Origin: Cystobacter fuscus
GTDB taxonomy: Bacteria > Myxococcota > Myxococcia > Myxococcales > Myxococcaceae
Length of the DNA stretch: 64,000 bases
NCBI RefSeq assembly: GCF_002305875.1
Contig: NZ_CP022098.1
Coordinates: 9,300,001 to 9,364,000 of the forward strand
Direction: 5' to 3'
A program made the position numbers and the translations under genes. How positions within the stretch are numbered: position 1 is the stretch's first letter; each line of letters starts with the position of its first letter. This document shows, piece by piece, positions 1 to 64,000 of the stretch. The notes under the pieces were generated by a model. It was not told where the DNA came from. It saw nothing but the letters and a program-made list of their open reading frames with translations, and made no database searches.

Positions 1-42
1 GACGGACGCGCGGTGGCACTCAACATCAAGGAGCACCGATAC

Positions 43-2349
43 ATGCGAAAGTCGTCTACGTGGCCGGTGGGCGGAGTACGCCCGCTGAGGGCCATGGTGG
101 TGGGTTGTGCCCTCGTAGCTCCTCTGTCCGCCATCGCGGGCCCGTCCGACACGAAACAGCCACCTGCCTCCGCGCGCGGCGTCTCGCTGCCTCCGGCGGT
201 GCTCGTCAGTGATTCGCGAGAGGTCTCCGCGGGTGGAGCCAGGGGTTACTCGCTCGTGACGCCGGCCGGGCTCGTCATCCACCGCACCGAGCGGCCTGTC
301 CTGGCGCTGCGCTCCATCCAGGTTCCCGGCACGGCCATCCAACTGCATACGTGGCAGGAATCGCAGACGAACGGGATGCGCCAGAGCTACACGGCCTATA
401 CGCGCGGCGGGACGGAGGCGGTTGGCCGTGTCAGGGATACCAGCTACCTGGTACGTCTGGACGCGGCGCAGTTCGACCCGCTCCAGGTCACGCAGCCGCT
501 GGCCACCCGTCTGCTCGCCGCGGATCCGGACAACACGCTGCACCTGGTGCAGTTCCTCGGGGCGCCGCTGCCGGAGTTCCGCGAGGCCATCGAGCGCCAG
601 GGCGGCAAGGTGTTGCGCTTCCTCACCGACCACACCTTCGTGGTGGACATGGACGCGGACGCGCAGAAGCGCGTCGCGGAGCTGCCCTACGTGCGCTGGG
701 TGGGGCCCTACCACCCCGAGTACCGGCTGGAGCGCGAGCTGCGGGAATCCCTGATGGGGCTGGCGCCGGCGCTGGCACCGCAGCGCTACTCCATCATGCT
801 GGGTGAGAGCGGCGCCGGACGGCAGGAAGAGGTGGCCGCCCTGGTGCGCAAGCTCGGCGGCACGGTGGAGCTCATCGAGCAGGGAGGCCTGCGCGTGGAG
901 GCCACGCTCACCGCGGCCCAGCTGCGCCAGGTGGCTCGCTCCAACGCGGTGCAGTTCATCGACCGGTGGGGTGGCCCCGGTGGCGTGGACATGGACATCG
1001 TCCGCGACGTGGGCGGCGCCAACTACCTGGAGGGGCTCGAGGGCTGGACGGGCCAGGGCGTGCGCGGGGAAATCTTCGACACCGAGCTGCTCACCACGCA
1101 TCAGGAGTGGAGCACCGCCCCCATCATCCACAGCACGGGCACCACGGGCTCGCTCCACGGCAGCAGCTGCTACAGCAACAACTTCGCCCGGGGCGCGAAC
1201 CCGGCCGCGCGCGGCATGATTCCCAGCGGCCAGGGCATCTTCTTCCGCTACAGCGAGTCCACCCAGTTCGGCGGCACCAAGTCCCGCTACGACATCAACA
1301 AGGAGCTCATCAACCCGGCCGGGCCCTACCGCGCCGTGTTCCAGACCTCCAGCGTGGGCAGCGCCCAGGGCACCGCCTACACCACCATCTCCGCCGAGGT
1401 GGACGACTACCTCTTCAAGCACCCCATCCTCAGCACACAGTCGCAGAGCAACACGGGCAGCCGGAACTCACGCCCGCAGGCGTGGGCGAAGAACATCGTC
1501 TCCGTGGGCGCGGTCCAGCACCAGAACACCGCCAGCCGCGCGGATGACCGCTGGAACTACACCGGCAGCATCGGGCCCGCGGCGGACGGCCGCATCAAGC
1601 CGGACCTGTCCTACTTCTACGACTCCATCCAGTCGGCGACTGGCAGCGGCAACGCCAACTACACCCAGTTCGGCGGCACCAGCTCCGCCACACCGCAGAC
1701 GGCGGGCCACTTCGGTCTGCTCTTCCAGATGTGGCACGAGGGCGTCTGGAGCGGCTTCGGCGGCAAGGCGGACGTGTTCGACAGCCGCCCCCAGATGGCC
1801 ACCGCCAAGGCGCTGATGATCAACAACGCCTACCGCTACAACTGGCAGGCCGGCGGCTCCAACGCGGACGTCGACCGCTACAAGCAGGGCTGGGGCACCG
1901 CCGACATCCGGCGCCTCTACGACCGCGCCCCGAAGACGAGCGTCATCGACGAGACGGACCTCCTCACACCGCTGGGTGTCAAGACGTACGACGTCACCGT
2001 CCCGAGCGGTGAGACGGAGCTGAACGTCACGCTCGTCTTCACCGATCCGATGGGCACCGTCGGCGCGGCCCAGACGCGCATCAACGACCTGTCGCTCCGC
2101 GTGACGGACCCGAACGGCACCGTCTACTGGGGCAACTACGGCCTGACGACGGGCAGGTTCTCCACCCCGGGGGGAACGTCCAACACCATCGACACGGTGG
2201 AGAACGTGTTCATCCAGAACCCCGTGGCCGGCAAATGGACGGTGGAGGTGCTGGGCGACGAGATCGTCCAGGACTCCCACGTGGAGACGACCGCGCTGGA
2301 CGCGGACTACGGCCTGGTGGTCAGCGGTGGCGTCATCAGTGGTGGGTGA
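43..2349 (+). CDS. Secreted S8 (subtilisin-like) serine protease
   Basis: Subtilase that would hydrolyse peptide bonds outside the cytoplasm. From the ATG at 43 the protein has 768 residues. The catalytic triad can be read as Asp346 (EIFDTE), His372 (SLHGSS) and Ser547 (GGTSSATP). A hydrophobic N-terminal stretch (about residues 16-33, ending near AIAG) looks like a signal peptide, followed by a propeptide-like region of roughly 300 residues. The last 130 residues (ELNVTLVFTDP through LVVSGG) form a beta-rich domain like the P-domain-like tails of myxobacterial subtilases. An in-frame GTG exists at 13, but ATG 43 has AAGGAG nine bases upstream and is preferred. It is monocistronic and convergent with the next gene. 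Family assignment is firm; the substrate is unknown. Confidence 0.92.
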   Translation: MRKSSTWPVGGVRPLRAMVVGCALVAPLSAIAGPSDTKQPPASARGVSLPPAVLVSDSREVSAGGARGYSLVTPAGLVIHRTERPVLALRSIQVPGTAIQLHTWQESQTNGMRQSYTAYTRGGTEAVGRVRDTSYLVRLDAAQFDPLQVTQPLATRLLAADPDNTLHLVQFLGAPLPEFREAIERQGGKVLRFLTDHTFVVDMDADAQKRVAELPYVRWVGPYHPEYRLERELRESLMGLAPALAPQRYSIMLGESGAGRQEEVAALVRKLGGTVELIEQGGLRVEATLTAAQLRQVARSNAVQFIDRWGGPGGVDMDIVRDVGGANYLEGLEGWTGQGVRGEIFDTELLTTHQEWSTAPIIHSTGTTGSLHGSSCYSNNFARGANPAARGMIPSGQGIFFRYSESTQFGGTKSRYDINKELINPAGPYRAVFQTSSVGSAQGTAYTTISAEVDDYLFKHPILSTQSQSNTGSRNSRPQAWAKNIVSVGAVQHQNTASRADDRWNYTGSIGPAADGRIKPDLSYFYDSIQSATGSGNANYTQFGGTSSATPQTAGHFGLLFQMWHEGVWSGFGGKADVFDSRPQMATAKALMINNAYRYNWQAGGSNADVDRYKQGWGTADIRRLYDRAPKTSVIDETDLLTPLGVKTYDVTVPSGETELNVTLVFTDPMGTVGAAQTRINDLSLRVTDPNGTVYWGNYGLTTGRFSTPGGTSNTIDTVENVFIQNPVAGKWTVEVLGDEIVQDSHVETTALDADYGLVVSGGVISGG

Positions 2350-2398
2350 TGTCGACAGCAACGGCTGAGTAGCCCCGCGCCACACTCACCGCCCATGC

Positions 2399-2427
2399 GG
2401 GCTCCGGTGGTGCCGACACCGGAGCCC
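2399..2427. terminator. Perfect 10-bp stem-loop between convergent genes
   Basis: GGGCTCCGGT (2399-2408) and ACCGGAGCCC (2418-2427) are exact reverse complements around a 9-base loop. The element sits between the 3' ends of the S8 protease gene and the YgiQ-like gene. There is no T-tract, so a classical intrinsic terminator is not proven. A bidirectional end-stabilising or terminating hairpin is the simplest reading. Confidence 0.5.
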
Positions 2428-2491
2428 CGATGAACAACGTCGTCACCGGGGAGCCTTCACCCCACCCAGGTGAACAGGGCCCACAGGGCGA

Positions 2492-4420
2492 TTACCGGGC
2501 GCGCCGCTCCTGCCGCTCGCGCGCCTCGGCCTGCTTGCGGCGCGAGGCCTCGGCGCCCGTCTCCGGCGGCACCAGCGCGTGGGGTCCCCGGCCGATGAGG
2601 TCCTCCCGGCCCGCCTGGATGAGCGCCTCGCGCGCCAGCGGCCACTGCTCCGGATTCCAGTAGAGCAGCAGCGCCTTCTGCAGCTTCTTCTCGCGCAGGC
2701 CCCGCGCCGTGTACACCGGCTCCATCTTCAGCGGATCCAACCCCGAGTAGTACATGGCCGTGGCCACCGACATGGGCGTGGGAATGAAGTCCTGCACCTG
2801 GCGCGGCCGCTTGCCGTTCTGCTTGAGCCACAGCGCCAGCTCCACCATGTCCTTCAGCTCCGAGCCCGGGTGCCCGCTGATGAAGTAGGGAATGTCGTAC
2901 TGCTCCTTGCCCGCCTCCTCGCTCGCGCAGGCGAACATCGTCTGGAAGCGCTCGAAGCTCTCGATGCCCGGCTTCTTCATCTTCTCCAGCACCCGCTTCG
3001 ACACGTGCTCGGGCGCCACCGAGAGCTGGCCGCCCACGTGGTGCGCGGCCAGTTCCTTCACGTACTCCGGCGAGCGCTCGGCCAGGTCGTAGCGCACGCC
3101 GCTCGCGATGAAGACGTGCTTGATGCCCTCCTCCTGGCGCACCTGCTTCATCAGGTCGATGAGCGGCCCGTGGTCCGTGTCCAGGTTCTCGCACACGCCC
3201 GGGTGCACGCACGACAGCTTGCGGCAACGCTTCTCGATGTCCTCGCTCTTGCACTTGAGCTTGTACATGTTGGCCGTGGGGCCCCCCAGATCCGTGAGCG
3301 TGCCGCGGAAGTCCCCCATGCGCCGCAGGGCCCGCACCTCGCGCAGCACGCTCTCCGCGCTGCGGCTCTGGATGACCCGGCCCTCGTGCTCGGTGATGGA
3401 GCAGAAGGTGCACCCGCCAAAGCAGCCACGCATCAGCACCACCGAGTGCTTCACCGTCTCGTAGGCCGGAATCTGCTCCCGGTACATGGGGTGCGGCACG
3501 CGGTTGAACTTCAGGTCATACAGCTCGTCCATGGCCACCGACGCGCTGTCCCCCTTGCCCGCCCCGTCCTCCAGGGGAAGCGCCGGCGGGTTGAAGTAGA
3601 CGGCGCGGTTGCCGTGGCGCTGCGCCAGGGGACGCCCGTTGCCGGGGTTGGTCTCCATCTGGAAGTCGCGCGACATGCGCGCGAAGGCCTCCTTGTCGGC
3701 CACCACCTCCTCGTACGAGGGCAGCACCACCGTCTTCTGGTCCGCGGCGCGCCGCGCGGGGTCCGCCTCGTGCACCTTCATCGCCTCGTCGTTGATGAGG
3801 TAGGCCGTGCCCCGCACGTCCCGGAGGTCCTCGATGAGCTCGCCCCGGTCGAGCCGGTCCGCGATCTCCCAGATGGGGCGCTCGCCCATGCCGAAGACGA
3901 GCAGGTCCGCCTTGGCGTCGAAGAGGATGGCGCGCCGCACCTTGTCGCTCCAGTAGTCGTAGTGCGCGATGCGGCGCAGCGACGCCTCGATGCCCCCCAG
4001 CACGATGGGCACGTCCGGATAGGCCTCGCGGCAGCGCTGGGCGTAGACGATGGTGGCCCGGTCCGGCCGGGCGTTGGTGCGCCCCCCGGGGCTGTACTGG
4101 TCCTCGGAGCGGTTCTTCTTCTGCGCGGTGAGCCGGTTGAGCATCGAGTCCAGGTTGCCCGCGGCCACCCCGAAGAAGAGCCGGGGCTTGCCCAGTTCCT
4201 TGAAGGGCTCGGCCGAGTGCCAGTCCGGCTGGGAGATGATCCCCACCTTGAAGCCACGCCCCTCGAGGAAGCGGGCGATGAGCACCGGGCCGAACGCGGG
4301 GTGATCCACGTACGCGTCACCCGTGACGATGATGATGTCGAGCTGTTCCCAACCCCGGGCCTTCATGTCGGCGCGGGTGACGGGCAGGAAGGGGTGGGCG
4401 TAGCGGAGCGGAGTGGCCAT
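2492..4420 (-). CDS. YgiQ family radical SAM protein
   Basis: Protein of 642 residues, the usual length for the YgiQ family (UPF0313), a radical S-adenosylmethionine group whose reaction is not settled. The 4Fe-4S/SAM motif CxxxCxxC is visible as C333, C337 and C340 (GCFGGCTFC), followed by the family-typical SITEHEGR. The N-terminal half resembles the cobalamin-binding-like region of this family, with a [11 protein letters not shown] segment. The C-terminal tail is basic. The ATG at 4420 is preceded on the minus strand by purine-rich GGAGGTGAGGG. It is a single gene, convergent with the S8 protease and divergent from the HAD gene. Confidence is high for the family and low for biochemical role. 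Confidence 0.93.
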
Positions 4421-4620
4421 GAGCGGAGTCCCTCACCTCCCCTAACCGCTCAGGGGGGCGGGAAGCAAACACCCGGGCTCCAAAAGTACCTCCGGACTCC
4501 CCTCCCCCGCCACCACCCCCTCGCTCGGCTCCCCCGCGGACAGGCCGGGGCCCTGGGGACACGAGAGAAGGCGCTTGAGCGTCATGGCCCACCTGGGGGA
4601 CACAGGCGAGGATGGAGCCC

Positions 4621-5265
4621 ATGACCGCCCCGCCCAAGACCATCGTCTTCGACCTCGACGGCACGCTGGTGGACTCGCTGCCGGACATCATCACCAGCTT
4701 CCAGTACGCCCTGGAGAGCCAGAAGCTGCCCGTGCCCTCGGTCGCGGAGGTCCGCGCCCTCATCGGCCTGCCCCTCGAGGACATGTACGCGCACTTCGCG
4801 GCGCCCGACCAGATCCCCACCCTGTGCGCCCTCTACCGCGAGCACTACCCCCGCAACTTCGTCACGCGCTCGCGCCCCTTCCCCGGCGCCGTGGAGCTGC
4901 TGCGCACCCTGCGCGAGCGCGGCTACACGCTCGCCATCGCCACCACCAAGCGCACCGACATGGCCCGGCGCTTCGTCGAGGCACTCGGGTTGACGTCCGC
5001 CGTGGACCACATCCAGGGCACCGACGGCTTTCCCCACAAGCCCGCGCCGGACGTCATCCAGCGGGCCCTGGCCGCGCTCGGCTCCGAGGGCCTGTGGATG
5101 GTGGGCGACACCACCCACGACATCCTCGCCGGTCGCGCCGCGGGCCTGCGCACCTACGCCGTCACCTGGGGCAACCACGGCGCGGATGAGCTCGCCACCG
5201 CGAAGCCGGACGAGATCCAGGCCGATCTCTCGCGGCTGCTCGAGCACCTGCCCGCGCGCGCCTGA
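4621..5265 (+). CDS. HAD-superfamily phosphatase, phosphoglycolate phosphatase-like
   Basis: Haloacid dehalogenase hydrolase of about 214 residues. Motif I is FDLDGTLVDS near the N terminus (nucleophile and acid Asp pair), motif II is ATTK, and motif IV is MVGDTTHD followed by the AGRAAG loop. The helical cap between motifs I and II and the overall length fit the Gph/PpaX group, which dephosphorylates phosphoglycolate or pyrophosphate. I cannot choose a substrate. The start at 4621 is chosen for its spacing from GAGG; an in-frame ATG at 4612 would add three residues. It is convergent with the small protein gene that follows. Confidence 0.88.
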   Translation: MTAPPKTIVFDLDGTLVDSLPDIITSFQYALESQKLPVPSVAEVRALIGLPLEDMYAHFAAPDQIPTLCALYREHYPRNFVTRSRPFPGAVELLRTLRERGYTLAIATTKRTDMARRFVEALGLTSAVDHIQGTDGFPHKPAPDVIQRALAALGSEGLWMVGDTTHDILAGRAAGLRTYAVTWGNHGADELATAKPDEIQADLSRLLEHLPARA

Positions 5266-5280
5266 CGCGCCCCGCGTACG

Positions 5281-5727
5281 TCACGCGGAGTGCGCCGCCT
5301 CCGCCTCGTGGACGTGCGCCTTCTGCTCCCGGTACTCGGAGATGTGCGCGTAGACGTGCTCCGGGAAGCGCAGGTCCTTGTAGACGTTGCCCTCGTCCGG
5401 GTCCTCCGGATTGGGGATGATGGGGAAGTCCTGCTGCTGCTGGAACTGCAGCACCTTCTCCCTCCGGGGCGGGCTGTAGTCGTGCGCCTTCACCTGCTCG
5501 ATGAGCGAGAGCGCCTGTGCCTCGTCGCACGCGGGATCCTGGAGGAGCAGCCACTTCAGCTCCGCCTCGTCCAGGAAGTAGCGTGCCACCATGGCGAAGA
5601 CGAGCCGGCCGAAATGGCCGATGTCCTTGCCCGCCTCGAGCGAGTCCAGCAGGTGCCGCATCATCCCGTTCTCGCGCAGGGCCTCCTGCCCACCCGCTCC
5701 CGCGCGCTCACCTCGTGTGTCCGTCAT
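5281..5727 (-). CDS. Conserved hypothetical protein, 148 aa
   Basis: I do not recognise a domain family. The protein is soluble, has no signal peptide, and is rich in charged residues. A helical N-terminal half (HLLDSLEAGKDIGHFGRLVF, then YFLDEAELKWLL) precedes a polar C-terminal half with PNPEDPDEGNVYKDLRFPEHVY and an Ala/His/Glu-rich end. The start at 5727 is chosen because AAGGGA lies just upstream; an upstream in-frame ATG at 5769 has no such site. The gene is convergent with the HAD phosphatase gene, with only 15 bases between the stops. The 136-base stretch upstream contains a short inverted repeat (AACCGG-5-CCGGTT, 5749-5765) that could be an operator. Function unknown. Confidence 0.7.
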   Translation of the reverse strand: MTDTRGERAGAGGQEALRENGMMRHLLDSLEAGKDIGHFGRLVFAMVARYFLDEAELKWLLLQDPACDEAQALSLIEQVKAHDYSPPRREKVLQFQQQQDFPIIPNPEDPDEGNVYKDLRFPEHVYAHISEYREQKAHVHEAEAAHSA

Positions 5728-5863
5728 GGCTGAAGTCCCTTTCCATGAAACCGGTCGGGCCGGTTGCATCTGAAAACATGTTCAGCACGGTGACGCGACC
5801 CTGCACCTGCCCGCCCTCGTCCCATGTACCGGATGCACGGAGGGCGAGCGGGAGGAGGGGCCT

Positions 5864-6706
5864 TCAGCTCGGGCGCGAGGAGAATTCCCCGGTCAGGGCC
5901 GGCTCGGATTCGGCCGCCTCCTCGGCGGGAGACTCGGGCACGGGGGTGGTGAGTGCTTCGAAGGTGGACTCGTACTGGGGGTGATTGGTGCCCAGCAGCC
6001 GATCCCACACGTTGAAGTAGAGGCCGAAGTTCCACTTCATCCGCTGGTGGTGCTGGTGGTGGTGGGTGGTCGTGGTGAACCACCGGCCCACGGGCGAGCG
6101 CAGGAAGCCCCGCGGATACAGCTCGACGCCCAGGTGCCCGATGACGTTGATGAAGAGCTGGAGGGTCAGGAAGATGAGGAACGCGCTGCGATGGACCGGC
6201 AGGGTCAGCAGGATGAGCGGTCCGATGCCCGCCTCGATGACGGCCTCCAGGGGGTGGAAGGCGTAGGCGGCGAGCGGCGATGGATCGTGCGACAGGTGGT
6301 GCACCTTGTGGACGTGCTCGAAGATGGGCTTCCAGTGCATGAAGCGGTGCGTCCAGTAGAAGTACGTGTCGTGCACCAGGAGCATCACCGGAATGGACAG
6401 GACGAACCACACCGGCCCATGGCGGTCGTCGGTGTAGAAGCGCGACAGCCCGGCCTCGGCGAGCGCGTACATCCACACGCCCACCAGCCCGAAGATGACC
6501 AGGGAACCCATTGAATAGAGGATCTCCCGGCGCGCCTGCTTCTCGCTCACCGGCCCGGGTCCCAACCGCCGGGACGAGAACCGCCGCGGCGTGCGGCGGT
6601 GGAAGAACACGAACGCCGGAAGGGCGAACACCACGTAGCGCAGCAGGTTGAGGAAGAACACGCCCAACGCGACGTCAATCGGGGAACGCGGGGGAAGCAT
6701 GGGCAT
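5864..6706 (-). CDS. Sterol desaturase / fatty acid hydroxylase family membrane protein
   Basis: Membrane di-iron oxygenase of the fatty-acid hydroxylase superfamily, about 280 residues. The characteristic histidine clusters are present in order: HDTYFYWTHRFMHW, then HKVHHLSHD, then THHHQHH near the C-terminal third. Together these should bind the di-iron centre. Hydrophobic segments flank them (FLNLLRYVVFALPAFVFF; VIFGLVGVWMYAL; FVLSIPVMLLV). Members hydroxylate or desaturate lipids such as sterols, sphingoid bases or carotenoids. Myxobacteria make sterols and unusual lipids, so a lipid substrate is plausible, but the exact one cannot be told. The ATG at 6706 has GGAG seven bases upstream; a TTG at 6727 is possible. 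Confidence 0.88.
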   Translation of the reverse strand: MPMLPPRSPIDVALGVFFLNLLRYVVFALPAFVFFHRRTPRRFSSRRLGPGPVSEKQARREILYSMGSLVIFGLVGVWMYALAEAGLSRFYTDDRHGPVWFVLSIPVMLLVHDTYFYWTHRFMHWKPIFEHVHKVHHLSHDPSPLAAYAFHPLEAVIEAGIGPLILLTLPVHRSAFLIFLTLQLFINVIGHLGVELYPRGFLRSPVGRWFTTTTHHHQHHQRMKWNFGLYFNVWDRLLGTNHPQYESTFEALTTPVPESPAEEAAESEPALTGEFSSRPS

Positions 6707-6816
6707 CAATGGTCTCCGGAGGAACAACAGCCTAGCGCCGCGTCCCCCAACAAAGTATCCCGGGCCCCCCGTTGTCTCCCGGCATCAACCCCACCCCCTT
6801 CCACGGAAATTCCAGC

Positions 6817-7611
6817 ATGGATCTCGAACTCCGCAATCGTCGAGCACTCGTCACCGGCTCCACCTTCGGCATTGGCTTCGCCATCGCCAAGGGACTGGCC
6901 GCCGAGGGCGCCCACGTCTTCATCAACGGCCGCAAGAGCGAGTCGGTCGACAAGGCGATCGCGCGCATCCGCCAGGAAGTGCCCGGCGCCCAGGTGGAGG
7001 GCGTGGCGGCGGATGCGACCACCGCCGAGGGCGCCCAGGCGGTGTTCGCCCGCGTGCCCGCGGTGGACATCCTCGTGAACAACCTGGGCATCTTCGAGCC
7101 CAAGCCCTTCTTCGAGATTCCGGACGCCGACTGGACGCGCTTCTTCGAGGCCAACGTGCTCAGCGGCGTGCGCTTCTCGCGCCACTACGCGCCCGGCATG
7201 CGCGAGCGCGGCTGGGGCCGCGTCCTCTTCATCTCCAGTGAGTCCGCCCTCAACATCCCCACGGAGATGATCCACTACGGCATGACGAAGACGGCCCAGT
7301 TGAGCATCTCGCGCGGGCTCGCCATGGAGCTGGCGGAGTCGGGCGTGACGGTGAACGCCGTGCTGCCCGGCCCCACGAAGACCGAGGGCGTGCAGGACTT
7401 CCTGCAGGATCTGGCGAAGTCCAAGGGCCAGACGGTCGAGCAGACCGAGGCGGACTTCTTCCGCACCGCGCGTCCCGGCTCGCTCTTGCGCCGCTTCGCC
7501 TCGCCCGAGGAGGTGGCCCACCTGGCCGTCTACCTGTGCAGCACGCGGGCCTCGGCCACCACCGGCGCCGCGCTGCGCGTGGATGGCGGCCTCGTCAACA
7601 ACATCGGCTGA
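6817..7611 (+). CDS. SDR family oxidoreductase
   Basis: Classical short-chain dehydrogenase/reductase of 264 residues. The cofactor loop TGSTFGIG lies at the N terminus, VNNLG follows the fourth strand (family NNAG), and the catalytic Tyr154/Lys158 pair lies in HYGMTK, with the preceding Ser in ISSESA. The C-terminal GAALRVDGGLVNN is typical of the group related to FabG. The acidic/polar residue after strand 2 (INGRKSE) suggests NADP(H) preference, which is only an inference. The start at 6817 is chosen because the Rossmann fold begins directly after it; upstream codons lack homology. It lies divergent from the desaturase-like gene and 55 bases before the hotdog-protein gene, perhaps co-transcribed. 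Substrate unknown. Confidence 0.9.
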   Translation: MDLELRNRRALVTGSTFGIGFAIAKGLAAEGAHVFINGRKSESVDKAIARIRQEVPGAQVEGVAADATTAEGAQAVFARVPAVDILVNNLGIFEPKPFFEIPDADWTRFFEANVLSGVRFSRHYAPGMRERGWGRVLFISSESALNIPTEMIHYGMTKTAQLSISRGLAMELAESGVTVNAVLPGPTKTEGVQDFLQDLAKSKGQTVEQTEADFFRTARPGSLLRRFASPEEVAHLAVYLCSTRASATTGAALRVDGGLVNNIG

Positions 7612-7666
7612 AGCACGGCGGGGAGGCAGCCCCTCCGGGCCCCGGGGATGTTATGTCCCAGGGGCC

Positions 7667-8176
7667 ATGCCCACCCTCTCCAGCCTGACCCAGTCCCTGA
7701 GCCAGCTCGCCTCCTCCGAAAACCTGCGCCTCCTGTGGAACGTGCTTCGCCACGCACCGGGAGGCGGTGTCCTGATGGGGCAGCTCATCGGCAACATGGC
7801 ACCGTACACGGGCTCCATCCGCCCGGAGGTGCTCTCCCTCGAACCCGGCTACGTCCGGGTGCGCATGAGGGATCGGCGCGCGGTGCGCAACCACCTGCGC
7901 TCGGTGCACGCCATCGCGCTGATGAACCTGGGCGAGGTGGCCACCGGACTGGCGGTGCTGTCCTCGCTGACCGGGGGCATGCGCGGCATCATCACCCACC
8001 TGGAGATGGACTACCTGAAGAAGGCGCGCGGCCCCATCTCCGCGGAGTGCCACGCGCCCGCGACCACTCCCGGCGAGCGCAAGGAGTACGACGTCCAGGC
8101 GGACCTCACCGACGCGGCGGGCGAGGTCGTGGCCCGAGCCCGCGCCCGCTGGCTCATCGGCCCCGCCATGCACTGA
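7667..8176 (+). CDS. DUF4442-like hotdog-fold protein (thioesterase superfamily)
   Basis: Protein of 169 residues resembling the PaaI/DUF4442 hotdog-fold group. The segment RNHLRSVHAIALMNLGEVATGLAV looks like the central hotdog helix with its substrate-facing Asn/His region, and GIITHLEMDYLKKARGPISAEC matches the beta-strand motif seen in acyl-CoA thioesterases. Members of this group may bind or hydrolyse acyl-CoA; catalysis is not established for most. The start at ATG 7667 is chosen because the upstream frame is antisense-like and Arg/Gly-rich. It follows the SDR gene closely, so a shared role in acyl metabolism is possible but unproven. Confidence 0.8.
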   Translation: MPTLSSLTQSLSQLASSENLRLLWNVLRHAPGGGVLMGQLIGNMAPYTGSIRPEVLSLEPGYVRVRMRDRRAVRNHLRSVHAIALMNLGEVATGLAVLSSLTGGMRGIITHLEMDYLKKARGPISAECHAPATTPGERKEYDVQADLTDAAGEVVARARARWLIGPAMH

Positions 8177-8234
8177 CCCGGTGGCCGGCGTTCGTCTAGG
8201 ATGAACGGCACCTCATGCCTCCAAGGGTTCACGC

Positions 8235-11200
8235 ATGATCGTTCGCACTCTCCTGCTCACCCTCGCGGTCGTCGCGACCATTGGTTGCGGCTCCCCTTCC
8301 CAAACCGGACCCGATGCCGGGCATGACATCGACGCGGGCAACCCTGGCACCCCCCAGGATTTCTACTCGTCGTTCGAGGACGCGGACCCACAGCCCGCCT
8401 GGAGCTCCACGGTCGAACTCGACGCGAAGGGGCAGAAGAAGTCCTCCGGGATCACCGGGGAGCCGGACACGCGGATTCGCGGCAACATCATGGCGCAGGT
8501 GCGCTCGGTGACCGCCAGCAGCGAGAACCCTCCCGAGGAGAGCGTGGCCCGCCTCACCGACGGGGAGCTGACCTCCAAGTGGCTGGCGTACCAGAACACG
8601 GGCTGGGTGCAGTGCGAGCTCGCGCGGCCCCTCGCCGTGAAGCGCTACGCCCTCTCCTCCGCCAACGACTCACCCGAGCGAGACCCCGCCACCTGGACGC
8701 TCGAGGGCTCGCAGGACGGAACGAGCTGGACCGCGCTCGACCAGCGCAGCAACGAGTCGTTCACCACCCGCCTCGAGACCCGCACCTACGAGTTCACCAA
8801 CACCACCCCCTATCCCTATTACCGGCTCAACATCACCGCCAACCGCAGCGGCACCACCCTGCAGCTCGCCGAGTTCCAGCTCTCCGATGGCGATGACGCG
8901 CCGCCGCCAGTGACCGACATGAAGAGCGCGGTCGGCAACGGCCCTGGCTCTTCGTGGAACTCCAAGATCGGCACCGGGTTCACCGGCACGCACGCGCTGC
9001 GCTTCGCGGGCGCGGTCACCGCGAGCGGCCGCGGCTACGCCTACAACAAGCTCTTCGACGTCAACATACGGGTCACGCCGACGACGGAGCTGTCGTATCT
9101 GCTCTTCGTCGACCCGGCGACGAACAACCCGAACTTCCCGAGCACCTACGCGGCGCTCGATCTCGCCTTCGACGACGGCACCTACCTGAGCGAGCTGAAC
9201 GCCGTGGACCAGAACCACGCGGTGCTGAGCCCCACGGGCCAGGGCGCTTCGCGCACGCTCTACCCCAATCAGTGGAACCACAAGGTCTCACGCATCGGTG
9301 ACGTCGCCGCCGGCAAGACGATCAAGCGCATCCTCATCGGCTACGACCAACCCAACGGCCCGGTTTCGAGCTTCGGCGGATGGATCGACGACGTGCGGAT
9401 CACGGCCTCGCCCGTGCACGTGACGCCCACGCATCTGTCGGACTACGTGACCACCCTGCGTGGCACCCACTCGAACGCCAGCTACTCGCGCGGCAGCAAC
9501 TTCCCCGCGACGGCCATCCCGCACGGTTTCAACTTCTGGACCCCGGTGACCGACGCGAGTTCGCCGAACTTTCTCTACGAGTACCACCGCCGCAACAACG
9601 TGGACAATCGCTCGGCGCTCCAGGCACTCGCCGTGAGCCACCAGCCGAGCCTGTGGCTGGGTGATCGGCAGAGCTTCCAGGTCATGCCCTCGGCGGCCAG
9701 TGGCACACCGAGCGCCAACCGCACCAGCCGTGCCCTCACCTTCCAGCACGAGAACGAGATCGCTCGGCCCTACTATTACGGAGTGAAGTTCGACAATGGC
9801 GTCCAGGCCGAGTTCACCCCCACCGACCACGCCGCGCTCTTCCGCTTCACGTTCCCCGGCGGCGACGCGAACCTCCTCTTCGACAACGTCAACAACGACG
9901 GCGGGCTCACCCTCAACCCCTCGACACGCACGATCACGGGCTACTCCGACGCGCGCAGCAACCTGTCAGTGGGCGCCACGCGGATGTTCGTCTACGCCAC
10001 GTTCGACCGGCCGGTGACCACGAGCAGCATGCTCTCCGGCGGCGGCGGCACGAGCGTGACCGGCTACTTCCGCTTCACCGTCCCGGCGGACGACCGCACC
10101 GTGACCATGCGCATCGCCACCTCGCTCATCAGCGTCGAGCAGGCCAGGAAGAACCTCGCGCTCGAGATCGCGGAGGGCGATCGCTTCGAGGACGTGAAGG
10201 CACGTGCCCAGAAGCTCTGGGACCAGAAGCTCGGCATCATCGAGGTCCAGGGCGCCAATGAGGACCAGCTCACCACGCTCTATTCCAACCTGTACCGGCT
10301 GTTCCTCTACCCGAACTCGGGCTTCGAGAACACCGGCACGGCGACCGAGCCCGTCTACTCGCACGCCAGCCCGGTGGCGACGCCGAGCGGCACCAACACG
10401 CCCACGCAGACCGGCGCGAAAATCGAGAGCGGCAAGATCTACGTGAACAACGGCTTCTGGAACACCTACCGGACGGCCTGGCCGGCCTACGCGCTGTTCA
10501 CGCCAGGCACCGCGGGCGAGCTGATCGACGGCTTCGCGCAGCACTACAAGGAAGGCGGCTGGATCGCGCGCTGGTCCTCGCCCGGCTACACCGATCTCAT
10601 GACCGGCACGCACTCGGATGTCGCCTTCGCCGACGCCTACGTGAAGGGCGTCCGCAACTTCGACGTGGAGGCGATCTACGACGCGGCCCTGCGCAACGCC
10701 ACGGTCCTGCCGGCCAGCAGCGGCGTCGGGCGCAAGGGACTCGAGTCGTCGATCTTCCTCGGCTACACCCCGAACTCGACTGGCTCGGGCCTGTCGTGGG
10801 CGATGGCCAACCATCTGAACGACTTCGGTATCGCGAACATGGCGAGCGCGCTCGCCACGGACACGAACCACCCTCGCCACCAGGAGTTCGTCGAGAGCGC
10901 GGAGTACTTCCTCGATCGCGCGCGGCGGTACGTGAACCTGTTCGACCCGTCGATCCAGTTCTTCCAGGGCAGGACGGCGAGCGGCGCGTTCGTGAGGTCC
11001 AAGAGCGACTACGAGCCGCGCGCCTGGGGCTACGACTACAGCGAGACCAATGGATGGAACATGGCCTTCGACGCGCCGTACGACGGCCTCGGCCTCGCGG
11101 CCCTGTACGGCGGCAAGGCCGGGCTCGCCGCGAAGCTCGACCAGTTCTTCGCCACGCCGGAGACCGCGAGCTTTCAAGGCACCTACGCCGCGATCGTCCA

Positions 11201-12128
11201 CGAGATGGTCGAGGCGCGCGACGTGCGCATGGGACAGCTCGGCCTGAACAACCAGCCCGCGTACCACATCCCGTACATGTACACCCACGCCGGTCAGCCG
11301 GCGAAGACGCAGGAAAAGGTCCGCGACGCGCTCGCTCGCCTCTTCGTCGGGAGCAACATCGGCCAGGGCTACGTCGGCGATGAAGACAATGGCGCGATGT
11401 CGGCGTGGCACATCTTCAGCGCGCTCGGCTTCTACCCGCTGGCGGTGGGAAGCACGAACTACGTCATCGGCTCACCGCTCTACACCAAGGCCGTCATCCA
11501 CCTCGAGAACGGCCACGACATCACCATCAACGCGCCGAAAAACAGCCCGAGGAACGTCTACGTGCAGGCGCTGAAGGTCAACGGGCAGGCGTATACGAAG
11601 ACCTATCTGCCGCATGAGCTGCTCACCGCCGGTGCCACGCTCGACTTCGACATGGGCCCCGCCCCTTCCTCGTGGGGCACCGGTGCCGAGGATGCGCCGC
11701 CCTCGCTCACCACCAACGGCAGCGCCCCGAGCCCGCTGCGCGACACCGCGACGGGCGGCGCGGCCACGTCGAGCGACGGCACGAATGTCGGCAGGCTCTT
11801 CGATGACACCTCGGCCACGAGCGTGAGCTTCACCGCGGCGAACCCCGTGTTGCAGTACCAGCTCTCCTCGGGCGCGCGGCAGGTCACCTTCTACACGCTG
11901 ACGTCGGGCACCGGCACGGTCGACCCGACTGGCTGGACGCTGAGCGGCTCGAACGACGGGGCGAACTTCACGATCCTCGACCGGCGCAGCGCCCAGACGT
12001 TCCGCTGGCGCACGCAGACGCGCGCCTTCCGGGTCGCCACCCCGGGCAACTACACGTACTACCGCCTCACGCTGACCGGCGCGGCGGGCCTGTCGCTCGC
12101 CGAGGTCGAGCTGCTCGCCAGACAGTAA
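8235..12128 (+). CDS. GH92 family glycoside hydrolase (alpha-mannosidase-like) lipoprotein with two discoidin-like domains
   Basis: Very large exported enzyme (1297 residues). The first 18 residues are a lipoprotein signal peptide with lipobox TIGC. An F5/8 type C-like domain lies at about 95-215 (sugar or surface binding). The catalytic GH92 region follows, covering about 400-1130, with the hallmark GDEDNGAMSAWHIFSALGFYP and the RxxWPAY segment upstream. A second discoidin-like domain closes the protein (about 1170-1297, ending YYRLTLTGAAGLSLAEVELL). GH92 enzymes are calcium-dependent exo-acting alpha-mannosidases, most acting on alpha-1,2 linkages. The role is probably scavenging of fungal or eukaryotic mannans, which is an inference. 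AAGGG sits eight bases before the ATG. Confidence 0.93.
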   Translation: MIVRTLLLTLAVVATIGCGSPSQTGPDAGHDIDAGNPGTPQDFYSSFEDADPQPAWSSTVELDAKGQKKSSGITGEPDTRIRGNIMAQVRSVTASSENPPEESVARLTDGELTSKWLAYQNTGWVQCELARPLAVKRYALSSANDSPERDPATWTLEGSQDGTSWTALDQRSNESFTTRLETRTYEFTNTTPYPYYRLNITANRSGTTLQLAEFQLSDGDDAPPPVTDMKSAVGNGPGSSWNSKIGTGFTGTHALRFAGAVTASGRGYAYNKLFDVNIRVTPTTELSYLLFVDPATNNPNFPSTYAALDLAFDDGTYLSELNAVDQNHAVLSPTGQGASRTLYPNQWNHKVSRIGDVAAGKTIKRILIGYDQPNGPVSSFGGWIDDVRITASPVHVTPTHLSDYVTTLRGTHSNASYSRGSNFPATAIPHGFNFWTPVTDASSPNFLYEYHRRNNVDNRSALQALAVSHQPSLWLGDRQSFQVMPSAASGTPSANRTSRALTFQHENEIARPYYYGVKFDNGVQAEFTPTDHAALFRFTFPGGDANLLFDNVNNDGGLTLNPSTRTITGYSDARSNLSVGATRMFVYATFDRPVTTSSMLSGGGGTSVTGYFRFTVPADDRTVTMRIATSLISVEQARKNLALEIAEGDRFEDVKARAQKLWDQKLGIIEVQGANEDQLTTLYSNLYRLFLYPNSGFENTGTATEPVYSHASPVATPSGTNTPTQTGAKIESGKIYVNNGFWNTYRTAWPAYALFTPGTAGELIDGFAQHYKEGGWIARWSSPGYTDLMTGTHSDVAFADAYVKGVRNFDVEAIYDAALRNATVLPASSGVGRKGLESSIFLGYTPNSTGSGLSWAMANHLNDFGIANMASALATDTNHPRHQEFVESAEYFLDRARRYVNLFDPSIQFFQGRTASGAFVRSKSDYEPRAWGYDYSETNGWNMAFDAPYDGLGLAALYGGKAGLAAKLDQFFATPETASFQGTYAAIVHEMVEARDVRMGQLGLNNQPAYHIPYMYTHAGQPAKTQEKVRDALARLFVGSNIGQGYVGDEDNGAMSAWHIFSALGFYPLAVGSTNYVIGSPLYTKAVIHLENGHDITINAPKNSPRNVYVQALKVNGQAYTKTYLPHELLTAGATLDFDMGPAPSSWGTGAEDAPPSLTTNGSAPSPLRDTATGGAATSSDGTNVGRLFDDTSATSVSFTAANPVLQYQLSSGARQVTFYTLTSGTGTVDPTGWTLSGSNDGANFTILDRRSAQTFRWRTQTRAFRVATPGNYTYYRLTLTGAAGLSLAEVELLARQ

Positions 12129-12271
12129 GGGGCCGCCTTCGGCACCGGGTTCAGTTGGCCTCGCCCGCTCGGTCCGCCTCCACATCTCATGCTCGACATT
12201 CGAGGCGCGGAGGCCCTCCTGGCGTGCGACACAGGGGTGGAACCTCTATCCACGGGCCCCCAGGCGAGCCA

Positions 12272-12691
12272 ATGCTTTCGTCCTCTTCTATTCCGCGTCG
12301 GTGCTGCTGCTGTCGGCCAGTGCGTGCCGTGACGAGCCCGGAGCCGGTCTGCGCCGAGGCGCTGCTCCCGCTGCAGAACCCGCGCGCCCATACCCTGGGC
12401 GAGACCTTCTACCTGCCCCGGCTGAAGCAGGACGCGCGGTGTCCCTCCACACTGGAGTGGCAGGTCGTCTCCGCGCCCGAGGGCAGCCGCAACACCGGGG
12501 TCCGGTGGCGGGTGCAGCCCTTCGCGATGCCGCTCTTCGGCAACAGCGTGGCGGATGCCTCGGAGGTGGTGGGCTCGGTCACCCAGGTGGACCCGTCCAA
12601 CCAGGGCATCACCCAGGTGGAGGGGAAGCTGCGCATCCGCGGGCCCAGCATCGACATGAAGGACGTCGCGTTCTCCATCGTTCCGCAATAG
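12272..12691 (+). CDS. Hypothetical protein with possibly frame-shifted N terminus
   Basis: Reading from ATG 12272 gives 139 residues. The body (CAEALLPLQNPRAHTLGETF onward to SIDMKDVAFSIVPQ) reads like a normal extracytoplasmic protein. The N terminus in this frame (SIPRRCCCCRPVRAV) does not look natural. In the +1 frame the same DNA encodes FYSASVLLLSASACRDEP, a convincing lipoprotein signal peptide with lipobox SASAC. The gene is therefore probably a lipoprotein carrying one or two frameshifts near 12275-12340, or an N-terminal fragment of a longer gene. I do not recognise the family. A palindromic repeat follows its stop directly. Confidence 0.5.
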   Translation: MLSSSSIPRRCCCCRPVRAVTSPEPVCAEALLPLQNPRAHTLGETFYLPRLKQDARCPSTLEWQVVSAPEGSRNTGVRWRVQPFAMPLFGNSVADASEVVGSVTQVDPSNQGITQVEGKLRIRGPSIDMKDVAFSIVPQ

Positions 12692-12707
12692 CGGCACTGG
12701 AGCGGGG

Positions 12708-12757
12708 CCCTCCCACCCATGCCTGGGAGAGGGGGCCCCGTCTCAAAGCCTGGTGAG
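12708..12757 (+). repeat. Dispersed palindromic repeat, copy 1
   Basis: About 50 bases just after the stop codon at 12691. An imperfect palindrome (CCTCCCAC...TGGGAGAGG) is followed by a conserved tail with the pattern CGTCTCAAAGCCTGGTGA. A second copy with the same palindrome and tail lies at 23783-23830, also directly after a stop codon. It may act as a transcription terminator or be a small non-autonomous repeat. Confidence 0.6.
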
Positions 12758-12930
12758 TTGGAGTGGGCACGTCGGTGGCTCGGATGCTCGGTGAGGTCAA
12801 TCATTCCGAACTGGATGAATGCTTCGGACAAGGACTCCTCGCGCTCGCGATCCTTGAACAGGCGCCAATGCCAGTTCAGCCAGCCAAACGTTCTCTCTCC
12901 ACTCCATCGATTGGGGAGTAGAACACAAAC
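12758..12930 (-). pseudogene. IS5-like transposase C-terminal remnant
   Basis: On the minus strand, bases about 12900 to 12790 encode ERTFGWLNWHWRLFKDRERE followed by SLSEAFIQFGMIDLTEHPSH. This matches the pattern of the C terminus of IS5-family DDE transposases (ERTFAWLN..RRL.KDYE....SEA.I..AM..L). No start or N-terminal catalytic domain is visible, and the frame is not preceded by an intact transposase, so this is a decayed insertion sequence. The remaining bases up to 13207 hold nothing else that I can recognise. Confidence 0.65.
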
Positions 12931-13207
12931 CCTTGGCCTGGTCCGAGCGCATCACACCTCGACGCCGACTGAAAAGACGCCCGGACCTTGTGCGCTGGGA
13001 GAAGCGTGAGGATGATAGGCTTATAGGTGGTAGCTAAAATTCATTCTGGCTTACCTGTTGTGTCTCTGCCAATGTTGCCGCCGTCCCCCCGGACCCATGC
13101 GAACCTCGCCGCCACCTGGTGGCCGAGGAATTCACAGCGTGGGGTACCAGCACCGCAGATCTTCCAGCAAGAACATCAACCCGCATGCCGAAAGGACAGG
13201 TGTGAAA

Positions 13208-13804
13208 ATGAATAGCCAATTGCGTCAATCGTGGAGTCGCACAACGATGAAGGCCATTCGAAACCAGATCGCCGCAATGTTGGGAGCGGTGGCGCTGATC
13301 TCGTCCGTCATCCTCGCTGGCACGGCCAGCGCCGCGACGACCATCGAGCCGCTGGCCCTGGACGGCGTGTGGGCCTGTGGGGGGGCGCCCGTTCCGGCCG
13401 GGTATGTCATCACGAGTTTCGACCGCAATGGCTGCAACGGCGTGGGGGCCTGGTACCAGCAGCCCCCTCGTGACGGGATCTGGACCTGTTCGGGTTCGCC
13501 AATCGTGTCCGGGTACGTCATCACCATGTACGACCGCAACGGCTGCAGCGGCGTCGGCGCCTGGTACCACCGGCTCGCGCGCGATGGGATCTGGACCTGT
13601 TCGGGTTCGCCGATCGTGTCCGGGTACGTCACCACCAACTACGACCGTACCGGATGCAGCGGCATCGGCGCCTGGTACCACCAACTCGTCCGCAACGGCA
13701 TCTGGACCTGTCCGTACTCGCCCATTCCGGCCGGCTACCGCAGCACCACCTACAACGCGACCGGATGCGGCGGACTCGGCGCGTGGCTCACCGTGAAAGC
13801 CTGA
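13208..13804 (+). CDS. Secreted protein with four tandem 37-residue Cys/Trp repeats
   Basis: Protein of 198 residues with an N-terminal signal peptide (hydrophobic LGAVALISSVILAGTASA, likely cut after ASA near residue 41). The mature part is essentially four tandem units of about 37 residues: DG(I/V)W(T/A)C, then (S/A)P(I/V) and GY, then (D/N)xxGC, G and GAW. Each unit holds two cysteines, so one disulfide per repeat is likely. Units 2 and 3 are nearly identical and unit 4 is the most diverged. The family is unknown to me. AAGGA lies 11 bases upstream of ATG 13208; GTG 13202 is an alternative. It sits in a patch of gene remnants, suggesting acquisition or turnover. Confidence 0.75.
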   Translation: MNSQLRQSWSRTTMKAIRNQIAAMLGAVALISSVILAGTASAATTIEPLALDGVWACGGAPVPAGYVITSFDRNGCNGVGAWYQQPPRDGIWTCSGSPIVSGYVITMYDRNGCSGVGAWYHRLARDGIWTCSGSPIVSGYVTTNYDRTGCSGIGAWYHQLVRNGIWTCPYSPIPAGYRSTTYNATGCGGLGAWLTVKA

Positions 13805-13862
13805 CCCCGCTCCACCACCGGGACACGGGAGCGTCCACCTGGGCCTTCGACAGGGTCCCCCA

Positions 13863-14384
13863 TTCGGAGCGCCCGCCCTCGAAGGAGCTCCCGCCCGCGC
13901 CAACGCGACGGCGCGAGCCCCCATCGATCCGGACCTGTACGCGTTCTGGAGCCACATGTTCGAGCCGCGCGACCGCGAGGCGCAGATCGAATGGCGGGTC
14001 GAGAACTGGCGCAGACTCAACGGGAGGAAGATTCCCTTCGACGCCGAGGAGTTCCGCGCACTCGAGCGGCGCATCATCGCCCACTCTGGCCGTCACGACA
14101 CCTCGGATGCTCACGCGCGGGCCGACTCCTCTGGACTGGCTCGGGGGGCGGAACTCGTTCACGTCACCGTACCCACGCTCGTCATCACCACCCCAGAGGA
14201 TCCCACCAATCCCGAGTCCAACTCGCGATTCCTCGCGGAGACCCTGCCGCGCTCGACCCTCGTGACCATCGACGGGATGGGGCACACGATTCCACGCGCC
14301 GTCGTCCCCCCGCTCGCAGCGGCGATCCTGAACCACATCGAGCAGGAGGGGCACTGCGCTCCAGGACGTTCGATCAGTCCCTGA
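13863..14384 (+). pseudogene. Alpha/beta hydrolase, C-terminal remnant
   Basis: The frame from about 13863 reads like the lid and C-terminal half of an alpha/beta hydrolase: FGAPALEG, then ANATARAPIDPDLYAFWSH, then VPTLVITTPEDP and GMGHTIP. The last two motifs carry the acid Asp and the catalytic His. The N-terminal half with the oxyanion hole and the GxSxG nucleophile elbow is missing, because the preceding gene ends at 13804. An internal ATG at 13956 could still start a 142-residue product, but it would lack the nucleophile. I call it a truncated, probably non-functional gene. From 14385 to 14736 I see no gene. Confidence 0.7.
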
Positions 14385-14720
14385 CCCGTAGGGACAGAGC
14401 CACGGACGGCCGCGCACAATCCAGGAGGGTGGACAGTGCATCGGGGCCTGAGCGATGGCCGTTGGCGGCGGGGACGGGAAAGCAACAATACCAGCACCAC
14501 CCAGGCACCTCGCGCGACCCCGTCCGCTCTGGTGGCGAGCGCGGATGTAGCGGTGGAAGCAACAACACCGGAATCGCCGCTGCTCCAGCGGCAACAACAA
14601 GCGCGTTCCAGGACAATCCGCAACCCGCCTTCCCTCTGGAATCTCTGGAAAGCCGGTCTCGGCACGGACTCTGCAACAAGACACTCCGCCCAGAATGAAT
14701 CCGGGTGAGGTCCCCCCCCT

Positions 14721-14745
14721 TTTGGAGAACAGCCCCATGCAGATG
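14721..14745 (+). repeat. Shared 25-bp leader/start repeat, copy 1
   Basis: Identical 25 bases (core TTTGGAGAACAGCCCCATG, then CAGATG) occur here and at 15359-15383. Each covers the ribosome binding site (GGAG), the spacer, and the first three codons (Met-Gln-Met) of two consecutive but unrelated exported proteins. The two genes therefore share a translation initiation region. Confidence 0.8.
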
Positions 14746-15240
14746 TCCAAACTGGTAGTGAAGGCGATGTCGGTGCTCGCGATCGTCATGCTCACGGCGT
14801 GCCCCCCGCCCACGGCATCGGTGAAGGGCGAGTACTACAGTGACACCGTGCGGGGCACGGGCTACACGTTCTCGGCCACCTTGACGTGGAAGTTCCTGTC
14901 CACCAATAGCGGCATCACCCTCAGCGAGGGCAGCTCGGAGATGGCCGTCGTCCTCAAGGGCACCAGCACCCGGCCCCCCAAGCTCAAGAGCAACGTGACC
15001 ACCCTGACGGTCTACTCCTCCAAGGGCCAGGCGATCGCCCGTGGCCAGTTCCCGCTCGTCGAGCCGGAGCCGGGGGTGTACGTGCTCGCGGACCCGAGCA
15101 AGGTGGACGCCTGGCTGGCTCAGTTCGCGGACGTGGGCTCGGTGCAGCTGCTGGTCGACAGCGAGGACCCCCGCGCCCCGTTCCAGTTCTCCCTGTACGG
15201 CGGTGGCGAGGAGCTCGCCTTCACGAGCGTGGGCAAGTAG
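14737..15240 (+). CDS. Small lipoprotein of unknown function
   Basis: Protein of 167 residues starting at ATG 14737, with GGAG nine bases upstream. A lipoprotein signal peptide is clear: MSVLAIVMLTAC followed by PPP, with lipobox LTAC. The mature part is beta-strand-like with alternating hydrophobic residues (YTFSATLTWKFLSTNSGITL; VTTLTVYSSKGQAIARGQFP) and ends in SLYGGGEELAFTSVGK. I recognise no family. Its initiation region is identical to that of the SGNH hydrolase gene that follows 134 bases later, which suggests linked origin or matched expression. Confidence 0.75.
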   Translation: MQMSKLVVKAMSVLAIVMLTACPPPTASVKGEYYSDTVRGTGYTFSATLTWKFLSTNSGITLSEGSSEMAVVLKGTSTRPPKLKSNVTTLTVYSSKGQAIARGQFPLVEPEPGVYVLADPSKVDAWLAQFADVGSVQLLVDSEDPRAPFQFSLYGGGEELAFTSVGK

Positions 15241-15358
15241 TCCGAGGGGCCGCCCCTCTTCATCCGGGAGGCTCCGGCCTCCTGGATGACGCTCTGGCGA
15301 AAGGGCAATCCCGGTACGACTCGCAACCCACCCGCTTTCCCCTTGTTGTCACCCTGCC

Positions 15359-15383
15359 TTTGGAGAACAGCCCCATGCAGATG
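15359..15383 (+). repeat. Shared 25-bp leader/start repeat, copy 2
   Basis: Second copy of the 25-base initiation region described at 14721, here driving the SGNH hydrolase. Sequence outside the 25 bases diverges quickly on both sides, so the duplication is short and centred on the ribosome binding site. Confidence 0.8.
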
Positions 15384-16094
15384 CGCTTCCTCCTCTGGCT
15401 GCTGGTGGTGGGGGCCCTCCCCGCGTGGGGGGCGGCACCGCCGCGTTCCAGCTCATGCGCCCGCGCCAGCGCCACCCTGTCGCGCGTCGCCGTCATGGGG
15501 GCGAGTGTCTCGGCCGGTTTCGGCTGGGGACGTCAGGAGGGCCGTGGCAGGACGCTCGCCGACCTCCTGGACGACACCGTGGCGACGGAGCACGCGCCCG
15601 TGCGCAACTTCGCGAGCCTGTGGTTCTTCAAGAACCCACGCTCCGCCGGGCAGCGACAGGTGGACCAGGTGCTCACGTACGCGCCGACGCTGACTGTCGC
15701 CGTGGACTTCCTCTTCTGGTTCGTCCATGGCGCACAACTCGACGAGGCGCAACGTCTGGCCCGGTTGGAGCAGGGATTGGCGTTGCTCGAGCCGCTTCCG
15801 GGACCCATCCTCCTTGGCGAGCTGCCAGCGATGACCACCGCCGTGGGCAAGGCACTCGAACCCGGCATGCTCCCCTCCCCGGAGACGCTCGCGAGGCTCA
15901 ACCGGCGTATCTCCGAGTGGGCACGCTCGCGCGACAACGTGGTCCTCCTGCCGCTCGGAACCTGGCTGGTGCGCTCGCCGGACGGCAGTCTGCAGGCGGA
16001 TGGGCTGCATCCGACCCGTGAGGGCGCGAAATGGATCGCCGCGCGGATGATGGACTCGTTGTTCGAGGCGTGTCCCGCCCCCGGGGTGCACTGA
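15375..16094 (+). CDS. Secreted SGNH/GDSL-type hydrolase
   Basis: Protein of 239 residues with a signal peptide (LLWLLVVGALPAWGA, cut near residue 20). Block I is VAVMGASVSAGFG, with the nucleophile Ser44 in a GAS rather than GDS setting. Block V is DGLHPTREG with the Asp209/His212 pair, as in SGNH esterases and lipases. The middle region (LTVAVDFLFWFVHG) occupies the place of block III, where the usual GxND is not obvious. Such enzymes cleave esters of lipids, polysaccharides or peptidoglycan; the substrate here is unknown. Start at ATG 15375 with GGAG upstream. Confidence 0.82.
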   Translation: MQMRFLLWLLVVGALPAWGAAPPRSSSCARASATLSRVAVMGASVSAGFGWGRQEGRGRTLADLLDDTVATEHAPVRNFASLWFFKNPRSAGQRQVDQVLTYAPTLTVAVDFLFWFVHGAQLDEAQRLARLEQGLALLEPLPGPILLGELPAMTTAVGKALEPGMLPSPETLARLNRRISEWARSRDNVVLLPLGTWLVRSPDGSLQADGLHPTREGAKWIAARMMDSLFEACPAPGVH

Positions 16095-16164
16095 CCGGGC
16101 GTCTCCTCGCCCGTTCCCGAGGTCACGAAGCGAGGGGGAATGCATGGCCGCGCATCGGGAAAGC

Positions 16165-16908
16165 TCAGGACGTCGAGGGAGGTACCCAGCGCGGACCCGG
16201 CTCGGAGAACAGTTGCTCCCGGCGCATGAAGATGCCCGTCGGCAACAGCTTCTCAAGCACCTGTTTCTGGTGTTGCTTGAGCGCCTTCGCCTCTGCCTGC
16301 CAGGGGGTAGCCACGAGGTCTAGTGCCACCACGCCGTTGCCGAGCCGATGTACCACGCCTCCACTGCCCTCCAGGGCCGGCAGGCCCCCCATCAGCTTGA
16401 TTAGCCGCGGGCCGAAGTACGTCCGGGCAAAGAGCGTGGTGGGCCCGCACTCCACATAGACGTCCACGTGCTGCCGGCCACTGGGGTTCATCGCCAGCGC
16501 TCGCGGGACCCCCTGAAAGGCAATGTCGACGAGGCCGAACTCGAGCGGCAGTGCGCTGGCGAGGTGGTTGGCGAAATCGAAGTAGGAAGCGGACTCCTCC
16601 GGTTCGAGCATCATCCGGGCCTCGACCTCCAGCCACCCTGGGCCGTCACCCAGGCTCCAGCTGGCCACGTACAGCGGGCGCTGCGTTCGCCGCAGGGTAG
16701 GAAGGGAAGGATCTTCCCGTTCCCCCTCTTCGCCACAGAAACGCTCCAGTTCCTCGCGCCGATAGGGCTCCCTGACCCGGGCGCTCTGGCCCCAGTGTGT
16801 AGGCGCGAAGGTGGGGTGCCGCTCGAATTTATCGAGCAGCACATCCTTCCACTCCCAAGGCGTGCGTGGCAGGAGCAGTTCGATCCAGAGGCTCTCGATC
16901 CGGGCCAC
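16165..16908 (-). CDS. Candidate immunity protein of the RHS toxin locus (247 aa)
   Basis: Soluble protein with no signal peptide, starting at GTG 16908 with GGAG five bases upstream and only two bases after the stop of the preceding gene. Its features include an aromatic-rich N terminus (ESLWIELLLPRTPWEWKDVL), a middle segment FDFANHLASALPLEFGLVDIAF, and a conserved-looking GPRLIKLMGGLPALEGSGG. I cannot assign a family with certainty; it is reminiscent of immunity proteins associated with type VI effectors. The position, two genes downstream of a polymorphic toxin tip on the same strand, is the main argument for an immunity role. Confidence 0.6.
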   Translation of the reverse strand: MARIESLWIELLLPRTPWEWKDVLLDKFERHPTFAPTHWGQSARVREPYRREELERFCGEEGEREDPSLPTLRRTQRPLYVASWSLGDGPGWLEVEARMMLEPEESASYFDFANHLASALPLEFGLVDIAFQGVPRALAMNPSGRQHVDVYVECGPTTLFARTYFGPRLIKLMGGLPALEGSGGVVHRLGNGVVALDLVATPWQAEAKALKQHQKQVLEKLLPTGIFMRREQLFSEPGPRWVPPSTS

Positions 16909-16910
16909 GC

Positions 16911-17315
16911 TTACTCCGCCTTGAACGTGAACGACTTGATGGCACCCGCCCGGTAGGCAACATGGAAGACGTACTCCCCCATCTCCCAGGCATCGAAGAA
17001 CGGCTTGGTCCGATCCGGCTCACGCTGGAGCGCCTTCCTGATCTGCTCCTTGCTCGAGTCAAAGCTCAACCCGAAGGGGAGCTTGCCGTGGTACCCACGC
17101 TTGCCCTGAGGGGCCTCCAGAATGATGTGCGTGACCCTCTTCGTGCGGACATCCGTGAGCACCGTCACCCCGGCCTTCTCGAAGGTGTAGTACACGGACT
17201 CTGGGGCCCCGATCTCCTCGTCGACATCGACATTGCCGAACTGAGACACGAACTCCTGCACCTCGGGTGCGTCATAGGTCTTGCCAACGAGTACTCCCAG
17301 CGTCTGCTCTCCCAC
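16911..17315 (-). CDS. Candidate immunity protein directly downstream of the RHS toxin (134 aa)
   Basis: Small soluble protein beginning at GTG 17315, chosen because a strong AGGAGG lies just upstream; the longer frame to 17351 has none. The fold cannot be named, but PFGLSFDSSKEQIRKALQRE and DVDEEIGAPESVYYTFEKAG resemble small alpha/beta immunity proteins found behind polymorphic nuclease toxins. It lies 51 bases after the toxin stop and two bases before the next gene, so the three genes are likely one transcript. By position this is the prime candidate for cognate immunity. Function is inferred from context only. Confidence 0.65.
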   Translation of the reverse strand: MGEQTLGVLVGKTYDAPEVQEFVSQFGNVDVDEEIGAPESVYYTFEKAGVTVLTDVRTKRVTHIILEAPQGKRGYHGKLPFGLSFDSSKEQIRKALQREPDRTKPFFDAWEMGEYVFHVAYRAGAIKSFTFKAE

Positions 17316-17365
17316 GTGCCTTTCCTCCTGTGAAACGGTTCTCGACCACACCCTGCGGCCTCAGG

Positions 17366-20300
17366 CTAGATGAACCCCAGCGTCATGCACAGCTTGTCGA
17401 GATCATCATACAGCCCGATATTCTTGTTGCGCTGATGGATTTTGTCGAAGGCATCATCGATCTTTTTGTTGGACCACCCATCATCCTTGAGCGCCTCCTT
17501 GATGGCCTTCATGTCTTTCTTTGCCGCCTCCTTCAGGTCCGCAGCATCCTTGGCGATCTGCTTCTGGGTATTCCTTCCGCCATACGTGCGGCTGAAACCA
17601 CGGTGGATGTCCCGCGACTCGTGCATGGCCGTGATGTAGTTGTGGAGCTTGCGGTACTCCGCCTTGGTGAGCGGGTTGCCCAGGTGGTTTTCGACCGCTT
17701 TCTTGCAGGCCTTGGAGGAGGGGATGTGGTCGCAGTCGATTCCCCTGTACTTGTTTTTGCGGACCTCGCGCCGGGTTTTGAGATAGGAGCTGACTACTCC
17801 CGGATTCTTGACGGACTTTTTCTTGTGCTGATTGACATTGTTGGCCTTGCGCTTCTTGGAGTGTGCAAGACCAAGGACGTCGAACTGCACCAATGGATTG
17901 GGCGCATAGGCATACAGGTTGATCCCCCCCTCCAGGTCGAGCGGATCGCTCTGGAGGTAGCGCCCGAGGACCGGGTCGTAGTAGCGGTAGCGGTTGTAGA
18001 ACAGCCCCGTGTCCGGGTCGTGATATTGGCCGGGCAGGCGGAGGTTGAACTCGATCCGACTGTCTGGGGCGACGGTGATGTGGCCGTAGGGCTCGAGCCT
18101 GGAGGCCCACCAGACGGTGCGTCCAGAGGCATCCTCGATCCTGAGGGGGGCTCCGACCTGGTTCACGAGGAGGACGAAGACCTGACCACTCTCCGGGGCC
18201 GCATCCACCGAGGGGTAGTCGACGAACAGAACGGGCACGAGCGAGTCATGGCCCGCATACACGTAGAGCCGTAGCTGTCCCCGAGGCGACAGCTCGGCGG
18301 CGAGGCGGTCTGCGTCCCAGAAGAACTCTCGCTGCCGGGTGCCCCGCCCGCAGCGGATGCGGCGCCCCAGGGCGTCATACTCGGCGGTCCAGGGCTCGCC
18401 CTTCGCATCCTCCACCCGCACCAGCATGTCCGCGCTGTCATAGGTGTAGCACGTGCGGGAGCCATCAGGCCGCCGACGCTCGCTCAGGTGGGTACGGACG
18501 TCATAGACGAACGTCTCGTCATTGGCCCGGGCCAGGCGGTTGGCCTCGGCGAGCACGGTGTTCTCGAGCCCGGGCTTGCCCAGCAGGTTGCCCGCCGGAT
18601 CCAACACGTAGTCGAAGCGGCCGTGTGGCCCCTCCTCGCGAGTGAGCCGATGGGCCGCATCCGTGGTGTAGCGCGTTTGCCGGCCATCCGCCTCCCAGAC
18701 AGTGGCCAGATCTCCATCGGCCGTGTACATGTAGCGGGTCCACCGAGGGGGCTTCGTCTCCTGGAAATCCTGCATCCAGGTGAGGCTGCTCAGGAGCCGC
18801 CCCTCGCCATCATACTGGGCGAGCTCGCGCAGCCCGTGCGCATGCTCCCGCAGCAGCAGGCCGCGCTCGTCCCACCAGAACAGGTGCTCTCCACCGGTGG
18901 AATCACCCAGCCGCCGCAAGGGGTCTCCCGCCGTGCCCTCCAGCGACCACGTGAAGCGTCCGAGCACGATGGTGACACAGCGCCCGCCCACCCACTGGCG
19001 TTGGATACCCCGGCCATTCCGCAGGTCACTGCGGATCTGCCCGAAGAGATCATGCCGCAAGTCCACCTCGTGGTCCCCGGTGGAGGCACGGATGACCCGG
19101 CCCTGCTCATCATGCTCGAGCAGGTGGATCCCGCCCGAGCCCAGATGGCGGGTCTCCACCCGCTCCCCGTCCTCGTACTCCATGCGCAACAGCACACGCC
19201 CCAGCGCGTCCTGCTTCTCGAGCAGCCGGTCTCCCTTGTCCCAGGTGTACTGCTCGTGCAGCCGCCCGTTGCGAGCAACCTTTACCAAGCGATCCTTCTC
19301 GTCATACTCGTACTCGCTCTGCGTGCCGGCCGGGTCCACGACACGCACCACCTGTTCGGTGGAAGAGTAGGCATAACGGGTAAGGGAGCCCTGCGGGTCC
19401 TCCACTGCGGTGACAAGATTCCAGCGGCCAATGCGTTGCTGCCAGATCCGGCCGTCCGGATCACGGTAGCCCACTTCATTTCCGGCCCGGTCATGGACCC
19501 AACGGTGGCTCCGCCCTTCGGGGTCCACCTCGGACACCACCCGGCCCAAGCCATCAAACGAGAGCACCGGCGCCGCGCTCCTGCCCGCCGGGTACAGCCG
19601 GATTAGCAGGGACAGCAGTGACTGCAACTCCTGTGGCACCCTCGCGAGGAGAGGGGGCTGCCCTCCCCGTGCGACCTGTGGAGGCACGTCCCGGTCACTG
19701 CCCAGCAACAAGCCGAGCGGCGTCTCGGGGAGGGGGGCGGGCCCAGGAGGCTCGGGCTGGGGCAGGACCTGCGCCGGGGGGAGCACCCGCTGATAGGGAT
19801 CGAGCTGCCCCAGAAGTGCCCCCTGCGCGTCGTAGAGCATCCGCGTGACGCGGCCCCCGGAGTCAATCTCCTGCAAGACCCGCCCATCATCGGCGACCTC
19901 CCGCTTGAGTACTCCCCCATAGGGATCAACGAGCTCGACCAAGGTGAGATCCTCGTTGTAACGGAAGATGTGGACCCCTCCGGAGCGCTCTGTGACGCGC
20001 GTCTCCCAGCGCTCCGGGTCATACTCCAGGCGAGTCCACCACAGCCCATCCTGTCCGGCTGTCTCGATGCAGCGGCCCGCCTGATCATATTTCCACCAGA
20101 AGGCATAACCATTGGGGTCGCGCATGCGAACCCACCTGTGCGCGCCGTCATACTCATACAGATAGCAGCCCCCCTCCGCGTCACATGAGGTGACGAGGTG
20201 GCCCTGACGGTCATAGGTGTAGCGAGCGAGGCATTGGGGCTCGCGTCCCCCCATCCGAAGCAACTCCAGGAGCAGGCCGGCGGCGTCATATTTGAGCCGG

Positions 20301-21340
20301 TAACGTACGCGGCCCGCGGGCGACACCTCCTCCAACTGGATCAGCCGCTCCTCATCCCAGCTCAACTCAAGCCGTTGCGAGCCGGACTGCACGACGCGCA
20401 GCTTGGCAACGTGACTGGCAGGCGGGGCTTCGAAGTGGAGCAACGGGCCACTGCCCTCGCGGAGCGTGAACTGCCGGGGTCCCGTCCGCCGAAGCACCAC
20501 GCCATGGAGTGAGGCCTCCCCGGCATCCGCGTCCAGCGGGTCGAAGTCCAGGGTCCGCCCGGTGGGGTCTTCATAGCGCCACACCTGAGGCGAGAGATGC
20601 AGGGTGTGCTGGTACTCATGGCGGAAACCCCAGCCGAGCGGGCCGTAGAGGTCCGCCCGCGCCGTGGAGTAGTAGCGCCGCCAGCAGAAGAGTCCCGGGG
20701 GCGGCGAGCGCGCGTCCAGGAAGTCATCGAAGTTGGCTCCGGTAATGACATCCACCGGGTGGCCACCATTGCAGTGCACACCATTCTGCGCTTTGCGCGT
20801 GCTACGGGCCTTGCGCACCTTGGAGATAAGCGCCCCCAGGATGGCCATGCCCGCCCTCATTCCCAGCGCCATCAGAGACACCGTGGGCGGGCCGCCAATG
20901 AACACGGGAAGGGGAATGGAGAGCACCAGGGTCGTGGGCAGTACCAAGCTGGAGATGGACTTCTTCTTTCTTCGCCTCGGGAAGGGCGGCACTCCAATGT
21001 CCTGGCAACTGAGCACGGGCAGGGCCAGGTGGCTGAAAGGCTCGTCCTCCACCACCACCGTGGAACTGCCCATGAAGATCTCCGCCTCATTGCCAGGAGG
21101 CTTGGCGAACACCCCTCCAATAGGAAAATGAGGGGGCAGGGCGATGCCGCCCGTTCCGGCCTGGGCCCGCGGCAGTCCACCGACGAAGACGGTCGTGCCC
21201 AGGATGGGCACGTAGTCCATGGGATCGAAGACAATGCCCACGAAGGGGTGCGGGATGGGAACCACCACGCCGGGCGGGGTGATGATGAGGTGGATGTCAA
21301 TCCCCAGCAACGGATCAAGGTGCTTCGCCGCGGGCATCAT
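17366..21340 (-). CDS. RHS-repeat polymorphic toxin with PAAR-like N terminus and nuclease-like tip
   Basis: Protein of about 1324 residues. The N terminus (MMPAAKHLDPLLGIDIH, PHPFVGI, GTTVFVGGLPRAQAGT) is a PAAR-like domain that would cap a type VI secretion spike. A hydrophobic stretch follows (SSLVLPTTLVLSIPLPVF). The RHS/YD-repeat shell then runs to the core signature YYDPVLGRYLQSDP and the family-typical end PNPLVQFDVLGL. The last 166 residues (17366-17866) are the variable toxin tip, with DCDHIPSSKA and HESRDIHRGF. The Asp/His pattern suggests an HNH-type nuclease, unverified. The tip is visibly poorer in G+C than the shell. ATG 21340 overlaps the upstream stop (ATGA); an upstream GTG at 21373 is less likely. 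Confidence 0.88.
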   Translation of the reverse strand: MMPAAKHLDPLLGIDIHLIITPPGVVVPIPHPFVGIVFDPMDYVPILGTTVFVGGLPRAQAGTGGIALPPHFPIGGVFAKPPGNEAEIFMGSSTVVVEDEPFSHLALPVLSCQDIGVPPFPRRRKKKSISSLVLPTTLVLSIPLPVFIGGPPTVSLMALGMRAGMAILGALISKVRKARSTRKAQNGVHCNGGHPVDVITGANFDDFLDARSPPPGLFCWRRYYSTARADLYGPLGWGFRHEYQHTLHLSPQVWRYEDPTGRTLDFDPLDADAGEASLHGVVLRRTGPRQFTLREGSGPLLHFEAPPASHVAKLRVVQSGSQRLELSWDEERLIQLEEVSPAGRVRYRLKYDAAGLLLELLRMGGREPQCLARYTYDRQGHLVTSCDAEGGCYLYEYDGAHRWVRMRDPNGYAFWWKYDQAGRCIETAGQDGLWWTRLEYDPERWETRVTERSGGVHIFRYNEDLTLVELVDPYGGVLKREVADDGRVLQEIDSGGRVTRMLYDAQGALLGQLDPYQRVLPPAQVLPQPEPPGPAPLPETPLGLLLGSDRDVPPQVARGGQPPLLARVPQELQSLLSLLIRLYPAGRSAAPVLSFDGLGRVVSEVDPEGRSHRWVHDRAGNEVGYRDPDGRIWQQRIGRWNLVTAVEDPQGSLTRYAYSSTEQVVRVVDPAGTQSEYEYDEKDRLVKVARNGRLHEQYTWDKGDRLLEKQDALGRVLLRMEYEDGERVETRHLGSGGIHLLEHDEQGRVIRASTGDHEVDLRHDLFGQIRSDLRNGRGIQRQWVGGRCVTIVLGRFTWSLEGTAGDPLRRLGDSTGGEHLFWWDERGLLLREHAHGLRELAQYDGEGRLLSSLTWMQDFQETKPPRWTRYMYTADGDLATVWEADGRQTRYTTDAAHRLTREEGPHGRFDYVLDPAGNLLGKPGLENTVLAEANRLARANDETFVYDVRTHLSERRRPDGSRTCYTYDSADMLVRVEDAKGEPWTAEYDALGRRIRCGRGTRQREFFWDADRLAAELSPRGQLRLYVYAGHDSLVPVLFVDYPSVDAAPESGQVFVLLVNQVGAPLRIEDASGRTVWWASRLEPYGHITVAPDSRIEFNLRLPGQYHDPDTGLFYNRYRYYDPVLGRYLQSDPLDLEGGINLYAYAPNPLVQFDVLGLAHSKKRKANNVNQHKKKSVKNPGVVSSYLKTRREVRKNKYRGIDCDHIPSSKACKKAVENHLGNPLTKAEYRKLHNYITAMHESRDIHRGFSRTYGGRNTQKQIAKDAADLKEAAKKDMKAIKEALKDDGWSNKKIDDAFDKIHQRNKNIGLYDDLDKLCMTLGFI

Positions 21341-22644
21341 GCCTGGGTCCCCCCGGGTGAAGTCGGTTGCCACACCGGACCGAGCAGGTGCTCCATCTGC
21401 TGCTCGATCTCCGTGCGCTTGTCGCTGAAGTGGGCCAGCTCGGTGAGCCGCAGCAGGCAGGCTCCTGCGTAACCGAGGGTGGAACTCTGGCGTGCGGGCG
21501 CGTCCATGAGCTGGGCGGTCTCAAGCGCCCGAGAGCCACAGTACCAGGCCTCCTCCCATGACTGGGCCTGCTCGTGGCACCAGGCAGCCATTCGCCAGCC
21601 CTCCAACTCCATGAGCAGATCGCCAATCTGGGCGGCCAACACGGCCACCTGTTCATAGACGGAGGCGGCGTGCTTCCAGTCCGCGGAGGCGACCAGGGCG
21701 GATCCCACCGCCAAGCGTGCCTGCAAGAGCAGCCGGGCCCCGCTCGGCTCTCCCTCCGCCTGGGCCTGCAGGGCGACGGCCTCGGCCTGGCGGTACTCAG
21801 CGAGGGCCGCCTGGGGCCCCTCCGCGGACAGCAGCCCCGAGCCGAGCGCAATCTGCGCGACCACCTGGAGGTGCCTCCACCCTTGAGAGCCCGCCATCGC
21901 CACCGCCTCGGTCCTGCACTGCTCGGCCAGTTGCAGATCTCCAGCCCCCAGGGCGCGGCTCATCTGCACGAAGAGGTGGCGAAAGCGGCCCTGGGGGGTC
22001 TCCAGGTCCCCGGCTGCTTCGGAGATCTCCTCAAGCGCAGCGGCCATGTTCAGCCCCGCCACGCAGGTGTGAATGAGCCGGGGAGTGCCACGAGCAACCT
22101 GCTTGAAAGCGTTTCGCTCGATTGGGTCCGGGCAGACCCAGCGCACCTGAGGAGAGAAGGGTCCGCGCACAGCGCGCTCCACCCATTGAGACCAGGCTGT
22201 CTCGGAAGCTACCGACTCGGGCATGAGCACGAGCGCCAGGTGACGGAAGCGCGGCAGATAGTGCTGATGGAGCGAGGTGGCGAGCGCCATGACGGACAGG
22301 GGGGCGGACTCCGAAACCACGCGAGGAGGTTGCCAGGAGGGCTCCACACCGGCTGCCGTCAGGCGCTCTCTCAGTGCTGCATGTCGAGTGATCAGCTCCT
22401 GAGCAAGCGCATGGTCGTAGTGCTCCGGGGACCGCAGCGGAGAGGTGAGACGCAGGAACAAGTCCGGTCCCGTGCCGCTCCCATACTCCTCCACGTTCAA
22501 GAGCGTCTCCAGCATCGACCACTCATCGCTGGCGAATACCCAGTGCAATAGCCGCGACTCCGGTAACGCAGCGAAGGTACGCCACTGGGTGCGTAGGCGC
22601 TCGAGCCGATCGAGAACAGGCTTGCGTAGCTTCGACAGATCCAT
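21337..22644 (-). CDS. TPR-like effector-associated protein upstream of the RHS toxin
   Basis: Protein of about 435 residues from ATG 22644; longer in-frame starts at 22713 and 22758 exist but would include non-coding-like sequence. The C-terminal two thirds are helical and Ala/Gln/Leu-rich with degenerate TPR-like units (GRFRHLFVQMSRALGAGDLQ; AEYRQAEAVALQAQAEGEPS; AASVYEQVAVLAAQIGDLL). The N-terminal part contains FRHLALVLMPESVASE, which I cannot assign. It is translationally coupled to the RHS toxin by an ATGA overlap. That suggests a loading adaptor or chaperone for the effector, although it is not the EagR/DUF1795 type usually paired with PAAR proteins. Confidence 0.72.
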   Translation of the reverse strand: MDLSKLRKPVLDRLERLRTQWRTFAALPESRLLHWVFASDEWSMLETLLNVEEYGSGTGPDLFLRLTSPLRSPEHYDHALAQELITRHAALRERLTAAGVEPSWQPPRVVSESAPLSVMALATSLHQHYLPRFRHLALVLMPESVASETAWSQWVERAVRGPFSPQVRWVCPDPIERNAFKQVARGTPRLIHTCVAGLNMAAALEEISEAAGDLETPQGRFRHLFVQMSRALGAGDLQLAEQCRTEAVAMAGSQGWRHLQVVAQIALGSGLLSAEGPQAALAEYRQAEAVALQAQAEGEPSGARLLLQARLAVGSALVASADWKHAASVYEQVAVLAAQIGDLLMELEGWRMAAWCHEQAQSWEEAWYCGSRALETAQLMDAPARQSSTLGYAGACLLRLTELAHFSDKRTEIEQQMEHLLGPVWQPTSPGGTQA

Positions 22645-22669
22645 GGCGGCGAGCAGCAATAGCACAAAT

Positions 22670-22686
22670 GCGGGTTCGATTCTCGC
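22670..22686 (+). other. tRNA T-arm-like fragment
   Basis: The bases GCGGG-TTCGATT-CTCGC form a 5-bp stem (one G-T pair) around the canonical 7-base T-loop. No D-arm, anticodon arm or matching acceptor strand is present, so this is not a tRNA gene. It could be the 3' scrap of a tRNA left by integration of a mobile element. Confidence 0.35.
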
Positions 22687-22820
22687 CGCGTTCGTGTAGT
22701 CAACTGAAATCATACGGCACACCGCCCGCCCAGGCCTGCTCGACATCGCCGCCACCAACCATGTGCCGGAGGCGCTGGTGGACGGCCTGAGCGCCGAAGA
22801 ATGCTCAGCCTGGTACTACG

Positions 22821-22946
22821 GAAGTCTCTCGGCTGGCTCGCTCCTTTGCGGACTGGCACCGGTTGTTGGAGTTGTTCGGTCTGGCCGACGTGCTGCTGGC
22901 TGACGAGCAGTCCGTCTATACCCCTCGCGACTACAACGACCGGCCA
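22821..22946 (+). pseudogene. Serine recombinase remnant
   Basis: The frame starting at 22821 reads EVSRLARSFADWHRLLELFG then LADVLLADEQSVYTPRDYNDR. This matches the middle of the catalytic domain of large serine recombinases (SRLARS..DW..LLE...........Y.P.D.NDR). The active-site Ser region is absent, and homology stops after NDR, so only about 42 codons survive. It marks the outer edge of the RHS toxin island, between the effector-associated gene and the sirtuin. Confidence 0.7.
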
Positions 22947-22996
22947 CTGCTCCACCGGGCCTTGCGAGGGAGCCGTCCGGCTGCGACGCTCACCTC

Positions 22997-23773
22997 ATGG
23001 ACCAGGCGATCGAACGCGTCATCACGCATCTGTCCAGCGCCCGCAGTGTGCTGTTCATCACGGGCGCTGGAATCTCGGCGGAGTCGGGAGTCCCCACCTA
23101 TCGCGGCATCGGAGGGCTCTACAACGACAAGACGACCGACGAGGGGCTGCCCATCGAGGTGGCGCTCTCGGGGAGCACGTTCCGGCGCAGGCCCGAGCTG
23201 ACGTGGCATCACCTCCACCAGATCGAGCGCGCCTGCCGGGGGGCGACCTTCAACCGCGCCCATGAAATCCTGGCGCGCATCGAGGAGTGCGTCGAGCGCT
23301 GCTGGGTGCTCACGCAGAACGTCGACGGCTTCCACCGGGCGGCGGGCTCGAAGCACGTCATCGACATCCACGGTGACATCCACGAGCTGCGCTGCACGCG
23401 GTGCTCCTTCACCGAGCGCGTGGTGGATTACTCGAACCTGGAGCCGTGTCCGAACTGCCCTCGGTGTGGCTCGCTGCTGCGCCCCGAGGTCGTGCTCTTC
23501 GAGGAGATGCTGCCGCACACGAAGGTGATGCGTCTCCAGCAGGAGCTCGCGACGGGCTTCGACATGGTGTTCTCCATCGGGACCTCGAGTCTGTTCCCCT
23601 ACATCGACGGGCCCGTGCTCGAGGCGGTGGCGCGCAAGCGTCCGACGGTGGAGATCAACCCGGGGCGCACCGACCTGTCGGACGTGGTCGAGGTGAAGCT
23701 GCAGATGGGCGCGGTGGCTGCCTGCGAGGCCTTGTGGACCGCGCGCGGCCGGTGGATGGCTCAGCGCGAGTAG
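22997..23773 (+). CDS. Sir2-family NAD-dependent protein deacylase
   Basis: Sirtuin of 258 residues. It would remove acyl groups from lysine using NAD+, producing nicotinamide and O-acyl-ADP-ribose. The Rossmann signature GAGISAESGVPTYRG lies at residues 23-37, TQNVD at 106-110, and the catalytic His125 in HVIDIHGD. The zinc ribbon cysteines are C133, C136, C154 and C157, with an extra Cys at 151. RPEVVLFEE and GTSSLFPY complete the family pattern. There is no signal peptide, so it is cytoplasmic. The upstream neighbour is a broken recombinase and the downstream one a palindromic repeat, so operon partners are not evident. Confidence 0.93.
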   Translation: MDQAIERVITHLSSARSVLFITGAGISAESGVPTYRGIGGLYNDKTTDEGLPIEVALSGSTFRRRPELTWHHLHQIERACRGATFNRAHEILARIEECVERCWVLTQNVDGFHRAAGSKHVIDIHGDIHELRCTRCSFTERVVDYSNLEPCPNCPRCGSLLRPEVVLFEEMLPHTKVMRLQQELATGFDMVFSIGTSSLFPYIDGPVLEAVARKRPTVEINPGRTDLSDVVEVKLQMGAVAACEALWTARGRWMAQRE

Positions 23774-23782
23774 CGCTCGCTG

Positions 23783-23830
23783 CTCTCCCGCATGCGTGGG
23801 AGAGGGGGCTTCGTTTCAAATCCTGGTGAT
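23783..23830 (+). repeat. Dispersed palindromic repeat, copy 2
   Basis: Nine bases after the sirtuin stop codon. CTCTCCC...GGGAGAG forms a stem around GCATGCGT and is followed by the tail CGTTTCAAATCCTGGTGA, closely matching copy 1 at 12708. The rest of the 350-base gap up to the P450 start shows no gene; it presumably holds the P450 promoter, which I could not define. Confidence 0.6.
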
Positions 23831-24122
23831 GCGGAACCCGTCAGTGGTGGTGGAGAGCAACGGCAACAGGAAGCACAACGAAACAGGCAGGAGTTTCATG
23901 GGGGCGTATCCTCGAACATCAACAGCGAGAAACGCGAACCATTCATTGTTGAGTCAAGGCCGCCCTGCTCCTCGATGAACGACGGGCCGGTGAGTGTTCC
24001 CTCCCTCTTTCGGGTGATTTCCACCAGGGCCCGATGATTCAGCATCCTGACGAGAGCGGGGAAGAAGCGCTGAGTCGCAACCCGCGCCGCCCCGCTGACC
24101 CTCGAGAGAGCCTCCTACCCCC

Positions 24123-25364
24123 ATGCAAGCCAGCGACTACAACCCCATGTTGCCCGCGGTGCAGGCCGATCCCTACCCGTATTACGCGACGCTCCGCGAG
24201 AACGCCCCCGTCTACTTCAACGAGCAGCTCGGCTGGTACATCGTCAGCCGCTACGAGGACGTCATCGCCATCACCAAGAACCCGGCGGTCTTCTCCTCCG
24301 CGCGAGCCGTCGTGCGGCCGGAGCAGCTCGACGCGGCGGAGAAGGTGGCGCCCACCGCCGTTCGCGCTTTCCGCCGGGGCATCCTCCTCAGCGAGGATCC
24401 GCCCATGCACACGAAGACCCGGAGCGTGGTGACCCGGGCCTTCACCCCCAAGCGCGTCGCCGAGATGGAGCCGCGCATCCGGCAGCTCGCCCGCGAGCTC
24501 ATCTCCCAGCTCCCCCGCTCGGGCGAGTTCGATCTCATCAAGGACCTGGCCGAGCCGCTGCCCATCATCGTCATCGCGGAGATGATGGGCGCGGAGCCGA
24601 AGCTCCGGCACGAGTTCAAGCGTTGGTCCGACAATGCCGTCGCCACCTTCTACGCGCTGGCCCGTGGCGCGGAGCTGTCCGGCATCGAGCGCACCTCTCA
24701 AGAGATGCACGACTACATGTCGCAGGCCCTGGAGGCGCGCCGCCAGCAGCCCCGGGAGGATCTCATGCAGGCGCTGCTGGACAACGGCGTGCGCGAGGGC
24801 CTGCTCTCCGTGGACGAGGCGATCGCCTTCTGCCGGCTGCTGCTCGTGGCGGGCAACGAGACCACCACCAACCTGCTCGGCAATGGCATGCACGCGCTGC
24901 TGAGCCACCCCGATCAACTGGAGCGACTCACGCGCGAGCCCGCGCTCATCCCCAACGCGGTGGAGGAGATGCTCCGCTACGACTCGGCCGCGCAGGTGTT
25001 CTTCCGCAAGGTGACGCAGGACGTGGAGGTGTCTGGCACACGCATCCCCTCGGGGGCCAACGTCCTGTTGCTCTTCGGCTCCGCCAATCGCGACCCGCGC
25101 AAGTTCCAGGATCCGGATCGCTTCGACGTGACGCGCAACGTCGCGGGCCATGTCGCCCTCGGCCACGGCATCCACTTCTGCCTCGGAGCGCCCCTGGCGC
25201 GGCTGGAGGCCCGGGTGGTGCTGGAGGAACTGCTCACGCCGGATCGCCAGCTCTCGCTCGTGCCGGGCCAGCACCTGGAGAACGTTCCGAACTTCAACGT
25301 CCGGGGCCTCAAGTCCCTGCGGGTCCGCACGGAGCCCGCGCCGGGAACTCGCGCGAGCGCTTGA
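24123..25364 (+). CDS. Cytochrome P450
   Basis: Soluble bacterial P450 of 413 residues that would insert oxygen from O2 into a small-molecule substrate using electrons from ferredoxin. The I-helix motif is LLVAGNETTTN, the K-helix ExxR lies in VEEMLRYD, and the heme-binding loop is HGIHFCLGAPLARLE with the thiolate Cys353. The N terminus has no membrane anchor (QASDYNPMLPAVQADPYPYY is typical of soluble P450s). No redox partner gene is adjacent, and no biosynthetic cluster is obvious around it. Substrate unknown. Confidence 0.95.
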   Translation: MQASDYNPMLPAVQADPYPYYATLRENAPVYFNEQLGWYIVSRYEDVIAITKNPAVFSSARAVVRPEQLDAAEKVAPTAVRAFRRGILLSEDPPMHTKTRSVVTRAFTPKRVAEMEPRIRQLARELISQLPRSGEFDLIKDLAEPLPIIVIAEMMGAEPKLRHEFKRWSDNAVATFYALARGAELSGIERTSQEMHDYMSQALEARRQQPREDLMQALLDNGVREGLLSVDEAIAFCRLLLVAGNETTTNLLGNGMHALLSHPDQLERLTREPALIPNAVEEMLRYDSAAQVFFRKVTQDVEVSGTRIPSGANVLLLFGSANRDPRKFQDPDRFDVTRNVAGHVALGHGIHFCLGAPLARLEARVVLEELLTPDRQLSLVPGQHLENVPNFNVRGLKSLRVRTEPAPGTRASA

Positions 25365-25380
25365 GCGGAAGGTCACATGC

Positions 25381-26268
25381 TCATCCGTTCCGCCATCGCT
25401 CGACGACCTCCGGGTTCTCCTGGAACCAGCGATCAGCGGCCTCGGCGGGGGACTTCTTCTCGACGTTGATCAGATAGTCGAGGTAGGTGACCTCGGCGTT
25501 GCCGAGATGCATCCCACGCAGCATGCGCAGCGCCTCCGGCTCGAGTTTCGAGAGGTGTTCCTCGCGCAGGATGAGTGTCGCCTCGTCCTTCCCGCGCAGC
25601 AGCCCCTTGGGCTCGACAAGCTCGCGAATGCGGTAGCGGTGGTGGAGGTGCTGCGGGTGCCAGAGCGGGACGACGACCCAGCGTTTCTCCTCGACGGCGC
25701 GAGTGAACGCGTCCTCGCAGTCCTGCTGCGTCCCGTTGCGGAACTCGTAGCCGGCGCTCCCGAGTCCGTAGGCTTGCATGATCTCCACGGAGAAGCGGCT
25801 GATGCCAGCGCCGGGCCCGATGCCCTGGATCACCTTCGTCATCCGCGCGGCGACGTCTGGCTTGAGGAGGTCGGCGACAGCCGACACGGCGTCCTCGGGC
25901 ACGTAATCGGGTACGCCCCAAAAGGCATAGGGGTTGTAGAGGACGGAGAGCTTCTCGACCTCGTTCTCGAAGGGAGCGAGATACGCACCGTGACTCCCGG
26001 GCAGCCACGCGGAGGACAGGAGGTCGACTTCCTTGCGCTGCATGCGCGCGAACATCTCCTCATGCAGCGCGGTGTTGAACTCCACCGGGTGGCCATGGTC
26101 GGTCAGGATCCGTGCGACCACCGCCGCCGCCGCGGCGTGGAACGAGAGATCGATCTGTCCGAGCTTGATGGTCGGCTGCGTGAGGACGCGATCCTCGGAA
26201 CCACAGCCGACGACCCACATGGCACCCGCGGTGCCCAGCGCGCCTTGGATGAATTGACGTCGATTCAT
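25381..26268 (-). CDS. Glycine betaine/proline-type ABC transporter substrate-binding lipoprotein
   Basis: OpuAC-family binding protein of 295 residues. The start ATG 26268 is preferred because AGGAGA lies eight bases upstream. The N terminus MNRRQFIQGALGTAGAMWVVGC combines a twin-arginine pattern with a lipobox (VVGC), so the protein is probably exported folded and anchored as a lipoprotein. The family segments SSAWLPGSHGAYL and VVPLWHPQHLHHRY contain aromatic residues of the kind that form the quaternary-amine cage. No permease or ATPase gene is adjacent in the window, so it is an orphan here. It might serve a distant transporter or act as a sensor component. Confidence 0.85.
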   Translation of the reverse strand: MNRRQFIQGALGTAGAMWVVGCGSEDRVLTQPTIKLGQIDLSFHAAAAAVVARILTDHGHPVEFNTALHEEMFARMQRKEVDLLSSAWLPGSHGAYLAPFENEVEKLSVLYNPYAFWGVPDYVPEDAVSAVADLLKPDVAARMTKVIQGIGPGAGISRFSVEIMQAYGLGSAGYEFRNGTQQDCEDAFTRAVEEKRWVVVPLWHPQHLHHRYRIRELVEPKGLLRGKDEATLILREEHLSKLEPEALRMLRGMHLGNAEVTYLDYLINVEKKSPAEAADRWFQENPEVVERWRNG

Positions 26269-26576
26269 GGCAGTTCTCTCCTGAGAGGGCATGGCGACTG
26301 CGCGCCGGCTCCTGTCTGGAGCGAGCCCGCGCGTTCACCGTGGCATCACCCTGCACTCCCGGACGCGATGGAAAAAGGCGTCGCCGAGACGAGGACTCAT
26401 GACGTGGGGGCACGAATCCCCCCGTGTCTCTTCCCCCGACCCAAGACAGAGAAAAGTGCTAGATTCTCAAATTCTCATACGAGGACGGAGCGCAAAAGGA
26501 GGGGCTGCAAGTAAACGAGCCCTCGAGCCAGTGTGCGCGGGTCCGTGAGCTGGCAGGGAGGCGAAGGCGCCCTGAT

Positions 26577-26611
26577 GGGGCATTTTGGAACTCCAGGGGG
26601 AAAAATGCCCC
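26577..26611. promoter_or_regulatory. 10-bp inverted repeat upstream of nitrate assimilation operon
   Basis: GGGGCATTTT (26577-26586) and AAAATGCCCC (26602-26611) are perfect reverse complements separated by 15 bases. The element lies about 45 bases upstream of the sigma-54-like promoter and 280 bases before the nitrate reductase start. Position and symmetry suggest an activator binding site; the A/T half-steps stand out in this G+C-rich DNA. Confidence 0.5.
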
Positions 26612-26656
26612 CGCGAGTGACAGGACACCGCGCGGCCCACTGTAGCAGAAAGGCTC

Positions 26657-26672
26657 TGGCACGGCGCGTGCT
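26657..26672 (+). promoter_or_regulatory. Sigma-54-type (-24/-12) promoter candidate for the nitrate operon
   Basis: TGGCAC-GGCGC-GTGCT matches the -24/-12 consensus TGGCAC-N5-TTGCA at all strongly conserved positions (GG and GC at correct spacing), with one deviation at the first base of the -12 box. Transcription would begin near 26684, leaving a leader of about 210 bases before the start at 26893. Nitrogen-regulated sigma-54 promoters are well known for assimilatory nitrate genes. The rest of 26269-26892 shows no gene. Confidence 0.55.
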
Positions 26673-26892
26673 CAGGAGAGGGTCAGAGGATTTGTGTAGC
26701 GCGGACCGAATCCCCTGACACCTGCCCCGGATGGGCGGGTTGCAGCGCCCGGCTTGGAATCCTCTCAGGAATTCCCCTCGGGCGGAGTGAGCCGAACTAC
26801 ATGTCTTGCTCAATAGTTTTCACCCGAGCCAACTTGAAGGCAGACACTCCGCGTCAGCGCTGGAGTCCCGTTTGCAGAGAAGGTGAGACCGT

Positions 26893-29007
26893 ATGCCTCA
26901 GGGTCCTGCGAACCATGGTGGTGTGGCGACGCATTGCCCGTACTGCGCCTTCCAGTGTGGCGTCCAACTCTCGGGTGCCCGTGAGAAGGTCGTCGTGGCG
27001 GGGAACGAGGCGTTTCCCGTCAACAAAGGGCGGTTGTGTGTCAAGGGATGGACGGCGGGCTCCCTGCTCAGCCACCCGGAGCGGCTCCAGACCCCCTGGA
27101 TACGCAATGCTCGCGGTGTCCTCGAGCCCGCCAACTGGGACGAGGCGCTCGCGCTCGTGGCCACACGGCTCCGCGAGACGCAGGAGCGCTACGGCAAGGA
27201 CGCGGTGGGCCTCTTCGGAAGCGGCTCGCTCACCAACGAGAAGGGCTACCTGCTCGGCAAGTTCGCCCGGGTAGCGCTCGGCACTTCGAACATCGACTAC
27301 AACGGCCGCTTCTGCATGTCCTCGGCCGCGGCAGCCTCGAACAAGGCGTTCGGTCTGGACAGGGGGCTGCCCTTCCCGCTCGAGGACATTCCCGGCGCCG
27401 AGGTGGTGCTCCTGGCGGGGGGGAACATGGCCGAGACCATGCCCCCCTTCATGCAGTACCTCGATGCACAACGCGCCAATGGCGGTCAGCTCATCGTCGT
27501 TGACCCACGCCGCTCACCCACGGCGCAGCAGGGCTCCATGCACCTGCGCCTCATCCCAGGCTCGGACACCGCGCTGGTCAATGGACTGCTGCACGTCCTC
27601 GTCCGCGACGGCCTCGTCGACCGCGAGTACATCGCGTCCCGCACCGAGGGCTTCGAACGGGTCAAGGCGATGGTGGCCGGCTACTGGCCCGAGCGGGTCG
27701 AGCGCATCACCGGAGTCCCCGAGGCCCAGCTCGTCCAGGCAGCGCACCTGTTGGGCAAGGCCCGCACGGCGATGATCCTGACCGGCCGAGGCCCCGAGCA
27801 GCAGGCGCGCGGTGTCGACAATACGCTCGCCTATATCAACCTCGCGCTCGCCCTTGGAAAGGTGGGCCGGCCCTTCAGCGGCTACGGCTGCGTGACAGGG
27901 CAGGGAAACGGGCAAGGTGGGCGCGAGCACGGACAGAAGGCGGATCAGCTCCCCGGCTACCGGAAGATCGAGGACCCAGCGGCACGGCGCCACCTCGCGT
28001 CTGTCTGGGGCATCCGTGAGGAGGACATCCCCGGTCCCGGGCTGTCGGCGTACGAGCTGCTCACCTCCATCGGCCAGGAGCGCGGCATCCGGGCGCTGCT
28101 GGTCATGGGGTCGAACATGGCGGTCTCCGCCCCCAACGCTCGCGAGATCGAGTCCCGCCTGCGCGCGCTCGACTTCCTGGTGGTCGCTGACTTCTTCCTC
28201 TCGGAGACTGCCGCGCTCGCGGACGTGGTCCTCCCCGCCGCCCAGTGGGCGGAGGAGGAGGGAACCATGACCAACCTGGAGGGACGCGTCCTCCTGCGGC
28301 GTCGCGCGCTCGAGCCGCCACCGGAAGTCCGCACGGACATTGAAATCCTCTGTGCGCTCGCCGAGCGGCTCGGCAAGGGGGCGCATTTCCAATTCAACGA
28401 GCCACGCCAGGTCTTCGAGGAGCTGCGCCGCGCCAGCGCCGGCGGCCTGGCGGACTACGCGGGTGTCACCTACGAGCGGATCGCGGCGTCCGGAGGGCTC
28501 TTCTGGCCCTGCCCCAGCGAGGACCATCCTGGGACGCCGCGCTTGTTCTCCGAGCGGTTCGCCACTCCGAACGGGCGTGCCCTCTTCCATCCGGTCCAGC
28601 ACCAACCTTCCGCCGAGACGCCGGACTCGGACTACCCGCTCTACCTGACCACCGGGCGGGTGCTGGCCCAATACCAGTCCGGGACACAGACGCGGCGTGT
28701 GCCCGAACTCGAGAAGCTGGCGCCCAGGGCCATCGCCCGGATGCACCCGGCGGCGGCCCGGCGGTATGGGCTCGAGGAGGGGGATGAGGTGACGCTCTCC
28801 ACGCGGCGCGGCTCGGCGCGCTTCACCGTCAACCTGACCCAGCTCATCCGCGAGGACACCGTCTTCGTCCCGTTCCACTGGGGGGGCGAGCAGGCGGTGA
28901 ACCGTCTCACCAACCCAGCGCTGGACCCCATCAGCCGGATGCCCGAATTCAAGATATGCGCGGCGCGTGTGGAGCAGCCCTCTCGAAAGAAAGGACAGTC
29001 ATCGTGA
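26893..29007 (+). CDS. nasA: Assimilatory nitrate reductase catalytic subunit (molybdopterin oxidoreductase)
   Basis: Molybdenum enzyme of 704 residues, the usual size of the NarB/NasA group, reducing nitrate to nitrite in the cytoplasm. The N-terminal [4Fe-4S] site is C15, C18, C22 and C49 (HCPYCAFQCG, GRLCVKG). Molybdopterin-binding segments follow, including GNMAETMPPF and GYGCVTGQGNGQGGREHG. A C-terminal MopB dinucleotide-binding domain runs from LYLTTGRVLAQYQSG to the end. No signal peptide is seen. The stop overlaps the NirB GTG start by four bases, so nitrate and nitrite reductase are translationally coupled. The gene heads a six-gene nitrogen assimilation run. An alternative reading as a formate dehydrogenase is unlikely given NirBD next door. 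Confidence 0.93.
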   Translation: MPQGPANHGGVATHCPYCAFQCGVQLSGAREKVVVAGNEAFPVNKGRLCVKGWTAGSLLSHPERLQTPWIRNARGVLEPANWDEALALVATRLRETQERYGKDAVGLFGSGSLTNEKGYLLGKFARVALGTSNIDYNGRFCMSSAAAASNKAFGLDRGLPFPLEDIPGAEVVLLAGGNMAETMPPFMQYLDAQRANGGQLIVVDPRRSPTAQQGSMHLRLIPGSDTALVNGLLHVLVRDGLVDREYIASRTEGFERVKAMVAGYWPERVERITGVPEAQLVQAAHLLGKARTAMILTGRGPEQQARGVDNTLAYINLALALGKVGRPFSGYGCVTGQGNGQGGREHGQKADQLPGYRKIEDPAARRHLASVWGIREEDIPGPGLSAYELLTSIGQERGIRALLVMGSNMAVSAPNAREIESRLRALDFLVVADFFLSETAALADVVLPAAQWAEEEGTMTNLEGRVLLRRRALEPPPEVRTDIEILCALAERLGKGAHFQFNEPRQVFEELRRASAGGLADYAGVTYERIAASGGLFWPCPSEDHPGTPRLFSERFATPNGRALFHPVQHQPSAETPDSDYPLYLTTGRVLAQYQSGTQTRRVPELEKLAPRAIARMHPAAARRYGLEEGDEVTLSTRRGSARFTVNLTQLIREDTVFVPFHWGGEQAVNRLTNPALDPISRMPEFKICAARVEQPSRKKGQSS

Positions 29008-31487
29008 AGAAAGAGAAACTCGTCGTCATCGGCAACGGAATGGCAGGCGCGCGCCTGGTTGAGGAATTGCTGGCTCGCGGGGGCGCGGCGCACTTCGACA
29101 TCGTCATGTTCGGCGACGAGCCCTACGGCAATTACAACCGCATCCTGCTCTCTGGAGTCCTCGCCGGCACCCATGACCCGCGGGACATCTTCATCAACCC
29201 GCTCTCCTGGTACCAGGAGAAAGGCGTGACGCTGCACGCAGGCGTGCGGGTCGAGCGGATCGATGGCCGCCAGAAGCTCGTCCACGGGGCCGGGGGGATC
29301 ACCGAGCACTATGACAAGCTCGTCATCGCCACGGGCAGCAGCGCCTTCGTGCCGCCCCTCGTCGGGCTCAAGAACGAGAGCGGCCAGTACAAGGAGGGGG
29401 TCTTCGTCTTCCGGACACTGGATGATTGCACCGCCATTACCCAACATGCCGCCAAGGCGAAGAAGGCAGTGGTCATCGGCGGAGGGTTGCTGGGCCTGGA
29501 GGCGGCGCGCGGGTTGCTCGAGCTCGGCCTCGAGGTCCATGTCGTTCACCTCAAGGGGCACCTCATGGAGCTCCAGCTCGATGCCAAGGGGGGCGCCATC
29601 CTGCAGCGCACGCTGGAGGGCATGGGGCTCCACGTCCACCTGAAGAAGAACTCCCGGGAGCTACTCGGCCACGAGCGCGTCAACGGTCTGCTCTTCGATG
29701 ACGGGAGTTCGCTGGCTTGCGACCTCGTGGTCATCTCCGCGGGCATCCGCCCCAACGTCGAACTCGCGCGTGAGGCCGGGATCCATGTGGAGCGGGGCAT
29801 CGTCGTCGGAGACGACCTCCGCGCGCCCAACGAGCAGGACATCTACGCGCTGGGCGAGTGCGCCCAGCACCGCGGGCGCGTCTATGGACTGGTGGCCCCG
29901 CTCTGGGAGCAGGCCCAGGTGCTCGCCGAGCGCCTGTCGGGCCGCAATCCCCAAGCGCTCTATACGGGCTCTCAGGTCTCCACCAAGCTGAAGGTGATGG
30001 GCATCGAGCTGGCCGTCATGGGCGCCCAAGAGGTGACGGGCGAGCAGGACGAGGAAGTCACCTATATGGATGCCACGCAGGGCATCTACAAGAAGCTCAT
30101 CATCCGCGACCAACGCCTGGTAGGGGCCATCCTCCTGGGGGACACGTCGAGCGCTCCCAACCTCCTGAGTGCGTTCGGTCGGGGCACGCAGGTGCCCGAG
30201 AGCCGCTCGGAGCTGCTGTTCCCCTCCATGGGAGAAGCCTCGACCCCGAGTGTCCTCCAGCTTCCAGACACCGCCCAGGTGTGCAACTGCAACGGAGTCT
30301 CCAAGCAGAACATCCTCGAGGCCGTGAGCAAGGGCCACCGCACGCTCAAGAAATTGTGCGATGCGACACGTGCTGGAACGGGCTGCGGCTCCTGCAAGAA
30401 GGACGTCCAGGCACTGCTCGAGAATGCCGTGGGCGACAACTCCGTCGAGGATCCCTCCGCCCACTACTATGTCCCCGGCGTGCCCCTCGCCAAGGCGGAG
30501 CTCGTGGCGGAAATCAAGGCACGGGGGCTGCGCAGCGTCTCCGCCGTGTTCGAGGCGCTCGCGGACGGACGGGAAGACGTGGCGAGCAAGACCGGGCTGG
30601 CATCCCTCCTCAAGACGCTCTGGGGCAAGGACTATGAGGACGAGCGCGATGCCCGCTTCATCAATGACCGGGTGCATGCCAACATCCAGCGGGACGCCAC
30701 CTTCAGCGTGATTCCCCGCATCTTCGGCGGCGTGACGTCCCCGGCCCAGCTCCGGCAGATCGCCGACGTGGCAGAGCGGCACAATGTCAAGATGGTGAAG
30801 ATCACCGGGGGACAGCGGATTGATCTGCTGGGCATCCCGAAGGAGAAACTGCCCGAGGTCTGGCGCGAGCTGGGAATGCCCTCCGGGCACGGCTATGCCA
30901 AGTCCTTCCGCACCTGCAAGACGTGCGTGGGCAGTGAATTCTGCCGCTATGGCTTGGGGGATAGCACCGCGCTTGGCATTGCCATCGAGAAGCGATTCCA
31001 GGGCCTCGAGTCTCCCCACAAGATGAAGCTCGCGACGGCTGGCTGCCCGCGCAACTGCTCCGAGGCGACGACCAAGGACGTGGGGGCGGTTGCCATCGGG
31101 GGAGACCGATGGGAAATCTATGTGGGAGGAGCGGCGGGCTCGCGCGTGCGCAAGGGCGACATCCTCTGCGTGGTGGACTCGCACGAGGACGTCCTCAAGC
31201 TCATGGGACGGTTCATGCAGTACTACCGGGAGCATGGAAAGTACCTGGAGCGAACCCATGACTTCGTCGAGCGGGTCGGCATCGACAAGCTCCGCCGCCT
31301 CCTCGTGGAGGACGAGGAAAAGCTCGCCGCCAGGCTCGATGCGGATATCCAGGCGGCGGTGGACGCATTCGTCGACCCCTGGGAGGAGGCGATGCGCCCG
31401 CATCATCCTTCACAGTTCACTCACACCCTGCCGATGGAGTCCGAAGCATCCGGCTCGGTCGCGCGGCCGGTGACGGCGGAGGCATAA
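29004..31487 (+). CDS. nirB: NAD(P)H-dependent assimilatory nitrite reductase, large subunit
   Basis: Siroheme enzyme of 827 residues reducing nitrite to ammonium with six electrons from NAD(P)H. The FAD/NAD(P) oxidoreductase domain is N-terminal (LVVIGNGMAGARLVEELL; VVIGGGLLGLEAARGL). The BFD-type [2Fe-2S] segment is VCNCNGVSK...GTGCGSCKKDV. The ferredoxin-like half follows, and the [4Fe-4S]-siroheme cysteines lie in TCKTCVGSEFCRYG and AGCPRNCSEATTKDVG. The start at GTG 29004 is set by the GTGA overlap with the nitrate reductase stop and AAAGGA upstream; an earlier in-frame ATG at 28956 lies inside the previous gene. The C-terminal tail extends beyond the family with an Ala/Ser/Val-rich end. 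Confidence 0.96.
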   Translation: MKKEKLVVIGNGMAGARLVEELLARGGAAHFDIVMFGDEPYGNYNRILLSGVLAGTHDPRDIFINPLSWYQEKGVTLHAGVRVERIDGRQKLVHGAGGITEHYDKLVIATGSSAFVPPLVGLKNESGQYKEGVFVFRTLDDCTAITQHAAKAKKAVVIGGGLLGLEAARGLLELGLEVHVVHLKGHLMELQLDAKGGAILQRTLEGMGLHVHLKKNSRELLGHERVNGLLFDDGSSLACDLVVISAGIRPNVELAREAGIHVERGIVVGDDLRAPNEQDIYALGECAQHRGRVYGLVAPLWEQAQVLAERLSGRNPQALYTGSQVSTKLKVMGIELAVMGAQEVTGEQDEEVTYMDATQGIYKKLIIRDQRLVGAILLGDTSSAPNLLSAFGRGTQVPESRSELLFPSMGEASTPSVLQLPDTAQVCNCNGVSKQNILEAVSKGHRTLKKLCDATRAGTGCGSCKKDVQALLENAVGDNSVEDPSAHYYVPGVPLAKAELVAEIKARGLRSVSAVFEALADGREDVASKTGLASLLKTLWGKDYEDERDARFINDRVHANIQRDATFSVIPRIFGGVTSPAQLRQIADVAERHNVKMVKITGGQRIDLLGIPKEKLPEVWRELGMPSGHGYAKSFRTCKTCVGSEFCRYGLGDSTALGIAIEKRFQGLESPHKMKLATAGCPRNCSEATTKDVGAVAIGGDRWEIYVGGAAGSRVRKGDILCVVDSHEDVLKLMGRFMQYYREHGKYLERTHDFVERVGIDKLRRLLVEDEEKLAARLDADIQAAVDAFVDPWEEAMRPHHPSQFTHTLPMESEASGSVARPVTAEA

Positions 31488-31490
31488 GCA

Positions 31491-31835
31491 ATGCAATACG
31501 AGCAGGCTCAATCCATGTCGGTCGTGTACAACCTTGGGCTGGCCACCCGGGTCCCCTTGGGAGAGGGAAGGACCTTCACCGTCGGGGAACGCACCGTGGC
31601 GGTGTTCCGGACCCGGAGCGGAGCGCTCCTCGCCACGCAGGCGGAGTGCCCGCACCAGCGGGGGCCGCTCGCGGACGGGCTCCTGGGCGGCAACGTATTG
31701 GTGTGCCCCCTGCATGGGTACAAGTTCGACATCAAGACGGGACTCGCCGTGGGCCACGCTTGTGGCTCGCTCAAGACCTACACGGTCGAGCTGAGCGACA
31801 GAGAGGAGATCCTTCTGCGGGTGGAGGACTCGTGA
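31491..31835 (+). CDS. nirD: Nitrite reductase small subunit (Rieske-type)
   Basis: Protein of 114 residues with a Rieske [2Fe-2S] fold. The ligands are intact: C53-P-H55 and C72-P-L-H75 followed by GYKFD. That is worth noting, because many NirD proteins have lost the ligands; retention here makes it look like the Rieske-containing NirD subgroup. It partners NirB in nitrite reduction. The start at 31491 is four bases after the NirB stop with GGAGG eight bases upstream. The stop overlaps the next GTG by four bases. Confidence 0.9.
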   Translation: MQYEQAQSMSVVYNLGLATRVPLGEGRTFTVGERTVAVFRTRSGALLATQAECPHQRGPLADGLLGGNVLVCPLHGYKFDIKTGLAVGHACGSLKTYTVELSDREEILLRVEDS

Positions 31836-32674
31836 ACGGGCTCGAGGGAGTGCGAGTGGCCCTCCTGGAGGGCCGGATGACGGGCGAGTTGGCCACGCTC
31901 GTGCGCCGCCACGGCGGGGAGCCGTACTGCGTGCCCGCCGTGCGCGAGCAGCAGAGCGCGTCCGCGGAGCAGGAGGTCGCGGCGCTGCTCGGCGTGCTCA
32001 TGCACGAAGCTTCGCCTGTCGTCGTTCTTCTGACGGGTGCCGGCGTGGAAGCACTCTCTCAAGCGGCGGAGCGGCTCGGGCGCAAGCCAGAGTTGTTGGA
32101 GCGGCTGCGCCGGGCCACGCTGGTATGTCGGGGTTCCAAGCCCCACGCGGCGCTGAGGAAGGAAGGGCTCGAGCCATCCATTGGAGTCAAGGAGCCCTAC
32201 ACCACCGAGCATGTCATCGAGGCGCTCGACCCTCTGGACCTGGAGGACAGGTGCGTGGTCCTCCTCCATTATGGCGAGCGCAATCTGCCCTTGCTCCAGG
32301 CACTCGCGGGCCGGAGGGCTCGCATCCAGGAGACCTGTCTCTATGAATGGAGGCTCCCGGAGGACCTGGGGCCCCTCCAATCCCTGGTCCAGGAAATCAT
32401 CGAGCGCCGGGTGGGGGCGATTGCCTTCACCAGCCAGGTGCAGGCGCGGCACCTCTTCCAGGTTGCCTCGGAGATGGGGCGCGCCGAGGCGCTGAGGTCC
32501 GCGCTGCGGAACGACACCGTGGTGGCTGCCGTTGGCCCGACGTGCGCCAGTGCGTTGGAGGCGTCCGGAGTGACACCCCATGTCGTGCCGGAGCGCCCGA
32601 AGATGGGGGCAATGATCGTCAGCCTTGCCCGGTTCATTTCCGACGCGGGAGCTTCCCATGAATCCAAAGCCTGA
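31832..32674 (+). CDS. hemD: Uroporphyrinogen-III synthase
   Basis: Protein of 280 residues that would close hydroxymethylbilane into uroporphyrinogen III, the precursor of siroheme needed by NirB. Family features include the N-terminal GVRVALLEGRMTGELATLVRRHG, the VVVLLTGAGVEAL strand-loop, FTSQVQARHLFQ (typical F(T/S)S...), and the C-terminal VAAVGPTCASALEASGVTPHVVPE. The start at GTG 31832 overlaps the NirD stop (GTGA) and has GGAGG upstream. Having its own HemD in a nitrate operon, together with CobA, points to dedicated siroheme supply rather than general heme synthesis. Confidence 0.88.
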   Translation: MNGLEGVRVALLEGRMTGELATLVRRHGGEPYCVPAVREQQSASAEQEVAALLGVLMHEASPVVVLLTGAGVEALSQAAERLGRKPELLERLRRATLVCRGSKPHAALRKEGLEPSIGVKEPYTTEHVIEALDPLDLEDRCVVLLHYGERNLPLLQALAGRRARIQETCLYEWRLPEDLGPLQSLVQEIIERRVGAIAFTSQVQARHLFQVASEMGRAEALRSALRNDTVVAAVGPTCASALEASGVTPHVVPERPKMGAMIVSLARFISDAGASHESKA

Positions 32675-32819
32675 AGCAGAAGCACCCGGCGGACACCTAC
32701 CGACCCTCATCGCCTGTTTCATGCACTTCGACCTGAGCTTCACGCTGTGGGTGCTGCTCGGCTCGCTCGGAGTCTTCGCGGCGGAGGACGTCGGCTTGAG
32801 CGCGGCGCAAAAGACATGA
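32658..32819 (+). pseudogene. NarK/NasA-type nitrate transporter, truncated after 53 codons
   Basis: ATG 32658 opens a frame ending at 32819: MNPKPEAEAPGGHLPTLIAC then FMHFDLSFTLWVLLGSLGVF, AAEDVGLSAAQKT. This is the recognisable start of an MFS nitrate/nitrite transporter: cytosolic N terminus, first membrane helix with the FMHFDLSF motif, and the ...LSAAQK loop. The remaining eleven helices are absent, and the stop comes immediately after AAQK. The start codon overlaps the end of hemD, and cobA begins 11 bases later. It looks like an in-operon deletion of most of the transporter gene. A 53-residue single-span product could still be made. Confidence 0.82.
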
Positions 32820-32829
32820 GGATGCCGTC

Positions 32830-33603
32830 ATGAACCAGGGAAAAGTCTACCTCATCGGTGCGGGACCTGGAGATCCGAAGCTCCTCACACTTCGGGCTGT
32901 CGAGGCTCTGGCGGAGAGCGATGTCATTTTGATGGATCAGCTCGTGAGCCACGAAGTGCTCGCCCACGCGCGTCAAGGAGTCGATGTCATTGATTGCGGG
33001 AAGCGCGCGGGGCATCACTGCATGGACCAGAAGGAGATCCAACGCCTCCTCATCGAGCGGGCGCGGCGGGGACAGATCGTCGCTCGCCTCAAAGGGGGTG
33101 ATCCCTTCATCTTCGGCCGCGGGGGAGAGGAGGCGGAAGCATTGGTGGAGGCAGCCATTGCGTGGGAGGTCATCCCCGGCATCTCCTCCGGAATCGCCGC
33201 TGCCGCGTATGCCGGAATCCCACTGCTGCATCGCTCTCATGCGTCGAGCGTGGCATTCGTGACCGGGCATGCCGGCCACGAGCACGCGGTGGGCTCGCAG
33301 GGGGCCGACACGCTCGTCATCTTCATGTGCGGGTCGACCATCCTCCAGATTGCTCGCGAGTTGATGGAGGGGGGGCGCGCCCCCTCCACGCCCCTGGCGA
33401 TCATCCTATCGGGTACACGGTCGAACCAAGCCATCTACACGGGGACACTGATGGAGTTGGTTCGGATGGAGCGAATCGAGCTGGCCTCCCCCGTGCTCGC
33501 GGTGGTGGGGGACGTCACGACGCTCGCGAAAAAGCTCCACTGGTTCGGCCCCCCCCCAAAGCCCCTGCGCCTCCTCGCCGCCCCCGTGACAGCGGGTTCC
33601 TGA
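32830..33603 (+). CDS. cobA: Uroporphyrinogen-III C-methyltransferase (SUMT)
   Basis: S-adenosylmethionine-dependent methyltransferase of 257 residues, methylating uroporphyrinogen III at C2 and C7 to precorrin-2 on the way to siroheme. Diagnostic segments: VYLIGAGPGDPKLLT at the N terminus, MDQLVSHEVL, RLKGGDPFIFGRGGEEAEAL (SAM-binding loop), VIPGISSGIAAAAYAGIPL and the C-terminal VVGDVTTLAKKLHWFG. It lacks the CysG N-terminal dehydrogenase/ferrochelatase half, so oxidation and iron insertion must be done elsewhere. It is last in the nitrate assimilation run. Confidence 0.94.
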   Translation: MNQGKVYLIGAGPGDPKLLTLRAVEALAESDVILMDQLVSHEVLAHARQGVDVIDCGKRAGHHCMDQKEIQRLLIERARRGQIVARLKGGDPFIFGRGGEEAEALVEAAIAWEVIPGISSGIAAAAYAGIPLLHRSHASSVAFVTGHAGHEHAVGSQGADTLVIFMCGSTILQIARELMEGGRAPSTPLAIILSGTRSNQAIYTGTLMELVRMERIELASPVLAVVGDVTTLAKKLHWFGPPPKPLRLLAAPVTAGS

Positions 33604-33664
33604 TTCCGCCGCGAGAGTCTGCCCGGAGGGTCAAGGACCTGGACCGCACGAGCCATGCACTGAC

Positions 33665-34057
33665 TCAGTGGCCGGCGTCGGAGCCCGTGCCGGCATCCCC
33701 AGGCGAGGGGAAGACGTCGTCACAGGGGGGGAGCTCTCCCCCGTCCGAGCCCGTCATGCCCCCATCCGCGCCCGTCAGTCCTCCGTCCGTGGCGGGCGAG
33801 GCACAATGCGGCGCGGGGTCGTAGCAGTGGTACCGGTCCGAGCCACCGTCCGGCGCGGGCTCGTCACAGGGCGGCATGCCGTAGCAGGCCATCAGCGTGA
33901 TGGCCGTCATTCCCGCGCTGGCCAGGCCCAGGAGGGCCGTCAGCCCCGTGCCGCCACGAGGCTCGGCCGCCGTCAGGGCGGTGCCACAATGCACGCACGT
34001 GGTGCTGCCCGGGGGAACGAAACCACGACATTGCTGACAGGCCGAGAGAGAGGTCAT
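33665..34057 (-). CDS. Zinc-ribbon single-span protein with Cys/Asp/Gly-rich exported tail
   Basis: Protein of 130 residues. A zinc-ribbon-like head has C7, C10, C21 and C24 (CQQC...CVHC). One hydrophobic segment (about 39-58, TALLGLASAGMTAITLMAC) follows and ends in an LMAC that could serve as a lipobox-like site. The tail is acidic, with cysteines at 64, 78, 85 and 112 and repeated DGG units (TDGGLTGADGGMTGSDGG). ATG 34057 has GAGG eight bases upstream. It lies head-to-head with a radical SAM/SPASM gene, which makes its tail a candidate substrate for peptide modification. I know of no function. Confidence 0.65.
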   Translation of the reverse strand: MTSLSACQQCRGFVPPGSTTCVHCGTALTAAEPRGGTGLTALLGLASAGMTAITLMACYGMPPCDEPAPDGGSDRYHCYDPAPHCASPATDGGLTGADGGMTGSDGGELPPCDDVFPSPGDAGTGSDAGH

Positions 34058-34231
34058 TGGCGTATCCTCGTTGCGGGGCCACCTGCATGATGGCCGGCGC
34101 GCGGGGCCCTCAGCGAAGCTCATGCCGCGCGCAAAACGCCGGAATCACTTGGCCTCCCGCTTCCGCTCCATGACAAGCGCGTCAGGGGGCGAGGGGTGTG
34201 CCCGGTTCTTGCTCCAGCCGAGGGGATGTCC

Positions 34232-35506
34232 ATGCTGCGCCGACTCGATGTCTCCCGTCCCGACCACCACCCGGCCTACGTGGTCTGGGAGCTGACGCTG
34301 CGCTGTGATCAGCCCTGCACCCATTGTGGCTCGCGCGCGGGCACGCAGCGACCCGACGAGCTGTCCACCGAGGAAGCCCTGGACGTGGTGCGTCAACTGC
34401 GCGAGATGCGCGCGCGCGAGGTGGTCCTCATCGGCGGCGAGGCCTATCTGCACCCGGGCTTCCTCGACATCATCCGCGCCTTGAAGGAGGCGGGCATCCG
34501 TCCTGGGCTGACCACGGGCGGGCGCGGCATGACCGAGGCCCTGGCGCGGCAGGTGGCCGAGGCGGGCCTGTACGCGGCCTCGGTGAGCATCGATGGACTG
34601 GAGCCCACGCATGACCTGATGCGGGCCGCCCCGGGCAGCTTCGCCTCGGCCACGGCGGCGCTCGGCTTCCTGAGCGCCGCGGGCGTGCGCGTGGCGGTCA
34701 ACACCAACTTCAACCGGCTCAACCAGGCGGACCTGGAGCCGCTCTACGAGCACCTCAAGGGCCTGGGCCCTCGCGCCTGGCAGCTTCAAATCACCGCGCC
34801 GCTCGGACGCGCGGCCGATCGCCCCGCCCTGCTCCTGCAACCGTGGGACTTGCTCGAGCTGCTGCCGCGCATCGCGGCGCTGAAGCAGCGCGCCTTCGCC
34901 GACGGCATCACCCTCATGCCCGGCAACAACCTGGGCTACTTCGGGCCCGAGGAAGGAGTCCTGCGCTCGCCGGGCCCCGACGCCTCGGACCACTGGCGCG
35001 GCTGCATGGCGGGCCGGTACGTGATGGGCATCGAGTCCAACGGGGCCGTGAAGGGCTGTCCCTCCCTGCAGACGGCGCACTACGTGGGCGGCAACCTGCG
35101 CGAGCGGCCCCTGCGCGACCTCTGGGACAACGCGACTCCGCTCGCCTTCACGCGCACGCGCACCGTGGAGGACCTCTGGGGCTTCTGCCGCACCTGCCCC
35201 TTCGCCTCCACGTGCATGGCGGGATGCAGCTTCACCGCGCACGCCCTCTTCGGCAGACCGGGCAACAACCCCTACTGCCACTACCGGGCCCGGACCCTCG
35301 CGAAGCAGGGCGTGCGCGAGCGGCTCGTCCCCCAGGCGCCCGCCCCGGGCCGGCCCTTCGACCATGGGCTGTTCGATCTCGTCGTCGAGCCCCTGGATGC
35401 GCCGGATCCCCGTCCGCCCACCCCACGCATGTTGGTGAAGCGCTTGAAATGGCCCGAGGCCCGGACCCCCCAGGCGGGGGGCGCTCGAACGGACCCCACC
35501 GGGTGA
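34232..35506 (+). CDS. Radical SAM/SPASM domain enzyme (peptide maturase-like)
   Basis: Protein of 424 residues. The radical SAM cluster is C25, C29, C32 (CDQPCTHC), followed by GGEAYLHPGF. The C-terminal SPASM region carries several more cysteines (HWRGCMAGRY, VKGCPSLQTAHY, CRTCPFASTCMAGCSF, NPYCHYRAR) for auxiliary 4Fe-4S clusters. Such enzymes typically modify peptides (sactionine or C-C crosslinks, epimerisation) or protein cysteines. The start at ATG 34232 has AGGGG six bases upstream; ATG 34226 is possible. The divergent small Cys/Asp/Gly-rich membrane protein is the only nearby candidate substrate. The exact subfamily cannot be fixed without a search. Confidence 0.88.
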   Translation: MLRRLDVSRPDHHPAYVVWELTLRCDQPCTHCGSRAGTQRPDELSTEEALDVVRQLREMRAREVVLIGGEAYLHPGFLDIIRALKEAGIRPGLTTGGRGMTEALARQVAEAGLYAASVSIDGLEPTHDLMRAAPGSFASATAALGFLSAAGVRVAVNTNFNRLNQADLEPLYEHLKGLGPRAWQLQITAPLGRAADRPALLLQPWDLLELLPRIAALKQRAFADGITLMPGNNLGYFGPEEGVLRSPGPDASDHWRGCMAGRYVMGIESNGAVKGCPSLQTAHYVGGNLRERPLRDLWDNATPLAFTRTRTVEDLWGFCRTCPFASTCMAGCSFTAHALFGRPGNNPYCHYRARTLAKQGVRERLVPQAPAPGRPFDHGLFDLVVEPLDAPDPRPPTPRMLVKRLKWPEARTPQAGGARTDPTG

Positions 35507-35510
35507 ACGC

Positions 35511-36056
35511 TCAGGCCCAGGGCTCGCTCGATTCGAACAGCCGGGCGTCGGTGTCCTCCTCGTACGGCATGCCCCTGGGCATGTGGAGGACCTCCATCTG
35601 CATGCCCCACGGCGTCAGGAAGTAGACCCAGCGGTCCCCGGCGATGGGCCCCTCGGTGATGGTCTGTGGCTCGTCGAGGACCTTCACGCCGGGCACCGAC
35701 CGGAGGTAGTCCACCGCGGCATCCACGTCGTCGACGCCGATCGCCAGGTGGTGGCCCCCCCAGTCGCTGTTGCGCGGCAGCTCCCGCCGCTGGTCCGGCG
35801 ACGTGTACTCGAACAGCTCCAGGTTGCTCACGGGCCCGAAGCGGAGCATGGCGATGTGGGTCGAGGCCCGCGGGTGCACGTTGAGGTGGCGTGTCATCCA
35901 GTCGCCCGTCTGATCCTCGACGGGGCCAATCCGATACAGCAGCTCGGCCCCGAGGACCTTGACGAAGAAGTCGACCGCCTGGTCGAGGTTGGGAACGGTA
36001 TAGGCGAGGTGATGGACGCTGCGCGCGCCAGGAATACCCTTGTTGGTACGGCTCAT
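35511..36056 (-). CDS. VOC family protein, ValD/CetB-like cyclitol epimerase candidate
   Basis: Vicinal-oxygen-chelate protein of 181 residues built from two glyoxalase-like halves. Likely metal ligands are His16 (SVHHLAYTV), Glu83 (NLELFEY), His102/103 (WGGHHLAIGVDD) and Glu155 (TPWGMQMEVLH). The pattern DWMTRHLNVHPRAS, LRFGP, PRNSD and GPIAGDRWVYFLTPWGMQME resembles, from memory, ValD and CetB, which epimerise 2-epi-5-epi-valiolone. A generic lactoylglutathione lyase is less likely. It is the last gene of the eight-gene cyclitol operon, 22 bases after the SDR stop. The pairing with a sugar phosphate cyclase supports the epimerase reading. Confidence 0.83.
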   Translation of the reverse strand: MSRTNKGIPGARSVHHLAYTVPNLDQAVDFFVKVLGAELLYRIGPVEDQTGDWMTRHLNVHPRASTHIAMLRFGPVSNLELFEYTSPDQRRELPRNSDWGGHHLAIGVDDVDAAVDYLRSVPGVKVLDEPQTITEGPIAGDRWVYFLTPWGMQMEVLHMPRGMPYEEDTDARLFESSEPWA

Positions 36057-36078
36057 GATGTATGCCTTTCAGAAGGAG

Positions 36079-36861
36079 TTACAGACGGTCCGCGTACTCT
36101 TGATTGGGGATGGCACTCATCAGCATCAGCCCGCCATCGACGGAGAGGGTGACGCCCGTGATGTAGGCGGCATCCGGTCCCGCCAGGTGGGCGATGAGCG
36201 CCGCGACCTCACGGGAGCGTCCGGGCCGGCCGATGGGAATCTCGGGTCGGGAGATCTCCGCGGCGTCCCGGCTGTCGGGAACCCCGTTCATCGGCGTGGC
36301 CGTCTCTCCCGGGCTCACCGCGTTGACGGTGATGCCGTAGCGGGCCAGCTCCAACGCCATCACCTTGGTCAACAGGCCCAGTCCCCCCTTCGAGGCGCAG
36401 TAGGCGGAGCCCCCCATGATGGGGACCAGCTCGTGGACGGAGGTCACGTTCACGATGCGCCCTCCCCTCCCCTGGGACACCATGTGGCGAGCCGCCACCT
36501 GGGCACACAGGAAGGGACCCGTGGTGTTGATGGTGAGGATGCGCTGCCAGTCCTCCGCCGTCTCCTCCAGGAACGAGGCACGGCGGTTGACTCCAGCGTT
36601 GTTGACGAAGACATCCACGCCCCCGAGCACACGGATCGCCTGCTCCACCGCGCCCGCCGCGTCCGCCGGGTTCGTCAAATCCATACGGAAGGGCAGCGCC
36701 CGCACGCCATGGGCCTCCACCTCCGCGGCGACCCGCCGGGCGCCCTCCGCGTTCGAGTTGTAGCCAATCCCCACGTCGAAGCCCTTCTCGGCCAGGGCGA
36801 TGGCCGTGGCCTTGCCGATGCCCGAGCTGGCACCGGTCACGATGGCGAAACGCTCGATCAT
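36079..36861 (-). CDS. SDR family oxidoreductase of the cyclitol operon
   Basis: Classical short-chain dehydrogenase of 260 residues. Cofactor loop TGASSGIG lies at 9-16, NNAG at 87-90, and the catalytic Ser141, Tyr154 and Lys158 are intact (SVHELV; AYCASK). C-terminal ITGVTLSVDGGLML is typical of FabG-like members. ATG 36861 overlaps the upstream stop (ATGA) and has GGAGGAAG upstream. A likely role is oxidation or reduction of a hydroxyl or keto group on the cyclitol; this is inferred from the neighbours. The preference for NADP(H) cannot be read safely. Confidence 0.92.
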   Translation of the reverse strand: MIERFAIVTGASSGIGKATAIALAEKGFDVGIGYNSNAEGARRVAAEVEAHGVRALPFRMDLTNPADAAGAVEQAIRVLGGVDVFVNNAGVNRRASFLEETAEDWQRILTINTTGPFLCAQVAARHMVSQGRGGRIVNVTSVHELVPIMGGSAYCASKGGLGLLTKVMALELARYGITVNAVSPGETATPMNGVPDSRDAAEISRPEIPIGRPGRSREVAALIAHLAGPDAAYITGVTLSVDGGLMLMSAIPNQEYADRL

Positions 36862-37637
36862 GTCTCTTCCTCCAGCAGTTCGTAGCCCGCCTGGGCGAGG
36901 CTGCCCGCGCCCAGGTAGCCGTAGACCGTCCGCGTGGTGACGCCGGGATCCGTCTGGAAGCCGTGCCATTCACCGGCCGGGATGTAGGCCAGATCGCCCG
37001 GGTTCAACCGCACCGGGCCGTCCTTCGTGAGGTGCTCTCCACCCCCTTGCAGCACCAGGAAGAACTCGTCGGCATGCGGGTGCCGATGAAGCTGGTGACT
37101 GCCTCCCGGGGTGAACGTCGAGGTGGCCACGACCACCGAGCGGGTGCCCACCGTCTGCGTGGTCGCCAGCCAGTGCACCCCCATGTCGATGAAGCCACCG
37201 GCCTCGCCCAGGGGACTGTGGCTCTCCTGATCCGCCGTCCGGGAGATGCGGCAACCGCATCCGGATCCACCGTGCACCGCGTGCGGCTCCGCGTCCCGAG
37301 GGTCGTTGCTTCCCCCGTACACCACCAGGAGCACCGTGTTCCCATCGCGTCCGGCCTCGAAGGCACGCGGCGTCCCCGGTGGGTTGAACACGCCCTCGCC
37401 CGCCTTCAGCGGCCAGCTCGTCCCGTCTCCGAGCCAGTCCCCCTTGCCCGAGAGCAGGAAGGTGACCGACTCGGCTCCGGGCAGGCCGTGCACCGGCAAC
37501 CCGGAGCCCCCGGACAGCTCCTGGATCATCAACATCCCGAGCGCCTCCGGAATGAGCTCCCGGTTGACCAGCCACTGCACTCCGCCCGAGCGCTGTCGCG
37601 AGGACCCGTTCCAGGCCTCGAGGGTCCGCCGGATCAT
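36858..37637 (-). CDS. Bicupin protein of the cyclitol operon
   Basis: Protein of 259 residues with two cupin barrels. The C-terminal barrel has a full metal site: GGSHQLHRHPHADEFFLVLQ (His, His and Glu ligands) and GDLAYIPAGEWHGF (fourth His). The N-terminal barrel (GSGLPVHGLPGAESVTFLLS, GEGVFNPPGTPRAFE) retains only part of the ligand set. A linker carries CGCRISR. Cupins of this kind are isomerases, dioxygenases or dehydratases; the reaction cannot be assigned. It overlaps both neighbours by ATGA, so it is firmly part of the operon. Confidence 0.82.
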   Translation of the reverse strand: MIRRTLEAWNGSSRQRSGGVQWLVNRELIPEALGMLMIQELSGGSGLPVHGLPGAESVTFLLSGKGDWLGDGTSWPLKAGEGVFNPPGTPRAFEAGRDGNTVLLVVYGGSNDPRDAEPHAVHGGSGCGCRISRTADQESHSPLGEAGGFIDMGVHWLATTQTVGTRSVVVATSTFTPGGSHQLHRHPHADEFFLVLQGGGEHLTKDGPVRLNPGDLAYIPAGEWHGFQTDPGVTTRTVYGYLGAGSLAQAGYELLEEET

Positions 37638-38698
37638 GACGCCCTCCGGCTGTCGTTGAAGCGCAACAGCACCTTGGGCGGACCCGAGCGGCCGCGCTCG
37701 AGCAGCTCGAAGGCGTGTCCGGCCTGCTCCGGGGGAAGCACCCCGGCGACCATCGGCCTGGCGTCCAGGACTCCGTCGACGAAGAGCTGGATCGTCCGGT
37801 CGTAGTAGTCCAGGCCGTGCCGGATGCCGAGCAGATCGACCCCGCGCAGGACGAGTTCCCCGGGCACGAACCCGGCCACCGGCTCGTTCGCCACGCCGAC
37901 CACCGCCACCCGGCCACCGGTCCCCGCGAGCTGGACACTCCTCAGGAAGGCGCGCGGAGAGCCGGAGGCCTCGATGACGAGCGAGTAGGCCCCATCCCGC
38001 GCCTCGTCGGGCCGCAGCGTGCGCCGGGCCCCGCAGGCCCTGGCCAGCTTCAGCCCCGCCTCGTCGATGCCAATCGCATCCACGCTCCGGGCCATCCGCG
38101 CGGCCAGTTGCACGGCGAGCAGCCCCATCGTCCCCGTCCCCACCACCGCGACCTCATCTTCCAGCCCGCAGCGAACCTTGTCGAAGCCCCCCACCACGGT
38201 GACCGCCGGCTCGATGAACGCGGCGCTCAGGTCATCCAGGGCCTCCGGCAACACGGTGAGCGAGCGCATGGGCATGCGGATGTACTCGGCCGCGGCGCCC
38301 TGCAGCCCGTAGAGGCCCACCTCCACCAGCCGCTCGCAGTGGGGCCGCTGGCCGCGCTGGCACATCCGGCACAGCCCGCAGGGCACCATGGTCTGGCCCA
38401 CCACCCGGTCGCCCACTGAAATCCCCTCCACGTCCTCGCCCACGGCGACCACCTGGCCGCACCACTCGTGGCCGAACACCAGCGGAAGCCGGGCCCGGCC
38501 ATCCTTGAGGTACGAGGCGGTGCCGTGCAGCAGCTCCAGATCGGTGCCGCACAGCCCCACATACGAGGGACGGATGAGCACCTCTTCCGGCCGGGGCTCC
38601 GGGATGGGAATCCGCGTGAGCTCGACACGCCCCGGCGCAGTGATGGCCACCGCGTTCATCAGGCCGCCAGGCCAGGTTCTCGGTTGAATCGCACTCAT
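37634..38698 (-). CDS. Zinc-dependent alcohol dehydrogenase (MDR family)
   Basis: Medium-chain dehydrogenase of 354 residues. Catalytic zinc ligands are in GLCGTDLE (Cys) and FGHEWCGQ (His-Glu). The structural zinc cysteines are in PCGLCRMCQRGQRPHCE (four Cys). The Rossmann loop is VVGTGTMGLLAVQ. Relatives oxidise sorbitol, threonine or inositol-like alcohols, so a cyclitol hydroxyl is a sensible substrate here. The start at ATG 38698 overlaps the small-cupin stop; an internal ATG lies 14 codons later. This gene has all catalytic residues, so it is a real enzyme of the pathway. Confidence 0.94.
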   Translation of the reverse strand: MSAIQPRTWPGGLMNAVAITAPGRVELTRIPIPEPRPEEVLIRPSYVGLCGTDLELLHGTASYLKDGRARLPLVFGHEWCGQVVAVGEDVEGISVGDRVVGQTMVPCGLCRMCQRGQRPHCERLVEVGLYGLQGAAAEYIRMPMRSLTVLPEALDDLSAAFIEPAVTVVGGFDKVRCGLEDEVAVVGTGTMGLLAVQLAARMARSVDAIGIDEAGLKLARACGARRTLRPDEARDGAYSLVIEASGSPRAFLRSVQLAGTGGRVAVVGVANEPVAGFVPGELVLRGVDLLGIRHGLDYYDRTIQLFVDGVLDARPMVAGVLPPEQAGHAFELLERGRSGPPKVLLRFNDSRRAS

Positions 38699-39078
38699 GC
38701 CACGGGTCTCCTCATGGGTAGGGATTGAGTGATGGCGTGGGGCATCACGGCGAGCCAGAGCAGCTCCAATCCGTCGCGCCCACTGGTGATGCGGGCATCC
38801 GTCCCGGCGGGCAGGAGCACCAGGTCTCCCGCCCCGAGCGGACGCTCCGCGGGATCCGAGTCCGAAGCCAGGAGACTCCCCGTGCCAGCAATGACGAACC
38901 AGGCGCTCTCGGTGCCCTCACTGCCTCGGAGCGCGAACTCGGTGCCCGGAGCCAGGCGCACGTAATCCAAGGCCTCGCACTCCGAATGCAACATCCCGCG
39001 CCGGGCCAGACAGCGCCAATGGATCTCCTCGCCCCGCTCGCGCGTGCGAGAAGTCTTCTCGATGGTGGAGAGGATCAT
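38695..39078 (-). CDS. Single-domain cupin lacking metal-binding histidines
   Basis: Protein of 127 residues with cupin-like strands (GTESAWFVIAGTGSLLA; LGAGDLVLLPAGTDARITSG). The metal ligands are missing: the region that should hold HxH reads APGTEFALRGSEGTES. The N terminus EIHWRCLARRGM matches the opening of the first barrel in the neighbouring bicupin (SQWKCLARRAG), and DGLELLWLAVMP resembles its C-terminal end (NGLEYFQAILEVP). It is therefore a paralogue that has lost the metal site, and is likely a structural partner or binding protein. It overlaps both neighbours by ATGA. Confidence 0.78.
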   Translation of the reverse strand: MILSTIEKTSRTRERGEEIHWRCLARRGMLHSECEALDYVRLAPGTEFALRGSEGTESAWFVIAGTGSLLASDSDPAERPLGAGDLVLLPAGTDARITSGRDGLELLWLAVMPHAITQSLPMRRPVA

Positions 39079-39815
39079 CGCGCTCCACCTCCCGGCACCT
39101 CGAGGATCGCCTGGAAGTACTCCAGCCCGTTCGATCCGGCGGTGACGGTCATCCCGGTGCCCAGGGGCAGCGTGACGGAGACGCCATACTTCAAGGGGAC
39201 GGTCGCCTCTCCCGAAGCGCTCTCTCCGGAGCCCCGGAGCGTGAACAGGGTGTGCTCCACGCCCTCCGCTGACAGCTCCTCCCGCTGCCCGGGCTCCAGC
39301 TTCACCAGACGGATGCGGCGCAGCGGTCCGGTGAAAACGGAACGTGGATCCACTTCAGGGGTCTGTCTCAAGTTGAGAACCACGGCGTTCGTCACGTCAC
39401 TTCCTCCAGAAGGGGTTGGGGGGGTGTGGGCCGAGCCGCGCAACACCGCCGCGGTGGCCGGGCTCAACAGCTCGACCACGAGCCAGCCCAGGCCCTCGTC
39501 TCCGACGTTGCGCAGGCCATGCTTCGTCCCGAGGCCCGTCAGGATGAGGTTGCCCGGGCCCACCGGGTACGGCTTGCCATCGAGCGTCATCTCTCCGCGG
39601 CCCGAGAGGATGAAGTAGAGCTCCTCGGTGCGCGTGTGCACGTGCTCCCCGCTGATTCCACCCGGGGGGATCCACGCCCACTCGATCGCCTCCCACGCGC
39701 CGAACAACCCGGCCCGCCGCGCCAGACACTTCCACTGGGAGAGCCCCGTGGTGCCGTGCACGCCGTACACCACCGAGGGCTCCTCCAGATCTCCGACGAT
39801 CAGCCCCTCACGCAT
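39075..39815 (-). CDS. Bicupin protein adjacent to the sugar phosphate cyclase
   Basis: Protein of 246 residues. The first barrel is canonical: GISGEHVHTRTEELYFILSG supplies two His and Glu, with TGLGTKHGLRN giving the last His. The second barrel (RLVKLEPGQREELSAEGVEH, VTLPLGTGMTVTAGSNGLEY) has no clear metal ligands and resembles the metal-free single cupin encoded next. ATG 39815 lies inside the end of the cyclase gene (8-base overlap) with GGAGG upstream. Possible roles are isomerisation or oxidation of a cyclitol intermediate; context only. Confidence 0.8.
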   Translation of the reverse strand: MREGLIVGDLEEPSVVYGVHGTTGLSQWKCLARRAGLFGAWEAIEWAWIPPGGISGEHVHTRTEELYFILSGRGEMTLDGKPYPVGPGNLILTGLGTKHGLRNVGDEGLGWLVVELLSPATAAVLRGSAHTPPTPSGGSDVTNAVVLNLRQTPEVDPRSVFTGPLRRIRLVKLEPGQREELSAEGVEHTLFTLRGSGESASGEATVPLKYGVSVTLPLGTGMTVTAGSNGLEYFQAILEVPGGGAR

Positions 39816-40992
39816 GAGCGGCCTCCACCAGTGACTCGGGGCCAGCATCCAGCTCGCGCAGGGTGGCGAGCGCCGCGCGCAGCTCGGACGGCTGCACGTC
39901 ATTGACGAAGCACGCCGAGCCGATGCCCATGGCCAGCGGCAGCCGCTGGAGCCCGTCACGGTGACGGACCGTGTCGGCCAGGGCCTCCTCCAGCACCGCC
40001 GGCTCGCAGAGCCGGTGATACACGGGCAGCTCCAGCTTGCGCATGAGCGCGAAGATGCGGTCACGCTCCTCCACGGAGATCAGCCCGCGCCGCACGGAGA
40101 GGAGCGTGGTCAGCGCCATGTCGATGTTCACAGCCTCGCCGTGCAGCAGCTCCGGCAGGGCCAGCATCTCGACCGTGGGGCTGAACGTATGGCCGTAGTC
40201 GACCACCCGCTCCAGCTTGTGCTCCCACAGGTTGAACTCCAGCTCCTCGATCATCCCCGTGATGGCCCGCTCGATGACCCGCGCCGCGGCCTGGTCGCTC
40301 TCGGGCGTCATCCCCTGCAACCGCTCGTCGATGAGCGTGGTGCCGTGGCGCTCGAGCAGCTCGAACAGGGTGCGATCCTTGATCAGGGCGATCTTGAGGA
40401 TCTCCGCGAGGCCGTTGACGATGTGCCGGGTGTCCAGCGTGCGCAGGAAGGAGCGATCCAGCAGCGTGTCCTTCGCGGGGAAGTACGTCCCGAGCCGGTT
40501 CTTGTGCGCGGCATGGTTGACCCCCGTCTTCGCACCTACCCCGGCATCCACGAGGCCAATGAGCGTGGTGGGCACGCGCACGTACGGCGTGCTGCGGCGG
40601 TAGAGACTCGCGGCGAGCCCGACGATGTCCATGAGCACCCCGCCGCCGATGGCGATGATGGGCTCGTGGCGACGCGCGATGCCGAACGCATTGATGGCCT
40701 CCACCACGGTGAAGACGGCATCCATCGTCTTGAGCGTCTCGGAGATGGGCAGCGCGAGGAGCTGGTACTTCACCCCATGGTGCTGGAGGTAGTGGCGGAG
40801 TTGCACGCCATAGAGGCGGTCCACGGTGGCATCGATCACGATGAGTCTGCGGATGGTGTCGGACCGCCGGGTCGCGCCCGCCTCCAGCAGCGCCCGGTTG
40901 TCCGGGTCGAGCAGGCCGTCCACCATCCGCACCTGATAGTGGACAGGCAGGGCCGTGCTGACGATCCAGTTGCGTGACATGTCTCGATTCAA
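39808..40992 (-). CDS. Sugar phosphate cyclase, 2-epi-5-epi-valiolone synthase type
   Basis: Dehydroquinate-synthase-fold enzyme of 394 residues. NAD-binding GGGVLMDIVGLAASLYRR and VPTTLIGLVDAGVGAKTGVN are present, followed by KNRLGTYFPAK, GLAEILKIALIKD and the zinc-site region DYGHTFSPTVEM with LLHGEAVNIDM. The Asn-His after KTGV and the LYRR(S/G)TPY segment fit the C7 cyclases that act on sedoheptulose 7-phosphate (EEVS/EVS group) rather than AroB. I cannot choose between 2-epi-5-epi-valiolone and 2-epi-valiolone as product. TTG 40992 has GGGAG seven bases upstream; ATG 40980 is the alternative. Confidence 0.87.
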   Translation of the reverse strand: MNRDMSRNWIVSTALPVHYQVRMVDGLLDPDNRALLEAGATRRSDTIRRLIVIDATVDRLYGVQLRHYLQHHGVKYQLLALPISETLKTMDAVFTVVEAINAFGIARRHEPIIAIGGGVLMDIVGLAASLYRRSTPYVRVPTTLIGLVDAGVGAKTGVNHAAHKNRLGTYFPAKDTLLDRSFLRTLDTRHIVNGLAEILKIALIKDRTLFELLERHGTTLIDERLQGMTPESDQAAARVIERAITGMIEELEFNLWEHKLERVVDYGHTFSPTVEMLALPELLHGEAVNIDMALTTLLSVRRGLISVEERDRIFALMRKLELPVYHRLCEPAVLEEALADTVRHRDGLQRLPLAMGIGSACFVNDVQPSELRAALATLRELDAGPESLVEAAHA

Positions 40993-41055
40993 GATCCGAC
41001 TCCCATTGCTGTTTTTTTGTTTTCCTGGTGGAGGGCGAAGGCCGCGGATGTGATG

Positions 41056-42759
41056 TCAGCCGTTGCGCGCCGAGAGGATGAAGCGAGAGGCCTGCTCGCC
41101 AATCAGGATGGAGGGGGCATTGGTGGGGCCGGAGGTGATCTCCGGCATGATCGACGCGTCCGCCACGCGCAGTCCCTCGAGGCCATGGACGTGCAACCGA
41201 GGGTCCACCACCGAGCGCTCGTCCACGCCCATGCGGCAGGTGCTGGTGGGGTGGAAGAAGCAGGTGGTCGCCTTGCGGATCCACTCCACCATCCCGGCGC
41301 GGCCGAGCGGTCCAGGCATGAGCTCTCGCTTGCGGAAGCGGTCGAAGGCGCGCGAAGCACCCAGCTCCCGGGACAGCTCGACGGCGGCCCACAGCGCCTC
41401 GACGTCCGCCTCGTGGCCCAGGTAGTTCATGTCGAGCACTGGCGGAGCGGAGGGGTCGGCGGAGGCCAGCCACATGCGGCCCCGGGAGGCGGGACGGACC
41501 AGGCCGGGGATGATGGAGTAGCCGTTGTCGGGCAGGGGGCCCAGCTCGGGGGTGACGACGGGGAACTCGTGGAGGATGGGTTGGATGTCCGGGCGGGAGA
41601 GCCCCGGCTGGGAACGCCACCACAGGGTCGCCTCGGCGCCGTTGCCCCGAGGCGGTGGCAAGGGAACGCGGCTCTCGTAATTGATGCCCGCCACCAGGAT
41701 GTGGTCCTGCAGTTCCTGGCCCACGCCCGGCAGGTCATGCACCACGGGGATGCCCAGGGCGCGGAGCTCGTCCGCCGGCCCCACCCCGGACTGCATCAGC
41801 ATCTTGGGAGAGTTGATGGCACCCGCCGACAGCACCACCTCGCGCGAGGCGCGCACCCGGCGCACCTGGCCTCCATGACGGAACTCCACGCCCGTGCACC
41901 GGCGGCCCTCGAAGATCAGCCGTGTCACCTCGGCGTGGGTGAGCACCGTCAGGTTGGGCCGGCTCATGGCCGGGAAGAGCAGGGCCCGGGCCACGTTGAA
42001 GCGCTCGCCATCGACGACGCTCAAGTCGAAGAAGCCCGCCCCCTCCATCCGCGCGCCGTTGTAGTCGCGGGTCGTCGGGAGCCCCGCCTCCTGGGCAGCC
42101 TCGATGAAGGCGCGGGCGAGCGGATGCGGATCGACCGCGCGGGAGATGCGCAGCGGGCCGCCCACGCCCCGGTACTCGTCCTCGCCACCGGAGTAGTCCT
42201 CCAGGTCCTTGAAGACACGGCGGACCGTCTCGTCATCCCAGCCGGGATTGCCCTGGGAGGCCCAGCCGTCGAAGTCCAGGCGGTGGCCCCGCACCCAGAC
42301 ACTGGCGTTGTTGCTGGCACAGCCCCCCAGCATCTTGCCGCGGGGACAGGGGACGACCCGGTTCGCGGCGTGTTTCTGGGGCACCGTCTGGTAGCGCCAG
42401 TCCAGCTCGGTGCCGAGCAGGTGCCGCCACCGCGATGGGATGAACACGTCTGGATGGGTTCCGGGGCCTCCGGCCTCGAGCACCAGCACCTGATTCGCCG
42501 GGTCCTCGGACAGCCGGGCGGCCAGCACACAGCCAGCCGAGCCCGCGCCAATGACGATGAAGTCATGGGCTTCACGAGGCTGCTCGCGCAACCGACGCTG
42601 GTTCTCACAGGCAGCCAAGGCTTCGTCGGCCAGTACCGCCGCCCGCTCATCCGTGATGCCTGCCTTCAAGGCGGCGCGAAGAAAGCCCTCCCGGTCCAGC
42701 TCGCCGCTGCGCACCCGATGAACGAGCAGCCCGAGGCCGCCCTTGCCGTCATGCTCCAT
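41056..42759 (-). CDS. GMC family oxidoreductase
   Basis: FAD-dependent glucose-methanol-choline oxidoreductase of 567 residues. The dinucleotide motif is IVIGAGSAGCVLAARLSE, with VLEAGG after strand 2, the GMC signature region at GGCASNNASVWVRGHR and the C-terminal HPTSTCRMG followed by DASIMPEITSGPTNAPSI. An N-terminal extension of about 70 residues (RVRSGELDREGFLRAALKAG) precedes the FAD domain, as seen in some bacterial members. ATG 42759 is set by GGGAG upstream; an earlier frame start at 42855 lacks one. It is the first gene of the cyclitol operon and likely oxidises an alcohol of the cyclitol. Confidence 0.92.
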   Translation of the reverse strand: MEHDGKGGLGLLVHRVRSGELDREGFLRAALKAGITDERAAVLADEALAACENQRRLREQPREAHDFIVIGAGSAGCVLAARLSEDPANQVLVLEAGGPGTHPDVFIPSRWRHLLGTELDWRYQTVPQKHAANRVVPCPRGKMLGGCASNNASVWVRGHRLDFDGWASQGNPGWDDETVRRVFKDLEDYSGGEDEYRGVGGPLRISRAVDPHPLARAFIEAAQEAGLPTTRDYNGARMEGAGFFDLSVVDGERFNVARALLFPAMSRPNLTVLTHAEVTRLIFEGRRCTGVEFRHGGQVRRVRASREVVLSAGAINSPKMLMQSGVGPADELRALGIPVVHDLPGVGQELQDHILVAGINYESRVPLPPPRGNGAEATLWWRSQPGLSRPDIQPILHEFPVVTPELGPLPDNGYSIIPGLVRPASRGRMWLASADPSAPPVLDMNYLGHEADVEALWAAVELSRELGASRAFDRFRKRELMPGPLGRAGMVEWIRKATTCFFHPTSTCRMGVDERSVVDPRLHVHGLEGLRVADASIMPEITSGPTNAPSILIGEQASRFILSARNG

Positions 42760-42907
42760 GGTCTCTCCCGCGAGGAATGGGTCCCTCTCAGGAGGAGTGC
42801 GCGACTGGCCGTTGTGAACGGTGAGCCGCGCCGAGAGAGACATCACATGCGTCACGTCTCCGCTCCAACCCTCAATCCAGAAAAGGAATCAGCACAGGAG
42901 CGGACGG

Positions 42908-44449
42908 ATGCAATCAGCGATGGAGGCATGGAACGAAATCGCGGCGGGCGACGAGCAGGTCAGGGACATCCCCGAGCCGTGCACGGTGATCCTCTTCGGA
43001 GCATCCGGAGATCTGGCGGGACGCAAGCTCATCCCCTCGCTCTTCCGGCTCTTCCAGGAGGGACACCTGCCCGTGGAGTTCACCGTCGTCGGAGTCTCGC
43101 TGTCCCCGATGGGACACGAGGAGTTCCGCGCACGGATGCGGATCGCGGTCGCGCGGGCGCTCGGAGCCGACCGGGTGGACGAGGCGGCGTGGAACCTGTT
43201 CGCCCGGGGGCTGTACTACATGACGTTGGATGTCTCCTCCGCCCAGGACCATGCGCGGCTGGGCGAGTTGCTCGACCAGGTGGAAGCGGAGCGGCGGACG
43301 CGGAACAACCGCCTCTTCTATCTCGCGGTGTCGCCCACGCTCTTCGGCGAGGTGGTGGAGCGGCTGGGAGAGTCGGGACTGTCCAGGCCCCACGCGAGCG
43401 GCTGGTCCCGCATCGTCGTCGAGAAGCCCTTCGGCACGGACCTCTCCAGCGCGAGGCGGCTCAACACCCGGCTGCACCGGTACTTCGACGAGGAGCGCAT
43501 CTACCGGATGGATCACTACCTCGGGAAGGAGATGGTGCAGAACCTGCTGGTGCTCCGGTTCGCCAACGGCATCTTCGAGCCCCTCTGGAGCCGTCAATAC
43601 ATCGACCATGTCCAGGTGACGTGCGCCGAGCCGTTGGGCGTCGAGGGGCGGGGCGGATACTACGAGCACGCGGGCGTGGTGCGGGACATGATCCAGAACC
43701 ATGCCTTCCAGGTGCTCTCCCTCATCGCCATGGAGCCTCCCGCGAGCCTCGAGCCCGAAGCGGTGCGCGACGCGAAGGTCCGGGTGTTGGAGACGGCGCG
43801 GCCCTTCACCCCCGAGCGCATCCGCGCCGAGTGCGTGCGCGGGCAATACGGACCGGGCCTCATCGCTGGCGCTCCCGTGTGTGGATACCGCCAGGAACCC
43901 GGCGTCTCTCCCACCTCCGGCGTGGAAACCTACGCGATGCTCACCCTGCGCTTCGACAGCCCGCGCTGGGCCGGCGTGCCCTTCTACGTGCGCTCCGGCA
44001 AGCGGCTGAAGGAGCGCGCCACCGAGGTGGTGGTGCAGTTCAAGGAGGGCCACGGCAACCTCTTCGGCACGGAGCAGCGCGAGCCGCTGTCCGCCAATCA
44101 GTTGCTCATCCGGATCCAACCGCACGAGAGCGTCACCCTGCGCGTGGCGATGAAGGCTCCCGGGCGAGAGGCGCGCGTGCGTGACATGGACATGAGCTAC
44201 GTCTACGCCTCCACCCAGGAGGGGCCGCCGCCCGAGGCCTATGAGCGGCTGCTGCTGGACAGCATGCTGGGGGTCTCCACGCTCTACACGCGGGAGGACA
44301 TGGTCGAGCGGGCCTGGGAGCTGGTCATGCCCGTGCTGGACGCATGGACCACGGAGGGCGCCGAGCCGAACTACGCCGCGGGGAGCTGGGGCCCGGAGGA
44401 GGCCAGGCGCCTGCTCGAGAGCCATGGGCGCGCCTGGCACGGGCGGTGA
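42908..44449 (+). CDS. zwf: Glucose-6-phosphate dehydrogenase
   Basis: Protein of 513 residues oxidising glucose 6-phosphate to 6-phosphogluconolactone with NADP+, the first step of the oxidative pentose phosphate pathway. The cofactor loop is LFGASGDLAGRKL, the active-site motifs are RIVVEKPFGTD and RMDHYLGKEMVQN, and FYVRSGKRLKERATEV and AYERLLLDSMLG complete the family pattern. ATG 42908 has AGGAG eight bases upstream. It is divergent from the cyclitol operon with 148 bases between the starts. That suggests it supplies pentose phosphate carbon for sedoheptulose 7-phosphate. Confidence 0.96.
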   Translation: MQSAMEAWNEIAAGDEQVRDIPEPCTVILFGASGDLAGRKLIPSLFRLFQEGHLPVEFTVVGVSLSPMGHEEFRARMRIAVARALGADRVDEAAWNLFARGLYYMTLDVSSAQDHARLGELLDQVEAERRTRNNRLFYLAVSPTLFGEVVERLGESGLSRPHASGWSRIVVEKPFGTDLSSARRLNTRLHRYFDEERIYRMDHYLGKEMVQNLLVLRFANGIFEPLWSRQYIDHVQVTCAEPLGVEGRGGYYEHAGVVRDMIQNHAFQVLSLIAMEPPASLEPEAVRDAKVRVLETARPFTPERIRAECVRGQYGPGLIAGAPVCGYRQEPGVSPTSGVETYAMLTLRFDSPRWAGVPFYVRSGKRLKERATEVVVQFKEGHGNLFGTEQREPLSANQLLIRIQPHESVTLRVAMKAPGREARVRDMDMSYVYASTQEGPPPEAYERLLLDSMLGVSTLYTREDMVERAWELVMPVLDAWTTEGAEPNYAAGSWGPEEARRLLESHGRAWHGR

Positions 44450-44497
44450 TGCGATCCCGAGGGGGGTGAATCACATCTTCAGCATCCGTACTCAGCC

Positions 44498-44513
44498 CCT
44501 CCAACATTGGAGG
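44498..44513 (+). promoter_or_regulatory. Inverted repeat that includes the ribosome binding site
   Basis: CCTCCAA-CA-TTGGAGG is a perfect palindrome with 7-base arms. Its right arm contains GGAGG, the Shine-Dalgarno sequence of the gene starting at 44522. In RNA the left arm could pair with and hide the ribosome binding site. It could also be a protein-binding operator. Confidence 0.45.
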
Positions 44514-44521
44514 TACACACC

Positions 44522-46015
44522 ATGCGAAAGAGTTGGAGTGGGCTGGCGATCGCCTGTGCCCTGGCCCTGGCCCTCTGGGGAGTGCTCGCGGGAGCAAAGG
44601 AAGACAGACACGGAGGGAGTGGCGGCTCCAAGCATGAGCACGCGCAACTCCTGAAGAGCTTCCCGGCCATGAACGACCCCAGCGTCCGCGCCATCACGGA
44701 GTTGGTGGAGTTCCGGGGGGCGACCTTCTTCGGCCGAAGTCCCGATGCCGGGGGGCCCTCCCTCTGGCGGAGCAATGGCACCACGCAGGGTACCGTGCTC
44801 GTCAAACAGTTCCCCGCGGTGGCCGGCGCCAGCATCAGCGAGTTGACCGTCGCGGGCGGCCGTCTCTTCTTCGTCGCGGATGACGGAGAGCACGGCGCCG
44901 AGCCGTGGATCAGCGATGGCACTTCCCAGGGCACGCGCATGCTCGAGGATCTCACCCCGGGACCCGGCTCCTCGTCCCTGGAAGAGCTGGTCGCCGTCCG
45001 GAACACCCTGTTCTTCTTGCGGACGTACCCGGGGACCCCGATCCATCAAGAATTGTGGAAGAGCGATGGCACCGGAGCCGGGACCGTGCGCGTCAAGGAT
45101 CTGGGCACGGTGGCCAGCGGGGAGATCGCCATCGGGCTGACCGCCTCCGGGAACACGCTCTACTTCAGTGGATTGGATCCGGAACACGGCCGCGAGCCCT
45201 GGAAGAGCGATGGCACCGAAGCCGGAACCACGATCATCAAGGACATCAATCCGGGCCCTCCCAGCTCGTTCCCCAACTTCCCCGTCTTCATCGAGGAAGG
45301 AGTGGACTACTTCGCCGCCACGGATTCCGTCCACGGACGAGAACTGTGGAGGTCGGATTCGACGGAGAGCGGCACGGTGCTCGTGGAGGACATCGTCCCC
45401 GGACCCGAGGGTTCCCGGCCACGGCCCTTCACCGTCTTCAAGGGTCGGCTCTACTTCACCTCGAGCGAATCGCCCGATGGGGCCGTGAGGCTGCGCAAGC
45501 TCGAGCCAGGCAGTTCCCAGTCGGAGCACATCACCGACATCCCCAACCCCTTCGGTCCCGGAGCGCCCCCGCCACAGGAGCCCCTCGTCGTCAACGCCGC
45601 GGAGACAGACGGCCAGCTCTTCATGACCGTCTACTTCCCAGGCCTCACGAGCCCCACCCCTCGGGACGTCCAGCTCTGGCGCACCAACGGCACCCCGAGC
45701 GGGACGCGGCTGCTCCACAAGCCGTTGTTCATCTCGGACCGCTACCGGCCGCCCAACCTCATCCCCATGGGCGACCGCGTCATCTTCACCGGCTCCAGCC
45801 CGGAGGCGGGCAATGAGCCGTGGGTGACCGACGGCTCCGTGCGAGGCACGCGTGTGCTGAGGGATCTGCTGCCCGGGTCCAACAGCTCGGCCCCCCTGGT
45901 CCTGACGCGCTCGGCCGGGGAGCTGTTCTTCGTGGCCCAGGGCGCCGACCGCGGCGAACAGCTCTGGAAGCTCCCGCGCCACAAGTATCACCAGGCTCGC
46001 CGGGGCACACGCTGA
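44522..46015 (+). CDS. Secreted ELWxxDGT-repeat protein
   Basis: Protein of 497 residues with a signal peptide (MRKSWSGLAIACALALALWG, cut near LAGA). The mature part consists of repeated units of about 45-50 residues with the signature (E/P)(L/P)W(K/R/I)S(D/N)GT.xGT, for example LWRSNGTTQGT, PWISDGTSQGT, LWKSDGTGAGT and PWKSDGTEAGT. Such repeats probably form a beta-propeller-like structure on the cell surface or outside the cell. No catalytic motif is seen. ATG 44522 has GGAGG eight bases upstream, inside a palindrome. Function unknown; myxobacteria commonly encode such proteins. Confidence 0.83.
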   Translation: MRKSWSGLAIACALALALWGVLAGAKEDRHGGSGGSKHEHAQLLKSFPAMNDPSVRAITELVEFRGATFFGRSPDAGGPSLWRSNGTTQGTVLVKQFPAVAGASISELTVAGGRLFFVADDGEHGAEPWISDGTSQGTRMLEDLTPGPGSSSLEELVAVRNTLFFLRTYPGTPIHQELWKSDGTGAGTVRVKDLGTVASGEIAIGLTASGNTLYFSGLDPEHGREPWKSDGTEAGTTIIKDINPGPPSSFPNFPVFIEEGVDYFAATDSVHGRELWRSDSTESGTVLVEDIVPGPEGSRPRPFTVFKGRLYFTSSESPDGAVRLRKLEPGSSQSEHITDIPNPFGPGAPPPQEPLVVNAAETDGQLFMTVYFPGLTSPTPRDVQLWRTNGTPSGTRLLHKPLFISDRYRPPNLIPMGDRVIFTGSSPEAGNEPWVTDGSVRGTRVLRDLLPGSNSSAPLVLTRSAGELFFVAQGADRGEQLWKLPRHKYHQARRGTR

Positions 46016-46096
46016 ACCCTCGCGCCCCGCGCCACCCGAGCTGAAGACAAACACGAACGAGGCGGGCCCCATGAGGCCCGCCAGGAGATACGGCAC

Positions 46097-46852
46097 ATGA
46101 TGGAGCAGGAGTATCGAACCGCGCTCATCGCGGGAGCGCCGAGCCAGCTCGCACGCGAACTGGCGCTCTGGCTCGGCGAGAGGGGCATGCGCGTCTACGT
46201 CTCGGCGCACGAACCGGAGGAGCTGGAGCCCTACCTCGCGCGGGCCCGGGGCTCCGGCTCCCTGCTCATCCCGGTGGAGCTGGACACCACCCGGGTGGAG
46301 ACCGCACGAGAGCGCATCCTCGCCATCGACGAGGAGTGTGGAGGGCTGGATCTAGTGGTCGCCGCGGGCATGTACGAGGAGACGAGCGCCTGGAACTTCT
46401 CCTGGGAGAAAGCGCACCACCTCATCCAGCACAACGTCACGGGCACGGTGGCGCTCCTGACGGCGGTGCTGCCACGCATGTTGAAGCGTGGCCGCGGGCA
46501 CCTGGTGGGCATCTCCAGCCTCGCCGCGTACCGGGGCCTGGCGGGGCGCTCGGCCTACTCGGGCTCCAAGGCGTTCATCTCCAACTTCATGGAGAGCCTT
46601 CGCGCGGAGCTGTGGAACACCCCCCTGCGCATCACCTGCGTCTACCCCGGCCACCTGCGCAACCACCACGCGGTGCGAGCCCATCCCGAGCCCTTCGCCC
46701 TGGATGAGAAGGACGCGGCGGCGCGCATGGGTCGCGCCATCCTCCAGGGCAGGGCCCGGTGCGCCATGCCCTGGCAGGCCGCCCTCTTCATGCGCTCGAT
46801 GCAGGTGCTTCCCGGGGCGCTCTTCGACAGGCTCGCCCGCCACCTGCGCTGA
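46097..46852 (+). CDS. Atypical SDR family protein
   Basis: Protein of 251 residues with a short-chain dehydrogenase fold. The catalytic Ser/Tyr/Lys set is present (GISSLAAYRGLAGRSAYSGSK), as are the Asn of HNVTGTVAL and the PG after strand 6 (CVYPGHLRNH). The cofactor loop is degenerate: ALIAGAPSQLARELA replaces TGxxxGIG, and VAAGMYEE stands in for NNAG. Cofactor binding may thus be altered or lost. The C terminus is basic and may sit at the membrane. It lies 81 bases after the ELWxxDGT gene and 91 bases before a small gene that precedes a type III polyketide synthase. Confidence 0.82.
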   Translation: MMEQEYRTALIAGAPSQLARELALWLGERGMRVYVSAHEPEELEPYLARARGSGSLLIPVELDTTRVETARERILAIDEECGGLDLVVAAGMYEETSAWNFSWEKAHHLIQHNVTGTVALLTAVLPRMLKRGRGHLVGISSLAAYRGLAGRSAYSGSKAFISNFMESLRAELWNTPLRITCVYPGHLRNHHAVRAHPEPFALDEKDAAARMGRAILQGRARCAMPWQAALFMRSMQVLPGALFDRLARHLR

Positions 46853-46943
46853 GACGCCGTACCGTCACACCTCCGCTCGGACGCCTCTATCTGTTCATCA
46901 ACCGGAACGGCCCACTCCACCACCGCCTGGGAAGGAAGCCTCC

Positions 46944-47150
46944 ATGAACACAGACACCAAGGGTCCACGCATCACCGCGCGCTCATTCTTCCGAGAGATG
47001 CGCACGTACGGCTACAGCCCCAACCAGATCATCCGGATCATCAACGAGCTGCTCGATCTCGTCACCCACTGCGTCCAGGAGGGGCAGCGACCCAACACCC
47101 TCGTGGATGCCGCGATGAATGAGCGGATCCTCACGCGGAACGCACGCTGA
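46944..47150 (+). CDS. Small hypothetical protein, 68 aa
   Basis: ATG 46944 with GGAAGG eight bases upstream opens a frame of 68 codons: MNTDTKGPRITARSFFREMR, then YGYSPNQIIRIINELLDLVT, ending ERILTRNAR. It is predicted helical and charged, with no signal or membrane segment. The clear ribosome binding site and its place between an SDR and a type III polyketide synthase on the same strand support a real gene. I recognise no family. Confidence 0.6.
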   Translation: MNTDTKGPRITARSFFREMRTYGYSPNQIIRIINELLDLVTHCVQEGQRPNTLVDAAMNERILTRNAR

Positions 47151-47273
47151 AGACAGCTCATTCCCCCGCGTCATCACAACAAAAAACCACCGCACTCCAT
47201 CCACATATCACCGCCAAGGCGTGGAGAGGGATTTCGCCTCGAAGCCCCTTCCTTCTCACAGAACGAACCCGCC

Positions 47274-48341
47274 ATGAAAAACAACATGTCCACCCGCGAT
47301 CTTCATCCCACGTTCCTCGGCCTCAGCTCGGCGTTCCCGAAGAACGCCTATCTCCAGAAGGATCTCTACGAGACGTTCGGCAAGCAGATGTACGGGGACA
47401 TCGCCGCGCTCGAGCGCATCATCCGCCGTGTCCGCGTGAAGCGCCGCTACCTGGCCCTGGACCCGAACGAGGTGCTGAGGCGCAAGGTCGGGCTCGGCGA
47501 GCGCATGGCCATCTTCGAGCGGGAAGTGCTGGAGGTGGGCGGCCGCTCACTGGAGGCGGTGCTGCACAAGGTGGATCGTGAGACCCTTGGCAGCTTCGTC
47601 ATGGCCAGCAGCACCGGCTACATCGCGCCCACGCCGGACCTGCTCCTGGCGAGGAATCATCACCTGCCCTCCCGGCTGCGACGAACCTTCGTGGGCAACA
47701 TGGCCTGCAACGGAGGGATGAACGCGCTCAACGTCGCCCTGGACAGCCTCCTGGCCCGCCCGAACGAGCGCGTGCTCCTCAACTGCACCGAGTTCAGCTC
47801 GCTCCACGTCCGCCCCGAGGAGTCGAGCCGCGAGCAGGTCGTCGTCCACGCGCTCTTCGCCGATGCCAGTGCCTCCACGGTGATGAGCATGGAGCCGCCG
47901 GGCGTGGGACCCCAGGTGCTGGACTTCACCTCCACGCACCTCTACGACGCGGTCGACCTGATGACGTGGCGACTGGTGGACGAGGGCTTCCGGATGACGC
48001 TCTCGCCCGAAGTGCCCGGCCTCATCGGCGAGCACATCGACTCGCTCATCGGAACCCTCACCGCGAGGGCTGGGCTGAGCACCGGTGACATCAAGCACTG
48101 GGCCATCCACCCGGGTGGGCCGAAGATCGTGGAGGTCATCGGCCAGAAGTACGGGCTGAGCGACTCCCAGCTCCGCTCCACCTGGCACATCCTCGAGGAG
48201 TACGGCAACTGCTCCTCGGCCACCGTCTACCTCGTCCTGGAGGACATGATCGCCCAGGACAAGCCCCAGCCGGGTGAGTACGGCGTGATGCTCGCCTTCG
48301 GCCCCGGGCTGACGATGGAAGGGGCGCTGCTGCGCTTCTGA
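47274..48341 (+). CDS. Type III polyketide synthase (chalcone/stilbene synthase family)
   Basis: Homodimeric condensing enzyme of 355 residues that would extend a CoA-linked starter with malonyl-CoA. The Cys-His-Asn triad is Cys145 (GNMACNGGM), His279 (WAIHPGGPK) and Asn312 (EEYGNCSSATV), with 33 residues between His and Asn as in plant chalcone synthase. The GFGPG-like loop is AFGPGLTMEGALL. A FabH reading is unlikely, because HPGGPKI and the loop are type III-specific. An internal ATG at 47286 could also start it. The nearby SDR may reduce the product. The kinase frame on the opposite strand runs antisense through this gene. Confidence 0.9.
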   Translation: MKNNMSTRDLHPTFLGLSSAFPKNAYLQKDLYETFGKQMYGDIAALERIIRRVRVKRRYLALDPNEVLRRKVGLGERMAIFEREVLEVGGRSLEAVLHKVDRETLGSFVMASSTGYIAPTPDLLLARNHHLPSRLRRTFVGNMACNGGMNALNVALDSLLARPNERVLLNCTEFSSLHVRPEESSREQVVVHALFADASASTVMSMEPPGVGPQVLDFTSTHLYDAVDLMTWRLVDEGFRMTLSPEVPGLIGEHIDSLIGTLTARAGLSTGDIKHWAIHPGGPKIVEVIGQKYGLSDSQLRSTWHILEEYGNCSSATVYLVLEDMIAQDKPQPGEYGVMLAFGPGLTMEGALLRF

Positions 48342-50861
48342 GCGCATGGACCTCGGAAATGGGCTGGCCCCTCCAGATCGCCAACACCTGCTCAAGGCGC
48401 TCGGCGGACAAAAACAGGTGCTGCTGGAAGGGGAGCCTTGACCTCCCACTCCAGCGAGGCGTGTGAGTGGGGGACATCCTCCTGCATCAGCAGAGCCAGT
48501 GGGCAAGCGTTGGAGTGTTGGTCCACGCCACGACTGTCTGCTATCGCCTTTGTCAGGCAGCGCCTCCGCGCGCTTGCCCTGCGCGAGCAGCACCTCACCG
48601 ATGCCGCTCAGGGGATTGATGAGCTGATAGGGCACCTGCTCCCGAGCCGCCTCCGCGAGCCGCAGGGCCCGCTGGTAGTGCTCCAACGCCTCGCCCGGAC
48701 GGCCCAGGGCCAGGAGGACCCCCGCCACATCCACCAGGCTGGCGGCCACGTCCGTGTGCTCGGGACCGAAGACCTGGCGGCGGATGTCCAGGGCGCGCTC
48801 GTGGGCGGACAGACACCGCGCGTGGTCGCGCAGGTGGCAATAGCTCGCGCCCAGGGTGGAATAGTAGACCTTCTGGCGCAACGCCACCACCTGGCGGAAG
48901 TTCTCCAGAGCGTCGGCCGTCTTGTCCTCGCGCATGAAGATGGCGCCCAGGGCGTTGGTGACGAAGGCCTCGATGCGCGCGTCCCCGCCCATGCGCTCCA
49001 GGACGGCGCGGGTGTGCTCGGCCCACTCCCGGCCCTGCTCGAAGTGCGCCTGGAGCATCGCCGAGCGCACCAGCCGGGCCGAGGCCGAGGCGATCACCTC
49101 GTCGTGGCGGCCCGCCTCCGCGGCCCACACCGCCTGACGGAGCGAGGCCTCCGAGTCCTCCAGGTTCCCGAACTTCTCCTCCAGGGCGCCGCGCAACTCG
49201 AGCACCTCGGCCTGCAGGGGGCGGTAGCGCAGCGCCAGGGCGTCGTCGGCGAGCGTCCGGGTGCGCTCCAGGGCCGGCTTGAACTGGCCGCTGTCGAAGA
49301 GGGCCCGGGCATCGGCGAGCCGTGCCCGAAGCCGCTCCACCTTGTGCTGGGTGGCCGCGTCATCCGGCGGCCGGACGGTAGCGCGCAACACCTGCACGTT
49401 GGCGCAACTGCTGAGGGTTGGCAGTACATGAGCCGCCTTGGCCGCCTGATCCACCAAGGAGGCATCCGCATGGGCGTAGACGTCGGTGAGGGCGCGCAGC
49501 GATTGCAGCCGCCGCTCCAGACAGTCCATACGAAGGGAGAGCACCTCATCGGACTGCGCACCGCGCACGCGCGTGGCCTCGCACGCCTCGACATGCATGG
49601 CCGTCCAGTCGCGCGCATAGGTGTCCAACACTCCAGAGGTGCGGGCCCAGGACTCGTCCGCATTGGGATTGCCGGTAGTCTGGAAAGCCTGACCGAGAGC
49701 CTCCTTGCGAACGTCATCCCACAGCCCCGCCAGACGCCGGGCACCGCCACGACACAGGGGGTCGGTGGGCAGGGGGCGAAGCAGAGACGGCAACACGACC
49801 AGCAAGGTCAACATCACCACCATGGCGCCGGTGCGCAGCCAGACCCAATGCTTCTGGGGAGAGTCCTCCAGCGCCGCGATCAGCTCCGACATGGAGGCCG
49901 GACGCTGCTGGGGAGCGGCCTTCAACCCCCACAAGACGGTGCGAGTCACCCACTCTGGCACATTGGATTGAGCAGGAGGCGGATTGATCTGGCCATCGAG
50001 CTGGGCGCGGGTGAGTTCAGCGATGTTGGTGGCGCTGAAGGGCAACTGCCCGTAGAGAGCCTGGTAAAGGGCCACGCAGAAAGAGAACACATCGCTCCGG
50101 GAGTCGGCGGCTTTGCCCAACAGCTGTTCGGGAGCCATGTACGCGGGAGTGCCCATCAGCGTGCCCGGCACGGTGAGCCCACTGGCCCAGACAGCCGCCG
50201 AGGTGGAGGCTGGAGCCGCGTGCACCTGGTCGAGTGAAGACTCCGCTCGTGCCAGCCCAAAGTCCGTCACCCGCACTCGCCCATCCTTTCCCACCAGGAC
50301 GTTGTGAGGCTTGAAGTCGCGGTGGACGATGCCCGACGCGTGTGCCGCAGCCAGCCCCCGACCGGCGGCCAGATAGGCCATCAGGACCTCGCGCCACGTG
50401 CGAGGCTGCTGTTCACACCATTGCCGCAGCGTCTGCCCCTCCACCATCTCCATCGCGATGAAGAGTGAACCTTCCGGAAGGTTGACCGCGTCGTAGATGG
50501 CCACCACGTTGGGGTGGTTGAGCCGAGCCATGGCCTGGGCCTCACGCACCATGCGGGCCTCGAGCTGGGGCACGCTGGGCACCGATCCGTGACGCAACAA
50601 CTTGAGGGCCACGCGCCGATCCAACCGCGAGTCATAAGCGGCGAGCACCACTCCCATCCCGCCCTGTCCGAGCAGCTCCAACACGGTGTAGCGGCCCGCC
50701 AGCGGGGGACCGCCCAGGGACAATGCGAGACCAGGGTGCGCGACTTCCTCCATCCTGGGGCGAGGCACACCGGTTTGTCCGCACGTGAGGGTCCTCTCCA
50801 AAAGGCTGGCGTCGGGGGAATCCTTCTGCTCCACCTCATCCATGTGCGCGCGTCCAGTCAC
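47547..50861 (-). CDS. Ser/Thr protein kinase with TPR tail, 3' end disrupted
   Basis: Kinase domain at the N terminus: GQGGMG (65-70), VALKLL (Lys87), HRDFKPHN (catalytic Asp182) and DFGLA (Asp200). One membrane span near residue 350 (TGAMVVMLTLLVVLPSLL) is followed by TPR-like repeats (EHYQRALRLAEAAREQ, ALENFRQVVALRQKVYYSTL). The recognisable protein stops near 48555, at LLAQGKRAEALP. After that the frame stays open to 47547 only as antisense of the polyketide synthase gene and reads as nonsense (SRQSWRGPTLQRLPTGSADA). The gene is thus probably truncated or frameshifted. GTG 50861 has AGGGAGG upstream; ATG 50843 is an alternative. Confidence 0.75.
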   Translation of the reverse strand: MTGRAHMDEVEQKDSPDASLLERTLTCGQTGVPRPRMEEVAHPGLALSLGGPPLAGRYTVLELLGQGGMGVVLAAYDSRLDRRVALKLLRHGSVPSVPQLEARMVREAQAMARLNHPNVVAIYDAVNLPEGSLFIAMEMVEGQTLRQWCEQQPRTWREVLMAYLAAGRGLAAAHASGIVHRDFKPHNVLVGKDGRVRVTDFGLARAESSLDQVHAAPASTSAAVWASGLTVPGTLMGTPAYMAPEQLLGKAADSRSDVFSFCVALYQALYGQLPFSATNIAELTRAQLDGQINPPPAQSNVPEWVTRTVLWGLKAAPQQRPASMSELIAALEDSPQKHWVWLRTGAMVVMLTLLVVLPSLLRPLPTDPLCRGGARRLAGLWDDVRKEALGQAFQTTGNPNADESWARTSGVLDTYARDWTAMHVEACEATRVRGAQSDEVLSLRMDCLERRLQSLRALTDVYAHADASLVDQAAKAAHVLPTLSSCANVQVLRATVRPPDDAATQHKVERLRARLADARALFDSGQFKPALERTRTLADDALALRYRPLQAEVLELRGALEEKFGNLEDSEASLRQAVWAAEAGRHDEVIASASARLVRSAMLQAHFEQGREWAEHTRAVLERMGGDARIEAFVTNALGAIFMREDKTADALENFRQVVALRQKVYYSTLGASYCHLRDHARCLSAHERALDIRRQVFGPEHTDVAASLVDVAGVLLALGRPGEALEHYQRALRLAEAAREQVPYQLINPLSGIGEVLLAQGKRAEALPDKGDSRQSWRGPTLQRLPTGSADAGGCPPLTRLAGVGGQGSPSSSTCFCPPSALSRCWRSGGASPFPRSMRSEAQQRPFHRQPGAEGEHHAVLTRLGLVLGDHVLQDEVDGGRGAVAVLLEDVPGGAELGVAQPVLLADDLHDLRPTRVDGPVLDVTGAQPSPRGEGSDERVDVLADEAGHFGRERHPEALVHQSPRHQVDRVVEVRGGEVQHLGSHARRLHAHHRGGTGIGEERVDDDLLAARLLGADVERAELGAVEEHALVRAGQEAVQGDVERVHPSVAGHVAHEGSSQPGGQVMIPRQEQVRRGRDVAGAAGHDEAAKGLTIHLVQHRLQ

Positions 50862-51099
50862 GACGACCTCCCTGGAGGACAGCCTTTCACGACGGGAACG
50901 CCCGGTGCCCACTCACCAGGACTGTTCTTTTCTTGAAAGACTATTCATCCCCCTGCCGGCTGGAAGTGATCCCTTTCACAACGGACATGTGAGTCAGATC
51001 ACAACCCATGCCCGGGCAACGAGAGGCGCGCCCTCCGCGAGACAACCTATCGGGTGAGCGCACCCCGCCCGGGAAACGGCTGGATGCAAGAGCCGGACG

Positions 51100-52671
51100 T
51101 CAGGCGGCCTCGCGCGTCCTCGCCGCGAGCTGGGGCTGTCCGACCGTGGCGGGCTTCGTCGCGCGAGAAAACTCCATCGTGCCATCGTCGACCCTGCCGA
51201 AGCGCAGCGTGAGCAGATCGAGCGCGTAGTTCTGATAGAGCCGCCATGGCCGCTTCGCGCCCTGCTTCGGCATCAGGCCGAGCGCCCGCTGGACGTAGCC
51301 CGACGAGAAGTCCAGGAAGGGCTGCTCCTCGACCGAGTCGTCACGGCGCGGCATGCAGTGCGTGTAGCCATGGCGCCGCATGTGATTGAGCAGCCGGCAG
51401 ACATACTCGAAGGTGAGGTCCACCTTCAGCGTCCACGACGCGTTGGTGTAGCCGAACGCGAAGGCGAGGTTGGGCACGTCGCTGAACATCATGCCCTTGT
51501 AGGTGAGGCTCTTCGACAGGTCCCGCCGCTCGCCGTCGACGCTGAACTCGATGTCGCTGAGCAGTTGCAGCTTGAGCCCCGTGGCGGTCACGATGACATC
51601 CGCCTCGAGCTGCTGGCCGGAGCGCAGCGTGATTCCCTTCTCGGTGAATGTCTCGATGTGATCGGTGACGACCGAGGCACGGCCCTGCTTGAGCGCGTTG
51701 AACAGGTCCGCGTCCGGGACGAGACAGACGCGCTGTTCCCACGGGTTGTAGCGCGGCGTGAAGTGGGTCGCGACGTCGTAGCCAGAACCGAGGTGCTCGC
51801 GCACCAGCTCGATGAGGCGCCGGCTGGCCCAGTGGGGCCACTTGCGCACCAATTTGAAGGAGATGATGCCGCCCAGCACGTTCCTCCAGCGTGTGAGCGC
51901 ATAGGCGAGCCTCGCCGGCAGACGGCGGCGCAACGCGTTGGCGAGGCGATCCTCGGCCGGGCGCGAGACGACATACGTCGGCGAGCGCTGCAGCATGGTG
52001 ACATGCGCGGCCTTCTTCGCCATCTCCGGCACGAGGGTGACGGCTGTCGCGCCACTGCCAATCACCACGACGCGCTTGTTCTCGTAGTCCAACGACTCCG
52101 GCCAGAACTGCGGATGGACGATGGGGCCCTGGAAGCGCTCCTCTCCGGGGAACTCGGGCCGGTGGCCCTCCGCGTAGTTGTAGTACCCGCTGCACATGCA
52201 CAGGAAGTCGCAGGTGTAGCGCACGAGCTCCCCGCCGGGCCCACGCTCGGCCTCCACCGTCCAGCGCGCCTCCTTCGAGGACCACGAGGCCCGCTTGACG
52301 TGGTGCCGGAAGCGGATGTGCCGATCAATCCCATGCTCGCGCGCCGTCTCCCGCACGTAACGCAGGATGGACGGCCCGTCGGCGATCGCCTTCGCCTCGA
52401 CCCACGGACGAAACGCGTAGCCCAGCGTGTGCATGTCCGAGTCCGAGCGGATGCCTGGATAGCGGAACAAATCCCACGTCCCGCCCATCGCCTCGCGCCC
52501 CTCGAGAATCACATATCGCTTGCCCGGGCACCTGGTCTGCAAGTGATAGGCCGCGCCGATACCAGACAATCCGGCGCCCACGATGAGCACGTCATGGTGC
52601 TCCACCGGGATGTCCACCCTCGCGGCCAGGCCGCCCGACGTGTGTTCGCCCAGGTCCGCGCGGCCAGCCAT
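51100..52671 (-). CDS. Flavin-containing monooxygenase (Baeyer-Villiger-like)
   Basis: FAD/NADPH monooxygenase of 523 residues. The FAD loop is VLIVGAGLSGIGAAYHL, followed by GGTWDLFRYPGIRSD, and the NADPH loop is VVVIGSGATAVTLVPEM. Between them FPGEERFQGPIVHPQFWP fits the FxGxxxHxxxW fingerprint in slightly altered form (F-Q-G-P-I-V-H-P-Q-F-W), typical of Baeyer-Villiger monooxygenases. Late segment VTATGLKLQLL is the ATG motif. It oxidises ketones, N- or S-containing compounds; substrate unknown. ATG 52671 has GGAG just upstream. It is divergent from a TetR gene across an operator palindrome, so repression by that regulator is likely. Confidence 0.9.
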   Translation of the reverse strand: MAGRADLGEHTSGGLAARVDIPVEHHDVLIVGAGLSGIGAAYHLQTRCPGKRYVILEGREAMGGTWDLFRYPGIRSDSDMHTLGYAFRPWVEAKAIADGPSILRYVRETAREHGIDRHIRFRHHVKRASWSSKEARWTVEAERGPGGELVRYTCDFLCMCSGYYNYAEGHRPEFPGEERFQGPIVHPQFWPESLDYENKRVVVIGSGATAVTLVPEMAKKAAHVTMLQRSPTYVVSRPAEDRLANALRRRLPARLAYALTRWRNVLGGIISFKLVRKWPHWASRRLIELVREHLGSGYDVATHFTPRYNPWEQRVCLVPDADLFNALKQGRASVVTDHIETFTEKGITLRSGQQLEADVIVTATGLKLQLLSDIEFSVDGERRDLSKSLTYKGMMFSDVPNLAFAFGYTNASWTLKVDLTFEYVCRLLNHMRRHGYTHCMPRRDDSVEEQPFLDFSSGYVQRALGLMPKQGAKRPWRLYQNYALDLLTLRFGRVDDGTMEFSRATKPATVGQPQLAARTREAA

Positions 52672-52702
52672 GAGATCTCCATGCTCGAAAGAAGTGACAC
52701 CG

Positions 52703-52731
52703 CTCGTTGTCAATTTGTATCTGACAACGAG
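52703..52731. promoter_or_regulatory. TetR-type operator palindrome in divergent promoter region
   Basis: CTCGTTGTCA (52703-52712) and TGACAACGAG (52722-52731) are exact reverse complements around a 9-base centre. The site lies in the 80-base gap between the monooxygenase start (minus) and the TetR start (plus). TTGACA reading leftwards from 52713 could be a -35 box for the monooxygenase. The layout is the usual one for autoregulated TetR pairs. Confidence 0.72.
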
Positions 52732-52751
52732 TCATGTCAATAGGAGGCCCC

Positions 52752-53402
52752 ATGCCCACCAGCATGGCCGACCGACGACTCTATCGCGGCTCCTCCGCCG
52801 AGGAGCGCAGGGCGCAGCGGCGCGAACAGTTCATCGAGGCGGCCATCCGCGTCTATGGCGAGCAGGGGTATCGCCACGCGACGGTGAAGGCCGTCTGTGA
52901 GGCAGCCGGGCTGACCGAGCGCTACTTCTACGAGTCGTTCTCCCACAGCGAGGAGTTGCTCGTCGCCTCGTTCCAGGCGGTGAAGGACTTCCTCTTCGGG
53001 GAGTTGGAGAAGGCGGTTGCCGGGACATCGGGAGACGCCATCGGGCGCACCCGCACGATGCTCCAGACCTATTACGAGGTGCTCAAGGGCAATCCCCAGT
53101 CGGCGCGGGTCTTCCTCGTGGAGATCTCGGGAGTGAGCCCCGCGGTGGACCGGGCCCTCATCGCCGCGCTCGAGGCCTTTGGCGAGCTGATCACCCGGAC
53201 GCTCACGCCACGGGAAGGAGGCGGCGCGGCGGACGAGCCCCTGCTGCGCGCGGGCGTGGTCGGAGGCGTGCTCCACATCGCCTTGAGCTGGATCCTCAGC
53301 GGCTACTCGCGGCCGATTCACGAGGTCGTCAACGCCGCCCTGCGCTTGTGCCTCGTACTCAACCCTGGAGCCGTGAAGCCAGGACGTGGGAGTGGCGTTT
53401 AA
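52752..53402 (+). CDS. TetR/AcrR family transcriptional regulator
   Basis: Repressor of 216 residues. The N-terminal DNA-binding domain shows the helix-turn-helix pattern FIEAAIRVYGEQGYRHATVK then AVCEAAGLTERYFYESFSHS, with the typical Y-F-Y-x-x-F. The C-terminal two thirds form the ligand-binding region. ATG 52752 follows AGGAGG closely; earlier (52734) and later (52764) ATGs exist. It probably binds the palindrome at 52703 and controls both itself and the monooxygenase, with the monooxygenase substrate or product as inducer (inference). Confidence 0.9.
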   Translation: MPTSMADRRLYRGSSAEERRAQRREQFIEAAIRVYGEQGYRHATVKAVCEAAGLTERYFYESFSHSEELLVASFQAVKDFLFGELEKAVAGTSGDAIGRTRTMLQTYYEVLKGNPQSARVFLVEISGVSPAVDRALIAALEAFGELITRTLTPREGGGAADEPLLRAGVVGGVLHIALSWILSGYSRPIHEVVNAALRLCLVLNPGAVKPGRGSGV

Positions 53403-53478
53403 AATACCCTGGAGAGCCGCGACGATCCGAGACCCCCGTGGTCCCGGGTCACCTTCCCGCCCGGCCCCGGAGGTTCCC

Positions 53479-55212
53479 ATGGCGTCCCCCGTGTTTGGCT
53501 TCGCCGATCTGCACTGCCACGTGATGGCCCACCTCGGATTCGGCGGGCATCTGCTCGCGGGCTTCCCGGATGGAGACATCGAGCGGGCGCTGTCCCGGTG
53601 TGATCTCCACCTGCACGGTGCCTGGGGACTGGGGCAGTTCGGCCGGGACTGGCCCCTGGTGCAGGCGTTCATCGAGGGGGGCTTCGGCCACGGCCCCTGT
53701 GGCCATGGCACCTACGCGGACTGGCCCTCCTTCAGCACCATGGCGCACCAGCAGGTGTTCGTGGACTGGCTCAAGCGCGCCCATGACGGAGGGCTGCGGC
53801 TGCTGTGCAGCGTGGCCGTGCACAACGAGCTGCTCGGCGAGCAGATGCAACGGCGCGGGCAGCCCCTGGACTCGGACGAGCAATCCATCGAGAAGCAGAT
53901 GAGGGAGCTGCGCCGCTTCACCGCGCGGCACTCGAGTTGGATGGGGCTGGCCCTGAGCGCCGCCGAGGCCCGGCGGCTCATCACCGAGGGCAAGCTCGCC
54001 GTGGTGGCCGGCGTGGAGGTGGACTCGCTGGACAGCCTGCGCGGAGACCGGGCGGCGCTCAACAAGCAGCCCCTCACCCCCGAGCACCTGCCACGCATCT
54101 TCGAGTGGCTGCGCGAGCAGGGCATCCGGATGATGACGCCGCTGCACCTGGCCAACAACAGCCTCGGGGGCGCCGCCGTCTATGACGACAAGTTCAACCT
54201 GCTCAACCACTACCTGCGCGGCCGCTTCTTCGACGTGGAGGGCAGCAATCAGGTGAGCTTCCGCATGGGGCAGGACCTGAGCTTCGAGACGCGCGCGGCC
54301 ATCACCGTCTACGAGGTGATGCATGGGGCACGCTACCCGGGAGGCTATGCCCTCAACGCGCCGGGCCTGGGCCACATCAACCGCAAGGGGCTCACCCCCG
54401 TGGGCGAGGCCTTCCTGCGCGAGGCCATGCGCCAGGGGTTCATCCTCGACGTGGACCACATGTCCACGCACTGCACCAACGCGGCGCTCGCCCTGGCCGA
54501 GGGCCGCGGCTACCCCGTCGTCGCCTCGCACTGCGCCTTCCGCGACCAGGCGATGGAGCCCCACGAGACGAGCATCAAGGGCAAGCGCGCCCACGAGGGC
54601 ATGAAGACACGCGAGCAGGCGCGGCGCATCCTGGAGCTCGGGGGGATGCTCGCCCCCATCACCAACCAGCACGAGCTGAAGGACTTCCCGGGCAGCAGCG
54701 TGGCCAACGACTGCGCGCGCTCGTCCAAGACGTGGGCACAGTCCTACCAGTACGCCGTGTCCCTGCTGCGCGAGGTGGGCCGGGGCGGCGTGGCCATGGG
54801 CACCGACTTCAACGGCCTCAACCAGCAGCCCGGGCCCCGCTACGGGCCCCATGCCGCCCACGGGCTCGTGGACGACTCGCTGCGCATCAAGCGTCGGAGC
54901 CAGCAACAGATCGCGCAGTTGAACGCGCCTCCCCTGCCCTACTCGGGCACCATGTACCGCACGGACGTGCCCTTCGTGCGCTCGCGGGCCGGCTCGCGCG
55001 AGTTCGACTTCAACACCGAGGGTCTCGCCCACATCGGGCTCGTGCCGGACTTCATCCGGGACCTCGTCCACGTGGGCATGAAGGACGAGCAGTTGGATCC
55101 GCTCTTCTCCTCGGCCGAGGCCTTCCTGCGCATGTGGGAGTCCTGCGAGGCACGGGGCGCGGCGCTCGTGGCCGGGGAGTTGCTGGAAGCCTCCATCCCC
55201 CGGCTCTCCTAG
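53479..55212 (+). CDS. M19 membrane dipeptidase-like amidohydrolase
   Basis: Protein of 577 residues related to the peptidase M19 (renal dipeptidase) family, longer than the usual 330-400. Metal-site pieces are visible: FADLHCHVM (His12, His14), the Glu in VVAGVEVDSL, ILDVDHMS, VVASHCAF and GTDFNG. A long insertion (about 40-170) and C-terminal extension (RTDVPFVRSRAGSREFDFNT) are unlike the short dipeptidases. No signal peptide is obvious. Substrate could be a dipeptide or other amide. ATG 53479 has GGAGG six bases upstream. It stands alone after the TetR gene. Confidence 0.82.
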   Translation: MASPVFGFADLHCHVMAHLGFGGHLLAGFPDGDIERALSRCDLHLHGAWGLGQFGRDWPLVQAFIEGGFGHGPCGHGTYADWPSFSTMAHQQVFVDWLKRAHDGGLRLLCSVAVHNELLGEQMQRRGQPLDSDEQSIEKQMRELRRFTARHSSWMGLALSAAEARRLITEGKLAVVAGVEVDSLDSLRGDRAALNKQPLTPEHLPRIFEWLREQGIRMMTPLHLANNSLGGAAVYDDKFNLLNHYLRGRFFDVEGSNQVSFRMGQDLSFETRAAITVYEVMHGARYPGGYALNAPGLGHINRKGLTPVGEAFLREAMRQGFILDVDHMSTHCTNAALALAEGRGYPVVASHCAFRDQAMEPHETSIKGKRAHEGMKTREQARRILELGGMLAPITNQHELKDFPGSSVANDCARSSKTWAQSYQYAVSLLREVGRGGVAMGTDFNGLNQQPGPRYGPHAAHGLVDDSLRIKRRSQQQIAQLNAPPLPYSGTMYRTDVPFVRSRAGSREFDFNTEGLAHIGLVPDFIRDLVHVGMKDEQLDPLFSSAEAFLRMWESCEARGAALVAGELLEASIPRLS

Positions 55213-55308
55213 TACGCGAGTAGCGGGCGAGGAGGGAGGCGCATGTTGCCGCCGCGCTCCGGGGCCTCACCTTTGGTGTCGGACCACGCATGAAGCGGAG
55301 GCAAGCGC

Positions 55309-55746
55309 ATGTCGCACGCGAACACGGATGTGGAGACGCTCAATTCATTCCTGCGCGGGGAGTTGTCCGCGGTGGAGACCTACCGGCAGGCCATCGGCCA
55401 CGTGTCGACGGACCGGCTGCGCGATCAGTTGCAGGACTGCCTGCGAGACCACGAGCAACGGGCCGACGCCATCCGCGACCGCATCGCCAGGCTGGGCGGC
55501 ACGCCCTCCGAGGGCTCGGGCGTGTGGGGAGCCTTCGCGAAGGTCGTCCAGGCGGGCGCGGACGCCCTGGGAGAGCAGTCGGCCATCCAGGCGCTCGAGC
55601 AAGGGGAGGATCACGGCCTCGCCGACTACCAACGCGACCTGGACAAGACGCATGGAGAGGCCCGCCGCTTCGTGCGCATGGAACTGCTGCCCGCGCAGAA
55701 GCGCACGCATGACCGGATGAGCAAGCTCAAGAAGACACTGCACTGA
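55309..55746 (+). CDS. DUF2383-type four-helix-bundle (ferritin-like) protein
   Basis: Protein of 145 residues predicted to fold as a four-helix bundle: LNSFLRGELSAVETYRQAIG, LQDCLRDHEQRADAIRDRIA, then two more helices ending in QKRTHDRMSKLKKTL. The family (PA2169/DUF2383) is related to the ferritin-like group; the Glu/His positions ELSAVETY and DHEQRAD could bind metal. It is of unknown function and often stress-related. GGAGG precedes ATG 55309. Confidence 0.83.
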   Translation: MSHANTDVETLNSFLRGELSAVETYRQAIGHVSTDRLRDQLQDCLRDHEQRADAIRDRIARLGGTPSEGSGVWGAFAKVVQAGADALGEQSAIQALEQGEDHGLADYQRDLDKTHGEARRFVRMELLPAQKRTHDRMSKLKKTLH

Positions 55747-55804
55747 GCGCGTCCGGGGGGAGACGGGAAGCTCCCCGCCTCCCGAGCCTGTACAATGGGC
55801 GGGA

Positions 55805-56791
55805 ATGGAGAGCCCGCCCCTCCCCACCTGTCCCCGCTGTGGAGAGCCCCGAATCCTCACGCCCGAGTGCCCGCGATGCGGTGTGCTCTACGCCAAGGCC
55901 CGGGCCCGGACGGCCTCGGCCGCGCTCCCCGATTCGTCCGCCCAGGCGCTCCCCGCTCCCCTCGCTCCCCCGCTCGACGGCTCCGGTGTGCCCGTGGGCC
56001 GTCCGGAGACGATACTCACCTGGCAGGGCGACCTCGAGGACGCGCGGGACGAGCTGCGGCTGCGCCTGTTCGCCCTTCCCGTCGTGCTGCTCGGCATGTG
56101 GCTGCTCGTGAGCAACCAGACGGGCCACTTCCTGCTGCGCACCTTCCTCTCCATGTGGATCCACGAGCTGGGCCACGCCCTCACCGCCTGGTTCTGCGGC
56201 TTCCCGGCCATCCCCGGACCGTGGAAGACCCTCGTCTGGGAGACACGCACCCCCCTCGTCTTCGCGGGGCTGGCCTTCCTGCTCATGGGGCTCGTCTTCC
56301 GGGGCATCCTCCTGCGCAGCCGGCTCTGGGTGGCCGCGGGTGCCCTGGGACTCCTCCTCCAGTTCGCGGGCACCGTGCTGGGCAGCCCCACCACGTCCCG
56401 GATGCTCATCACCTTCGGAGGCGACGGCGGCAACCTCGTGCTCGGCACGCTCCTCATGCTGACGCTCTACCTGCCCCGGGAGTCCGCGCTGCGCCGGGGC
56501 TGGCTGCACTGGGGCTATCTCCTCATCGGCGCCGCGTCCTTCGTGGACACCTTCCATGAGTGGTGGGGCGCCCGGACGGACTTCGCGATGATTCCCTTCG
56601 GCATCCAGGAGGGCAGCTTCAGCGACCCGACCGTCCTCGTGGACCAGTACGGCTGGGACGAGCTGATGCTCATCCAACGCTACACCTGGCTGGGACTGGC
56701 CTGCCTGGCGGTGCTCGCCCTCGGCTACGCCGTGGGGCTGTGGCGGGCCCGCGCCGCGCTGCGGGCCCTGGAGCAGCCCCCCGGCGCCTAG
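55805..56791 (+). CDS. Membrane protein with zinc ribbon and HELGH motif
   Basis: Protein of 328 residues. An N-terminal zinc ribbon has C9, C12, C22 and C25 (CPRC...CPRC), then a Pro/Ala-rich linker, then about six to seven membrane segments starting at FALPVVLLGMWLLV. The motif HELGH (residues 120-124, in MWIHELGHALTAWFCG) is the zinc-binding motif of membrane metalloproteases of the M50 type. A second metal ligand could be the Asp in the VDTFHEWW region, but the NxxPxxxLDG motif of site-2 proteases is not present. It could be a protease or a pseudo-enzyme. It is convergent with the chemosensory operon. Confidence 0.75.
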   Translation: MESPPLPTCPRCGEPRILTPECPRCGVLYAKARARTASAALPDSSAQALPAPLAPPLDGSGVPVGRPETILTWQGDLEDARDELRLRLFALPVVLLGMWLLVSNQTGHFLLRTFLSMWIHELGHALTAWFCGFPAIPGPWKTLVWETRTPLVFAGLAFLLMGLVFRGILLRSRLWVAAGALGLLLQFAGTVLGSPTTSRMLITFGGDGGNLVLGTLLMLTLYLPRESALRRGWLHWGYLLIGAASFVDTFHEWWGARTDFAMIPFGIQEGSFSDPTVLVDQYGWDELMLIQRYTWLGLACLAVLALGYAVGLWRARAALRALEQPPGA

Positions 56792-58047
56792 GGGCTCCGG
56801 GTCTTGCGCACGTCCACGGCGGCCGCGCCCGAGGGCCCGCCCTGCGTGAGCAGTTGGATGGAGTGGACACGCCGCTCCACTTCCTGGGCATCGAGGAAGA
56901 TGGACAGCATGTCGCGGATGGTGGGCAGCACCCGGGCGAGCGACACGGGGGTGAGGAGCTGAGGATCCACCCCGGCCTTGCGGCACGCGCGCGTCATCGT
57001 CGAGGGCGCGATGACGGGAGACAGGCCACAGCGCGCCACCACCGCGTCGAAGAGCGAGCCCGTATGCCCCGCGGGAGGATGATGCGCGGCGGCGGGTGCA
57101 TGGGACGAGGGCAGATGCGCCGGGGGCGAGACCGCGGCGGGCGTCACCGGATGAGGGTGAGCGTGCGTGGGCGGGTGCGCGGGAGCGTGCCCATGCGCGT
57201 GCGCGGGAGCGTGCGTGGCGGAGTGGACGGCGGGGAAGGAGCCGGAGGGCGTGGTGAGCCCCTCGGACTCCGCGCGGCGCCGCAGCTCGGTGCGCACCTG
57301 GGCGCGCAGCACCTCGATGTCCTCCGTCTTCGAGCAGAAGGCATCCACCTTCACCGCGAGCGCCTCGGAGATGAGCTTCGCGTCGAAGCCGGACGTCAGG
57401 CCCACCACGGCCACATGGGCCGTGCCATCCAGGCTGCGCACCGAGCGCACCCACTCCGGCCCATCCAGCCCCGGCATCTCCAGGTCCAACAGGATGCAGT
57501 CCACCGGCTGGGCTTCCAACAGCCGCATGGCGTCCATGCCGGTCTCGGCGATGATGACGTCATGGCCGTCCTTGCGCAGCGCGTCCGCGGCGCGGTGGCG
57601 GAAGTCGATGCGGCCATCCACCACCATCACCCGGCGGCGCCGGCCCGCCGAGACCAGCCGGGGCGTGCCGTCCGACTCGGGCACCTGCGTGAGCTCGTGC
57701 GCCTTGCGCACCACGTAGGCCGGATCGTAGGGCTTGCCCACGTAGTCATTGGCGCCATGGGACAGGCCCTTGAGCCGCTGCACCACCGCCGCCTCGGTGG
57801 ACAGCATCAGCACCGGCAGGTTGGCGGTGCGCGCGTCGCGCCGCAGCTCCTCCAGCAGCTCCACGCCGTCCCCGTCCGGCAGCAACATGTCCAGGATGAG
57901 CAGCTCGAAGTCCTGCTCGCGCAGGGCCTTGCGCGCCGAGGCGAGGCTGTCGCACAGGGTGGTACCAAACCCCGCGGCGCTCAACACCCCGCGCATGTCC
58001 GCGCGCACCGTCGCGCTGTCGTCCACGATGAGCACACGTGCCTTCAT
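56788..58047 (-). CDS. Double receiver-domain response regulator with His-rich linker
   Basis: Protein of 419 residues. Receiver 1 (residues 1-120) has the full set: VDD at 8-10, Asp53 (LLILDMLLPDGDG), Lys in GKPYD. Receiver 2 (about 150-270) keeps a phosphoacceptor (DCILLDLEMPGLDG), but its acidic pair is altered to VVDGRID. A histidine- and proline-rich linker (HAPAHAHGHAPAHPPTHAHP) leads to a C-terminal helical domain of about 90 residues that I cannot name. It is the last gene of the operon, overlapping cheB by ATGA, and is the likely output of the pathway. It is comparable in layout, but not identical, to FrzZ. Confidence 0.85.
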   Translation of the reverse strand: MKARVLIVDDSATVRADMRGVLSAAGFGTTLCDSLASARKALREQDFELLILDMLLPDGDGVELLEELRRDARTANLPVLMLSTEAAVVQRLKGLSHGANDYVGKPYDPAYVVRKAHELTQVPESDGTPRLVSAGRRRRVMVVDGRIDFRHRAADALRKDGHDVIIAETGMDAMRLLEAQPVDCILLDLEMPGLDGPEWVRSVRSLDGTAHVAVVGLTSGFDAKLISEALAVKVDAFCSKTEDIEVLRAQVRTELRRRAESEGLTTPSGSFPAVHSATHAPAHAHGHAPAHPPTHAHPHPVTPAAVSPPAHLPSSHAPAAAHHPPAGHTGSLFDAVVARCGLSPVIAPSTMTRACRKAGVDPQLLTPVSLARVLPTIRDMLSIFLDAQEVERRVHSIQLLTQGGPSGAAAVDVRKTRSP

Positions 58048-59114
58048 GCCGTTCCTTCCCTCGCGTCCGCTCGCGCGAGCGCCGTCAGCAGGAGCGGGAG
58101 CGCCGTCAGCCCCACCACATGCTGTGCCGCGCCCAGCCGGATGGCCTCGCGGGGCATGCCGAATACCACGCACGTCGATTCATCCTCTACCACCGTGGTG
58201 GCCCCCGCGCGCCGCATCGCCCCCAGCCCTTCCGCTCCGTCTCGTCCCATGCCCGTCAGTAAACATCCGATGGCCGACGCGCCCAGTTCCCGCGCCACGG
58301 ACTCGAATAACGTGTCCACCGAGGGACGGCAGGAGTGGCGCTCGGGTCCGTCTTCGAGCCACAACCTCCCACCCCGGACCACCATGTGCCGATTTCCCGG
58401 TGCCATGCGCACGCACAGCCGGCCCGGCAGCGGCAGGGCCTCGCCGTCCACGGCCTTGCGGACCTGCAGGCCGCTGCGCGCCTCCAGCCATTCCACCATG
58501 GCGGTGTCGAACTGCTCGGTGGTGTGAAGCACCAGGAGCATGGGCAGGGGGAAGCCCGGCGGCAGCGCGCCGAGCAGGAAGCTCACGGCGGCGGGTCCTC
58601 CGGTGGAGGCCCCCACGACGAGCAACCGGGGAGCCTGGGCGAGCGTGGGCACCGCCGGCACCACGGGTGGGGGGCGGACCGGCTCGCGATGGAAGCGGGC
58701 CCTCACGTGGGTGATGACGCGCACGCGCGCCGCCATCCGCACCCGCTCCAGGAAGGTGCGCGACCACTTCGCGTCCGGCGGGCCCGAGGGCTTGTCCACG
58801 GCGTCCACCGCCCCCGCGGCCAGCGCGTCCATCGTGCGCTGGCCCTCGGTGCGGCTCTCCGCCGCCGAGAGCACGACGATGGGGGTGGGGCAATGGGCCA
58901 TGATGAGCTCGGTGGAGCGCAGCCCATCCAGCTTCGGCATCATCAGATCCATCGTCACCACGTCCGGCCGCAGCCGGTGGCAGTGCTCGAAGGCCTGCTG
59001 GCCGTCGAGCGCCTCGCCCACCACCTCGAACGTGCCATCCGCCGCGAAGAGATCCGCGAGCCGACGACGCATCGTCAGCGAGTCGTCGACGATGAGGACG
59101 CGCAGGCGCTTCAT
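58044..59114 (-). CDS. cheB: CheB protein-glutamate methylesterase
   Basis: Protein of 356 residues with an N-terminal receiver (VDDS, phosphoacceptor Asp56, Lys109) and a C-terminal methylesterase/deamidase domain. The catalytic triad is Ser170 (VVGASTGGP), His197 (LVLHTTEQF) and Asp292 (TGMGRDGAEG). It removes methyl groups from chemoreceptor glutamates, opposing CheR. It overlaps CheA upstream and the double receiver gene downstream by four bases each. No receptor gene is present in the window, so its target must be encoded elsewhere. Confidence 0.95.
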   Translation of the reverse strand: MKRLRVLIVDDSLTMRRRLADLFAADGTFEVVGEALDGQQAFEHCHRLRPDVVTMDLMMPKLDGLRSTELIMAHCPTPIVVLSAAESRTEGQRTMDALAAGAVDAVDKPSGPPDAKWSRTFLERVRMAARVRVITHVRARFHREPVRPPPVVPAVPTLAQAPRLLVVGASTGGPAAVSFLLGALPPGFPLPMLLVLHTTEQFDTAMVEWLEARSGLQVRKAVDGEALPLPGRLCVRMAPGNRHMVVRGGRLWLEDGPERHSCRPSVDTLFESVARELGASAIGCLLTGMGRDGAEGLGAMRRAGATTVVEDESTCVVFGMPREAIRLGAAQHVVGLTALPLLLTALARADAREGTA

Positions 59115-61243
59115 GAGGCGGGCCTCCGTCCCTGGGCGGCTCCTTGCGCCGCCAGCCGCGCCACCGTCTCCAGGAAGCGGTGCTGGTGGAACTCGCCCTT
59201 GACGATGTAGGCGGACACGCCCGCTTCCCGGCTGCGCCGCAGGTCCTCGTCCGTGGCGAGCGAGGACACCATGAGGATGGGCAGGGACTGGAACTCGGGG
59301 GTGGCGCGCAGGTGGCGCGTGACGTCCAGGCCGGACATGCCCGGCATCTCCACGTCGACGATGAGCAGCGAGTGGCCGCCGCGCTTGATCTTCTCCAGGC
59401 CCTCCTCGCCGGAGGCGGCCAGTTCCACCTGGTAGCCCGCGGCCTCGAGGATGCTCTTCTCCAGCATGCGCGTGGTGACGGAGTCATCCACCACGAGGAC
59501 GCGGTGGCGCGTGAGGGGACGTACCTGGGGCGCGCCCCCCGTGGTCCCGGACTGGATGCGGCGCACGAGTCCCGCGGCATCCAGGAGCAACAGGGGCACG
59601 CCCTGCTCGTCGAAGCTGGCCCCGGCCACCAGCGGCAGCGCGGGCACGGTGGAGGGCAGGGGCCGGCTCACCCGGCGGGAGATGCCGAGCAGCTTGTCCA
59701 CGCCCACCGCGGCCCGGCCTCCGGTGCCCGCGTCGAGCACCAGCACGGACCAGGCCCGGAGCCGCTGCGCGCCCGCGCCCGCGCTGTCGAGCGCATCCAC
59801 CAGGGGCAGGAAGGACAGCACCTCGCCCTCGTGGGAGATGCTGCCCCGGCCCCCCGTCCAGGTCACGGCGTCCGCCGGCAGGTGGAGCGCGCCGCCGAGC
59901 GACTCCAGGGGAAGCAGCAGGCGCTGGCCACCGGCCGATACCCCCAACACCTCCAGCGAGGCCAGGGTGAGGGGCACCTCCAATTGGATGCTCGTGCCCA
60001 GACCCGGCCGGGAGGAGATGGACACCTCGCCCTTGAGCCGGCGCACGGTGTCGCGCACCACGTCCAGGCCCACGCCGCGGCCGGACACGTCGGTGACGGA
60101 GCGGGCCGTGCTGAAACCCGGCCGGAAGAGCAGCTCCAGGAGCCCCGCGTCATCCAGGGTCTCCACCTCGTCGAGCGTGGCCACGCCGCGCTCCAGCGCC
60201 ACCTGACGCACCCGCCCCAGGTCCACGCCCCGCCCATCGTCCTCGCACAGGAAGGACACGCGCCCGCCCCGCCGCCGCACCTCGAGCTTGAAGGTGCCCG
60301 CGGGGGACTTGCCCAGGGCCCGGCGCTCGTCGGGGTTCTCCAACCCGTGGTCCACGGCGTTGCGCACCACGTGCAGCAGCGCCTGGCGCACCGCCGACAA
60401 CACGTGCCCGTCGATCTGGATGTCACCGCCCTCGGCGCGCACCTCCACCTGGCGGCCGAGCGAGGAGGCCACGTCGCGCGCGGCCAGCTCCAGGGGGCCG
60501 AAGAGCGTCTGCGCGGGAACGAGCCGCAGGGTGTGGGCCCCGTCGCGCAGACGGCCCAGCTCCGACTCCACCTGCCCCAGCCCGCCACCCAGCTGCCGCC
60601 CCGCCTTGCCCAGCGAGGAGCGGATGCCCTCGGCCACGGCCAACACCCGCGACAGCCACCGGGCACGCTCGGCGGCCGTGCCGCTGGAGGCCACCGGCGA
60701 GGTGAGCTGCTCGATGAGGCCATTGGCCCCCTGCTGCGCCTGGGCGAGCGACTCCACCACGCCGCGCAGGCCCCCGAGCTGCACCACCGCCTCGCTCAAG
60801 CCCTCCAGCAGCGTGTCCAGCCGCTCCAGCTCCACGCGCACCACCTCGGACGAGGACGAGGGGGCCTCGGCGAGGCGGATGGCGGACTCTTCCTGGGAAG
60901 GCGCCTGCTCGGGCGCCGGCGGCGGCGCGTCCAGGGCATCCAGGGCGACGGCCATCTGGCCCACCAGCCGCAGGAACTCGTGCACGCTGTCGGCGGGCAG
61001 CAGGTTGCCGCTGTCGCGGTAGGGCGAGAGCGCGTCCTCCACCGCGTGCGCCATCTCCGCCAGGCGCACCTGCCCCACCACGCGCGCCGCCCCCTTGAGG
61101 GTGTGCGCGTAGCGGAAGAGTTCGGGCACGGCCTCCGCACCACCCTCGCCGTCGTCCAGCGCGAGCAGGCCCTGGGTGAGCTGCTCCAGCAGCTCCCGGG
61201 CCTCGATACGGAAGTAGAGAAGGGGATCACTGTCCAGGCTCAT
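59111..61243 (-). CDS. cheA: CheA-type histidine kinase with C-terminal receiver
   Basis: Hybrid kinase of 710 residues. Order of domains: Hpt (His47 in FRYAHTLKGAARVVG), a linker without a clear P2 domain, dimerisation and HATPase (VVRNAVDHGLENPDER; DDGRGVDLGRVR; GRGVGLDVVRDTV), a CheW-like regulatory domain, and a receiver (VDDSVTTRM; LIVDVEMPGMSG). The CheA-CheY fusion is the arrangement of FrzE-like kinases. The receiver may act as a phosphate sink for the two separate receivers. It overlaps the upstream CheW gene by ATGA. Confidence 0.95.
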   Translation of the reverse strand: MSLDSDPLLYFRIEARELLEQLTQGLLALDDGEGGAEAVPELFRYAHTLKGAARVVGQVRLAEMAHAVEDALSPYRDSGNLLPADSVHEFLRLVGQMAVALDALDAPPPAPEQAPSQEESAIRLAEAPSSSSEVVRVELERLDTLLEGLSEAVVQLGGLRGVVESLAQAQQGANGLIEQLTSPVASSGTAAERARWLSRVLAVAEGIRSSLGKAGRQLGGGLGQVESELGRLRDGAHTLRLVPAQTLFGPLELAARDVASSLGRQVEVRAEGGDIQIDGHVLSAVRQALLHVVRNAVDHGLENPDERRALGKSPAGTFKLEVRRRGGRVSFLCEDDGRGVDLGRVRQVALERGVATLDEVETLDDAGLLELLFRPGFSTARSVTDVSGRGVGLDVVRDTVRRLKGEVSISSRPGLGTSIQLEVPLTLASLEVLGVSAGGQRLLLPLESLGGALHLPADAVTWTGGRGSISHEGEVLSFLPLVDALDSAGAGAQRLRAWSVLVLDAGTGGRAAVGVDKLLGISRRVSRPLPSTVPALPLVAGASFDEQGVPLLLLDAAGLVRRIQSGTTGGAPQVRPLTRHRVLVVDDSVTTRMLEKSILEAAGYQVELAASGEEGLEKIKRGGHSLLIVDVEMPGMSGLDVTRHLRATPEFQSLPILMVSSLATDEDLRRSREAGVSAYIVKGEFHQHRFLETVARLAAQGAAQGRRPAS

Positions 61244-61767
61244 GTGGAGCGCGAAGCCTCCTCCAACAGTTGGCGCACCAGGGCGTCCACGTCCAGCACG
61301 GGCAACAGCGTACCGTCAGGCAGTGACACGCGGGTGGCGAGCAGGGGATGGGGCGAGGAGGCGGCATCGTGGTGACGCTGCTCGGCGGAAGCGCGCAGCT
61401 GGCCCTCGAAGCCCGTCGCCGCGAAGCCCACGCGGCGCGCGCCTCCGGCGATCAGCAACCAGCCCGGGGCCTCCCCCGAGGCAAGGCCCAGCAACGCCGA
61501 GAGATCATGCACCGCGAGCAGTTGGCCCCGGAGGCCAACGAGCCCCAGCAACGAGGCCGGCGCCCCGGGCAGGCGCACCAGACGGGGCAGCAGGTGCAGG
61601 CCCGAGAGATCCCCGAGCCGCACGGCCAGGGAGGTCCGGCCCACGCGCAGCCGCAAGAGGGCCTCGCCGGGCTCGCGCTGGGCCGGAGGCGGCCGGGAGA
61701 AGGACGAATCGAAGCTGTCGCGCAGCTCCTCCAACCGCAGGGTTCCCCGCTGGGATGACGTACTCAT
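61240..61767 (-). CDS. cheW: CheW coupling protein
   Basis: Protein of 175 residues with the CheW/SH3-like domain (LLRLRVGRTSLAVRLGDLSG; LLGLVGLRGQLLAVHDLSAL; LPVLDVDALV). It would couple receptors to CheA. The start at 61767 has ACGGAGG upstream and overlaps the CheR stop; the frame could extend to 61782. It is the second CheW of the operon. Two couplers may link the kinase to different receptor sets or modulate the array. Confidence 0.88.
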   Translation of the reverse strand: MSTSSQRGTLRLEELRDSFDSSFSRPPPAQREPGEALLRLRVGRTSLAVRLGDLSGLHLLPRLVRLPGAPASLLGLVGLRGQLLAVHDLSALLGLASGEAPGWLLIAGGARRVGFAATGFEGQLRASAEQRHHDAASSPHPLLATRVSLPDGTLLPVLDVDALVRQLLEEASRST

Positions 61768-63155
61768 GGAACCTCCGTACACGCCTGCAGTTCACGCAAG
61801 CCCACCTGCATCAAGCCATGCCGACCAAAGCCCCCGCCGAAGAGCGTCAGGCGCAAGGGCTTCTCCTGGGGAAGCAGCGAGAGCGCCATGCGCAGCGCCA
61901 CCCGCGCTTCCGTCACGTTGCCCGCCCGCCGCGCCAGGGTCCCCGCGCGCAGGTGGCTCAAGGCGAAGGTGGGATCCGCGCGCGCGGCCGCCGCGTAGCG
62001 GTTGCGCGCCCCGGCCTCGTCCCCGGAGTGCTCCAGGCACACCCCGAGCAGGAAGTGGGCCGAGGCCTCCGTGTCCCTCACCGACAGGAGTTGCTGCCCC
62101 GCGTGCTCGGCCTCGGCGAAGCGGCCCGCGTTCAGGTGCAGCACGGCACGCAACAACTGCCCCTGGGGCAGTGCCGCCTGGGGCAGCGCGTCCAGCCGGG
62201 CCCAGGCCTCGGCGTAGCGCTCCGCGTCGAGCAGCGGCAGCAGCGCGTCCAGCCCCTCCTGCGTCGGCGGCGGCTGCCGGACAGGTGCCTTCACCGTCGC
62301 GGGCACGGGCGCGCTCACGGGCTCGGGGGCGACGGCCGGGGCGGGCGCCTTGCGGCGGTAGTAGAAGGCATCCGCGCTGCGCAACAGCTCGAAGTCCTCG
62401 GAGATCCCGCGCAGCGTCTCGCTGGGCCCCAGGAAGAGATAGCCGCCGGGGACGAGCGCCTGCGACATGCGGGCGATGATCTTCCGCGTCACCTCGGGGG
62501 GAAAGTAGAGCATGACGTTGCGGCAGAGGATGACGTGGAAGGAGGCCGGGGCCCAGAAGGCGGGGGCTTCCTCCAGCAGGTTGCGCTCCTCGAAGAGCAC
62601 CTGATCCCTCAGCACGGGCCGCAGGAAGAAGCCCTCGGAGGAGCGCTGGAACCAGCGCTCGCGCAGGGCCTGGGGCACGGAGCGCAGCGACCAGGGCGAG
62701 TAGCGCGCGTTGCGGGCATGGGCGATGGCGCGCGGGTTGACGTCGATGCCCAGCACGCGCAGCTGCGCGGGGTCCACCTTGCCCTGCTCGCGGCACAGCA
62801 GCGCGATGGAGTAGGGCTCTTCTCCCGTGGAGCACCCGGCGCACAGCACGCGGAGGGAGGACCCCGGCTGAGCGAACGAGGGCAGCACCTTGGACACCAG
62901 CGCCTCGAGCTGGGCGGGATGGCGCAGGAAGTACGTCTCCCCCACCGTGAGCCGCTCCGCGAGCGCCCTCCACTCGGCCTCGGAGGCCGTGGAGTTCAAC
63001 AGCGACAGGTACTCCTCCACCCCGCGGCTGGACGAGCGCTCGAACAGCAGGGGCGCCAGCTCGCCCCACTGCTCCGGTTCGTAATGCAGGCCCAACCGCT
63101 GCTCGACCAGGGTGATGAAGCGGGCGAGGGGTGAGCGCGACAGGGCTTCGGTCAA
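61764..63155 (-). CDS. cheR: CheR-type chemoreceptor methyltransferase with TPR tail
   Basis: Protein of 463 residues. The N-terminal helical CheR domain (LARFITLVEQRLGLHYEPEQ), then the SAM-binding domain with VLCAGCSTGEEPYSIALL, ILCRNVMLYFPPEV and GGYLFLGPSETL. The last 150 residues hold three TPR-like units (YAEAWARLDALPQA; HFLLGVCLEHSGDEAGARN; LRAGTLARRAGNVTEARVAL), as in FrzF, where TPRs control substrate choice. TTG 63155 is chosen because TTGA overlaps the preceding stop and AAGGA lies upstream; the longer frame to 63194 lacks support. Confidence 0.92.
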   Translation of the reverse strand: MTEALSRSPLARFITLVEQRLGLHYEPEQWGELAPLLFERSSSRGVEEYLSLLNSTASEAEWRALAERLTVGETYFLRHPAQLEALVSKVLPSFAQPGSSLRVLCAGCSTGEEPYSIALLCREQGKVDPAQLRVLGIDVNPRAIAHARNARYSPWSLRSVPQALRERWFQRSSEGFFLRPVLRDQVLFEERNLLEEAPAFWAPASFHVILCRNVMLYFPPEVTRKIIARMSQALVPGGYLFLGPSETLRGISEDFELLRSADAFYYRRKAPAPAVAPEPVSAPVPATVKAPVRQPPPTQEGLDALLPLLDAERYAEAWARLDALPQAALPQGQLLRAVLHLNAGRFAEAEHAGQQLLSVRDTEASAHFLLGVCLEHSGDEAGARNRYAAAARADPTFALSHLRAGTLARRAGNVTEARVALRMALSLLPQEKPLRLTLFGGGFGRHGLMQVGLRELQACTEVP

Positions 63156-63628
63156 GACAGTTCCTTCCCCTCGGACCGCCCCAGGCGCTCCCACACTTCC
63201 CGGGGCAACAGGTGGGACGAGCCCAACACGGCCAGCAGGTGGCCGTCGAGCGCCCCCAACCGCTGCACATGACCCTGGGCCGTCTCGCGCAGCAGGGAGG
63301 GGACGGCCTCCAGGGCGTCCGCCTCCAGCGAGGACAGGCCCCGCACCTCATCCACCTCGATCACCAGACGGCCCTCGGGCACGCGCAGCGAGACGAAGCG
63401 CCCACCCATGCAGGGCTCGGCGGCCCCGCCACTCAGCAGCGCCCCCAGGCTCACCACCGGGGCCGACGTGCCTCGCACCAGACTGACTCCGCGCACGAAG
63501 GCGGGCGCCGACGCCACCGGAGTGATCGGCAGCGGCCTCATGGTCTCCTCGACCTCATCGAGGGGCAGCGCGCACATCCACGACCGTGCCCTCACCAAGA
63601 GGAAGCGGCGTGACCCCGTCCCGGGCAT
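63152..63628 (-). CDS. CheW-like coupling protein, first gene of chemosensory operon
   Basis: Protein of 158 residues resembling a CheW domain: RRFLLVRARSWMCALPLDEV, then FVRGVSLVRGTSAPVVSLGA, RFVSLRVPEGRLVIEVDEVR. It is diverged compared with the second CheW of the operon and has a short loop. GGAG lies nine bases upstream of ATG 63628. It heads the six-gene operon CheW, CheR, CheW, CheA, CheB, double receiver. The 175 bases to the divergent gene at 63804 hold the promoters. Confidence 0.85.
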   Translation of the reverse strand: MPGTGSRRFLLVRARSWMCALPLDEVEETMRPLPITPVASAPAFVRGVSLVRGTSAPVVSLGALLSGGAAEPCMGGRFVSLRVPEGRLVIEVDEVRGLSSLEADALEAVPSLLRETAQGHVQRLGALDGHLLAVLGSSHLLPREVWERLGRSEGKELS

Positions 63629-63803
63629 GACTGGCTCCTTCGGGTTCGTCGTTCAGGCCACAGCATGCACCCTTCGAGGGTGTCAAGGCGAGAGCGAGCG
63701 GCGACCCCGCCCACCGCCTGCCTGGTGCGAGGGGCCGAGCGCCGGGAGAAGTGGACGGGGAGGGTTGAACCCCACACGCCCGGCGGATAGGGAAGCCGGT
63801 TGC

Positions 63804-64000
63804 ATGCCGCCCCCCCGCCGCCCCCTGTCCAAGAGGCTCCTCGTCGCGTGTCTTCTCCCCGTGCTGCTCGCCGGGGGGGCCGTGGCCGGGAAGGCCTGGC
63901 TCGAGGGGGACGAGGTTCGCGCCCGGGTGATGGCCCGGGCCAGGCCCGCCCTGGAGTCACGGTTGGGCCCGGTGCGCCTGGGTGAGGAGTTCCACGTGGG
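63804..64000 (+). CDS. AsmA-like protein, 5' fragment cut by the window edge
   Basis: ATG 63804 with GGAAG nine bases upstream opens a frame that is still open at 64000. The 65 residues seen begin PPPRRPLSKRLLVACLLPVL then LAGGAVAGKAWLEG, a basic stretch and one membrane segment, followed by DEVRARVMARARPALESRLG PVRLGEEFHVG. This is the pattern of AsmA/TamB-like envelope proteins that begin with one membrane span and a beta-rich periplasmic part. The identification rests on a short piece and is tentative. Confidence 0.6.
   Translation, partial: MPPPRRPLSKRLLVACLLPVLLAGGAVAGKAWLEGDEVRARVMARARPALESRLGPVRLGEEFHV

Follow-up and report, generated by a model that had tools for sequence, protein, structure and literature searches.

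A cupin-containing valiolone-type cyclase operon of Cystobacter fuscus with a predicted nitrogen-free C7-cyclitol product

What does a myxobacterium make with a C7-cyclitol cyclase that is encoded among three cupins, three redox enzymes and a VOC protein? The question is raised by eight minus-strand genes in a 64,000-nucleotide stretch of the Cystobacter fuscus genome (the window; positions are counted from its first letter). An earlier note, based on the letters of this stretch, had described the eight genes as a single valiolone-type operon with five overlapping junctions. We consider it reasonably probable that they are transcribed together and direct the synthesis of a nitrogen-free C7-cyclitol (carbasugar), built by the 2-epi-5-epi-valiolone-forming cyclase (EEVS), the VOC protein, the cupins and the GMC, ADH and SDR enzymes.

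Layout of the operon and the linked zwf gene

Gene calling yielded 51 genes in the window, and the operon plus 20 other ORFs were scanned against Pfam. All eight ORFs of the set were recovered (Table 1), each with the expected family, CUP matching only below the Pfam cut-off. The coordinates bear out the overlaps: SPC and BIC1 share 8 bases, and the next four junctions are 4-base ATGA overlaps. The same five lengths recur in L020, L021, L027 and L028, four copies from a neighbouring genus with proteins 68-93% identical to those of the window, and are therefore not chance. A 22-base gap separates SDR from VOC, and GMC lies 63-75 bases from SPC. The single transcript proposed before is backed by overlaps from SPC to SDR, while GMC is joined to the operon through short distance and synteny, not through overlap. 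A radical SAM gene (34196-35506) was rejected as a further member, as it lies on the opposite strand and adjoins the operon in only two of the six other myxobacterial copies, both from the same genus as the window.

Table 1. Genes of the operon and the divergent zwf gene, in window positions
Feature	Position	Strand	Remarks
GMC	41056-42759	minus	ATG start; 42855 GTG alternative; 567 aa
Cyclase (SPC)	39808-40980	minus	alternative TTG start at 40992
BIC1 bicupin	39075-39815	minus	core gene
CUP single cupin	38695-39078	minus	core gene
Zinc ADH	37634-38698	minus	accessory block
BIC2 second bicupin	36858-37637	minus	accessory block
SDR	36079-36861	minus	accessory block
VOC	35511-36056	minus	core gene
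zwf	42821-44449	plus	divergent from GMC; likely start 42920; outside operon transcript

The neighbouring zwf scored above the cut-off of TIGR00871 and is one of three glucose-6-phosphate dehydrogenase copies in the genome. Its operon-linked class was found in six of the seven operon genomes (missing in G063) and in none of 51 other genomes of the family (Fisher p 1.7e-7, a descriptive value that ignores shared ancestry). It is a probable supply gene, whose product would feed the pentose phosphate pathway and so provide sedoheptulose 7-phosphate.

Relationship of the cyclase to ValA

The nearest solved relative of the cyclase is ValA (PDB 4p53, E 1.3e-135), followed by DDGS (5tpr, 1e-82) and then by dehydroquinate synthases (DHQS). 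Identity is 58% to ValA and 41% to DDGS. The residues L267/D281/H360, at positions which we take to be discriminating for EEVS, equal the L/D/H of ValA. The fingerprint test used three of 14 published positions; L-D-H was present in 57 of 69 alignment rows, window and ValA included, while the DDGS row reads E-A-T and the DHQS row V-N-V. The motifs GLAEILK at 190, DYGHTFS at 261 and LLHGEAV at 278 are present and presumably have ligand roles.

Two trees were calculated. For the first, 68 of 112 cyclase-like matches were kept; removal of two L110 fragments and addition of three references gave the 69 rows. The second retained 62 of 83 rows, leaving out 21 long-branched or near-duplicate ones, including 10 of 14 L-D-R rows. 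These 14 Streptomyces cyclases (41-43% identity) had been fetched as hoped-for DDGS controls; all turned out to be L-D-R and to form a separate subgroup, and were thus unusable for that purpose. The cyclase falls into the ValA clade (SH-aLRT 99), with DHQS outside in both trees and the L-D-R group outside in the second. The single, long-branched DDGS reference falls inside the EEVS clade in both trees and is not separated from it.

The PDB ranking, the L/D/H residues and both trees agree with the C7 cyclase of the earlier note. The grouping with AroB, which that note had named as counter-evidence, was not seen, the cyclase standing with ValA apart from DHQS; AroB identity is ruled out by the PDB ranking, the three residues and the identity to ValA. 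Assignment as an EEVS that converts sedoheptulose 7-phosphate into 2-epi-5-epi-valiolone is supported by these comparisons. Elsewhere in the genome, a second cyclase-like gene is found at 31% identity.

With DDGS as second-best solved relative and poorly placed in the trees, one may ask whether the enzyme yields 2-epi-valiolone or desmethyl-4-deoxygadusol, on the way to a gadusol- or mycosporine-like product. We regard this as very improbable. Identity to DDGS is clearly below that to ValA, the triads differ, and the operon and scanned ORFs contain no O-methyltransferase or ATP-grasp gene, the sole methyltransferase being a tetrapyrrole methylase. A DDGS/mycosporine pathway is thus disfavoured.

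A core of cyclase, cupins and VOC protein and its redox partners

GMC-SPC-BIC1-CUP-VOC was found in all seven myxobacterial copies. All eight genes occur in the same order in five of these genomes, and the other two carry the five-gene form, so that ADH, BIC2 and SDR represent an accessory block (5 of 7 copies). Among 193 Myxococcota genomes, BIC2 was restricted to the five with the full operon.

The cyclase-BIC1-CUP-VOC core is common to myxobacteria (7 of 7 copies) and Streptomyces (19 of 41 cyclase loci examined). In 392 Streptomyces genomes, all 19 close BIC1 matches (E<=5e-45) were located at most 210 bases from a cyclase, and CUP and VOC were present at each of these loci. Two distant BIC1 relatives, too, have a cyclase (27-28% identity) and an SDR as neighbours. 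Close cyclases (E<=2.7e-125) were present in 25 Streptomyces genomes, six of which had no BIC1, which indicates that cupins are not required by every EEVS pathway; L032-L034, with a single BIC1-like cupin, were scored as lacking BIC1. Presence of BIC1 amounts to three changes on the 62-row cyclase tree, and the co-occurrence gave a Fisher p of 1.8e-27, again descriptive and ignoring shared ancestry. A plasmid search with BIC1 returned 13 records, none of which covered 80% of the query. The cupin-bearing Streptomyces loci fall into types A-D (for example L022 of S. coacervatus and L023 of S. viridochromogenes). A GMC enzyme is further found in type A, and ADH and SDR at 54-63% identity in type D. 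Unlike the full operon, the loci examined lack a BIC2 homologue that covers 70% of the protein, and their other genes differ from locus to locus (BBE-type FAD oxidase, luciferase-like oxidoreductase, KAS III/PKS). We know of no product for them.

BIC1 retains an HxH...E...H metal site in its N-terminal barrel, while the C-terminal barrel is without it; H58, H60, E64/E65 and H99 are invariant in a 26-sequence alignment. A fold search with the AF2 model (pLDDT 87.5) found the bicupins UGlyAH, AerE and BacB, the last two with Z of about 20-21 over about 200 residues. Ureidoglycine aminohydrolase, quercetinase and seed globulins scored as high or nearly as high, and no particular bicupin function stood out. 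Going by their PDB titles, AerE and BacB (bacilysin) are bicupin isomerases; they act on six-membered carbocycles. They share the bicupin fold with BIC1, but identity is only 14-17% and BIC1 has one metal site. CUP (AF2 model pLDDT 82.5) has no metal ligands and a conserved RRGMLHSECE stretch (20-sequence alignment); at 31-38% BLAST identity to BIC1 proteins, it can be classed from sequence as a divergent relative of BIC1. In three Streptomyces loci (L022, L023, L080) CUP and VOC lie within one reading frame. BIC2 matched a cupin Pfam family, and its C-terminal barrel, as read from the sequence, has the canonical metal motif. No family model predicted a reaction above cut-off for the cupins.

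The VOC protein belongs to the Pfam VOC superfamily. Its matches to the models of YaeR (E 1.8e-9), methylmalonyl-CoA epimerase (4.9e-9) and glyoxalase I (1.1e-5) were all below cut-off; it scored nearer to the first two than to glyoxalase I, a grouping with which had been named as evidence against an epimerase. Among solved structures, methylmalonyl-CoA epimerases and one uncharacterised protein of the VOC superfamily come closest. H16, E80, H102/H103 and E155, which we take to be the metal ligands, are invariant in 16 of 16 homologues. We regard the protein as a putative 2-epi-5-epi-valiolone epimerase. Two-domain VOC proteins, found in 10 Streptomyces loci, may be ValD-like.

We take the catalytic motifs of the three redox enzymes to be those of their families. 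GMC matched PF00732/PF05199 and is choline dehydrogenase/MftG-like, with choline dehydrogenase and alcohol oxidases as best PDB matches. An N-terminal extension of about 60 residues is retained across the myxobacterial copies, and the HPTSTCRMG and Asn motifs are present, presumably in their usual roles. ADH is a zinc-dependent medium-chain dehydrogenase by Pfam with GHE and CxxCxxC motifs, and stayed below the cut-offs of the scyllo-inosose 3-dehydrogenase and threonine 3-dehydrogenase models. Its relatives share 54-58% identity in L072, L075 and L084, and five cupin-free EEVS loci have relatives at 37-41%. It is likely a cyclitol dehydrogenase or an AcbL-like dehydratase. SDR has intact TGxxxGIG and YxxxK motifs, a Pfam match and a score above the cut-off of NF009384; its relatives in the same three loci reach 59-63%.

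Proposed pathway, alternatives and known systems

Based on homology and fingerprint, the cyclase would turn sedoheptulose 7-phosphate into 2-epi-5-epi-valiolone. VOC would then epimerise C2 of the free ketone to give 5-epi-valiolone. In a third step, the metal-bearing BIC1 and its metal-less partner CUP may act on the free ketocyclitol as an isomerase or dehydratase, the likeliest reaction being beta-elimination to a valienone-type cyclohexenone, and CUP may dock VOC to hand on the reactive ketone; co-inheritance, the CUP-VOC fusions and the AerE/BacB-like fold point to this cupin chemistry and docking. GMC would oxidise a ring alcohol to give the core product, and where the ADH-BIC2-SDR block is present, further dehydration, reduction or rearrangement of the ring may follow. 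The predicted product is a gabosine- or valienone-like carbasugar. Gabosines, rancinamycins and COTC, nitrogen-free C7 ketocarbasugars of Streptomyces, represent this class; no gabosine gene cluster for comparison was found in the open-licence literature, judged by titles.

Synthesis of C7N-aminocyclitols usually begins with EEVS and epimerase-type genes, acarbose being an example (excerpt of PMC9200736). A full pathway of the acarbose or validamycin kind, with aminotransferase, kinase and coupling genes elsewhere in the genome, would also fit the ADH relatives of the cupin-free EEVS loci, among them L092 with a ROK-family gene. It would also fit the two distant loci that pair cyclase, bicupin and SDR, of which L142 has a DegT-type aminotransferase as well. 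We nevertheless judge such a pathway unlikely. In agreement with the earlier note, which had seen no aminotransferase, the Pfam scan of the operon and 20 other window ORFs returned no aminotransferase, kinase, nucleotidyltransferase or glycosyltransferase. Inspection by eye of the surroundings of the other myxobacterial copies likewise revealed no aminotransferase, kinase or glycosyltransferase, and the closely read Streptomyces core loci (two per type) carry flavin, NAD or luciferase-like oxidoreductases and KAS III-like genes. As the operon is without kinase, aminotransferase and glycosyltransferase, the intermediates past the cyclase are probably unphosphorylated and the product nitrogen-free. 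L140 shows a different context: its 11.9-kb contig carries no cyclase but a split bicupin and an SDR among apparent transport and aldehyde-oxidation genes, and the bicupin family may thus be active in breakdown too.

Of the known systems, the C7 branch of validamycin and acarbose (ValA/AcbC, ValD/AcbO, AcbL, AcbN) is similar in its cyclase, in the residues discussed above and in a VOC protein in the epimerase slot, ValD being itself a VOC protein. The dehydrogenase-annotated candidate dehydratase and the SDR of the operon parallel AcbL and AcbN. Unlike that branch, the operon lacks kinase, aminotransferase, nucleotidyltransferase and pseudoglycosyltransferase and adds BIC1, CUP, BIC2 and GMC. 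According to an excerpt of PMC7081202, AcbL, annotated as a cyclitol dehydrogenase, dehydrates 5-epi-valiolone 7-phosphate, and the SDR AcbN reduces the enone, the EEV for that work coming from a valD deletion strain.

Alternatively, dehydrations by the cupins and oxidation by GMC and ADH could aromatise the ring to a hydroxymethyl-hydroquinone or phenol in the manner of BE-40644, the quinone ring of which is reportedly formed from EEV. According to an excerpt of PMC5133447, BE-40644 derives from EEV, followed by prenylation. Alcohol oxidation is typical of GMC enzymes. In one full-operon and one five-gene genome (G091 and G065; loci L025 and L027), GMC and SPC are separated by an additional AP_endonuc_2 gene, a dehydroshikimate-dehydratase-like TIM barrel that could share in the dehydrations. 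The similarity to QuiC, noted in L027, is weak (53.5 of 1200 bits, far under the cut-off), the gene is missing from the window copy, and no prenyltransferase was present among the scanned window ORFs. Aromatisation hence appears unlikely. The ebo operon resembles ours in being conserved and in a cyclase (EboD) thought to use sedoheptulose 7-phosphate, but differs in a separate cyclase clade and in its partners UbiA, xylose-isomerase-like protein and hydrolases; the six annotations in the excerpt name no cupin or VOC protein (PMC5133447).

The Mahmud and Karplus groups have surveyed the distribution of EEVS, reportedly with mention of myxobacteria. The open-licence literature contained no paper pairing 2-epi-5-epi-valiolone with a cupin, a cupin with a carbasugar, or the EEVS name with myxobacteria. 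Myxobacteria and cyclitol met only as a reference-list word in PMC3364876, and cyclitol and valiolone are absent from PMC12766979 and PMC10435759.

Returning to the nitrogen-free carbasugar, we tentatively suggest, with some reserve, that the core is an undescribed carbasugar module common to myxobacteria and Streptomyces, in which a metal-bearing bicupin and a metal-less, VOC-recruiting CUP convert free valiolones directly into oxidised, nitrogen-free cyclohexenones. If true, this would provide a missing route to gabosine-type compounds and a new enzyme function for cupins. Two cupin families, merely called cupin in family libraries, are linked here to a defined step beside EEVS, and the extra, pathway-linked zwf suggests how the producer obtains sedoheptulose 7-phosphate. 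The two natural operon forms, core and core plus ADH-BIC2-SDR, let a comparison of strains separate the roles of both parts. Acarbose, validamycin and natural sunscreens rest on C7-cyclitols, and the operon offers a testable route to their nitrogen-free relatives.

Operon layout and identity of the cyclase

The window covers bases 9300001-9364000 within one contig of 12,349,744 bases. The operon encodes a sugar phosphate cyclase (SPC), two bicupins (BIC1, BIC2), a single cupin (CUP), a putative valiolone epimerase (VOC) and three oxidoreductases (GMC, ADH, SDR). All five overlapping junctions claimed in the earlier note were confirmed, with lengths of 8, 4, 4, 4 and 4 bases, and identical lengths were found in four relatives (L020, L021, L027, L028) from a genus including Archangium lansinium and A. 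violaceum. One further cyclase-like gene in the C. fuscus genome showed 31% identity to SPC.

Ranking solved structures against SPC placed ValA, the 2-epi-5-epi-valiolone synthase (EEVS) of validamycin synthesis, first (E 1.3e-135), followed by desmethyl-4-deoxygadusol synthase (DDGS; 1e-82) and dehydroquinate synthases (DHQS). Identity over aligned columns was 58% to ValA versus 41% to DDGS. At three positions assumed here to discriminate EEVS from DDGS, SPC carries L, D and H like ValA, while the DDGS row shows E, A and T. According to one study, the ValA structure yielded a 14-residue active-site fingerprint for making this distinction (PMC4426668). In both trees SPC formed a clade with ValA and DHQS fell outside, as the valiolone-type assignment of the earlier note had anticipated; DDGS, however, was not separated. 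Its lone reference sits on a long branch within the SPC-ValA clade, so the tree by itself does not decide against DDGS. Overall, the operon is very probably an EEVS-type C7-cyclitol operon.

Operon, neighbouring genes and compared loci
Feature	Location	Strand	Content or basis
GMC, SPC, BIC1, CUP, ADH, BIC2, SDR, VOC	42759-35511	minus	ORF reading, Pfam
Radical SAM/SPASM protein	34196-35506	plus	Near nif11-peptide maturase models yet below cut-offs; convergent with operon
SDR	46097-46852		Upstream of type III polyketide synthase
Type III polyketide synthase	47274-48341	plus	Chalcone/stilbene synthase-like
RHS-repeat protein	17366-21340	minus	1324 aa, DUF6531
Three-gene insert (G092)	L026:1197-6935		Between zwf and GMC
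Cyclase, cupin and NUDIX row	L032:2032-5186; L033, L034		37-41% cyclase, then single BIC1-like cupin, NUDIX-like gene
Split BIC1-like bicupin and SDR	L140:7820-9264
Cyclase, bicupin and SDR row (Streptomyces)	L141:6821-9371; L142:6776-9434		27-28% sugar phosphate cyclase, distant bicupin, SDR consecutive
Type A	L073, L074, L083, L085, L089, L090		GMC enzyme; upstream second degenerate cyclase-like gene
Type A upstream gene	L073:10104-11303; L074:10889-12055; four more loci		Degenerate dehydroquinate-synthase-like, DHQS_C only
Type B	L076, L078, L079, L082, L086, L088		Divergent two-domain VOC; BBE-type FAD oxidase in 5 of 6
Type C	L022, L023, L080, L081		Luciferase-like oxidoreductase in 3 of 4
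Type D	L072, L075, L084		ADH, SDR, two-domain VOC, KAS III-like gene

Core and accessory genes in Myxococcota

A cyclase at 81-100% identity was found in 7 of 195 Myxococcota genomes, and all seven copies contain GMC, SPC, BIC1, CUP and VOC. Five of them (window, L020, L021, L027, L028) carry ADH, BIC2 and SDR between CUP and VOC; L025 and L026, from near kin of the window strain, are without exactly these three. BIC2 occurred in 5 of 193 Myxococcota genomes, which are the same five. An additional xylose-isomerase-like gene lies between GMC and SPC in L025 and L027. Two of the three genes inserted in L026 are PtuA- and PtuB-like (PADLOC E 2.5e-44 and 4.5e-39; Septu-type anti-phage defence), and a duplicated 54-aa N-terminal GMC piece adjoins the insert; a defence island seems to have been inserted upstream of the operon there.

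Three copies of the glucose-6-phosphate dehydrogenase gene zwf were found in the C. fuscus genome, one of them beside the operon and divergent from GMC. The class of this copy (at least 82% identity) is shared by 6 of the 7 genomes with the operon; 51 other genomes of the family were examined and all lack it, the best match there reaching 65%. Genome G063 has the operon without this class. As G062 holds it together with 63% and 46% paralogues elsewhere, the operon-side zwf is an extra gene. It may help to provide the substrate of the cyclase.

In a study on acarbose synthesis, 5-epi-valiolone 7-phosphate is dehydrated by AcbL, whose annotation is cyclitol dehydrogenase, and the SDR AcbN then reduces the enone; the EEV used there came from a valD deletion strain (PMC7081202). 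By analogy, the accessory block may use its ADH and SDR in the manner of AcbL and AcbN, but on unphosphorylated rings.

Cyclase-cupin pairing in Streptomyces

Using E<=1e-60 as cutoff, the cyclase was detected in 51 of 392 Streptomyces genomes at 55 places. For 41 places, neighbourhoods of about 10-21 kb were searched with the window proteins; for the remaining 14 the cyclase alone was used. BIC1, CUP and VOC occurred jointly at 19 of the 41 loci; the named strain behind L023 has all three as well. A separate BIC1 search of the 392 genomes yielded 23 matches at E<=1e-20 in 21 genomes. BIC1 lay at most 210 bases from the cyclase in all 19 genomes with BIC1 at E<=5e-45. Of the other four matches, the one in G208 is a detached C-domain and the one in G365 a piece of a C-domain where a contig begins; the last two are distant relatives (31-36%), each adjoining a 27-28% cyclase and an SDR. 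These latter genes (L141, L142) are a second cassette, with a DegT-type aminotransferase directly next to the row in L142. BIC1 was absent from 6 of 25 Streptomyces genomes with a best cyclase E<=2.7e-125, and 2 of 396 genomes sampled evenly across the phylum contained it, one being the centre genome itself. BIC1 presence showed 3 changes on a 62-row cyclase tree, so the pairing is for the most part passed down along with the cyclase.

Partner genes of the cupin-bearing EEVS loci vary by type (types A-D in the table), as judged by Pfam on representatives only and by similarity and reading for the others. A second VOC-like protein was present in both type A loci read, and L072 of type D contains a polyketide synthase besides.

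Possible roles of the cupins and the VOC protein

Positions taken by us as the VOC metal site are kept in 16 of 16 homologues, and VOC scored closer to epimerase and YaeR models than to glyoxalase I. The first barrel of BIC1 retains H58, H60, E64/E65 and H99 in all 26 alignment rows; CUP is a diverged BIC1 relative with no ligands and a conserved RRGMLHSECE stretch. CUP and VOC share a single open frame in L022, L023 and L080, are separate genes in L081, likewise of type C, and BIC1 is divided into two genes in L095. These single frames and the split BIC1 suggest that BIC1, CUP and VOC cooperate.

The BIC1 structure model is a bicupin (pLDDT 87.5), its fold matches including YlbA (Z 22.3), AerE (21.1) and BacB (20.4), tied or nearly tied with other bicupins. 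Substrates of AerE and BacB are six-membered carbocycles, which makes ketocyclitol isomerisation or dehydration a plausible cupin step, nothing more.

Related genes were also seen in other settings. The bicupin in L140 lies among genes that read like a LacI regulator, an aldehyde dehydrogenase and an ABC transporter, a hint that bicupins of this kind may have a further part in breaking down sugars or cyclitols. L032, L033 and L034, which belong to a different family within the same taxonomic order, have a Gfo/Idh/MocA oxidoreductase upstream. In L030 and L031 (genus g7) a 40% cyclase adjoins a gene for a PhyH dioxygenase, assigned by Pfam in L031, and a cupin-like and an aminotransferase-like gene were recognised by eye some kilobases off.

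The cyclase and epimerase types are already known, and no earlier description of the cupin pair was found in the open-licence literature searched. The whole is a variant, with a cupin pair, of a known kind of pathway, and we lean toward a nitrogen-free oxidised carbasugar as its product, with the cupins directly taking part.
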